From: a virus | Reading direction: 5' to 3' (one strand) | IMG/VR virus record: IMGVR_UViG_3300046713_000034 | Coordinates: 1 to 33,508 of that record | DNA: 33,508 nucleotides | In this document: positions 1 to 33,508 of the stretch, one piece after another | How the letters are laid out: the number at the start of each line of letters is the position of its first letter | How positions within the stretch are numbered: position 1 is the first letter of the stretch | The notes under the pieces: generated by a model | Seen by the model: the letters and a program-made list of their open reading frames with translations, nothing else | The model's database searches: none | Told to the model about the DNA's origin: nothing | Program-made: the position numbers and the translations under genes

Positions 1-1598
1 ACGGTGATGTTGTTCCGGGTCAGCGAATCGTCATACGACGCGGCCAGGTCAGCGTCGACGGTCGCCGCGGCGTAGTTCAGTGTCAGGTCAGGGGTCTGGT
101 TCGCCATGCTCGCGTTCGTCCGGTAACCCAGCCCGAACTGGTCCCGCAGTTCGTACAGCAACCCGCAGTCCGTGTCTTCGATCGTCTGGAGCACAGCGGT
201 CAGCGTGTCGTCCAGCTGGGGGCCCATCGCCGCTGATGATGATGAGGTCCCGATGACCGCTGACGCGATCCCCATCTCACCGCAGATACGGGTGAACCGG
301 TCGACGGCACGCTCCCCGATGTACCCGTTCAGCGCCCCGGCGGCCTGCACCAGCGACGTGGGGGTGCCGTACGCGACGTTCAGGTGCCCGAACGCGGTGT
401 CCATCAGCTGCCCCGCGCGGGACACGATCACCTTGGTGACCGCCCCGACCGAACCGGCACCGAGGGACCCCGTGATCGACTCGGTGATCCCCGCCGCGCC
501 CTGCGAGATGATACGCAACGCGAAGTTCACGCCCGCGGTCAGTTCCATGGACACCAGGTACGGGGTGCCCTTCACGTTGGTCGTGGTCGTCCCGGAGAAC
601 GTGACGTTACCGGAGGAGTTCCTGCCCTGCAACAGCAGTGTCCCCGTGGCGTTCAGGTACAACTCGAATTTCGCGACCGCACCCGCCGTGTCAACCTCGA
701 CCAGGTTCCAGTTCGTCGTCCCTGACGCTGAGTCACCGTTCGCGGGGACGGAGATGAGGAAACGGATCACGTTGTTCGTCGGGGTACCCCCGGCGGGGAT
801 GTTGAAGGTGGCCAGCGCGGCGTTCAGCACGGGGATACCGTCGCTGCCCTTGAAGTCGTTGCTGGACGCGAACGACAAGCCGGTCTGCCCGCCGATGAAC
901 TGCTGGATACCGTTACCGGTGCCTGCCACCGACCCGTACGGGGTGATGTAACCGGAGCCTGCGGAATCCTCCATCGGCCAGTACGACCGCAGCGTGGTCG
1001 ACGCGGCACCGTTCACGATGAACCTGCGGAACGCTGACCCCAGGCTGGTCTGGAGCTGAGACATGCGCCGCCAGATACCCGACGCGATAATATCGACGGA
1101 TACTTCACGGCCGGACGGATCCCAGTGCGGCGGCCACTCCGTAACCTCACCGTAAAACCTGAACCCGGAATACGTCAGGCCCGTACCGGAGGTGGCTGAC
1201 AGGAACACGCGTATCTGCGTGTTCCTCGTGATATTCGGGAAATACGCACCCGTGCTCAGTTTCGGGGTGAACCTCCCATCCCTGTTATTCACCGTCAGGG
1301 TCAGACCCGCGGGTTGCAGCGTCGACGTCCAGTCCGCACGCCCCACATTAGTGATCTGCACCGGGTTCCGCTGATACACGAAACGGGTGATATCCGTCCA
1401 CGTCCCGCCCAGGTTCAGGTCCACCCGCAAACCGAGCTGCTGGGCGGGGAACGACGGGGCCGTGACATTGACACCCGGGAGCCCCGCCGAACCGGTAGCG
1501 GTCGCGATGATCGCCTGGACCTGAGCGAAACTGACCGTCGGCTGGACACCAGCCCCGACACCAGTAGCGATCTGGGCGGGGGCGTTCGTAGCTACCAT
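1..1598 (-). CDS. Tail protein downstream of the tape measure (distal/minor tail type), 3' end cut by window
   Basis: The frame is open from an ATG at 1598 to the window edge, giving 532 codons with no stop, so the C-terminus is missing. The ATG overlaps the tape-measure stop (TAATG), as expected for the next gene in a siphophage tail operon. Residues 1-40 carry a NAPAQIATG segment matching a unit of the repeat protein at 11718-14885. Residues about 50-200 contain a NNRDGRFTP motif followed by a NITRNTQIRVF stretch, which I recall from actinophage baseplate/distal tail proteins. A middle region after SYWPMEDSAG looks like an inserted LamG-like beta-sandwich, which would suit glycan or wall binding. 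The protein most likely sits at the tail tip and helps form the baseplate. The family assignment rests on motif memory only, and the LamG call is tentative. Confidence 0.75.
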   Translation of the reverse strand, partial: MVATNAPAQIATGVGAGVQPTVSFAQVQAIIATATGSAGLPGVNVTAPSFPAQQLGLRVDLNLGGTWTDITRFVYQRNPVQITNVGRADWTSTLQPAGLTLTVNNRDGRFTPKLSTGAYFPNITRNTQIRVFLSATSGTGLTYSGFRFYGEVTEWPPHWDPSGREVSVDIIASGIWRRMSQLQTSLGSAFRRFIVNGAASTTLRSYWPMEDSAGSGYITPYGSVAGTGNGIQQFIGGQTGLSFASSNDFKGSDGIPVLNAALATFNIPAGGTPTNNVIRFLISVPANGDSASGTTNWNLVEVDTAGAVAKFELYLNATGTLLLQGRNSSGNVTFSGTTTTNVKGTPYLVSMELTAGVNFALRIISQGAAGITESITGSLGAGSVGAVTKVIVSRAGQLMDTAFGHLNVAYGTPTSLVQAAGALNGYIGERAVDRFTRICGEMGIASAVIGTSSSSAAMGPQLDDTLTAVLQTIEDTDCGLLYELRDQFGLGYRTNASMANQTPDLTLNYAAATVDADLAASYDDSLTRNNIT

Positions 1599-4500
1599 TA
1601 ATGCGCCCCGTACGCCGTCTGCACGTTACCTCCGTGTACCTTCACGTACTTCTTGATCAGCGCCGCGAGCATCTGGTCCATCGCCGCGCCGCTCGACGTG
1701 TCCACCATCAGCGTGATGGTGGTGTCCCCGCCATTGGAGACACGCTCGCTGCGACCCGTCCCGTTGTACGCCATCGTCAGGCCAGGGCTCAGCCACCCGC
1801 CCCGGTCGAAGGACTTCACCATGCCGCCCTTACGGAACGGCGACGCCGCCCCGGCGAGGAACGCGCCGATACGCTCACCCACGTCACCACCGAAAACGTG
1901 GGTTATCTTCGGTAGCGGCTTACCATCCGGGCCTATTTTCCCCTGCTGGTTCAACTTAGCGATCTGCGCCTTGCTGTACCCCAGCATCTTGGAGATCTGC
2001 CCGATCGTGTAATTATGCGCAGCCATCTGCGCCTTCCACGACACGACACTCTTCCGCAGCGAACCCAGGCTCCCCGCCGCCTTGATATCCGACGCCAGCG
2101 TCTTATTGGTGGCTCCCAGCTGACCGCGCCAGTTCCGTTCGATGCCCAGTTCCCGGTTCAGCACCCCCAGCCGCCGCTTCTCGTCCAGTGCGGCGTTTGC
2201 CCAGAACCTGTGCTTACCAGCGGACAGTCCCGGTGCTTTAGCGAGGGCATTCGCCCGGCCGATCGCCGCCTGCATGTCCGCGATCTGCTGGTTCACCACG
2301 ACCGGACCCCACGCCGCGCCGTACCCGCCGCCGTGACGGGACCGCCACGCGTTCAGGTACGTCTGACCCTGCCGCGCGGTCTGCTCAGCGCTCAGGCTCA
2401 ACGGTTTCTGTCCCGGCTTCGGTTTCGGGGTTCCGGGTGGCCCGCCGGACGGGCTGTTAGCAGGTACCGTGCCGCTGGCCGTCACGCTGATCTGCGCCAG
2501 GTACTTACGCAGGTCAGCGGCGAACCCCTGGTGGTACTTGTTCAGTCCCTTATCTGAGGCGGTGCTCAGCTCGGAACGCGCCGCCGCACCCAGGTGGTGC
2601 AGGTGAGTGGTGGTCATCCCCGCCCCGGACAGCGACGCGTACGCACCCAGCTCAGCCGCCTGCCGTTTACTCAGGGTGACCAGCTCACCCTTGATGGTCG
2701 CCGTGCGCTGCGACGCGGGGCCGATCGCGTACGCGTGCGTCAACCCGAAGTACTTGTCCCGCTCACCCTTCTGCTCAGTTGCCAGCCGGGACCGCAGCCC
2801 GCCGACCGTCCCCCCCGCAGCGTAGGACGGCACCTCACCACCCATGCCATACCAGTGCGGGGACCGCGCCAGCCACTTGCTGTACGCCGTGTTCGGGTTC
2901 CCGTAAACCCCCCGGATGTATTCCGCGCCCCACCGCATCTGAGTGACCGGGTTGGTCCGCCAGTCCGCCCCGACCGTCGCCATCTTGTTCCCCGGCAGGC
3001 TCTGCGGAATCCCGTACGCACCCGAGGACGGGTTGTTAGCGTTCCACCGCCACCCGGACTCCCCGTTCCACAAGGCCCGCAGAGAATTCCACTGGTTCTG
3101 ACCCCAGCCGTAGTCACCGAGATGCGCTTTCATCCACGCCTGCGCCTGCGCGGGAGCCGTACCCGACTTACCTCCCGACGGGCCCTTGAACCCGCCTGGC
3201 GGGACACCAGTCCACAGCAGCGGCAACGCGTGCAGCCTGATGATCTTCGGGCCGAGCCCGCCGCCCTGGCTGATCGCCGTGTTCGCACCCCGGTCGATGA
3301 CCGCGACGTGACCCGGGTCAGGGCCACCAGCGGGGGAGTGGTAGAACGCCAGGCCGCCCGCCTGCGGGGTGTGCGTGGCGGTCACCCACGACCCCTGAGC
3401 TTCGGACGTACGCGGGATATTCTTATACCCGGCGTGCTTATACACCATTGACGTGAACCCGGAGCAGTCCATCCCCTGCATGGTCGTCCCGCCGAACCGG
3501 TACGGGATCTTCCCGAGGAACGACCGGGCGAAACCGACAATGTCGCTGCCGGACCCGCCCATGTTCGCCATCTGCATCTTGACGAACGCGGCGAACGCTT
3601 TCGTAGCCGCCACCGCGGTCCTGATCGTCGAGTCGATCGCGAAACTGTTGATCGCTTTCTGTGACCGCTGCGGGAAATCGAGCCGCAGATCCCCGGCGTC
3701 CCCGACCAGCCCGCCAGCCGCGTACCCCCTGACCCGGCCGCCCCGGCTGAATCCAGGCAGCTGCCCGCGCAGGTGATCGACCGCACCCTGGTTCACCATC
3801 TTGGTGGGGACGACAACCTCGCCGGGCATCAGCATGCCCGGTACGGAATCCCTGTTCGGCGTGCCCCCGGAGATGAACCCGCCCTCAGCGTGCGGTGAGA
3901 AGTACGCCCCGGCGCTGATCTGGACCCCGTTGACGTTAACGAACCCCGCCGCGGTCACCTTGATTTCCAGGTTCGTGTGCGCCGGCAGCCGGTGCAGCGC
4001 GTCGAACCACAGGTCAGCCTTGTCCTTGTTGATTCCGATCTGCTTGGCGAGCCGCTCGAACTTACCCCTGGTCGTGTCGGTCTTCCGGCCGATCTCGTCT
4101 AGGCGCTGCTCACCGTACTTCTTCCACAGTTTCTCAGCCGCGGTCCGGTTCAGGTCCAGGCCGTCCATCGCCAGCTTGATCCACTTGTCCTTGGACGTGT
4201 CGACCAGGGTGGACAGCTTGGTCAGGTACTGCATCCGCAGCATCTTCCACAGCTTGTCAGCCTTAGCGCGGCTCAGGTCGAAACCGTCCATCGCCAGGCT
4301 GATCCATTTATCCCGGGCTGTGGTCGCGTCGCCGGCTGCTTTCAGTAGCGGTGACTTGTTCAGCTCCTTCCACAGTTTGTCAGCCTTGGCGGTGGACAAG
4401 TCCAGGCCGTCCGTGGCGAACTTCTCGAACGCTGCCGCCGCCGCGTTGACCGGGCCCTTCGCGTTGCCGAGACGACCGACGATCGCCTTGATGATCGAGT

Positions 4501-7480
4501 CGGCGGCGGGGCCCTTGATACCCAGCGCGGCGAGGTCGTCGATCAGCTTCTTGCGGTCCGTTTCGGTTTGCCCGATCGACGTGCCCGCGTCGCGGATGTC
4601 ATGCGCGAACGTGTTCATCGCGCCCTGGAGACCCACAGCGTTCTCCACCGCGATAGCCATGTCTTTCGACAGGTCCTGCGACAGGGCGGTACCCAGCTTC
4701 TGCGCGTCCACCGACAGGTTCGAGAACGAAACCGACGTGTCCTGCGCTACCTTGTCCAGCGCGGTCAGCGGGTCATTCGTTTTCCCCGCCCATTTCGCCA
4801 GGTCTTTCAGGCTTCCCTGCGCTGGGCCCCCAGCCTCCTGCGCCAGCGCGTGAATCTCCGCGGCGGCGGCCTTATTACTGCCCGCCATCGGGATCAGGAC
4901 CTGAGTTACCAGTTTGATCGCCCTGATCTGCGTGCCCGCTGAGGTCCCCGTCAGCCGCATCGCGTCGGCCATCTGCTCAGCGTTGTTGATGGTGTCCTGG
5001 AAATCCGACCGCAGCTGAAGCGACGAGGAACGTACCTTCTTCGACGTGTTCTCGATCGCCCCGCCGAACCCCTCCATCCGCGCGCCGGCCTTCTTGGAGT
5101 CCTCACCGAACCGGACGAGACCCTCAGCGAACGTGATGAAACCCGTGGTGGGGCCGGAGGTGATCTTGATGAACGTGTCGTACGCGTCGTTGAGCTGACC
5201 CATCGCCTTGATCTGCTCGGACCCGGCGACCGTCAACGCGTTCAGGTCCGATGCGAGCTGACCCGAACCCTGCCCCATCGCCGCGTACCCGTCGACCAGC
5301 CCCTGGATCTGCTGGACCGCGATCGCCCAGTCCTTGGAGTTCCCCAGGAGCTGCTTGTTGACATCCACCCCGGCGAGCGCAGCCAGCGCCATCGCCCCGG
5401 CGAGACCCTTAGTGCCGAACTTATCGGAGACCTGGGTGAGCCGCTTCGTTTCCAGGACAAGCTGCCCGGTCAGCTTGTTGTGCGAATCGGTGAACGTAAT
5501 AACGTCCCGCGACTTGCCGCTCCAGTCGAACTGCTTGTACCGGCTGGCCGCCCCGTTCGCAGCGGTACCGCTGTCTGTCGTCGCCTTGGTCAGGTCTCTC
5601 TGCGCCTTGGTCAGGTCTTTACTGGCTGTGGCCGCCGCCGCGGCGGTCGTGTTGATCACGTTGAAAATCGACGCGTGGGAGACCAGCTTGTCCAGCGCCG
5701 CCGCCATCTGCTGCGCACGCGTCTTCGTCGTGGCAAGCCAGATGGACACGCCGATCAGCGCCGTGACCCCGACCACGGCCCACGTCCACGGGTTCGCCGC
5801 CAACCCCAGTAGCGCCTTCCCGAGCGCCTTGACCCGCCCCGGTACCGCCGCGAACCCCGTCCCGATGTCCTTACCGTACGCCTTGATCCGTTTGAGGCCG
5901 CCCGATTCTTTATCCAGGTTCCGGACCGCTCCCGTGGCCAGGTCAATCCCCCCGACCATGGCTGCTATTCCCCGCACCGGGCCCAGCGCCATTTTCACCA
6001 GCGCCGTGGTCGCCAGCCCGGACCACAGGTAAATACCATGCAACCCCGCGACCAGGGCCAGTAGCGGCACCGGGAGGTCCAGGAACAAGCTGAGTGCCTT
6101 CGACGCGAAAGCCAGGCCCTTCAGCAGGTGCTCGGCGATACCTGTCTGCGCCGCGATACGGCCGAGCTGCGCGATGACATGACCGATGTTCACGAAGATG
6201 CCACCGAGCAGCTTCAGGTCTTCCGTGCCGGTTTTGACGAACGTCTTGATACCCTGCCCGCCGCCCTGCATGTCGACGACGATCTGGGCGGCGAACCGGT
6301 CCAGGATCTTCCCGGTGCCCACAGCGAGCCCGTCCAGGACACCCATCGCTTTACCAGCCCCGCCGAGCGCCTGACCCATCAACTCGAACACCTGCGGGCG
6401 GATCACGCGGGCGAGCTTGTCGAAATGGTCGGTCAGCGGGGGTATCTTCTGGCCGGTCGCGTCAGCAACGACCTGAAGGTTCTGCATGTGGTGGACGATG
6501 CGTTCCAGGGTGTGCTGCCCGAGGAACGCCGCCGCGGCGAACGCGCCCAGCCCCAGGGACAGCACCGCCAGGGCAGGTACCAGGATCGCGAACACCTCGA
6601 CGAGGCTGTCCAGCGCCAGGTGCAGGCCGCCGACTTCCCGCGCCCCCGCGAACAACGCCACCTTAGCGGACAGCAGGCCGCCGATCCACCCGAACCAGGA
6701 CACACGTCCCCTGGTGAGCCTGTCACTGACCTTATCGACGGACCCCCCGAGGCCGTGCATCGCCGCCTGGATACCGAGCAGGTCCGCGTTCATCCCCCCG
6801 ATGTCCTGAGTCCTGAAACCCAGATGCAGGTTCGCCGCCTCAGATTTCAGCTCGGCGATCCTCCGCTCCGACGCGACGATAGCCTTATCGACCGAGTCGG
6901 CGTTCATCATCAGCGTGAGATTATGCGGGTCACCCTCCAGGTGCTCTATCTCCGCGAGAATAGCGAGCAGACGGGCGTCCGCAGCGTCCGCGTCGACCTT
7001 AATCTTGATGCCCTTCTGGATCCGCTTGTCCAGATGGTAATACTCAGCGTTCAAGTCCGCTATTTTCGACAGGAACGCCGCGTCGTCAGCGTCAAGTTTG
7101 ATGCTGGAAGCCTGCTCCTGCAATTTAGCGAGGTGGGCTTCCTCCTTCGCGATTGTCGCGTTCAGCTTAGCCGGGTCGGCCTGTAGCGTCACTGTCGCGA
7201 GTTTCTTCGCCAGGTCCGACAGGCGTTTCTGCAACCGGCCGACGACCGCCTCACCCTTAGCGTCAGTGACCTTGATGGTCACCAGCTTGTCGCTGACCGA
7301 GTCGATACGCGCCTTCAGCTCCTTGACAAGCATATTCGCCCGCCTGGAATCCACCCCGAGAGGGATGTCCGCGCGGACCCCGGCGAGGGACTTCTTGATC
7401 CCCGCCTGCGCGGAGGCGCGGAACAGCGACGCGTCCGCTTCCAACCCGACGAATACTGTCCCGAGACGGTCTCCTGGCAT
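1598..7480 (-). CDS. Tape measure protein with NlpC/P60 and lytic transglycosylase domains
   Basis: At 1960 residues this is by far the longest gene and follows the tail chaperones, the standard place for the tape measure that sets tail length and enters the cell wall. The N-terminal 250 residues are charged and helical. Hydrophobic stretches lie near residues 275-320 and 560-580, followed by long Ala/Lys/Asp-rich helical repeats. Residues about 1320-1410 form an NlpC/P60 peptidase: DCSGF places the nucleophile at Cys1339, and HVAVI gives a His at 1391. Residues about 1455-1550 resemble a soluble lytic transglycosylase, with WNGESGW giving a probable catalytic Glu1474 and a downstream AYGIPQSLPG motif. 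The pair would cut peptide bridges and glycan strands during genome entry. Start ATG lies one base after the upstream stop codon. Family and position agree, so the call is firm; the activities are inferred. Confidence 0.95.
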   Translation of the reverse strand: MPGDRLGTVFVGLEADASLFRASAQAGIKKSLAGVRADIPLGVDSRRANMLVKELKARIDSVSDKLVTIKVTDAKGEAVVGRLQKRLSDLAKKLATVTLQADPAKLNATIAKEEAHLAKLQEQASSIKLDADDAAFLSKIADLNAEYYHLDKRIQKGIKIKVDADAADARLLAILAEIEHLEGDPHNLTLMMNADSVDKAIVASERRIAELKSEAANLHLGFRTQDIGGMNADLLGIQAAMHGLGGSVDKVSDRLTRGRVSWFGWIGGLLSAKVALFAGAREVGGLHLALDSLVEVFAILVPALAVLSLGLGAFAAAAFLGQHTLERIVHHMQNLQVVADATGQKIPPLTDHFDKLARVIRPQVFELMGQALGGAGKAMGVLDGLAVGTGKILDRFAAQIVVDMQGGGQGIKTFVKTGTEDLKLLGGIFVNIGHVIAQLGRIAAQTGIAEHLLKGLAFASKALSLFLDLPVPLLALVAGLHGIYLWSGLATTALVKMALGPVRGIAAMVGGIDLATGAVRNLDKESGGLKRIKAYGKDIGTGFAAVPGRVKALGKALLGLAANPWTWAVVGVTALIGVSIWLATTKTRAQQMAAALDKLVSHASIFNVINTTAAAAATASKDLTKAQRDLTKATTDSGTAANGAASRYKQFDWSGKSRDVITFTDSHNKLTGQLVLETKRLTQVSDKFGTKGLAGAMALAALAGVDVNKQLLGNSKDWAIAVQQIQGLVDGYAAMGQGSGQLASDLNALTVAGSEQIKAMGQLNDAYDTFIKITSGPTTGFITFAEGLVRFGEDSKKAGARMEGFGGAIENTSKKVRSSSLQLRSDFQDTINNAEQMADAMRLTGTSAGTQIRAIKLVTQVLIPMAGSNKAAAAEIHALAQEAGGPAQGSLKDLAKWAGKTNDPLTALDKVAQDTSVSFSNLSVDAQKLGTALSQDLSKDMAIAVENAVGLQGAMNTFAHDIRDAGTSIGQTETDRKKLIDDLAALGIKGPAADSIIKAIVGRLGNAKGPVNAAAAAFEKFATDGLDLSTAKADKLWKELNKSPLLKAAGDATTARDKWISLAMDGFDLSRAKADKLWKMLRMQYLTKLSTLVDTSKDKWIKLAMDGLDLNRTAAEKLWKKYGEQRLDEIGRKTDTTRGKFERLAKQIGINKDKADLWFDALHRLPAHTNLEIKVTAAGFVNVNGVQISAGAYFSPHAEGGFISGGTPNRDSVPGMLMPGEVVVPTKMVNQGAVDHLRGQLPGFSRGGRVRGYAAGGLVGDAGDLRLDFPQRSQKAINSFAIDSTIRTAVAATKAFAAFVKMQMANMGGSGSDIVGFARSFLGKIPYRFGGTTMQGMDCSGFTSMVYKHAGYKNIPRTSEAQGSWVTATHTPQAGGLAFYHSPAGGPDPGHVAVIDRGANTAISQGGGLGPKIIRLHALPLLWTGVPPGGFKGPSGGKSGTAPAQAQAWMKAHLGDYGWGQNQWNSLRALWNGESGWRWNANNPSSGAYGIPQSLPGNKMATVGADWRTNPVTQMRWGAEYIRGVYGNPNTAYSKWLARSPHWYGMGGEVPSYAAGGTVGGLRSRLATEQKGERDKYFGLTHAYAIGPASQRTATIKGELVTLSKRQAAELGAYASLSGAGMTTTHLHHLGAAARSELSTASDKGLNKYHQGFAADLRKYLAQISVTASGTVPANSPSGGPPGTPKPKPGQKPLSLSAEQTARQGQTYLNAWRSRHGGGYGAAWGPVVVNQQIADMQAAIGRANALAKAPGLSAGKHRFWANAALDEKRRLGVLNRELGIERNWRGQLGATNKTLASDIKAAGSLGSLRKSVVSWKAQMAAHNYTIGQISKMLGYSKAQIAKLNQQGKIGPDGKPLPKITHVFGGDVGERIGAFLAGAASPFRKGGMVKSFDRGGWLSPGLTMAYNGTGRSERVSNGGDTTITLMVDTSSGAAMDQMLAALIKKYVKVHGGNVQTAYGAH

Positions 7481-7481
7481 G

Positions 7482-7919
7482 TCAGACCTGACCCTGCAAC
7501 GCCCAGAGGGATTCCATCAGGAACGGGTACGGGCGCGCACCAGGGTGGTTCACGACCGGCCCGAAATAACCCCTCTCGAAGTTCGACAGGGACCACGGCC
7601 CGGTCGCCTGGATGATGTGCCTCTTGGTTCCCTTCTCCAGGAACACCGCCGCGCCGGACGCGGCCAGTTCCTCCCACGGGGTGTCCGAACCGATCGCGTG
7701 GAGGTAATCGTGGACCGTCATCGCGGTGAAACCAGGGGGGAACCCGCCACCCACGCCGCCCCTACCCGGAGTGGCCTTAGCCCGCCGCCGCACCTTCGCC
7801 CTGGCGTACACCGCCGCCCGGCCACCCAGCTCCTGTATCAGGTGCGCGACAGGACCGGCGGGGTTGGACAGGAACGCGCGGATTTCCGCCTCATTGAACC
7901 TGATCTTGATGACCGCCAT
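7482..7919 (-). CDS. HK97 gp10-like tail completion protein
   Basis: This 145-residue protein starts at an ATG that shares a base with the stop of the chaperone fusion (TGATG); a TTG one codon earlier is less likely. The C-terminal part contains FLEKGTKRH and HPGARPYPFL, the pattern usual in HK97 gp10/tail-completion proteins. These act at the head-tail joint or the tail terminus and are more often encoded between the connectors and the major tail gene. Here the gene lies between the chaperones and the tape measure. An Arg/Lys-rich stretch (ARAKVRRRAKATPGR) lies near residues 39-53. The family call is moderately firm, and the precise joint it serves cannot be read from sequence. Confidence 0.75.
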   Translation of the reverse strand: MAVIKIRFNEAEIRAFLSNPAGPVAHLIQELGGRAAVYARAKVRRRAKATPGRGGVGGGFPPGFTAMTVHDYLHAIGSDTPWEELAASGAAVFLEKGTKRHIIQATGPWSLSNFERGYFGPVVNHPGARPYPFLMESLWALQGQV

Positions 7920-8637
7920 CAAACCTCCCCGTCCCAGTTGACACCCAGTGCCTTCAAATGCTCACGAAGCTGATCCTTCGCCGTGCTTTCCGCGTCGCCG
8001 CCCTTCGCGTACAGCTCCTCCATGAACTGCTCGCGGTCCTCGGCGGTTTCCATCCCCTCGGTGATACAGGAAATCGCTAGGTTGCACGCTTCCCGCGGGG
8101 TGAGCGTTTTGATACCCCGGCCTGTCGCACGGATCTGACCGCCGTCGATTTCGGTGAAGTGCTCCGCCGTCCATTGGAGGAGCCGGACGGCGACTCGGTA
8201 GGGCGCGCCGAAATCACCTTGATCGCCTGCGACACCACGTCGAGTAGCTCATCCGCGTCGGCTTTGCAGTCCACCGCGTGCTGCTGGAACCGTTCCCAGT
8301 CCCCCTCATCGGCGTACGCGCAGTCCCCCGCGGACGGGTCCGTGCCCGCCGCCTTACACCCGGCGCATTTCCCGCACGGGTCCTCATCCTCCAAGATCAC
8401 GTCCCGGAGTATCTCGTACATCGCCGCGTACGCCTTCTCATCATCGGAGCGGAGATTCGCCGCGTGGGAAAATTTCAGCAACGGCATCAAGCCGACTTTC
8501 TCCGCGACACGAAAATTCTCCCCGGCCAGTGTGATAACCCTGGTCGGGGAGATGACTTCGCCGGACAGCTCCGGGTCTGTTGCCTGCTGTAGTTCGATCG
8601 CGCCGCGTTCGGCGGCGTCGTCGACGTCGTATGCCAC
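7919..8637 (-). CDS. Tail assembly chaperone fusion (gpG-T type) made by -1 frameshift
   Basis: The second chaperone frame continues from the first by a -1 shift. It reads GDFGAPYRVAVRLLQW and then about 85 acidic and helical residues to a TGA at 7919-7921. It has no good start of its own and makes a sensible protein only as an extension, giving about 239 residues in total. The -1 frame has a stop (TGA at 8251-8249), so ribosomes must shift after it. The sensible text in that frame begins by about 8215. I see no canonical X-XXY-YYZ slippery heptamer in 8248-8200, so the exact site is unknown. In lambda-like phages this product and the short one coat the tape measure during tail assembly. Position directly before the gp10-like gene and tape measure supports the call. 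Confidence 0.8.
8077..8637 (-). CDS. Tail assembly chaperone, short form (gpG type)
   Basis: This 186-residue product comes from the unshifted frame. I start it at GTG 8637, which has AAGGAGG ten bases upstream; the earlier ATG at 8667 lacks a ribosome site. Residues about 35-75 (GENFRVAEKVG and MPLLKFSHAA) match the look of actinophage gpG-like chaperones. A Cys-rich insert, CGKCAGC, near residue 90 could bind a metal. The tail after about residue 145 is rich in Ser, Pro and Arg and looks like out-of-frame reading of the longer product, as is common for the short form of these chaperones. It lies between the major tail gene and the tape measure, the usual position. Confidence 0.82.
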   Translation of the reverse strand: MAYDVDDAAERGAIELQQATDPELSGEVISPTRVITLAGENFRVAEKVGLMPLLKFSHAANLRSDDEKAYAAMYEILRDVILEDEDPCGKCAGCKAAGTDPSAGDCAYADEGDWERFQQHAVDCKADADELLDVVSQAIKVISARPTESPSGSSNGRRSTSPKSTAVRSVRQAGVSKRSPRGKRAT

Positions 8638-8690
8638 AGGGGTGTGACCTCCTTGCTGATGTAGCATGAGTGGTGCCGTTCCCCAGCGGC

Positions 8691-8727
8691 GTGGCAGCGC
8701 CCCTCAATAGCCCAGGGGCGCTGCCAC
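8691..8727 (-). terminator. Perfect 14-bp hairpin after the major tail gene
   Basis: The arms GTGGCAGCGCCCCT and AGGGGCGCTGCCAC pair perfectly around a 9-base loop. The hairpin starts about 8 bases past the stop of the major tail protein on its coding strand. No run of U follows, so it could be an actinobacterial-type terminator, a partial terminator, or a structure that protects the major-tail mRNA. It is the strongest hairpin I found in the window. Confidence 0.75.
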
Positions 8728-8734
8728 AAACGGA

Positions 8735-9199
8735 TCAGGTACCGACGATACCGGAAGCCGGGTAACGGATGATCGGCGTAGCAGCGTTCCACGTCGACTT
8801 CAGGCTGACAGCCGAAGACACACCGCCGGACACCGAGTAGTCAGGTAGCACAGCTCCGAAGAAGTACTGGCCGGGGGTCGTGCCCTGCGCGCCCAGCGTC
8901 GACGGGTACAGGTACATGTTACGGCTGAGGCCGTCTGTGGCTGCGACATACGTCTGGGCCGTGGCAGTGTCATAAAAGCCGCTGAAGTCCCCTGATGCGT
9001 CAGGCAGACCAGCGACCCAGATCAGGTTCGGGTCACCCATCGCGGTAACGTCAACCTTGTTGACCACGAAGTTAATCGACCAGTCAGTCAGGAAGGCCAT
9101 CGGCGACGCGAGCTGCGTACCGGTGACTGCGGAACCGCCACCACCAGGACCGGTCACGCCGATGTACGCGATACCGTTCCTGCCGTGAATACGTGACAT
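8735..9199 (-). CDS. Major tail protein (tail tube)
   Basis: This 154-residue protein is preceded by AAGGAG nine bases from its ATG and followed at once by a strong hairpin, both fitting a highly expressed gene. It is rich in Gly, Ala, Ser and Thr, with alternating beta-prone segments (WSINFVVNKVDVTAMGD, then YFFGAVLPDYSVSGGVSSA) as in tail tube subunits that polymerise into the hollow tube. It sits directly before the tail chaperones, which is the conserved order major tail - G - GT - tape measure. The length is within the range of small siphophage tube proteins. The call rests mostly on position and composition and would be settled by a structure comparison. Confidence 0.82.
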   Translation of the reverse strand: MSRIHGRNGIAYIGVTGPGGGGSAVTGTQLASPMAFLTDWSINFVVNKVDVTAMGDPNLIWVAGLPDASGDFSGFYDTATAQTYVAATDGLSRNMYLYPSTLGAQGTTPGQYFFGAVLPDYSVSGGVSSAVSLKSTWNAATPIIRYPASGIVGT

Positions 9200-9217
9200 T
9201 TGCTGTGCTCCTTCTTG

Positions 9218-10273
9218 TTAGTCTTCCAGGAGTTCCAGCAGGCGTTTCGCGTTGCTGGTGAACGTGCGGTCGGCGATGGCCTCACGCGCTTTCAGTGCCG
9301 CCTGCTCACGCTCATCTTCATGGGCGATCCACCAGCGGAGCTGCTCCCCGGCGTCTTCGGGGCCGGAGAATGTGGGCAGCATGTGCAGTACCTCGTCCCC
9401 CTCAGCGCGAGGGTCACGGAGATAAAACATGCCGCACGCCGCCTGTTCCACCTCACGGGGACCCATGGCCCACGGGGTGGTGGTAGCAGCGTCGTCTGCG
9501 TCGTCATACTCGCGGCGGTAGAAATTGATCCCGCATTTCGCGTTGCGGTACACTTCGGCGGTTTCGTAGTTCGGGACGCATTCCTCAATGTCGTGGCCCA
9601 TGTACTGCCGTAGCGGGGACTTCGCGGCGAGGGGCCAGCACCCGCCGAGGAGCACGTCGAGGCCGTCCAGGTTCATCCGCTCGAAAAAGTCGATGCGGGA
9701 CGCGAAACCTGTCCCGATGAACGCGAGGTCCGCGTTGAGGTCCGTGTTGGGTTCGCCGCTCAGCGGGTAGTGCACGGACGGCCGGTAGGCGTGCGGGGCG
9801 TACTCCGCCTCGATGCCCAGCTCGCGGTATTCCTCGATGTTGGTCGGGTCGTTCAGCAGGGTGATGTCGGAGCACTGCGCCCGTTCCAGCTGCATCTTCT
9901 CCTGGTACGGCGACTCGGTGCCGAGCAGGATTACTTTCATCCGCCTGGACTGGAGCAGGGACATCAGGCCGGGGGTGACGAAGAACCCGGATACGAACAG
10001 TACCGCGTCGGGCCACATGGTGAACGCGGCGTGGGATACGCCCTGCATCGCCATCCGGAGCGCGTCCTGGTCGTTCATCGCCCGGCGTACCAGCGGGTGC
10101 CCCGTGTCGTCCACGTCACCCGTGCTTATCAGCGCGTGGCCGTAGAACTGGATCCGGTCGTCGGAGTTGAACGACGCGACCTCGACACCCAGCCCGCGTA
10201 GCGCCTCCACCCACCCGTCGTGCACGTCCGCAACGCTGAAGTTGGGGCCCGGGTGGACCACGAGAATCCGCAC
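9218..10273 (-). CDS. CgeB-like glycosyltransferase (GT-B fold)
   Basis: This 351-residue protein starts at GTG 10273 with AGGCGG about six bases upstream. The N-terminus, MRILVVHPGPN, is a Rossmann-type opening. The C-terminal half has GPREVEQAACGMFYL near residues 285-300, the nucleotide-sugar-binding pattern of CgeB-like/GT4 transferases (variants of REVEAAACG). The final 40 residues form a helix typical of this fold. It is predicted to transfer a sugar from an NDP donor in the cytoplasm. It lies between the tail terminator and major tail genes, where no assembly role calls for an enzyme, so a tail-tube or neck protein is a plausible acceptor. Donor and acceptor are unknown. Confidence 0.8.
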   Translation of the reverse strand: MRILVVHPGPNFSVADVHDGWVEALRGLGVEVASFNSDDRIQFYGHALISTGDVDDTGHPLVRRAMNDQDALRMAMQGVSHAAFTMWPDAVLFVSGFFVTPGLMSLLQSRRMKVILLGTESPYQEKMQLERAQCSDITLLNDPTNIEEYRELGIEAEYAPHAYRPSVHYPLSGEPNTDLNADLAFIGTGFASRIDFFERMNLDGLDVLLGGCWPLAAKSPLRQYMGHDIEECVPNYETAEVYRNAKCGINFYRREYDDADDAATTTPWAMGPREVEQAACGMFYLRDPRAEGDEVLHMLPTFSGPEDAGEQLRWWIAHEDEREQAALKAREAIADRTFTSNAKRLLELLED

Positions 10274-10291
10274 GCTGTACCGCCTATCTGT

Positions 10292-10702
10292 TTAGAGGTG
10301 CGCGCCGCATTCGACCACGAACGTCGCACCCATGTAGTTCTGCCCCGCGTACTCGACAATCCCGTACGTGGCGACCTGGGTGACAAGCGCGAACTCGCAT
10401 GTGCCGCCCAGCGACGGGTCCGCCTGGACCGCCGCGTTGATACTCGCCGCCCCCGACGAGGACACCGCCGCGTTCAGCGGGACCTGCCCCGTGTTGTCGT
10501 TCGCCGCGGACAGCAGCACGATCGCGAGGAGGTTAACCTGCGTTTCACCGTCCATCGTCTGCCCGTAAAGGATCGAGGGGCGGTTCGGGATCACTATCAC
10601 AGCGGGGGGGACAACCTGACCCGGCGCGTTCGGGAACGCTTTCAGCCCCGTCGTAGCCAGCCGGGTCGCCAGCCCCTGGCATATCGCGTTAACATCAGCC
10701 AC
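10292..10702 (-). CDS. Tail terminator-like protein
   Basis: This 136-residue protein starts at GTG 10702 with AAAGGA seven bases upstream. Its pattern is an N-terminal helix (ICQGLATRLATTGL), a Pro-rich turn (VVPPAVIVIP), then beta strands ending in a hydrophobic C-terminus. This resembles tail terminator proteins (gpU-like) of actinophages, which cap the tail tube and bind the neck. It lies between the connector and the major tail gene, separated from the latter by a glycosyltransferase. The function is inferred from position and general pattern. Confidence 0.6.
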   Translation of the reverse strand: MADVNAICQGLATRLATTGLKAFPNAPGQVVPPAVIVIPNRPSILYGQTMDGETQVNLLAIVLLSAANDNTGQVPLNAAVSSSGAASINAAVQADPSLGGTCEFALVTQVATYGIVEYAGQNYMGATFVVECGAHL

Positions 10703-10705
10703 GCA

Positions 10706-10762
10706 TTAATCCTTTGGCTTCGGCTTGCGCTTGATCTTCTTGATCCTGATCTGCTTACCCAT
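10706..10762 (-). CDS. Very basic 18-residue peptide
   Basis: The ATG at 10762 follows a G-rich ribosome site (GGGGGGG, two bases before the ATG) that begins right after the connector stop. The product is MGKQIRIKKIKRKPKPKD, with nine Lys/Arg in eighteen residues, and the stop lies four bases before the GTG of the tail terminator gene. The ribosome site and the tight fit between neighbours argue for real translation. It may bind DNA or RNA at the neck, or may simply couple translation of the terminator gene. No family is recognised. Confidence 0.6.
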   Translation of the reverse strand: MGKQIRIKKIKRKPKPKD

Positions 10763-10770
10763 GTCCCCCC

Positions 10771-11721
10771 CTACACGCCTACCTTGCCCCGTCCCCGGAA
10801 GTAGGGGCGGAGCTGCTGGCAGATCCACGGGTTCGGGTTGATGTGGACGACACCCACATCAGCGATACCCGCCACCCCCCACGGTGCGTCTTTCAGCTTG
10901 AACCAGTCGCTGGCGATCAGCAGCGCAGCCTGCGCCACCACCGGGGGGACCTGCGGCCACCCGAACACCCCGGTGATCTGCACCCGGTCCAGGTGGGAGA
11001 ACGCCCACGTGAACGGGAACCACTGCGCCGCACCTGTCGTACCGCCGATCACCTGTACCTGCGTGTACGGTTTCAGCTCACCCGTGGACAACTGGTTGAA
11101 CTGCCCGTCACCGACCCGGAGCATGTAGTTCGTGCCCTGCGTCCACGTCGTCTCATACACCCCGTCGCCGTCATTGTCGATTTTCAGGGTCGTCACGGAC
11201 GTGATGTCGTCGGTGTTCAGCAGCCAGATGTCATACGGCTGGTAGGTGCGCGTGTCAGTGACACGGAAGAAATGCCTCCCGCAATACCGGTCGATCCACC
11301 GTGACGTGGCCAGGCACACCGACGTGATCACCGAATCGACGGAAGTGTCGGTTTGCCCGAGGCGGTCTTTCAGTTCCTCCGGCCCCACGTACCACCGGTT
11401 CTGGTCTATACCGAGGACCCGCCACGTCCCCGGCTGCACGTCGGACGCCCCGCCGGTCCCGATGAACGCGTAGCTCCACAACCCCTCAACCCCCGCCGTC
11501 GAGGGGACACACGACACGTCCAGCTTGAATACACCCGCGCTGGGGTTCGTGATATCAGCGGGCGCGGCACCCCCGAACGTGTGGATGACCTGCACCCCGG
11601 CCGGGTCCGTGACAACACACGTTGTCACGGTCGGGTTAGTGGGCACCCCAGCGGCGTTGGTGAACGTCGCGTTGATAGTCGCCAGCTCGTTCACGTTGTC
11701 GTAAAAAACCGTGGCTGTCAA
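10771..11721 (-). CDS. Head-tail connector/adaptor protein with N-terminal Ig-like domain
   Basis: The 316-residue product appears to start at TTG 11721, whose TTGA overlaps the stop of the repeat protein by four bases; no ATG or GTG lies nearby. Residues 1-105 are beta-rich and end in GTWRVLGI, like an Ig-type or BppU-like domain. Residues about 110-170 hold PEELKDRLGQTD followed by a helix with SRWIDRYCGRHF, the pattern of gp6-like head-tail connectors. The C-terminal part (QVPPVVAQAALLIASDWFKLKD) fits the same family. It likely joins the portal ring to the neck. It is unusual that about 20 kb separates it from the capsid gene, and that a beta domain precedes the connector part. Confidence 0.75.
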   Translation of the reverse strand: MTATVFYDNVNELATINATFTNAAGVPTNPTVTTCVVTDPAGVQVIHTFGGAAPADITNPSAGVFKLDVSCVPSTAGVEGLWSYAFIGTGGASDVQPGTWRVLGIDQNRWYVGPEELKDRLGQTDTSVDSVITSVCLATSRWIDRYCGRHFFRVTDTRTYQPYDIWLLNTDDITSVTTLKIDNDGDGVYETTWTQGTNYMLRVGDGQFNQLSTGELKPYTQVQVIGGTTGAAQWFPFTWAFSHLDRVQITGVFGWPQVPPVVAQAALLIASDWFKLKDAPWGVAGIADVGVVHINPNPWICQQLRPYFRGRGKVGV

Positions 11722-14700
11722 CTCACGCTCCCTGCCAGTGCCTTACCGGTGACGGACGTGCTGTTGCCCGTCTTCCCTGTCGTTGTCCCCGCACCCGGCT
11801 TCCCGGTGACGTTCGTGCTGTTCCCCGTCTTACCGGTGACAGTCCCCGCACCCGGTTTCCCGGTGACCCCCGTGATGACCGTGGCCTTGACGACCGCGGA
11901 GGACGCCGACACGACGGGCTGGAGCGCTGCGGCGATCGCCGTGGCGAACTGAGCCTGATGCCCGGAGGGCTGCTGGCAGAAACCCGAAGCGGCAGCGAGC
12001 CCCGCCAGGGCGTTGCACCCGAACAAGACCGTCGCGTTCTGGCCCGTCCCCGTGCTGGCGGCGAGCTGAGCCTGAGCCATCCCGAACGGGGAAGCCGTAC
12101 CCGTACCCGTTGCGAGCTGGGTGTTGTGACCAGCGGTCTGCTGCGCGGTGCCCGTAGCGGTGGCAGGCCAGGATCCCTGCGCGGTCGGCTGCTGCGCCGT
12201 GCCCGTACCCGTAGCGATCTGCGCCGGGGCGTTGGTGTTGCTGGACGTGGAGACCGTGGGCTGCTGTGCTGTGCCCGTAGCGGACGCGAGCTGCGCTTCC
12301 GCCATCCCGAACGGGGGAGCCGTACCCGTACCGGTAGCGGCCCCTGCCTGAGCCATCCCGAACGCGGGAGCCGCACCCGTAGCGGTGGCAGCCGTGACAT
12401 TATGCCCGGCGGTCTGCTGCGCCGCGCCGACGCCCGTGGCAGGCCACGAACCCTGAGCTGTGACCTGCTGTGCCGTACCAGCCGCCGTAGCGACCTGGGC
12501 CTGCGCCATCCCGGACGCTGGTGCTGCACCAACCGCTGTGGCTGGCCAGGACCCCTGCCCGGTCGCGTCCGGCGCTGCGCCGGTTCCGGTAGCTACCTGC
12601 GCGGGTGCGTTCGCGGAACCACTGGTCTGCACCGTGGCCTGGAGCGCCGCGCCGACCCCAGTAGCGACCTGGGCTTGCGCCATCCCGAACGGCGGGGGCG
12701 TACCAGCACCCGTAGCAAGACCGGCTTGCGCCATCCCGGACGCCGGGGCCGCACCAGCCGCGGTAGCGACCTGGGACTGGGCCATCCCGAACGGCGGGGC
12801 CGCGCCCACCGCGGTGGCAGGCCACGAACCCTGAGCGGTAGCCTGCGGGGCCGTACCGGTTCCGGTGGCCAGCGTGACATTATGCCCGGCGGTCTGCTGA
12901 GCGATACCAGCGGAGGTCGCCAGCCACGAACCCTGCCCGGTCGGCTGTGGTGCAGTACCGGCTGCGGTAGCCACCTGGGCCTGCGCCATACCAAACGCAG
13001 GGGCCGCACCCGTACCAGTAGCGGCCTGCGCGTTGTGACCAGCTGTCTGCTGCGACACGCCCGCTGCGGTGGCAACCTGGGTGTTGTGACCGGCTGTCTG
13101 CTGCGCTACGCCAGTTCCCGTCGCGATCTGCGCGGGGGCATTAGTACCGCCCACGGTGGCGACAGTGGTGATCTGCTCGCCGTACACAGCGGTGTACGTG
13201 GCCGTGTACGTGGCTGAGAATGGTGCACCACCCGCGCCCGTGGCCAGCCCCGCGTTGTGGCCGCCGGTCTGCTGCGCGACAGCTGTCGCGGTGGCCATCT
13301 GCGCGGTGATGGCGGTACCCGGGAATTCTGGTGCACCCGGAGTGAATCGTCCCGCGATCGCGTTACCCGGCACCGAGGAGAACCCTGTGACGGTTCCCTG
13401 CGCGGCACCCGGTGACTTCGCAGTAGCAACCGCGGTCGCCAGGCCCGCGGAGGCGTTAACGACCGGGGACTGGGCCACCCCGAACGTGGCCTGGATCTGC
13501 TGTCGCCGAGTGCCCTTATGATGCTGGATCCGCGATTTCGACGGACGGTGCTGTGTCGCACCCATACCAGCGGTGCCACCGGCGAGCTGAAACGCCCCGA
13601 TCACGGTGGCGTACGCGCTGGTGGCGGTTACGCCGGTCAGCGCAGACGATCCGGTTTCCGCGCCGCCAGTCGATTTACCGTAGCAGGGGACGCAGTTGAA
13701 AATGTTCGACGCGTTCCCCGCGTGGGCGTCCCTGGTGTATGTTGTGCTACCTGTCGGGACACCCCACGTGATGATGCTTGCTTCGCTGTCCGCGCCGACA
13801 AAGACGAGGAACTCGTTAGCCGTCGTGGAAGAATACGCGTTGGCTGTCAGGGAGCCGTTCGCCGCGATCGTGCCGGTTTTCGTGACGAAAGCGCCACCGT
13901 CAAGCATCGCGGTCGTGTTACCCGGGAGCAGACCAGCGACTTCTTGGATGACCAGGCCGTATGACTGGTTACCGCCAGTCGCCGTCGCTGTGAGCGTCGG
14001 TTTAGTACCTACGTCCCCGGCGGGCGTGTCCATCGCCCAGATGCTCAGCTCACCGCTTGCCTGGTCTGCGTTGTTGAACACCGACACAAGCTTGGTCATG
14101 GCGTTAAGCGCACCGTCTTTGATCGCCGTGACCTCGGGGTTGTTACCACCGCCGCAGGTTATGTACGCGATCAGCTTAGTGCCGGACGAAACGTTACTCA
14201 GGTAGGTCTGGGAGATAACACCCGGGTCAAGAGCACCGAGGTTCGACTGAAGGACCAGCCAGCCCGCATCAGTGATCAGTACCGCGAGGGTGGCGTTAGC
14301 CGCCGACGAAGAGTCAGTCTGCGTCGGGGAAACCGAGGCGGTGACATCCAACCCGTAAATGAACGGGTTTCCGTTAGCGTCGACCTGGCTCGTGAACCCC
14401 GCAGTCAAGCCGGAGAGCGTACCCGCGCTGGGGATACGCGCCTGACCGACATACAGCTCGGAGGCCCTCACGTGCGGCGCCAGGGTAGGCCACGTAACTG
14501 TTGTCGACGCGCCGTTGTTCAGGAAACTACTGGTTTCCGCCATCCATATCGCGGCGGTACCAAGGGAGGACGAGAACTCCTGCGCGCCCAGGTCGACGGC
14601 GATCGCAGCGACCGACGCGCTGAACGTCAGCGTGATCGTCTGGGCTCCGGTCGTGGTGACCGTACCCATCCACAGTTCCTGAGACCGGCTGCCGTCGTTG

Positions 14701-14885
14701 TTCGACCCGGCGATCTTCACCCAGTTGGTTGCGCCGCCACCGGTAACCGTGGAGACCGTGATGGTGGTCGACGTGACCTTCGTCCCCAGGATCAGGACGT
14801 TGCCGACTGCGTTGTTCGTGTGGGCAAGAGTAGTTGCGCCCGTGGCGATATTAGAGGCCAGGGTCCCGGAGGCGCTGATGGTCAC
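11718..14885 (-). CDS. Large surface/fibre-like protein with mosaic 17-residue repeats
   Basis: The product has 1055 residues from GTG 14885. The first 440 residues appear to be two related beta-rich modules, similar in style to the N-terminal part of the spike at 18099-20612. A basic linker around residues 445-470 (SKSRIQHHKGTRRQQ) follows. Then come 23 units of 17 residues, consensus xxATGTGxA plus an eight-residue half, at residues about 586-995. The end carries a 19-residue tandem repeat, VTGKPGAGT and so on. Composition is dominated by Ala, Gly, Thr and Gln, as in extended fibres. A virion surface fibre or decoration is the likely role, and the many Ser/Thr make it a candidate glycan acceptor. 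Just before the repeats is SATYTATYTAVYGE, a motif shared with the 40-residue peptide at 17975-18097. The precise function is not known. Confidence 0.75.
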   Translation of the reverse strand: MTISASGTLASNIATGATTLAHTNNAVGNVLILGTKVTSTTITVSTVTGGGATNWVKIAGSNNDGSRSQELWMGTVTTTGAQTITLTFSASVAAIAVDLGAQEFSSSLGTAAIWMAETSSFLNNGASTTVTWPTLAPHVRASELYVGQARIPSAGTLSGLTAGFTSQVDANGNPFIYGLDVTASVSPTQTDSSSAANATLAVLITDAGWLVLQSNLGALDPGVISQTYLSNVSSGTKLIAYITCGGGNNPEVTAIKDGALNAMTKLVSVFNNADQASGELSIWAMDTPAGDVGTKPTLTATATGGNQSYGLVIQEVAGLLPGNTTAMLDGGAFVTKTGTIAANGSLTANAYSSTTANEFLVFVGADSEASIITWGVPTGSTTYTRDAHAGNASNIFNCVPCYGKSTGGAETGSSALTGVTATSAYATVIGAFQLAGGTAGMGATQHRPSKSRIQHHKGTRRQQIQATFGVAQSPVVNASAGLATAVATAKSPGAAQGTVTGFSSVPGNAIAGRFTPGAPEFPGTAITAQMATATAVAQQTGGHNAGLATGAGGAPFSATYTATYTAVYGEQITTVATVGGTNAPAQIATGTGVAQQTAGHNTQVATAAGVSQQTAGHNAQAATGTGAAPAFGMAQAQVATAAGTAPQPTGQGSWLATSAGIAQQTAGHNVTLATGTGTAPQATAQGSWPATAVGAAPPFGMAQSQVATAAGAAPASGMAQAGLATGAGTPPPFGMAQAQVATGVGAALQATVQTSGSANAPAQVATGTGAAPDATGQGSWPATAVGAAPASGMAQAQVATAAGTAQQVTAQGSWPATGVGAAQQTAGHNVTAATATGAAPAFGMAQAGAATGTGTAPPFGMAEAQLASATGTAQQPTVSTSSNTNAPAQIATGTGTAQQPTAQGSWPATATGTAQQTAGHNTQLATGTGTASPFGMAQAQLAASTGTGQNATVLFGCNALAGLAAASGFCQQPSGHQAQFATAIAAALQPVVSASSAVVKATVITGVTGKPGAGTVTGKTGNSTNVTGKPGAGTTTGKTGNSTSVTGKALAGSVS
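11752..11865 (-). repeat. Two tandem 57-bp coding repeats
   Basis: Two adjacent 57-base units (11752-11808 and 11809-11865) encode VTGKPGAGTVTGKTGNSTN and VTGKPGAGTTTGKTGNSTS. A shortened third copy (VTGKALAGSVS) ends the protein. The units differ at several positions, including silent ones, so the duplication is not recent or is kept by selection. Confidence 0.9.
11901..13130 (-). repeat. Array of 23 coding repeats of 51 bp (17 residues) with mosaic halves
   Basis: Read on the minus strand, 23 units of 17 residues fill the interval exactly once three short insertions (7, 7 and 5 residues) are allowed for. Each unit begins xxATxxGxA and then uses one of a few second halves: QQTAGHNx (5 units), a P-x-FGMAQA type (8 units), an xxTAQGS type (5 units), or xxTVxTS plus an NAPA insertion (2 units). 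Three units near the C-terminus are degenerate. Half-types recur in irregular order, suggesting unequal recombination or gene conversion between units. Two more partial units lie upstream, near 13250-13310. Confidence 0.9.
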
Positions 14886-14917
14886 GCGGGCTCACCGCCC
14901 TCTCGGGTTAGCCTCCG

Positions 14918-15544
14918 TCAGTTCAAGCCCCACACGAACATCTGCGTCATCGTAATAGAAGGGCCTGTGGATGAGGTGGACCAGGACGCGTACGCTTCGA
15001 GGTACACCGGGGTGGTGATCGTGGTGTTGAACGTGACCGGGGTGGTGGTCGCGGGCCCGATCACGTAGGAGATCTGCGGGGCCGCGACCGTGGTGGTCAG
15101 CGACGGTACCATTCCCCAGTTCAGCCACCCCCACGCCTGAAGCGCGCCGTTGACCCCGACCTGCGTGGCGGTGATGTACGTCTTGAAGTTGAACCCCATC
15201 GCCGCGCGGGACGTCGTGTCAGCGGTGAACGCACCCGTCGCGGCCAGCAGGGTAGTCGGAGTACCGCCGACTGCGTTGTCCAGGTACAGGGCGAATTTCA
15301 TCGTCGGGACGGTCGAACCGAGGCTGTACACCCCCATCCCCTCAACGAGCAGCGCCTTACCCTGCTTGGAGAAGTACCCGTGGGGGATCTCACACGGCGG
15401 GATCAGAGAACCCGCGCCCGCGCCTCCACCGCCCAGCAACGGGCCACCCGCAGCGGACCCGCTTGTGACAGTGTTAGTGACCGCACCGCCGATCCCCGGC
15501 ATGGCATAAATCAGTTCAGCGGGGGCGTCACCGTAAAAACTCAT
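14918..15544 (-). CDS. Beta-rich virion structural protein
   Basis: This 208-residue protein starts at ATG 15544, sharing ATGA with the stop of the fusion enzyme upstream. A Gly/Ala-rich N-terminal arm (GGPLLGGGGAGAGS) leads into a region of alternating hydrophobic and Thr/Ser residues with many aromatics (MKFALYLDNAV, then AWGWLNWGM), which looks like a beta-sandwich or jelly roll. I do not recognise a family. Its place between the glycan fusion enzyme and the repeat protein suggests a surface or decoration protein. Confidence 0.6.
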   Translation of the reverse strand: MSFYGDAPAELIYAMPGIGGAVTNTVTSGSAAGGPLLGGGGAGAGSLIPPCEIPHGYFSKQGKALLVEGMGVYSLGSTVPTMKFALYLDNAVGGTPTTLLAATGAFTADTTSRAAMGFNFKTYITATQVGVNGALQAWGWLNWGMVPSLTTTVAAPQISYVIGPATTTPVTFNTTITTPVYLEAYASWSTSSTGPSITMTQMFVWGLN

Positions 15545-16833
15545 AACGCCTTCTTCCTGACGATGGCCATCCCGTAGCGGTAGCTCACGGATTCAGTGTC
15601 GCTGTCGTGGTGCAGGCGGTCCAGCAGGGACTTCGCCAGGTCCAGCATGGCGGGGCTCTTACACGGTCCTTGATATTCGGGGTAGCCGACGAACCAGTCT
15701 TCAATCACGTAGAACCCGCCCGGTGACACCAGCGGCCACAGCAGGCTGAACGTGGCAGCGGTCAGGTCCCCGTCGTGGGAAGCGTCGTCCACGATAAGGT
15801 CCCATTCGGCGCTGTGCTCCGACAGGAGAGACGGGAGCTGAGGGTCGTCCTGCCCGGCGACGATACGGGTGGTACCCGGCGGCCACACCGCGTTCGTGTC
15901 CCGGTCCACCCCGGCGATCAGCCCCCCGGGGAACAAGTCTTGCCAGGTGGCAAGGGAACCCCCGCCTAGCACCCCGATCTCGCAGACCCGGGCGGCCCCG
16001 CCGAGCTGATCAGCGATGGTGTTATACGCGGGCAGGTACCCCTGGTCCACCTTGTCGGTCGCGTACGCTCTCGGTTCCGGGCGGGACGGCACCAGGAACG
16101 GCGTCATCGCACCCGGGACGCCGTTCAGCGACCGGAGCAGCGCGGGGTCCTTCGCGATCATCTCCTGGAATTTCAGGATCTCGTTCGCCGACTGGGTAGC
16201 CTGCCTGGGGGACTGTGACACGGGAAGCATGGGGGGGATCAGGTCGGGGTGGATGACCTGCGCCGGGGACATGTCCCCGCCCTCCTCGAAATACCACTCA
16301 ACCGGCTTGCCTTCGTTCTCACCGTCGACCATGCCCGTGTCGTAATCATGGTGGTGGGTCACGTCCCCGTGCACGTGGGGGAAGAAACCGTTCTTCTTCA
16401 GCATTGCCGCTACCCGGCCGTCAAGATGCCACCAGCAGCCTTTACCCCTGCACGCAGCGCAAGTACCGAACCCCTCCGCGATTTTTTCTACGGGAATTCT
16501 CCGTTGCGCCGCAGCGGAAACCTTGATGCATCCCAGCCCCACCCGCAGCCGCACCTTCGTGCGGAAGATCGGGTACGCGTAACAGCACCAATCCTGGCCG
16601 CACCGCTCCATCGTGGCGACCGTGTCGGGGCCGATCTCGATGTCCTGCTCGACGATGATCAGGTCCCGCGTTCCGGTCCACCGTTCCGCGATGGCGTTCC
16701 AGTACGCGTAGTTGTCGCCGGTTACGTCGACCGTTTCGGCGTGAGGAGCGTAAACTTCCATAGCCTTCACCGCATCCGGGTGCGGGTTCACCGTACAGAA
16801 CAATACCCGGGCTGTGTCCTGCGTTACGGTCAT
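15541..16833 (-). CDS. Glycosyltransferase-methyltransferase fusion
   Basis: The 430-residue product starts at ATG 16833. The N-terminal half resembles a GT-A transferase domain, with DLIIVEQDIEIG near residues 57-68 supplying a D-x-D-like metal site. A Cys/His-rich stretch follows (CAACRGKGC at 125-133 and HVHGDVTHHHD at 153-163), which may bind a metal. The C-terminal half, from about residue 255, is a class I SAM methyltransferase: VCEIGVLGGGS (283-293) is the SAM loop and LIVDDASHDGD (346-356) matches the CmcI/Methyltransf_24 type of sugar O-methyltransferases. One chain could add a sugar and then methylate it. The gene lies between a spike gene and beta-rich structural genes, suggesting virion proteins as acceptors. 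The linkage between domains is seen; specificity is not. Confidence 0.75.
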   Translation of the reverse strand: MTVTQDTARVLFCTVNPHPDAVKAMEVYAPHAETVDVTGDNYAYWNAIAERWTGTRDLIIVEQDIEIGPDTVATMERCGQDWCCYAYPIFRTKVRLRVGLGCIKVSAAAQRRIPVEKIAEGFGTCAACRGKGCWWHLDGRVAAMLKKNGFFPHVHGDVTHHHDYDTGMVDGENEGKPVEWYFEEGGDMSPAQVIHPDLIPPMLPVSQSPRQATQSANEILKFQEMIAKDPALLRSLNGVPGAMTPFLVPSRPEPRAYATDKVDQGYLPAYNTIADQLGGAARVCEIGVLGGGSLATWQDLFPGGLIAGVDRDTNAVWPPGTTRIVAGQDDPQLPSLLSEHSAEWDLIVDDASHDGDLTAATFSLLWPLVSPGGFYVIEDWFVGYPEYQGPCKSPAMLDLAKSLLDRLHHDSDTESVSYRYGMAIVRKKAL

Positions 16834-16839
16834 GGTGTC

Positions 16840-17964
16840 CTATCCCACGTAGACAGCCAGGGTGCCCTGCCCGGCTGTGGTAGGGCTCGTCGTGACCACA
16901 CCCAGCGTCCCGGCCCCGGAGAACAGGGGCCCGTTCAGCATCCCGGAGACCTTGAATACGGCGGGGGCGGTGACCGACCCCGCGGTGTAGGTGCCGCTGA
17001 TGTTCTGGAAGTACATGACCCCGGTGCACAGGTTGATGCCGAACCCGGAAGCACCGGTGATGGTCACGTCCTTGACGGTCCCGGCCGAAGTGTCAGCTTC
17101 CACCATGATGTTGAGCTGGGAGCCGATGATGCAGGACACGTCGGAGCCGCTGTTCCCGATCACCACGCACGTCTTCGTCAGCCCGGTGGTCGCGGAAATG
17201 TTCCCGGACAGCTGAATATAGCAGCCGTTCAGCTGCATGTGCCCGATGACCTTCAGTACCGCGCCGCTGCTGCCACCCTGGGTGGTCGACACGCATTTGA
17301 GGATGATGTGGGAGTAGTCGAACGACCCCGTCGACGCGTTCCCCTGGAACACGAAATCGTCCGTGTTCTGATCCGCGAGAACCTGAATGTAACTACCCTC
17401 GGACAAGGAGGTGGCGTCGTGGAACCAGAACCCCATACTGGCCGTGCCGCCGAACCCGACCGAGGACACGTCGGTGATGTTCCCGCCGTACCGGTCGCCG
17501 TACTCCACCCCGACCGAAGAGTTCCCCGCCGACCACCCGTAGCAGGTGAACCCGGAAACCGGTGCCGCTCCCGGCGCGGTGGACCCGGTGGCCGTCCCGG
17601 TGATCTTCACCAGCGTACCGGTGTTCCCGGTGGTGGTGATGGTGGTGGCCCGGCGGCCCTGACCGCGCAGCCCGATACGCGGGTCGTTGATCGCGACGGT
17701 GCCCATGGAAAACTTATAGTTCCCCGCACCGAACACCACCATCGACCCGCCCTGCGTCTGCACCGCGGCGACAGCGTCGGCGTAACACGCGGTCCATGCC
17801 GCATCCGATGACGCAGCCCCGGTCGGGTCAGCACCATACTGGTCGATGTAAAACACCCGCTGGAATAGGCTGTGGGTCAGGACGTTGACCACATCGTCCA
17901 TGTCCTGCGGCGGGTTACCGGTGCCCACCGAGCGGGTCGCCGGGGGCAGGCTATATGTCGGCAT
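16840..17964 (-). CDS. Tail/head spike with pectate-lyase (right-handed beta-helix) fold
   Basis: This 374-residue protein starts at ATG 17964 with GGGAGTGAT just upstream. YGADPTGAASSDAAW, near residues 43-57, is the usual opening of the pectate_lyase_3 superfamily found in phage spikes. The rest is a series of short beta turns (VAINDPRIGLRGQG, then VVIGNSGSDVSC) expected of a right-handed beta-helix. Such spikes trimerise and bind or cut surface polysaccharide. The N-terminal 40 residues would be the attachment part. A larger paralogue-like protein lies upstream at 18099-20612. Because both lie between capsid and connector genes, attachment to the head is as possible as to the tail. Catalytic residues cannot be assigned from sequence alone. 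Confidence 0.8.
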   Translation of the reverse strand: MPTYSLPPATRSVGTGNPPQDMDDVVNVLTHSLFQRVFYIDQYGADPTGAASSDAAWTACYADAVAAVQTQGGSMVVFGAGNYKFSMGTVAINDPRIGLRGQGRRATTITTTGNTGTLVKITGTATGSTAPGAAPVSGFTCYGWSAGNSSVGVEYGDRYGGNITDVSSVGFGGTASMGFWFHDATSLSEGSYIQVLADQNTDDFVFQGNASTGSFDYSHIILKCVSTTQGGSSGAVLKVIGHMQLNGCYIQLSGNISATTGLTKTCVVIGNSGSDVSCIIGSQLNIMVEADTSAGTVKDVTITGASGFGINLCTGVMYFQNISGTYTAGSVTAPAVFKVSGMLNGPLFSGAGTLGVVTTSPTTAGQGTLAVYVG

Positions 17965-17974
17965 ATCACTCCCG

Positions 17975-18097
17975 TCAGTAGGTAGCGGTGTATGTCGCGG
18001 TGTACACCGCCCTACGCGGTTTCGGTTTAAGGCCGACCAGGAACACCACCGCCGCAGCGCAGCACAGGAACCTCCGGCGGGGTATCAGCTCGCTCAT
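17975..18097 (-). CDS. 40-residue membrane-like peptide with TATYTATY end
   Basis: The ATG at 18097 lies one base past the stop of the large spike. The product has three arginines followed by a short hydrophobic core (FLCCAAAVVFLVGL, residues 10-23), a basic KPKPRR segment and a C-terminal VYTATYTATY. The hydrophobic core is short for a membrane span but the layout (basic, hydrophobic, basic) resembles a small signal or anchor peptide. The closing motif recurs inside the repeat protein at about 13160-13210. No family is recognised; a tiny inner-membrane or virion peptide is possible. Confidence 0.55.
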   Translation of the reverse strand: MSELIPRRRFLCCAAAVVFLVGLKPKPRRAVYTATYTATY

Positions 18098-18098
18098 G

Positions 18099-20612
18099 TC
18101 AGGTCCAGTTCCCGAACCCGGCGCTGGCCAGTGAGTCCGCACCGACCGGGGTGAGCCGGAAGTAGGAGTTCGCGGCCACCACGGCGGCGATACCGTTAGT
18201 CGCATTGGTGATCTGCGGGATCAGCGTGCCCGCCGCGTTGGTCCGGATGACACCCTTGATGACGGCTTGCAGCGTGGTGGTGGTGATCCCCGCCGCGGTG
18301 ATAGCGGTGGCCGCGTTGGACGTCGCGGAGTACAGGGCCGCCGCCCCGCCGGTCCCGCCTGCCGTGGTCAGCGCCTGCCACGCGCAGCTCGTATAGGTGG
18401 CGGTGCCGCCGAACCCGAAACTCACGGTGTGCGCCGACGCGGACAGCCCGGTGATGCTGAACACGGCCTCGAAGAAGAACGTCGTGTTCGCCCGGATGGC
18501 CAGCGCCCCGTTGGCGGTGGCGTTGAGCAGCTTCTGCGCTGTCGTCGCGGTGGTCAGCGTGTACCCGGTGGTGATCGCCTGGAACTGTTCCGTCATGAAC
18601 ACCTGGAACCCGGCTCCCAGCGCGTTATCGCCGAACACCTGGAACAGGCACGCCTTGATCTGGCCGCCGATGTTGGACGAGACGAACGTCGCGGTCCCGG
18701 CCCCGAACGACAGCACCCCGTAGCACTGCTGGATGTACCCGGTGCCGTCGGAGAAGATCGTCATCGGCGCGTTGGCGTTCGCGCCGAACGCGTCGCATTC
18801 CACGCCCATGTGCAGCCGCGAGTTCGCGAACCCCGTAGCCCGCCCGGCGGAGTTGTGCCCGGCGGGGGTGACCCCGGTGATCCGCAGCACCGCCGCGGAC
18901 GTGGCCGCCGCGGACATGACGAAGTTCCCGGTGATGGTCAGGTCCGCGTCGATGATCAGCGCACCGTTCTGGAGGACGACCCCGTCACCGAACACCTGCC
19001 CGGTGCCGTCCAGTCCCTGCTCCAGGATGATGGTCATGGTGATCCGGGCGAAACTGGACCCCGAGCTGTTCAGCGCGGTCGTCGGGTTGTCGAACAACAC
19101 GCAGGTGGTGCACCCGGAGACGAGCAGGTTGCCGCGCAGCAGCTCAGTCCACGTGTATTCGTTGTCGAACCACACACCCTTGGACCCGGCCCCGGTGAAG
19201 TTCAGGACCACGATGTCGACGAAGTAGTTGTCCAGGTCACCGGCGTGCAGGCCGCACGAACCGGCTCCGGCGTTGTCACCGCGGATCGTCAGCTTGGAGA
19301 TCCCGCCGCCGTTGTTCGTGTCGTGGGTGCCGAACTGGCCGGGGTCGAAGATACGGAAGCAGTCCCCCCCGGCGGGGACGAACGAGTTGATGGTGGTGGC
19401 GTAGTTCCCGGCACCCTCGACGTACACGCACGAACCCGGGTTGTCCGGCGTGACTGACATCTTCACGTTGCCCGGCCCGAAGATGATCTTCCCGACCGGG
19501 TAGCCGTTGTTCCTCGGCAGCGCCGCGAGCGCCGCGTTGAACGCAGCGGAGGCGTCGACCGCGCCGGTGTAGTCGCAGTCCACGTATGCGATCGCGGACA
19601 GCTCTTTCGACACGCCGGACAGGAACCCGCCGGTGGTCACGTTCACGATCGTGAACCCGGCCGTGTGCGACACCGGGGTGGTGCCCTCAGCTCCGCGTGT
19701 CACCGTCCACGACTGGGACCCCCCGACCCCGCCGGGTGCGACAGTGACCAGGAATTTCTCCGCTGGCAGCGCCGGGTCGCACACCGTGAACTGGGTGGGT
19801 GGCTGAGCTGTGGTGGACGCCACCGAGAACGCCCCCGACACGTTCACCGTCCACGCTTCGACCGTCCCCCCGGCCGGGGCGGTGGTACCCCCGACCGTGA
19901 CGGTGGCCGCGGCGTTGTTAGCGAACGCCACGTTGATCGCGGGTGCGGGTACTGACGCGGCGAACGCCACGACGATACCCGCGCCGAACGCGGTCGTGTT
20001 CGTGGAGAACGCCCCCGCGTCGTTCAGCGTCCCGGTCGGCGGGTTGACGATCCCCACGTAGGTTTGCAGGACCGATGATGCCCCGTTGCCGTTCAGCAGC
20101 CTGCCGAAGTTCCCGGTCCCGGTGTCAGTCCATGTCAGGATCGCGGCGGCGGCTTCCTGCGCGAAACAAGCCAGGGCGAATTCCCCGTTGGCGGCGAGCG
20201 CAGCGGTTGTCGCGGTCGGGGTGACCGTCCCGGCGACAGCCCCCGAAGCGAACGTCGCTGACACGTCGACCGGGACTGTGGTGTTCGCGCCGGACAACTC
20301 GAACAGCACGCAGTCCATGCCACCCGCCGTGCCCACCTCGGTGCTGGTGAACGTGGGGACCGCGTCGGACCCGACCGCGGTCTTCGTCCAGATCGCGACC
20401 CGCACCTGGGCGGTGGCCGTGTTCGGGACCTCGAACTGGTTCACCCACCCCGACACGGTCGCGGTCGCGGTCACCGACGTGGACGCCCCGCACGTGACAA
20501 CCGCGACGAGGAGGTGACCGGCGACCCGGAACTGCGCCGCGCCCCACGTTCCCGTGACCGAACCTGTGGCGGAGTGCGTGTTGACGGGGGTGCCGACGCT
20601 GTAAACAGCCAC
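18099..20612 (-). CDS. Large spike protein with beta-sandwich module and pectate-lyase-like helix
   Basis: The 837-residue product starts at GTG 20612 with GGGGGTG upstream. Residues 1-220 form a beta-rich module (AGHLLVAVVTCGAS, then CVLFELSGAN) of the same style as the two modules at the start of the repeat protein. Residues about 290-330 include an RGAEGTTPVSHTAGF segment typical of phage receptor-binding linkers. From about residue 340 (AYVDCDYTGAVDASAAFNAA) a right-handed beta-helix begins, with many short G/N turns. The C-terminal 150 residues form another beta domain that may trimerise or bind a receptor. Role: surface spike binding or cutting a polysaccharide. It directly precedes the smaller spike, so the two may act on different glycans or stack in one particle. 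Confidence 0.75.
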   Translation of the reverse strand: MAVYSVGTPVNTHSATGSVTGTWGAAQFRVAGHLLVAVVTCGASTSVTATATVSGWVNQFEVPNTATAQVRVAIWTKTAVGSDAVPTFTSTEVGTAGGMDCVLFELSGANTTVPVDVSATFASGAVAGTVTPTATTAALAANGEFALACFAQEAAAAILTWTDTGTGNFGRLLNGNGASSVLQTYVGIVNPPTGTLNDAGAFSTNTTAFGAGIVVAFAASVPAPAINVAFANNAAATVTVGGTTAPAGGTVEAWTVNVSGAFSVASTTAQPPTQFTVCDPALPAEKFLVTVAPGGVGGSQSWTVTRGAEGTTPVSHTAGFTIVNVTTGGFLSGVSKELSAIAYVDCDYTGAVDASAAFNAALAALPRNNGYPVGKIIFGPGNVKMSVTPDNPGSCVYVEGAGNYATTINSFVPAGGDCFRIFDPGQFGTHDTNNGGGISKLTIRGDNAGAGSCGLHAGDLDNYFVDIVVLNFTGAGSKGVWFDNEYTWTELLRGNLLVSGCTTCVLFDNPTTALNSSGSSFARITMTIILEQGLDGTGQVFGDGVVLQNGALIIDADLTITGNFVMSAAATSAAVLRITGVTPAGHNSAGRATGFANSRLHMGVECDAFGANANAPMTIFSDGTGYIQQCYGVLSFGAGTATFVSSNIGGQIKACLFQVFGDNALGAGFQVFMTEQFQAITTGYTLTTATTAQKLLNATANGALAIRANTTFFFEAVFSITGLSASAHTVSFGFGGTATYTSCAWQALTTAGGTGGAAALYSATSNAATAITAAGITTTTLQAVIKGVIRTNAAGTLIPQITNATNGIAAVVAANSYFRLTPVGADSLASAGFGNWT

Positions 20613-20643
20613 AGTTCACCCCCGTTCCGTGCGGGTTGACAGG

Positions 20644-21162
20644 TCAGACCGTAATGTTGAACACTGCTTGCACTGCGCCCACGGTTGCCCAGATGATCGT
20701 GAAGGTCCCTGCCGTTACGGACTGGGTACCGCCGAAGTAGTTGTAGCACATCCCCTGGTCAGCGGCAGTACCACCAGTGATCGTACCGTCGTGCACTAGG
20801 CACCCGAACGCACCGGAAATCGTGACGTTACCACCGCCGGCGGTGTTCGCGGCGATGAAGCACAGCGACGAGGAGCCAGTGTCAATCGCGAACGACTTGG
20901 TGCCCAGCGCCCTGCCGCCAGCCACCCAGTTCGTCACGTCCGTGACTTCGTTACCGACAACCCACTGACCGACCGCGTACGCGGAGTTCGCCGCCGAGAC
21001 CGTCTTGTCAGGCGTCGTCGTGTTGTTGTACAGCGCGGCCTTGACGTTCGCGTCAGCGGTCAGGCCCGCGTACGTGGTGGGGAAACCAGCCGTACCCGCC
21101 ACCCCGCGGGCGATCGGGTTCAGCATGGCCTGCTGGAAGATGGCGCTGTTAGTCCATGCCAC
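20644..21162 (-). CDS. Beta-rich virion structural protein
   Basis: The 172-residue product starts at GTG 21162, three bases past the preceding stop, with GAGGACTGAG upstream. The N-terminal 45 residues (AWTNSAIFQQAML, then ALYNNTTTPD) lead into Gly/Ser/Thr-rich beta segments with a TGGTAADQGMCYNYFGG stretch near the end. I recall similar small proteins in the structural region of Streptomyces phages, but the role is not established. It opens the block of surface proteins that follows the glycan island, so a capsid or tail decoration is likely. Confidence 0.6.
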   Translation of the reverse strand: MAWTNSAIFQQAMLNPIARGVAGTAGFPTTYAGLTADANVKAALYNNTTTPDKTVSAANSAYAVGQWVVGNEVTDVTNWVAGGRALGTKSFAIDTGSSSLCFIAANTAGGGNVTISGAFGCLVHDGTITGGTAADQGMCYNYFGGTQSVTAGTFTIIWATVGAVQAVFNITV

Positions 21163-21165
21163 GGC

Positions 21166-21276
21166 TCAGTCCTCGTTTTCCTCGTTATCGGGTACCGGCT
21201 CAGGAAGAACCGAGGTGTGCGCGGTGGCAAGCCCCGCGTGCGCTTCGACGTGCGGCGTCTCGCCGGGTTCGCTCAT
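21166..21276 (-). CDS. Acidic 36-residue peptide
   Basis: An ATG at 21276 shares its A with the stop of the CPNC protein (TGATG). The product begins MSEPGETPHVEAHAG and ends in an acidic DNEENED tail. Both ends abut neighbours tightly, three bases before the next GTG. Coupled translation makes it probably real. No family is recognised. Confidence 0.55.
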   Translation of the reverse strand: MSEPGETPHVEAHAGLATAHTSVLPEPVPDNEENED

Positions 21277-21596
21277 CAGAAAAAATCTCCCAGCCGGTTA
21301 CGGGCCAGGCCCGCGTTGACCGCCAGGTCTTCCCCGTCTTCACGGGTCGTGCGGATCGCCATGTACGGCTTACCGTCGTCCCCTGTGTTCTGGATTTCCT
21401 TACCCAGGTAGTCGGCGCGTTCCTCAGCCTCCACCTTGCACTGCGTCCCCACCCGGACCAGGGGAGCGGTGAGCATGTGCAACCCCGCGCACGTGTGGAA
21501 CCGGGACGACCCCGGAGGTAGCGCCACCGTGTGTTCGGTCACGTCGCAGTTCGGGCATTCCCAGTCATCGAACGCGTTCAGCAGAGGGACGTTCAC
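21276..21596 (-). CDS. CPNC zinc-ribbon protein, actinophage type
   Basis: I place the start at GTG 21596, where GTGA overlaps the methyltransferase stop by four bases; a GTG twelve bases earlier (21608) is possible. The 106-residue product has ECPNC at residues 13-17, then RFHTCAGLHMLTAPLV and GTQCKVEAEERADY, and ends in a region with AIRTTREDGED. I recognise this as a small conserved protein common in actinophage structural regions. The first Cys pair with the later FHTC and TQC may form a zinc site. Function is unknown. It closes the glycan island. Confidence 0.7.
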   Translation of the reverse strand: MNVPLLNAFDDWECPNCDVTEHTVALPPGSSRFHTCAGLHMLTAPLVRVGTQCKVEAEERADYLGKEIQNTGDDGKPYMAIRTTREDGEDLAVNAGLARNRLGDFF

Positions 21597-22123
21597 AGTT
21601 TCAGCCACACTCCCCGGCGTGATTCCCAGTCATCAGTGACGACCAGGTACTTGTCACCGGGTGGTTGTGTTTCCAGGTTCATCGCTATCACCACAGCGCC
21701 CCGGCGGATCTTGGAGTACACGTGTTTCTCCAGCTTCGCCTGGGTGGGCCGGTCACGGAACGGCCGGTTGAAGAACACGATGTCGAACTTGCCGTACGCC
21801 TGGAAGTCGAACGCGTCACACTCAGCGGCGTTCAGCCCCTGCTCTTTCGCCGCGACCACGTACTCCGTCACCCGGTCGAACCCTGTCACGTCCAGGCCGA
21901 ACAGGTCCCGGGCCAGCATCATTTTCGTACCAGGCCCGCATCCGATCTCCAGGAACGATTTCCCCGGGGCCTCAGCGATCGCCTCGATCAGCAGCACCAG
22001 GAACTGGGCCACGTCCGAGGGCATCCACCCGGTGAACATCTGCTGGTCACCGATGTCGACCTGTTTCTGCCATTTCCGTTCGATCTGCCGGACGCTGGTC
22101 AGCAGGTCACGAACGTCGCTCAT
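21593..22123 (-). CDS. Class I SAM-dependent methyltransferase
   Basis: This 176-residue protein starts at ATG 22123, sharing ATGA with the upstream small gene. FLEIGCGPGTKM at residues 57-68 is the SAM-binding loop and DVTGFDRV contains the acidic residue that follows strand 2. FDIVFFNRPF near residue 115 is the post-I/IV region; the NRPF sequence recalls the NPPY motif of N-methyltransferases but is not identical. As the last enzyme of the island it could methylate a sugar or a protein. DNA methylation is less likely because there is no target-recognition domain. Confidence 0.75.
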   Translation of the reverse strand: MSDVRDLLTSVRQIERKWQKQVDIGDQQMFTGWMPSDVAQFLVLLIEAIAEAPGKSFLEIGCGPGTKMMLARDLFGLDVTGFDRVTEYVVAAKEQGLNAAECDAFDFQAYGKFDIVFFNRPFRDRPTQAKLEKHVYSKIRRGAVVIAMNLETQPPGDKYLVVTDDWESRRGVWLKL

Positions 22124-22269
22124 TCCGAACTATCCTCCGGGGTGCCGTGGGTTTTCTTCCATTTCTGGAACTCTTCCCGCCAGTCCTGAAACGCTATCTT
22201 CCAGTCGCCAGGACCCTCACCGCCGCGGGTCTCTTCTACCGGAACAGCTTCTGGTACGTTTTCTCCCAC
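22120..22269 (-). CDS. Small charged protein of unknown function
   Basis: The frame ends with an ATGA overlap into the methyltransferase and contains a Trp/Lys/Glu-rich helix, DWREEFQKWKKTHG. The start is not clear: GTG codons at 22269 and 22278 both lie inside the end of the upstream glycosyltransferase gene. With GTG 22269 the product is 49 residues. The Trp-rich amphipathic helix suggests a protein contact, perhaps with one of the adjacent enzymes. No family is recognised. Confidence 0.5.
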   Translation of the reverse strand: MGENVPEAVPVEETRGGEGPGDWKIAFQDWREEFQKWKKTHGTPEDSSE

Positions 22270-23246
22270 AGTTTCCACCCTTCCTCGATGGTCCACTGCC
22301 GTGCCTGCTCCCGGGCTGCCGCGCCCATCTTGTTCCGCAGCCCTTCGTCTGAGGCCAGCTCCGACATGTAGCCCAGCCATTCGTGGTCACGTTTTACCAG
22401 GAACCCCGTTTCGCCGTGTTTCACGAAATCACGGTACGGATACCAGTCGCTGGCGATGACGGGGATGCCTAGCGCCCCGTACTCCAGGGCTTTCAGCGCC
22501 GACTTCGACGCGTTGAACGTGTTCGGTGCGATCGGAGCCAGGCCGATGTCCCAGTCGGGGGACGTGAAATACTCCCGCTCGTTGTCGTTGACCTGCACCC
22601 ACTTGGTGAACACGACCCGTTTACCCGCCTTGAACGTCGGACGGTAGTCGGTGCCCTGGAGGCGGAAATCCCAGCCGGGGAACCGTTTCAGGAACCGTTT
22701 CACCGGGGATACGATCATGCCCACGTCAACCCCGTGGGACGCGCCCCCGGCCCAGCCCACCGCTGGGCGGTCACGGCGCTTACGCTCGAACTCGCACACC
22801 CACGCGGGTAGGTGGTTCGGGAGGACCACCACGTTCGGGTTATGTTCCCGCAGCACCTCAGCCAAAGGCTCCGTGGTGGTGGTGATCACGTCCGCGATTT
22901 CCATCGCGTGGGTCGCCGCGTCCAGGATGTCAGGCTTCTGCCACAGGGTGTACGCGGAGAAGTTCTCCGCGTTGATGGAGAACACGTCGTCGTCCAGCTC
23001 GTACACTAGCCGGTTATGCGGGGTGCGGGCTTCACGGTACACGTGGACCCCGCCGGGTTTGTTGAACCGCTGCGCCACGATCACGTCATGCCCGGCCATC
23101 GTAGACGCCGTGATCGCTTTCCCTTTGTCCAGGTCAGCGGACGCAATCGTAATATCGTAGCCGTGTTCCGCGAGGTGCCGCATCGGCAGGAGCATCCGCC
23201 AGTACGCGCACCCTGACCCGCCGTCGTGACCCGCGAAGATTCTCAC
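22236..23246 (-). CDS. GT4-type glycosyltransferase (GT-B fold)
   Basis: I place the start at GTG 23246, where GTGA overlaps the stop of the small zinc protein; this gives 336 residues. The N-terminus reads VRIFAGHDGGSGCAYWR, a typical nucleotide-sugar transferase opening with a G-x-G-x-x-x-R-like loop. VYELDDDVFSI (about 93-103) and the C-terminal ALEYGALGIPVIASD with GETGFLV (about 265-300) are hallmarks of the GT4 family, where the Glu contacts the donor. It should add a hexose or deoxyhexose. Linked genes can supply a modified sugar donor. Donor and acceptor remain unknown. Confidence 0.85.
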   Translation of the reverse strand: MRIFAGHDGGSGCAYWRMLLPMRHLAEHGYDITIASADLDKGKAITASTMAGHDVIVAQRFNKPGGVHVYREARTPHNRLVYELDDDVFSINAENFSAYTLWQKPDILDAATHAMEIADVITTTTEPLAEVLREHNPNVVVLPNHLPAWVCEFERKRRDRPAVGWAGGASHGVDVGMIVSPVKRFLKRFPGWDFRLQGTDYRPTFKAGKRVVFTKWVQVNDNEREYFTSPDWDIGLAPIAPNTFNASKSALKALEYGALGIPVIASDWYPYRDFVKHGETGFLVKRDHEWLGYMSELASDEGLRNKMGAAAREQARQWTIEEGWKLWEKTYQKLFR

Positions 23247-23362
23247 GTCCCTGGGTCTTCCTTCCACGTGTGAAAGTTCTCGCACTGGTAGTACGGCTGG
23301 TCCGTGGTGTCATCCTCGGTCAGCACCGTAGGTGGAAGCCCGCACTCAGGACACACCGCCAT
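23243..23362 (-). CDS. 39-residue zinc-ribbon peptide
   Basis: ATG 23362 has GAGGAGG five to six bases upstream. The product has CPECG at residues 4-8 and a second pair, C27 and H31, in CENFH, so one zinc could be held by C4, C7, C27 and H31. It overlaps the following glycosyltransferase start by four bases (GTGA). Short zinc ribbons like this occur often in phage late operons without known function; here it may be a partner or a chaperone of the transferase. Confidence 0.7.
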   Translation of the reverse strand: MAVCPECGLPPTVLTEDDTTDQPYYQCENFHTWKEDPGT

Positions 23363-23374
23363 GTCCCCTCCTCG

Positions 23375-23578
23375 CTAAGTTCCCTGAACCTTCGCGAGGG
23401 TCCGTTTCACGTACGCCTCGTCCAGGCCAGCGTCGATCCCCGCTTTCGCGACCTTCGCCACCTCGCCGGGTGGCAGCCCATCCTCAACCGCGGTCACCGC
23501 AGCCCAGAAGAAACCCTTGTGACGTTGCCCCTCGGGGAGCCCCCGGACGAAATCGGCGAGGCCGTCAGCCGTCGCCAC
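23375..23578 (-). CDS. Small helical protein of unknown function
   Basis: This 67-residue protein starts at GTG 23578 inside the last 14 bases of the methyltransferase gene. It is helical: ADFVRGLPEGQRHKGFFWAA, then a second part with GEVAKVAKAGIDAGLDEAY. The layout is like small C-terminal helical domains of primase-polymerase proteins, where a GxRxxxLFWAA-type helix is common, but there is no primase domain here. It may be a domesticated leftover or a binding module. Function unknown. Confidence 0.55.
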   Translation of the reverse strand: MATADGLADFVRGLPEGQRHKGFFWAAVTAVEDGLPPGEVAKVAKAGIDAGLDEAYVKRTLAKVQGT

Positions 23579-24176
23579 CGGGTACCAGACCCCACGCCAG
23601 GGAACCGATCACGTCGGTGACACCGAATTCATCCGCGACCGGGGTGATGCGGAACCCCGCGTGCCCTGTCGCCTCGGACCGGCCGTAGTCGTGGAACGCT
23701 ACCCACCCGCCTGGTTTGACCAGCATCAGCGCCAGCCCCAGGTCCCTGCGGACGGATTCCTCGGAGTGGTGCCCGTCGATGAAAGCCCCGTCGCACCGGA
23801 CACCGTTCGCGGCGAGCTTCGGGACCTCTTCCTCGAACCTGCCACGGATCGCGACCACCCGGTCATCGACCTTGTAACCCATCAGGTTCGCGCGGAACCC
23901 TTCCCACGTTTCGTACTGCCCGGCGTGCTCGTCGCTCATATGCCAGTCGACGGAGTAAACCTTCTGCGCGACCGACGCCATCACCACGGTGGAGTACCCG
24001 TAGAAAGCACCCAGCTCCAGGACCGTGCAATCCCTGGCCAGCCGTGCTAGTTCAGCGGCCTCAGTGACGGTGACCGCGGACTGGATACCGGCGGGGAAGA
24101 TGACCTGCCGTTCAGATTCCCCACGCGCTTCGGCCCGCCACCGTCCAGTACGAGATACCCGGTTCGGCGTGTTCAT
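23565..24176 (-). CDS. SAM-dependent methyltransferase, Methyltransf_24/CmcI-like
   Basis: I start it at ATG 24176, giving 203 residues and a 65-base overlap with the upstream gene; no better start lies downstream. TVLELGAFYGYSTVVMA (51-67) is the SAM loop and CDGAFIDGHHSEESVRRDL (about 130-150) is the acidic/His segment of sugar O-methyltransferases and related Methyltransf_24 enzymes. VAFHDYGRS follows. It probably methylates a sugar hydroxyl on the phage glycan. The MT part of the fusion enzyme at 15541-16833 belongs to the same type, so the phage carries two versions. Confidence 0.75.
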   Translation of the reverse strand: MNTPNRVSRTGRWRAEARGESERQVIFPAGIQSAVTVTEAAELARLARDCTVLELGAFYGYSTVVMASVAQKVYSVDWHMSDEHAGQYETWEGFRANLMGYKVDDRVVAIRGRFEEEVPKLAANGVRCDGAFIDGHHSEESVRRDLGLALMLVKPGGWVAFHDYGRSEATGHAGFRITPVADEFGVTDVIGSLAWGLVPGGDG

Positions 24177-24804
24177 GGTAGTAGCGTAGCTCCTCGTCCA
24201 ACTCTGCGTAATCCTCATACCACGCGAGATGGTCCGCTACGTACGGGTGGCCGATGCGCAGCGCGGACAGCGAGATGTCGAACTCCCGCTCAGTCAGCGG
24301 CTGGTACAACGCCAGGGTCGTGTCGACCGGGGCCTTATACACCTTCGCGCCGTTCAGCTGAGCGCCGTCCAAGCGGTCGTCCCAGAATTTCCGCTCCCAC
24401 TTCAGCACGTGGTCTTTACGCTGGTACGTGTCGGGGATGCGGTCCAGCCGCAAACCCAGCCCCGCCTTGGAATACTCGGGGTGACGGTCCAGCAGCCACG
24501 ACAGTTGCCCCGGCCAGTCCAGCGGGCATTCCTCGGACGGTACCACGTCGCAGTCGGTGACCACGTACCGGCCGGTGCCGCACGCCTCACGGAACGGTTC
24601 CCAGTCCCACAGTGTCCGCGGGTGCCCCCCGCCTCGGTGCATGACCTGCACGCCCGCGACTTCTATCGCTTTCAGGTAGTCCTTCGCCAGCGGCCACGTG
24701 GAACCCTGGTCGATGATCACCGGGTCCAGGCCCGCTTCGGTCATCGCGGTGAGGCACAAGTGCGCGTATGTCACGCGGTCCCGGAAGATAATGAAGGCTT
24801 TCAC
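24112..24804 (-). CDS. GT-A-like glycosyltransferase
   Basis: The start is GTG 24804, a GTGA overlap with the upstream gene; a GTG at 24822 is possible. The 230-residue protein begins VKAFIIFRDRVTYAHLCL, and RYVVTDCDVVP (79-89) holds a D-x-D motif for metal-bound NDP-sugar (D84, D86). LWDWEPF is near residue 65. Short, single-domain GT-A-like enzymes of this type recur in phage glycan clusters. Together with the three GT-A-like genes upstream it could build a short oligosaccharide, one enzyme per bond. Specificity is not readable. Confidence 0.7.
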   Translation of the reverse strand: MKAFIIFRDRVTYAHLCLTAMTEAGLDPVIIDQGSTWPLAKDYLKAIEVAGVQVMHRGGGHPRTLWDWEPFREACGTGRYVVTDCDVVPSEECPLDWPGQLSWLLDRHPEYSKAGLGLRLDRIPDTYQRKDHVLKWERKFWDDRLDGAQLNGAKVYKAPVDTTLALYQPLTEREFDISLSALRIGHPYVADHLAWYEDYAELDEELRYYHEHAEPGISYWTVAGRSAWGI

Positions 24805-25406
24805 CGGAACACGCTCGGCCACACATCGGAAGTCTCAGCGTTCACATTCACGTACTTTACCCCGGCGTCCAGCCACCGCTCAATCAGGTCCCAGTCTTCA
24901 GTCCACGAATCAGGACCCCACGTGCCATGCTCCAGGATGGACCGGCGGTGCATGATCATCGGGGAACCCACGTTCCCCAACGCCAGCGGCCCCCACCCGA
25001 CGATCACCGGGTGGGCGTGATGGGACACCATGCGGGAAACCGCGAACCCCGCATCCGGGTCGGCGTTCAGCGCCTCCGCCATCAGCCTGCAATGCTCCGG
25101 GCGGAGCGCGTCATCGTCGTCGCAGTAGGTGATGTACTCACCCGCGGCTTGCGCCAGCGCTGCTTTCCTCGGACGGGACCCGAACTCAGCCAGCGGGTCA
25201 CGTTCGGGGAACTCCGCGTAGACCAGCGGATGCTTCCACTCGAACGCGCGGAGCAGCCGCATCAGCTGTTCGTCCGGCCCGTCGGAGAACACCACGTGCT
25301 GCACCCGACCGTAGTCCTGCGCCTGCACCGATGGGATACACCGGGACATCAGCAGCTTGTTCCGCCGCCACGTCGGGGTTATGACGCTGACCATAGGGGC
25401 GGTCAC
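24801..25406 (-). CDS. Family 2-like glycosyltransferase
   Basis: GTG 25406 overlaps the upstream stop by four bases (GTGA), giving 201 residues. VSVITPTWRRN at residues 6-16 is the classic family 2 opening, VQHVVFSDGPDE follows, and ITYCDDDDALRPEH (92-105) is the metal and donor site. The C-terminal TEDWDLIERWLDAG resembles the acceptor-side helix with the ED motif of family 2 enzymes. It should transfer a sugar from an NDP donor. It lies in the coupled run of transferase genes. Confidence 0.85.
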   Translation of the reverse strand: MTAPMVSVITPTWRRNKLLMSRCIPSVQAQDYGRVQHVVFSDGPDEQLMRLLRAFEWKHPLVYAEFPERDPLAEFGSRPRKAALAQAAGEYITYCDDDDALRPEHCRLMAEALNADPDAGFAVSRMVSHHAHPVIVGWGPLALGNVGSPMIMHRRSILEHGTWGPDSWTEDWDLIERWLDAGVKYVNVNAETSDVWPSVFR

Positions 25407-26146
25407 CCTGGTATCCCCAGCCCGGCATTGAACTGCGCCAGTCCGAGCGGGGTGAACGGGGTGCCGCCCAGCTTCTCGATGTCGTCGTTCAGGCCGCCCG
25501 TGCCCAGGTTCCTGGAGTACGAGTGCCACGCTGCGAGGTCCCCGCCGGTGATCAGCGCGGTCGACTGTGCGTAGGACTCGTCCAGCGGGGATTTTCCCAC
25601 GGAGTAGTGGAGGTGCTCGATTATCACGTTGTCGAGATACGTGATGCCGCAGCCGATACCCCACGCCATCCACGCCACGTCAACGTACATGTGCCGTATC
25701 TGCGGGGGCCCGAAATATCCCAGCTTCGCGATGACCTCGGACCGGCAGAATACGTGGCAGCACAACGAACCCGGTGCACGCGGGTACAGGTCATTCGCGA
25801 ACGCGAACGGTGTCTGTTCCAGCGCTTCCATTATCGCCACGTCCCACCCGGGGGTGGACGGCACGTTGTCATCACCGAAGTGACCGATGTACTTGTACTC
25901 GTGGACCCGGGGGACGGTCAGCTCGTTGATCCACGCGACCACCTGACGGAGCCCCGACCGGATTTCGTACGGCATCACCAGCGGCTGCAACCCCAGCGTC
26001 CGGTAATCCTGAAGGCGAGGGTCGTCGGCGTCCAAACCGACCAGCAGCGCCGTGTCCCCCTCGCAGGTTTTCAGCATCGCCTCGGACAACCGCGCGATAC
26101 TCAGCGGGCGTCCCCTCGACGGTACGGCTACCAGCAGGTCATTCAC
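25403..26146 (-). CDS. GT-A-like glycosyltransferase
   Basis: I start at GTG 26146, an eight-base overlap (GTGAATGA) with the upstream stop; a TTG two codons earlier is possible. The 247-residue protein begins VNDLLVAVPSRGRP, and YIGHFGDDNVPSTPGWD (about 86-102) carries the DD metal site (D92, D93) followed by the typical P-x-W-D. VDVAWMAWGIGCG and HLHYSVGKSP suggest acceptor and donor contacts. It has the look of an orphan GT-A family found in actinobacterial and phage genomes. It likely acts with the neighbouring transferases. Confidence 0.78.
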   Translation of the reverse strand: MNDLLVAVPSRGRPLSIARLSEAMLKTCEGDTALLVGLDADDPRLQDYRTLGLQPLVMPYEIRSGLRQVVAWINELTVPRVHEYKYIGHFGDDNVPSTPGWDVAIMEALEQTPFAFANDLYPRAPGSLCCHVFCRSEVIAKLGYFGPPQIRHMYVDVAWMAWGIGCGITYLDNVIIEHLHYSVGKSPLDESYAQSTALITGGDLAAWHSYSRNLGTGGLNDDIEKLGGTPFTPLGLAQFNAGLGIPG

Positions 26147-26810
26147 GCACAATCACCGACAGCCACGGGTAGGCGGGGATAGGTGGCAGGGGTTCCGGCA
26201 TCGGTTCCCGTTTCGCGCGGAAGCTTTCGTCCCGCACTTCCCGGTAGTAGTACATCGGGTCGTCGATCCATTCCTCGACCGTACACTGCCCCGAATCGCG
26301 GACCACCCGGCACCAGTCACGTTCAGCTTCCCACCCGCCGGTGAACCGGCCGAGCAGCGCCAGGTCCCGGCGTATCGGGTTCTTCTCCGAGATGTCCCGC
26401 CACACCAGGTCAGCGGTCTGACCCCACCCATATTTCTTCAGCGAATGCTGCACGGGGATCTGCGGGACCCCATCCTGGGTCCACAGCACCGGGTACCCCA
26501 CGTAGTCAGGTTTTGTTTGCAGCGCCGCCAGTACCCTGCGGACGAAATCCGGGGCCACCCAGTCATCGTCGTCCACGCAGGACACGTAATCAGCGCGGGA
26601 CGCCTCCATCAGCGCCTGCGTTTTATCCCCGTACGAAACTTCCAGGTTGTCCCGGTACAACAGCACCGTGGCGGGGAAAAACCGTGACGCACCAGCAGGC
26701 GGGCTCGGCGGCAACTGGGCGATCAACTGCCCGTCCAGCTCAGCGAGCAAGGCACACAGCATGTCGTGCCGGTGCGGGATCGACGTGATCAGGATGTCCC
26801 AGGTGATCAT
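26139..26810 (-). CDS. GT-A-like glycosyltransferase
   Basis: This 223-residue enzyme starts at ATG 26810 with an ATGA overlap. Residues 1-12 read MITWDILITSIP and YVSCVDDDDWVAPDFV (75-90) is the family 2 metal site. A YGDKTQALMEAS helix precedes it. TVEEWIDDPMYYYREVR near residue 177 is the C-terminal part. It directly follows the sugar-tailoring genes (SDR, C-methyltransferase, cupin), so it could be the first to use the modified sugar. Acceptor unknown. Confidence 0.8.
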   Translation of the reverse strand: MITWDILITSIPHRHDMLCALLAELDGQLIAQLPPSPPAGASRFFPATVLLYRDNLEVSYGDKTQALMEASRADYVSCVDDDDWVAPDFVRRVLAALQTKPDYVGYPVLWTQDGVPQIPVQHSLKKYGWGQTADLVWRDISEKNPIRRDLALLGRFTGGWEAERDWCRVVRDSGQCTVEEWIDDPMYYYREVRDESFRAKREPMPEPLPPIPAYPWLSVIVRE

Positions 26811-27160
26811 TTCAGCAACGGCACCGCCAGACGTTCAGTGTCCGACTCGTACGCGTCACCAGACCGGGGTCCCCTCGTCATGACCAGCACCCTCGTGATG
26901 TCCAGCGCTTTCCACGCGTGCGGCACACCAGCGGGTTCTTTGAAGAACTCCCCGGTGACCCGTTCCTTCGTGTGGACCCCGTCGTCTTCAATCCACGCGA
27001 CCAGCAGCCTGCCGTACGCAATGTACGTCCACTGGGTTGTCAGCTTATGCACGTGGTTCCCGCGGACCGCGCCCTTCGCCGTCAAGATTTCCGTCACAGC
27101 GTCGACCGGGCCCAGCAGGTCCTGGATAATACCGCGCTCATCCTCGAAACGATCACTCAC
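26807..27160 (-). CDS. RmlC-like cupin, possible sugar isomerase/epimerase
   Basis: The start is GTG 27160 in an eight-base overlap (GTGAGTGA) with the methyltransferase; the earlier start at 27235 would add an unrelated segment. The 117-residue single cupin has GNHVHKLTTQWTY at residues 34-46 (H36 and H38) and VPHAW near 83-87. It resembles the small RmlC/FdtA-type cupins that epimerise or isomerise dTDP-4-keto sugars and is often annotated that way. Encoded next to an SDR and a sugar C-methyltransferase, it likely acts on the same NDP-keto-sugar, though a binding-only role is possible. Confidence 0.72.
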   Translation of the reverse strand: MSDRFEDERGIIQDLLGPVDAVTEILTAKGAVRGNHVHKLTTQWTYIAYGRLLVAWIEDDGVHTKERVTGEFFKEPAGVPHAWKALDITRVLVMTRGPRSGDAYESDTERLAVPLLK

Positions 27161-28268
27161 TGACGATCCTCGGCTGCGGTAGGGGGATGATGAATTTCCC
27201 AGTATAACCAGCAGCCCGCAACGAGGACATGACATCCGAGGCGATGTGCCACGCGAACAGCAGCGCGTACGGCGGCTGGTCCTCGATCAGTTTCTTCTCA
27301 TCCACGATCGGCAGTTTCGTGCCGGGCATCATCCGCCCGATCTTCTCACTGCCCGCAACCTCGCACACGCACGTCAGGAACTTATCAGCCCCGGTGAAAT
27401 GCATCAGCGGGGTCGCGCGGGTCGCCGCGCCCACACCGTACACCGGGGCACCCCCGTCGGTGAGCATCCGCAGCAACGCGGTCAGCCGGTCTTTCACCAT
27501 GTCAGCGCGGTGCTGAAGACCAGTGTCCATCCGTCCCGCGCGGACCCGGAACGAACCGCCATGCGCGGGTATCTGCTGGCTGGACCACACCGTGAACCCG
27601 TGGTCTGACAGGAGACGCCCCAGTGTCACCAGGTCGTAGTAGCGGAGATGCTCGTGGTACACCGTGTCGATCTGCAACCCCGACATCACCGCGGACAAGT
27701 CGTGGTTCTCAGTGATGAACGTCCCCCCGCCGGATAGCAGGGTCGCGACACCCTGCATGAAATCGTGGGGGTCCGGGACGTGCGCCAGAACATTGTAAGC
27801 GGTGACGATCTGCGCCGGACCGTACGTGTCACGGATACGCGACGCGAGACCAGACGTGAAAAACTTCTGGTACACGATGACGGGCGGCCCGATCTTCCGG
27901 GCCTGGTCTGTGGGTTCCACCGCGATCAGCCTGCACCGGCCACCGAACGCTGCCAGTGACGTACCGTCGTTCGCTCCGATATCCACGACAGTGTCATCAG
28001 CGCGGGTGTGTATCAGGCCGGCTAGTTCCTGCGCGTGACGGCGGCGTTCCGCGCTGTTCCCCGCCGCGTACGGGTGGTCCGACGCGAACAAATCCGTGGC
28101 GGGCACGATGTAATCCAGCTGAACCAGGGTGCACGACCGGCAGCGGACCAGGCGCAGCGGGTACGTGGGCCCGTTACCGTACTGCTCCGCGAGGGGCTGT
28201 ATCCCCATGTCCAGTATCGGGACCATGTACGGCGAACCGCACAGCCCGCAGTTCGTGACCTCACCCAT
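27153..28268 (-). CDS. NDP-sugar C-methyltransferase, TylCIII/NovU type
   Basis: This 371-residue enzyme starts at ATG 28268 in an eight-base overlap with the SDR. It has the N-terminal zinc-binding pair C7/C10 and C43/C46 (NCGLC and RCRSC) of the C-3 and C-5 deoxysugar methyltransferases. VVDIGANDGTSLAAF (94-108) is the SAM loop, and TVYHEHLRYY (about residues 203-212) carries the residues that act as general base in the family. The C-terminal GVGAATRATPLMHF and CEVAGSEKIGRMMPGT segments are the C-terminal domain. It adds a methyl group to a ring carbon of an NDP-4-keto-6-deoxysugar, giving a branched sugar. Normal length for the family. The sugar is not identified. Confidence 0.88.
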   Translation of the reverse strand: MGEVTNCGLCGSPYMVPILDMGIQPLAEQYGNGPTYPLRLVRCRSCTLVQLDYIVPATDLFASDHPYAAGNSAERRRHAQELAGLIHTRADDTVVDIGANDGTSLAAFGGRCRLIAVEPTDQARKIGPPVIVYQKFFTSGLASRIRDTYGPAQIVTAYNVLAHVPDPHDFMQGVATLLSGGGTFITENHDLSAVMSGLQIDTVYHEHLRYYDLVTLGRLLSDHGFTVWSSQQIPAHGGSFRVRAGRMDTGLQHRADMVKDRLTALLRMLTDGGAPVYGVGAATRATPLMHFTGADKFLTCVCEVAGSEKIGRMMPGTKLPIVDEKKLIEDQPPYALLFAWHIASDVMSSLRAAGYTGKFIIPLPQPRIVSE

Positions 28269-29214
28269 GGGTACGGTACCAGTCCACCGTCCGCGCCAGA
28301 CCAGTCTCGAAACTGACCAGGGGTGTCATGTCAGCCAGCGCGTTGATCTTCCGGGTGTCCGGCAGCCTGCGCGGCGGAGACCCCTTCGGGAGGGAACCCG
28401 GCTCGATCTTGATGTTCCGGTTGTAGCATTGCGCCACGGCGTGCGCCACATCCGCGATGGTGTGCTCGTCCATCGTCCCCACATGCCACGTCCCGCCCGG
28501 CGCGTTGTCCAGCAGCATGACGAGCTGGTTCACGCAGTCGCTGATGTAGCAGAACGACCGGGTTTCCTGCCCCGTCCCCTGGATCGGGAACGAGACGGGA
28601 CCGTCAGGGTGGGTGGTGGTCAGCTCGTTCATGCGGATGCAGAACTCCGGGATGACATGCTCACGGCCCATATCCGGCCCGTAAATGTTATGCGGCCGGG
28701 CGATCACCAGGCGGTCCAGGATCCCTTCCCGTTCCCACGCCAGCGAGGCCAGTTCACACGCGATCTTCCCGCCCCCGTAAGAGTACCGGGGGTTCTGCGG
28801 GTCAGGGACGACCAGCGGCACGTTCTCCGGGGTCGGTACCACGGGGGCGACCTGGTAAGCCTCCGATGAGGAGACCAGCAGCAGATCACTGCACGCGGTC
28901 CGCTCGCACGCATCTAGGATGTTCAAGATGCCGCGCAGCGCCACGTCCAGGACCGTGCGGGGGTTCGCGTAGAAAGTCTGCGTCCCCTGCAAGTAGGCCA
29001 GGTGGGCGACCCGGGAGCACCCCTGCATCGCGCGGGTCACCGCACCAGCATCGCGCACGTCGCCGTACGCGATCTCACACCCCGACCCGGCGAGACGCTG
29101 GGGGTTACCACGGGACATGTCGTCCAGCACCCGGACTTCGTGACCCTGGCGGATCAGCTGCCACGCCAGGTTGCTGCCGATGAAACCGGCCCCGCCCGTT
29201 AGGAGATATCGCAT
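28261..29214 (-). CDS. NAD-dependent epimerase/dehydratase (extended SDR)
   Basis: This 317-residue enzyme begins MRYLLTGGAGFIGS, a Rossmann TGxxGxxG loop at residues 6-13. The catalytic triad is partly visible: VSSSEAYQ (Ser at about 115-117) and YGGGK (Tyr146, Lys150). RPHNIYGPDMGREHV and RSFCYISDCV are typical of UDP-galactose 4-epimerase and GDP/dTDP-sugar dehydratase relatives. It supplies or reshapes a nucleotide sugar for the downstream C-methyltransferase. The ATG overlaps the zinc-ribbon gene by 16 bases. Which reaction it catalyses cannot be told, and no separate nucleotidyltransferase or 4,6-dehydratase lies in the window, so the host probably provides the precursor. Confidence 0.88.
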   Translation of the reverse strand: MRYLLTGGAGFIGSNLAWQLIRQGHEVRVLDDMSRGNPQRLAGSGCEIAYGDVRDAGAVTRAMQGCSRVAHLAYLQGTQTFYANPRTVLDVALRGILNILDACERTACSDLLLVSSSEAYQVAPVVPTPENVPLVVPDPQNPRYSYGGGKIACELASLAWEREGILDRLVIARPHNIYGPDMGREHVIPEFCIRMNELTTTHPDGPVSFPIQGTGQETRSFCYISDCVNQLVMLLDNAPGGTWHVGTMDEHTIADVAHAVAQCYNRNIKIEPGSLPKGSPPRRLPDTRKINALADMTPLVSFETGLARTVDWYRTHG

Positions 29215-29348
29215 CTCGCCATGATAGCGGCAGGCTTAGCGTAATACTCCACCCGCCACCAGTCGTAGCATTCGGTGCACATCGCGCCGCTGTTCAGTTC
29301 CCGCCAGTGGCCGCACATGTAGCAGTACCCGGGTTCCCGGTTTTCCAC
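29199..29348 (-). CDS. 49-residue zinc-ribbon protein overlapping the SDR
   Basis: GTG 29348 follows GGAGG by nine bases. The product has two CxxC pairs (C9/C12 and C24/C27 in YCYMCGHW and MCTECYDWW), a textbook four-Cys ribbon. Its last 16 bases overlap the epimerase start. Aromatic residues fill the loop. It is likely a partner or a regulator, with no family named. Confidence 0.72.
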   Translation of the reverse strand: MENREPGYCYMCGHWRELNSGAMCTECYDWWRVEYYAKPAAIMARCDIS

Positions 29349-29397
29349 AGCATGTATCCTCCAGGGTCATGCTGCCAGGGTCCGGGGCAGCTGAACT

Positions 29398-29577
29398 TTA
29401 GGTCTGGGTCCAGCCATCCCCGGATTCGAAATCACCGGAAGCCTGACCGGAAGCGTTCGCCGGGCCAGAGTTCCGGTCCACCGAAACCCACCCGCATACA
29501 GTCGCGTCGCTCGTGGAATTATACGGCTGCCCGGGGACAGACGGCGGCGACGTGATCGGACTCGGTGCACTAGCCAT
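29398..29577 (-). CDS. 59-residue Ser/Thr/Pro-rich protein
   Basis: ATG 29577 starts two bases before the stop of the upstream gene ends and follows GGGAGTC. Composition is Ser, Thr, Pro and Gly rich (SAPSPITSPPSVPGQPYNST) with a single Cys. Disordered Ser/Thr-rich proteins are good acceptors for O-linked sugars, and it lies right at the border of the glycan island. No family is recognised. Confidence 0.6.
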   Translation of the reverse strand: MASAPSPITSPPSVPGQPYNSTSDATVCGWVSVDRNSGPANASGQASGDFESGDGWTQT

Positions 29578-29579
29578 GG

Positions 29580-29852
29580 TTAGACTCCCTTCCAGCGTGA
29601 AGCATCAGATGTACCGTCGGGCATCCACCCCGCACCGGTCGGCTGCCCCGTGTTCATGTCGATCTGCCCGCCGTCGATGACTTTCATCCACCGGCCGCCA
29701 GCACCCGAAACGTTCGGGGTCGCGTCGTAGGCGTGCTCAGGGTTGGACTGCTGCGCGGCGTCCTGCTGACCCTCAGCGGTCGCGTCGTACCCGTTCTTCG
29801 TCTGGTACGGCAACTGCGCTACCCCGTTAACCGGGGGTTCGGTGTACGGCAT
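29580..29852 (-). CDS. 90-residue low-complexity protein
   Basis: ATG 29852 is preceded by AGGAGG at a good distance. The product is Gln/Gly/Asp-rich with two Trp near the C-terminus (GRWMKVIDGG and GWMPDGTSDASRW). It belongs to a run of four similar short proteins between 29398 and 30370. No known domain; a minor capsid-associated protein is possible. Confidence 0.6.
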   Translation of the reverse strand: MPYTEPPVNGVAQLPYQTKNGYDATAEGQQDAAQQSNPEHAYDATPNVSGAGGRWMKVIDGGQIDMNTGQPTGAGWMPDGTSDASRWKGV

Positions 29853-29862
29853 CGACAGCCTC

Positions 29863-30189
29863 CTAGCTTTCGCGAACTACCTTCGGGGTTGTGGTCGAAC
29901 CCCAGCGGGGCTGGCCCGGCGGCGACCAGTCCTGCCCCTTAGCCTGCGGTTTACCGTCATCACCGGGCGGCATCTTCTGCTGCATCTCGATGACAGGGGC
30001 TTCTGTTTCGACCGGGGCACCCACGTTCCAGCCGAGATCCCCCGAAGCCCCGCCAGGGGCCGTCATCGCGTTGTTCTTGAAAATCTGATCCCCGCCGTGC
30101 TGGCTAGTAGGAACCATCGCGCTCGCCGGGTCCGGTTTCAGCATGTTCGACAGGTCGGCGTAGCTGCCGTTATTCACCCAGTCAGCCAT
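29863..30189 (-). CDS. 108-residue low-complexity protein
   Basis: I start it at ATG 30189, which follows TAGGAGG; a longer in-frame start would run into the neighbouring gene. The product begins MADWVNNGSYADLSNML and continues with Pro/Gly/Gln-rich sequence ending in TTPKVVRES. It is charged and probably disordered. No family is recognised. Confidence 0.6.
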   Translation of the reverse strand: MADWVNNGSYADLSNMLKPDPASAMVPTSQHGGDQIFKNNAMTAPGGASGDLGWNVGAPVETEAPVIEMQQKMPPGDDGKPQAKGQDWSPPGQPRWGSTTTPKVVRES

Positions 30190-30199
30190 GGAGCGCCTC

Positions 30200-30370
30200 C
30201 TACTTAGTCCGGTCGTCCTTATAGTCGTGGGCCTTGTCGCTGTTCGCGGAGGTGGCCAGCTCCTTACCGGAAACCTGCACCACCCCCGCACCCACCGCGT
30301 TCGACGCTGCCGTCCCGGAAATCAACCCGGGTGCTGACGCGGCAGGGTACTGCCGGGCCAGGTCCGACAT
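30200..30370 (-). CDS. 56-residue Ala/Ser-rich protein
   Basis: ATG 30370 shares its first base with the preceding stop (TAATG). The product is Ala/Ser/Val-rich for its first 35 residues (LISGTAASNAVGAGVV) and ends with a charged tail, AHDYKDDRTK. The start overlap and the end ten bases before the next start support translation. It could be a small capsid or scaffold-like factor; no family is recognised. Confidence 0.6.
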   Translation of the reverse strand: MSDLARQYPAASAPGLISGTAASNAVGAGVVQVSGKELATSANSDKAHDYKDDRTK

Positions 30371-30918
30371 TAACGAACCGCCCTGCCACCGCGCAGAACC
30401 CTGCCCGCACCAGGCTGGTACCGGCCGCCGCCAGCAAGCGGCTCGTTACCCTTCAAGCCGGGGAGCTGCGGGCCACCCGTCCCGTACCCCTGGTCATTCG
30501 CCTCGGTGATGCTACCCGGACCGTCGATGTCCTCATTGGTGGTGTCAGACTGGTACGTCCCCGACAGGTACGAACCCGGCCGGGTGTAACTAATCGCGGT
30601 CTCCCCGACATCAGAGTCATTCGGGGAGGTCGCCGTACCCGGGGCACCCGTCTCGGTGATCTCCGCGTCGGTGACACCGGTCAGGCCGTCAGACAGCTGA
30701 CCCGGCTCGGCAGTAACGTCACCGCCACCAGCCCCGCCGCTGGTACCCGGGGCACCCGTACCGGACGGGAGCGGCCCGCCGAAAATGTTGTTGCCACCCT
30801 CCGGGGGGTACTGACCCGGCTGGTTCGTCGGGTCGCCGCCGCCTGACTTACCGGAAACCTTCGTGCTCCCGGAGACCTTCCCGCCGCCGTACGGCTTCAT
30901 GCTCGGCTCGTTAGCCAT
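30370..30918 (-). CDS. 182-residue Gly-rich low-complexity protein
   Basis: ATG 30918 follows GAAGGAGATG. Composition is Gly, Pro, Ser, Thr and Asp throughout (SGTGAPGTSGGAGGGDVT), with a basic C-terminus (GAGRVLRGGRAVR). It is likely unfolded or coats a surface. It is the first gene after a hairpin and starts the low-complexity run that leads into the glycan island. Confidence 0.65.
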   Translation of the reverse strand: MANEPSMKPYGGGKVSGSTKVSGKSGGGDPTNQPGQYPPEGGNNIFGGPLPSGTGAPGTSGGAGGGDVTAEPGQLSDGLTGVTDAEITETGAPGTATSPNDSDVGETAISYTRPGSYLSGTYQSDTTNEDIDGPGSITEANDQGYGTGGPQLPGLKGNEPLAGGGRYQPGAGRVLRGGRAVR

Positions 30919-30952
30919 GACCCATCTCCTTCACTATTACCCGTTACTGGTA

Positions 30953-30989
30953 GCACCGGCGGGTTTAGCCCGTACCCGCCCGCCGGTGC
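30953..30989 (-). terminator. 11-bp perfect inverted repeat after the double zinc-ribbon gene
   Basis: Arms GCACCGGCGGG and CCCGCCGGTGC flank a 15-base loop, 12 bases past the stop of the 98-residue zinc protein. There is no clear U run on the coding strand. It may end or weaken transcription from the head block before the low-complexity run. Confidence 0.55.
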
Positions 30990-31001
30990 CGCCAGGGTCC
31001 A

Positions 31002-31298
31002 CTACCCTCGCCGCGCCAGCCCGAACTTAGCCCCGCTGAACTTCCCCGCAACCGGGGAGCACTGCGGGCATTGCATCGTGGAATGGTCCTCACTGTCAGT
31101 GGAGACCAGCGTGCCGGGCAGGGCGTAATGCCCGCACGACAGCCGGGGGATCTCACCGAACTGGCGGCACCTGGGGCAGATAACCTGCCCCGTCCGCAAA
31201 CGGAGAGCGTCAGTGTTCTTACCGATGCGGTGCCCGCAGGACGTACAGCGTTCCGCGGGCTCCGCACCAGCAAGTTTCAGCTTCCGCTTGTTACTCAC
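31002..31298 (-). CDS. Double zinc-ribbon protein
   Basis: GTG 31298 overlaps the preceding stop (GTGA). The 98-residue product has two four-ligand sites: C18/C21 with C41/C44 (RCTSCGH and ICPRC), and C55/H57 with C77/C80 (LSCGHY and CPQC). The N-terminus is basic (SNKRKLKLA). Two stacked ribbons suggest contact with nucleic acid or protein. It sits just after the capsid gene, so it may assist packaging or head assembly. No family is named. Confidence 0.72.
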   Translation of the reverse strand: MSNKRKLKLAGAEPAERCTSCGHRIGKNTDALRLRTGQVICPRCRQFGEIPRLSCGHYALPGTLVSTDSEDHSTMQCPQCSPVAGKFSGAKFGLARRG

Positions 31299-31714
31299 GG
31301 ACGCTGACCGTACTGCTCCATCAGCTGCTGCTTCGTGGAGTTCGTCGCGGTGATCCACTCAGCACCCTGATTGACCGCGTAGTCGATCCATTCCTGCTTC
31401 GACGCGGTCGGGCGGGGCGGGCCACCTTCCACCTTCACAGGGTCAGCGAGAGGGTCAGCCTCAGCTTCAGGCTCGGGATCCGCGGTTGTTTCCGTTTCGG
31501 ATTCCGCGTACTCAACCGCAGCGGACTTCAGCTCCTCCAAAGGAGCCTGCTCCTCCACGGTTTCCTCCGCGGAATCTGAAACCTTGATGGCGTTCCCGCC
31601 GAAAACGAGGTCCTCGCCTTCCCAGTCGGGGACCTCGAAATCAGTCCACGGGGCAGGCCAGAGCCGACCGTCATGCCGGCCGCTGGTCATGTTGCTGAGC
31701 ATCTGGATAATCAC
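31295..31714 (-). CDS. Acidic head-region protein with small C-terminal helical domain
   Basis: I start it at GTG 31714, which follows GGAGG by six bases; the earlier in-frame start at 31807 lies inside the capsid gene. The 139-residue product has a short N-terminal core, a long Glu-rich linker (ETTADPEPEAEADP) and a C-terminal region, KQEWIDYAVNQGAEWITAT with STKQQLMEQYG, which resembles the HeH/LEM-like or Rho-N-like helix pairs found in actinophage head genes after the capsid. Probably a head assembly or head-completion protein. Function is inferred from place only. Confidence 0.65.
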   Translation of the reverse strand: MIIQMLSNMTSGRHDGRLWPAPWTDFEVPDWEGEDLVFGGNAIKVSDSAEETVEEQAPLEELKSAAVEYAESETETTADPEPEAEADPLADPVKVEGGPPRPTASKQEWIDYAVNQGAEWITATNSTKQQLMEQYGQRP

Positions 31715-31742
31715 CAGGCACCTCCGCGTTCGAGAACCAGGA

Positions 31743-32981
31743 TCAGGACGCCGCGCCCACGTACAGGGAAATAGCCCCGGTACGGTCGACCAGCGTTCCG
31801 TCACCACGCAGGATGGCCCTGAACGTCACAAGGTCGGTGCCGAAAGCGAAGTCGTCGGACCGCTCGAAACGGACCCCTCCGACCAGCCGCACGAAATACT
31901 GCGAGAAGTCACCGAAAGCGATGCACTTCGCGGACAGCGCCTGCGCCGGCATGAACGGGTCAGCGACCAGCGGCTTACCCAGCAGAAGGTCAGGGGAACC
32001 CAGAACAGCGGAAGGCTCCCAGATCGGGCGGCCCACCGTGTCCGTGATCTTCCTGAACCCGCCGATGGTCTTGTCAGCCGCCAACCAATAGCAGGAGCGG
32101 GACTGCCTGTACGGGGCGATAACCGAGTACTCCAAGTCCACGAGGTTCGCGTACGAAGGAGCACCGGAAACACCGGTCGTAGCGCCCGTAACACCAGTCG
32201 TCGCACCGGCGATAAGACCGCCGGAAATGTTGTTCGTCTGGTTGATCAGAGCGGAACCGAAAGCGTTCCCCAGGGCCCGGCCGGCCTGCATCGCGAGGTA
32301 CCCCAGAAGGTCCACCGCGGTGTCGTCGATAAGCTCCCGAGCGACCTGAATGAGGACACCGAACTTCACCGCGTTCAGCGTCTGCATGGAGAACGCCGGG
32401 TCAGAAGCGGAAATCGCGCCGCCCTGAGCCGCTGACGTACCAGTCGAGTGACCGGTCGTCTTCGGCACCTGGAGCGTCTCGCCACCGCCCGTGTTCAGGA
32501 CGGTAGGCCCGCACTGCATCAAACCGCTCACCTCGATAAGGTGAGCTATCAGCTGGTCGTAGAAGTCCGTCGGCACGATCGTCGACGGCGTACCCGTGGT
32601 CAGCAGGGTACGGTAGTTAATCGGACCGGAAGCCTGACGCCGGATTTCCATTGCCCGGCCAGCGCCATCCTCGCCCCTGGCCCACTTGCGGATCTCCGTG
32701 TCCATGTTCCGCTGTGCAGTCGGGGCACCCTCACCCTGACGCGGACGACCCTCCAGGTCGTTGAACGCGTCGTCGGCCTGCTTGGCGCGCTTCTCCGTGT
32801 CCAGCACGGCACCGATACGCTCGTCCAGCGTGCGCATCTCGTCCTGCATCGCGTCCCAGCGACCCTGCTCCTCCGGGGTGAAACTACGGTTTTCCCCGGC
32901 GGCGTCCTCAGCGATCTTCTTCGCGTCGTTCCAGACGCCTAGACGCCTGTCACGGAGCCGCTTAGCGGTCTCACTAGCCAT
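31743..32981 (-). CDS. HK97-fold major capsid protein
   Basis: I start at ATG 32981, where GGGAAGG lies about eight bases upstream, rather than at 33035, which has no ribosome site. The 412-residue product has an N-terminal coiled-coil region of about 80 residues (ETAKRLRDRRLGVWNDAKK, then WDAMQDEMRTLDERI) like the delta domain that scaffolds HK97-type shells, then a fold of about 300 residues with TPSTIVPTDFYDQLIAHLIE, VPKTTGHSTGTSAAQG and DFSQYFVRLVGGVRFERSDD near the C-terminus. Those segments are typical of HK97/phage_capsid proteins. The delta domain is usually cut off by the phage protease after assembly. This is the anchor gene of the head block. Confidence 0.95.
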   Translation of the reverse strand: MASETAKRLRDRRLGVWNDAKKIAEDAAGENRSFTPEEQGRWDAMQDEMRTLDERIGAVLDTEKRAKQADDAFNDLEGRPRQGEGAPTAQRNMDTEIRKWARGEDGAGRAMEIRRQASGPINYRTLLTTGTPSTIVPTDFYDQLIAHLIEVSGLMQCGPTVLNTGGGETLQVPKTTGHSTGTSAAQGGAISASDPAFSMQTLNAVKFGVLIQVARELIDDTAVDLLGYLAMQAGRALGNAFGSALINQTNNISGGLIAGATTGVTGATTGVSGAPSYANLVDLEYSVIAPYRQSRSCYWLAADKTIGGFRKITDTVGRPIWEPSAVLGSPDLLLGKPLVADPFMPAQALSAKCIAFGDFSQYFVRLVGGVRFERSDDFAFGTDLVTFRAILRGDGTLVDRTGAISLYVGAAS

Positions 32982-33151
32982 TTCCTGGCCCTTCCCTTGT
33001 ACGGACAGATCTGTTAGAACCTGCTCCGTCCGCACCCGAGGAGGGTGGCTACGGCCGAGGTAACGATATTCAGTTGTGCACCGGTCTAGCCTGGCGTCTT
33101 ATTATCCGCGCCCGGCCCGCAGGAACCCGGTAGTCACAGCCCTGCGGTTTC
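32982..33151 (-). promoter_or_regulatory. 170-base leader before the capsid gene
   Basis: This is the longest gene-free stretch in the window. It holds a perfect 10-bp palindrome ACAGATCTGT (33005-33014) 24 bases before the capsid start and a 5-bp hairpin, CACCC/GGGTG, at 33033-33047. An AT-rich GATAAT-like box lies at 33101-33106, but I see no matching -35 element at a good distance. It may hold a late promoter or an mRNA leader; the elements are weak evidence. Confidence 0.35.
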
Positions 33152-33235
33152 TCACGTCCTGCCGCACATCGGGCACCTGCCCGCTGGCGGGTAACACTGA
33201 AGGTGCCCGCAGTTCGGGCACCGCCAGCCGCGCAT
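33152..33235 (-). CDS. 27-residue zinc-ribbon peptide
   Basis: ATG 33235 follows one base after the preceding stop. The product MRGWRCPNCGHLQC... has C6/C9 and C21/C24 (CPMCG) spaced as a four-Cys ribbon, filling almost the whole peptide. It is one of four tiny ribbon proteins in the window. Its place just before the capsid gene suggests a head or packaging role; no function is known. Confidence 0.65.
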   Translation of the reverse strand: MRGWRCPNCGHLQCYPPAGRCPMCGRT

Positions 33236-33236
33236 C

Positions 33237-33508
33237 TCAGTCAGTGTCAGCGTACGGGTCGCTCTGGTTGTCCAGCAGGTCCAGCATCGCGAGCGCCCCC
33301 GTGAGGGTCTTCTTCCGCTCCTTGGCTTTCTTCTCCTGACGCGGGCCCGCATTGTCGGTCCGCTTGAAGAATTCCATCGCCCGGTTTTCCACCAGCCGCT
33401 CACGAACCTCGGACGGTTCGGCCTGCGCCCACGAAGCCAGCGAACGGACCGCGCCGTCAATCGACCGGGCCGCCGCTGTAGCATCCGGGTAAGCCGGGTC
33501 CAGCACCG
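33237..33508 (-). CDS. C-terminal part of a head-region protein, possibly protease or scaffold; 5' end beyond window
   Basis: The frame enters from the right edge and stops at 33237-33239; about 89 residues are visible. They are charged and helical: AVRSLASWAQAEPSEVRERL, RAMEFFKRTDNAGPRQEKKAKERKK and a short acidic end (NQSDPYADTD). In siphophages the gene just before the major capsid is often the prohead protease or a scaffold, and the helical Lys/Glu-rich end would suit either. The GTG at the edge is probably internal. I cannot name the family from this part. Confidence 0.5.
   Translation of the reverse strand, partial: VLDPAYPDATAAARSIDGAVRSLASWAQAEPSEVRERLVENRAMEFFKRTDNAGPRQEKKAKERKKTLTGALAMLDLLDNQSDPYADTD

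Follow-up and report, generated by a model that had tools for sequence, protein, structure and literature searches.

The window analyzed here, a 33,508-nucleotide stretch of viral DNA, encodes ten carbohydrate enzymes at positions 21593–29214, in a late operon. The best reading of this island is a capsid-linked core layer of glycosyltransferases combined with an exchangeable C-methyl-sugar cassette, a variation on the known virion glycosylation of actinophages. Its gene content, gene order, and two-layer inheritance are computationally established. We put the probability that the island is a cytoplasmic glycan-building system, decorating the phage's own structural proteins in late infection, at a little under 60%.

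Gene Content and Genomic Position

A sequence-only reading had listed an SDR, a sugar C-methyltransferase (CMT), a cupin, four GT-A-like transferases, a GT4 transferase, and two methyltransferases, and had read them as a late-operon set that makes, C-methylates, and transfers a sugar. Pfam and PHROG profiles, a DxD motif, and structure models bore this out. We counted ten enzymes rather than eight to nine. Every island gene lies on the minus strand, as do the upstream landmarks:

31743..33035, minus strand: major capsid protein, HK97 type (PF05065, 6.6e-51; phrog_10, 7e-60)
31807-31295, minus strand: connector-like gene
28261..29214, minus strand: SDR, UDP-glucuronate-decarboxylase-like nucleotide-sugar enzyme, 317 aa (PF01370/PF16363)
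27153..28268, minus strand: CMT, TcaB9/TylC3-type sugar C-methyltransferase, 371 aa (PF08421+PF13489+PF08484)
26807..27160, minus strand: single-domain cupin, proposed keto-sugar epimerase/isomerase, 117 aa; longer ORF to 27235 (PF00190)
26139..26810, minus strand: GTa, GT2/GT-A glycosyltransferase, 223 aa (PF00535, 3e-6; phrog_14775, 5e-21)
25403..26152, minus strand: GTb, GT-A glycosyltransferase, 249 aa (phrog_14945, 2e-35; model)
24801..25394, minus strand: GTc, GT2 glycosyltransferase of the core layer, 197 aa; longer ORF to 25673 (PF00535, 2.9e-11)
24112..24822, minus strand: GTd, GT-A-superfamily enzyme, 236 aa (DxD motif; model)
23565..24218, minus strand: MT24, SAM methyltransferase; start uncertain, possibly 24176 (PF13578, 1.9e-18)
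22236..23285, minus strand: GT4-family glycosyltransferase of the core layer, 349 aa (PF00534/PF13692; phrog_7162, 8e-57)
21593..22123, minus strand: MT176, SAM methyltransferase, 176 aa (PF13847, 1.1e-7)
21276..21608, minus strand: small protein overlapping MT176, kept in L013, L019, and L022

The coupled run described earlier holds for the first eight genes, from the SDR to MT24 (intergenic gaps of –65 to +8 bp), but not for the last two: MT24 and GT4 are 279 bp apart, and GT4 and MT176 112 bp. The island had also been placed between capsid and connector genes. The capsid gene is indeed upstream, but the placement is loose on the other side, since a connector-like gene is also found upstream and the island is followed by fibre-like genes and only beyond those by the head-tail adaptor (11721–10771). 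The arrangement is not due to chance: dozens of contigs preserve the gene order and orientation, and dN/dS of the enzymes is 0.10–0.41. The small protein had no PHROG match, promoter and terminator motifs were no more frequent than expected by chance, and searches for Rfam families and tRNAs returned none.

Further glycan-type genes were found outside the limits of 21276–29348 originally drawn for the island, along with a repeat protein that is a putative O-glycan acceptor:

15541..16833, minus strand: protein with a C-terminal Methyltransf_24 domain (PF13578, 1e-4, below gathering; phrog_21658, 6e-15)
11718..14885, minus strand: Ala/Thr/Gly-rich repeat protein, 1055 aa, 23% Ser+Thr, with a 17-residue period
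9218..10273, minus strand: GT1-like glycosyltransferase between the adaptor and the major tail protein (PF13524, 3e-12)

The Methyltransf_24 protein possibly belongs to the same pathway; an N-terminal transferase domain considered for it was dropped, as profile comparison with GTb showed no relationship.

Glycosyltransferases and Methyltransferases

Family matches, motifs, and predicted folds support the assigned enzyme classes. The Pfam search that had been proposed as a check placed most genes, the exceptions being GTb, without a Pfam match, and GTd, without any family match. The GTb model (pLDDT 93.3) is GT-A-like, with SpsA, WrtF, and TarP as Foldseek neighbors. For GTd, the model (pLDDT 85) has GT-A transferases and RmlA-type enzymes as neighbors, and the D90xD92 motif is invariant; its profile showed no relationship to that of GTb. 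Searches of PDB sequences with GT4 and GTb found no relatives. MT176 has a 93% identical copy in L019. MT24, which probably O-methylates the glycan, matches residues 261–450 of phrog_2675, and the N-terminal part of the same family matches GTb.

DNA glycosylation by phage glycosyltransferases is well known, and the label of phrog_2675, "DNA methyltransferase", could suggest that the island transferases act on hypermodified bases of the phage DNA. We consider this very improbable: the ordered placement of the genes alongside those of the capsid, together with the fold neighbors, indicates small-sugar or polymer transferases, and no thymidylate synthase/hydroxymethylase homolog (the T-even-type fold, PF00303) was found in 16 contigs, possibly incomplete, of up to 164 kb. 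The candidate was dropped.

Distribution and Hosts

Relatives of the SDR were found in 72 viral contigs, up to 210 kb in length. The CMT lies downstream of the SDR in all 65 testable viral loci and the capsid gene upstream in 44 of 59 SDR loci, and none of 600 nearby matched genes was on the opposite strand. Viewed from the capsid clade, all 37 loci with at least 5 kb of downstream sequence carry at least one island SDR or GT gene, and 22 of them the SDR–CMT pair.

The bearers form a large group of soil phages, none of them cultured. A 15-kb megablast query had no match among phage records, neither had the cupin, and the best match of the CMT in cultured phages reached only ~26% identity, with no close relative. 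Actinobacterial hosts are likely, since WhiB genes are present in 5 of 18 contigs and the nearest relatives of GTb and GT4 are in Streptomyces phages. A host assignment through a prophage was rejected: a capsid homolog (36%) is present in a Kitasatospora genome, but the surrounding 4.2 kb contain no cassette. The clade is seemingly virulent; among 16 contigs, one has a tyrosine integrase and none a serine recombinase/resolvase.

A scan of bacterial genomes worked with the SDR but gave no confirmed relative with the CMT profile. Most of the 80 bacterial loci hold the SDR–CMT pair in the order and strand seen in the viruses. In these polysaccharide-type loci, however, the pair is flanked by genes for full-length nucleotide-sugar dehydrogenases, Gfo/Idh/MocA, and GT2. 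These dehydrogenases may belong to the UDP-ManNAc or UDP-GlcNAc type and not to the UDP-glucose type. The viral SDRs form a clade separate from the bacterial ones.

Two-Layer Inheritance

We compared pairwise divergences with Mantel's rho, using the same 14 loci for all gene pairs. Divergence of the capsid was followed by that of GTc (0.77), GT4 (0.83), and the structural control g30370 (0.86). The SDR (0.03) and CMT (0.04) were not in step with the capsid but tracked each other (0.61), and they occupy the same slot across loci despite this uncoupling. The contrast is visible in single pairs: L006 and L202 are 95% identical in the capsid and 50% in the CMT, while L215 and L225 are 56% identical in the capsid and 79% in the SDR.

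The inheritance bears on a reading in which the product is a diffusible glycoside, an auxiliary metabolite, and not a glycan attached to protein. Homologs of the CMT do come from antibiotic clusters, but co-inheritance of GTc and GT4 with the capsid, and the fact that neither aglycone-forming genes nor a transporter were noticed in the window, make this reading barely credible.

Sugar-Modifying Enzymes

The solved structures nearest to the SDR are UXS1, ArnA, and EvdS6. UXS1, a UDP-glucuronate decarboxylase, comes first at ~30% identity, with other SDRs scoring close behind. Residues S116, E118, Y146, K150, and R283 correspond to T118, E120, Y147, K151, and R277 of UXS1, and the catalytic Ser/Thr (S/T at 116), Glu, YxxxK, and Arg are conserved in 51 viral and 80 bacterial sequences, a residue set also present in several other SDRs. 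None of the NCBIfam equivalog cut-offs was reached, so the SDR has no curated UXS membership. In contrast to those enzymes, its gene is followed by that of a C-methyltransferase; its decarboxylase activity is predicted.

The CMT had been called TylCIII/NovU-like, and this was confirmed. Its zinc-binding N-terminal, SAM, and C-terminal domains (PF08421, PF13489, PF08484) are ordered as in TcaB9, to which it was aligned, and TylC3, and it matches sugar 3-C-methyltransferases at E 2e-42. The YHEH motif (Y204, E206, H207; YxEH in TcaB9, TylC3, and NovU) and C43/C46 are invariant, and C7/C10 nearly so. Architecture, zinc cysteines, and the Tyr/Glu/His residues support a TcaB9/TylC3-type enzyme, for which a 4-keto nucleotide sugar is the predicted substrate. 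Unlike those enzymes, the CMT has 371 aa instead of ~410, and it is partnered by an SDR in a phage late operon rather than by a dTDP-deoxysugar pathway.

The description of the cupin as RmlC-like was not borne out by Pfam: the RmlC and FdtA sugar-isomerase families of Pfam were not reached, only the generic models PF00190/PF07883, and matches to dTDP-4-dehydrorhamnose 3,5-epimerase (RmlC-type structures) were weak (E 0.006–0.008). The RGNHxH..T.Q motif and H81 are nevertheless invariant among 28 relatives.

A branched, methylated sugar had been proposed, made by enzymes of a kind known from modified deoxysugars. That the set builds an unusual C-methyl-branched sugar is very likely, but a UXS-like SDR, and dehydrogenase partners elsewhere, may fit a C-methyl pentose from a hexuronic acid better than a 6-deoxyhexose. 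A competing view, which concerns the sugar only and overlaps with virion glycosylation, has a 4,6-dehydratase-type SDR making a noviose- or virenose-like C-methyl 6-deoxyhexose. The characterized CMT relatives, TcaB9 and D-mycarose 3-C-methyltransferase, act on dTDP-4-keto-6-deoxy sugars, the SDR also matches dTDP-glucose 4,6-dehydratase models, and an RmlB-like dehydratase is found near the island in L017, L018, and L244. Yet no solved structure is closer to the SDR than UXS1, its residues match the UXS catalytic set, and the recurrent neighbors of the SDR–CMT pair are dehydrogenases, not RmlA or RmlB; we regard the 6-deoxyhexose as possible but doubtful. In 11 of the 72 viral SDR loci, there is a short UDP-glucose-type dehydrogenase whose substrate type may be other than UDP-glucose.

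Proposed Pathway and Target

The exact substrate, the identity of the sugar, and the order of steps are what we infer from the enzyme classes. The host would provide the nucleotide sugar, most likely UDP-glucuronic acid or a related hexuronic acid. Supply of the precursor by the host had been suggested before and agrees with the result that neither the window nor any of 17 relatives has a PF00483 nucleotidyltransferase; the window itself also has no nucleotide-sugar dehydrogenase and no final reductase. The SDR would oxidize C4 with NAD and remove the carboxylate, as UDP-glucuronate decarboxylases do, giving a 4-keto pentose; release of the keto product by an enzyme of this type, with a proposed use for a branched sugar, has been described for EvdS6 (PMC10338323). 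The CMT would then methylate the carbon next to the ketone, and the cupin may epimerize or tautomerize the keto sugar. GT4 and GTc would assemble a conserved core glycan on a virion protein; its extension with the modified sugar would fall to GTa, GTb, and GTd, and its O-methylation to MT24 and MT176.

Gene position, soluble enzymes (a strong membrane segment is found in none of them), and analogy with mycobacteriophages point to virion proteins as the probable target. Phages also alter host glycans, and enzymes made late could act on host polymers instead, modifying a wall glycopolymer or surface glycan to block superinfection, for example, or to prevent progeny from binding debris. TarP, a wall teichoic acid transferase, is among the fold neighbors of GTb, and the bacterial SDR–CMT pair sits among polysaccharide-type genes. 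However, the island has no membrane transferase and 16 contigs no initiating sugar-phosphate transferase, and divergence of GTc and GT4 with the capsid, in a late structural block, would be needless for a host-wall enzyme. As most contigs lack lysogeny genes, a lasting host conversion is unlikely and lysogenic conversion was dropped; the membrane transferase/flippase and temperate phage of GtrABC-type O-antigen seroconversion were not found. Altogether, modification of the host envelope seems improbable.

Discussion

Virion glycosylation by phage transferases has been described for the mycobacteriophages Che8, Corndog, and Myrna (Freeman et al. 2023, as cited in PMC12363180). Among phages, such glycosylation is known from a few mycobacteriophages. 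The island is alike in its phage-encoded transferases, probable actinobacterial hosts, and capsid or tail proteins as proposed targets; as in the Che8/Corndog type, the transferases are soluble. It differs from what is described there, transferases acting on virion proteins, in that it comprises ten enzymes, among them some for nucleotide-sugar synthesis and C-methylation, and in being an exchangeable cassette adjoining the capsid gene. Genes 4–6 of the Streptomyces phages Zuko and KimJongPhill are similar in that a GT4 homolog (34–35% identity) lies near terminase and capsid genes. It adjoins an SDR annotated as UDP-glucose dehydrogenase, which is of the RmlB-like kind (TDEVFG), unlike the island SDR, and KimJongPhill also has a methyltransferase there; the CMT, cupin, and GT-A cassette are absent from both. 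Our literature search found no phage C-methyltransferase pathway.

Under the virion-glycosylation reading, the SDR–CMT–cupin–GTa–GTb cassette would swap between phages while GTc and GT4 remain linked to the capsid. Related phages would accordingly have the core in common but differ in the outer sugars. More tentatively, the island may be a "serotype island", in which a GTc/GT4 core coevolving with the capsid is capped by an exchangeable C-methyl-branched pentose from a virus-specific SDR/CMT lineage; exchange of the cassette would then alter the outermost virion sugar, much as bacterial O-antigens change. In a large, mostly uncultured clade, 8 kb of the late operon are given over to a special sugar. 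If the reading is true, it predicts virion serotypes, offers a new source of C-methyl-sugar enzymes and glycosyltransferases, and would allow natural cassette variants to be used in tests of what phage surface glycans are for.

Gene content and layout of the island

The IMG/VR contig comprises 33,508 bases with 64.9% GC, and its minus strand carries the structural genes together with the island (21593–29214). In transcription order, the ten genes encode a UDP-glucuronate-decarboxylase-like nucleotide-sugar enzyme (SDR), a sugar C-methyltransferase (CMT), a cupin, four GT-A-type transferases (GTa, GTb, GTc and GTd), a SAM methyltransferase (MT24), a GT4-family glycosyltransferase (GT4) and a second SAM methyltransferase (MT176); genes 1–8 overlap or lie at most 8 bp apart. 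The sequence-only reading had recognized this run of enzymes correctly: direct Pfam support exists for eight of the ten, while GTb matches PHROG glycosyltransferases and has a model (mean pLDDT 93.3) whose top Foldseek matches are SpsA and other GT-A transferases. GTd has a DxD motif invariant among ten relatives and a GT-A-superfamily model; because the Foldseek matches mix transferases with RmlA-type nucleotidyltransferases, a transferase is the likelier of the possible assignments. The dN/dS values of 0.10–0.41 over the island enzymes show a signature of purifying selection. Immediately upstream of the SDR gene lies a 365-bp gap (29215–29579), unusual for so compact an operon, in which we found no promoter-like site above chance.

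Other genes of the window
1598–7480 (-): 1960-aa tape-measure-like protein, transglycosylase-type domain at residues 1460–1536 (phrog_12661); by eye, also an NlpC/P60-like stretch
9218–10273 (-): glycosyltransferase-like gene (PF13524) lying between the genes for the head-tail adaptor and the major tail protein
11718–14885 (-): 1055-aa protein rich in Ala, Thr, Gly and Gln, repeating with a period of 17 residues
15541–16833 (-): 430-aa protein encoded beside the fibre genes, with a Methyltransf_24-like domain at its C terminus

Conservation of the island among relatives

Searches with the CMT and with SDR and capsid profiles returned 22 viral loci, 72 viral contigs and 80 viral contigs, respectively, and the order capsid, connector, small genes, SDR, CMT, cupin, glycosyltransferases was conserved in most of the 22. 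In the SDR set, all 65 testable loci had the CMT after the SDR on the same strand, at a median gap of 29 bp. A cupin followed in 52 of 61, and in 44 of 59 the capsid gene stood upstream. Of 600 matched genes in the neighbourhood, none was encoded on the other strand. Of the capsid-clade loci, 37 extended 5 kb or more downstream: 22 of these had the SDR–CMT pair, 7 had an SDR-like match but lacked the CMT, and 8 lacked an SDR yet carried one or more of the island's glycosyltransferases in the same slot; all locus counts are descriptive, deduplication being partial and the query proteins coming from the island itself. 

By eye, some relatives carry a Glycoside-hydrolase-5-like gene that directly follows the island but is encoded on the other strand (L017:16478–17638 (-), also L015 and L018) and may act in glycan trimming or on the host wall, and others RtcB-like RNA ligase and phospholipase-D-like genes nearby (L006:16152–17327 (-); L016:7046–7585).

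Two layers of inheritance

Using Mantel tests, we compared the protein distances of each island gene with those of the capsid. Capsid divergence was tracked by GTc and GT4 and untracked by SDR, CMT, cupin, GTa and GTb. On a common set of 14 non-redundant loci, the correlations were 0.86 for the structural-block control gene g30370, 0.83 for GT4, 0.77 for GTc, 0.03 for SDR and 0.04 for CMT, and SDR and CMT correlated with each other at 0.61. Saturation does not explain this result, since SDR has diverged less than GT4. SDR and CMT are single-copy; GTa and GTb have paralogues, and their lack of correlation is therefore weaker evidence. Individual pairs illustrate the pattern: L006 and L202 agree at 95% in the capsid but at 50% in the CMT, and L215 and L225, which agree at 56% in the capsid, reach 79% in the SDR and 69% in the CMT. 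Judged from these distances, the island is a capsid-linked core joined by an exchangeable C-methyl-sugar cassette.

Predicted sugar chemistry

With TcaB9 the CMT shares its three-domain build, the zinc cysteines and the YxEH motif. Among solved structures, human UDP-glucuronate decarboxylase comes closest to the SDR profile, and counterparts of its Thr118 (Ser or Thr), Glu120, Tyr147, Lys151 and Arg277 are conserved across 51 viral and 80 bacterial sequences; as no curated equivalog threshold is reached, we suggest that the SDR works like this enzyme and claim no family membership. Eleven viral SDR loci encode a short (~255 aa) UDP-glucose-dehydrogenase-like protein that lacks the UDP-binding domain and keeps the catalytic Cys motif (L011:9375–10148; L018, L019, L191, L243, L254–L259). 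In bacteria, SDR and CMT are adjacent in most of 80 loci and, where inspected, often beside a nucleotide-sugar dehydrogenase and a Gfo/Idh/MocA oxidoreductase. The pair (L024–L103) is widespread in bacteria as well as in DPANN archaea (L064, L074, L082); the surrounding pathway appears uncharacterized. The decarboxylase EvdS6 is documented to release a 4-keto pentose, proposed to feed branched-sugar synthesis (PMC10338323). Given the enzyme features, dehydrogenase neighbours and this precedent, the route would start from a hexuronic acid and yield, via a 4-keto pentose, a branched sugar bearing a C-methyl group, with a 6-deoxyhexose route a serious rival.

Conserved in the cupin are RGNHxH...Q and, further on, a His, which form a cupin site of the metal type. 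A single PHROG profile (phrog_2675) matches GTb in one half and MT24 in the other, which suggests a link between sugar transfer and methylation.

Origin and hosts

The viral SDRs form one group against 80 bacterial SDRs (SH-aLRT 100), which argues that the viral lineage is old; the bacterial relatives were chosen by pattern, and closer ones may have escaped. Of 18 contigs, 5 carry WhiB genes (in a control of 14 genomes, the family was present only in Corynebacterium), and the closest relatives of GTb and GT4 belong to Streptomyces phages; both observations point to actinobacterial hosts. A Kitasatospora genome (G016) carries a 36% identical capsid homologue on one contig (C46, locus L104) and an SDR–CMT pair on another. 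A tyrosine integrase in 1 of 16 contigs and no serine recombinase found in these incomplete contigs suggest mostly virulent phages.

Proposed target of glycosylation

We infer that the island glycosylates the virion: it sits in the late operon, its enzymes are soluble, no initiating lipid-sugar transferase was found in 16 contigs, the core transferases diverge together with the capsid, and virion glycosylation has precedents in Che8, Corndog and Myrna (PMC12363180). The main rival is modification of the host envelope; modification of DNA is unlikely, as 16 contigs of up to 164 kb yielded no thymidylate synthase or hydroxymethylase homologue. The 1055-aa repeat protein is a possible mucin-like acceptor; the same slot is occupied in L013 by a protein of 860 aa and in L021 by one of 556 aa. 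The earlier observation holds, and the proposal built on it, a branched, methylated sugar placed on the phage's own particles, is partly right.

The analysis adds that the island is conserved and modular across a large clade of uncultured phages, and that it combines a core linked to the capsid with a C-methyl-sugar cassette that is exchangeable. If the virion is indeed the target, the island would represent a new form of phage virion glycosylation.
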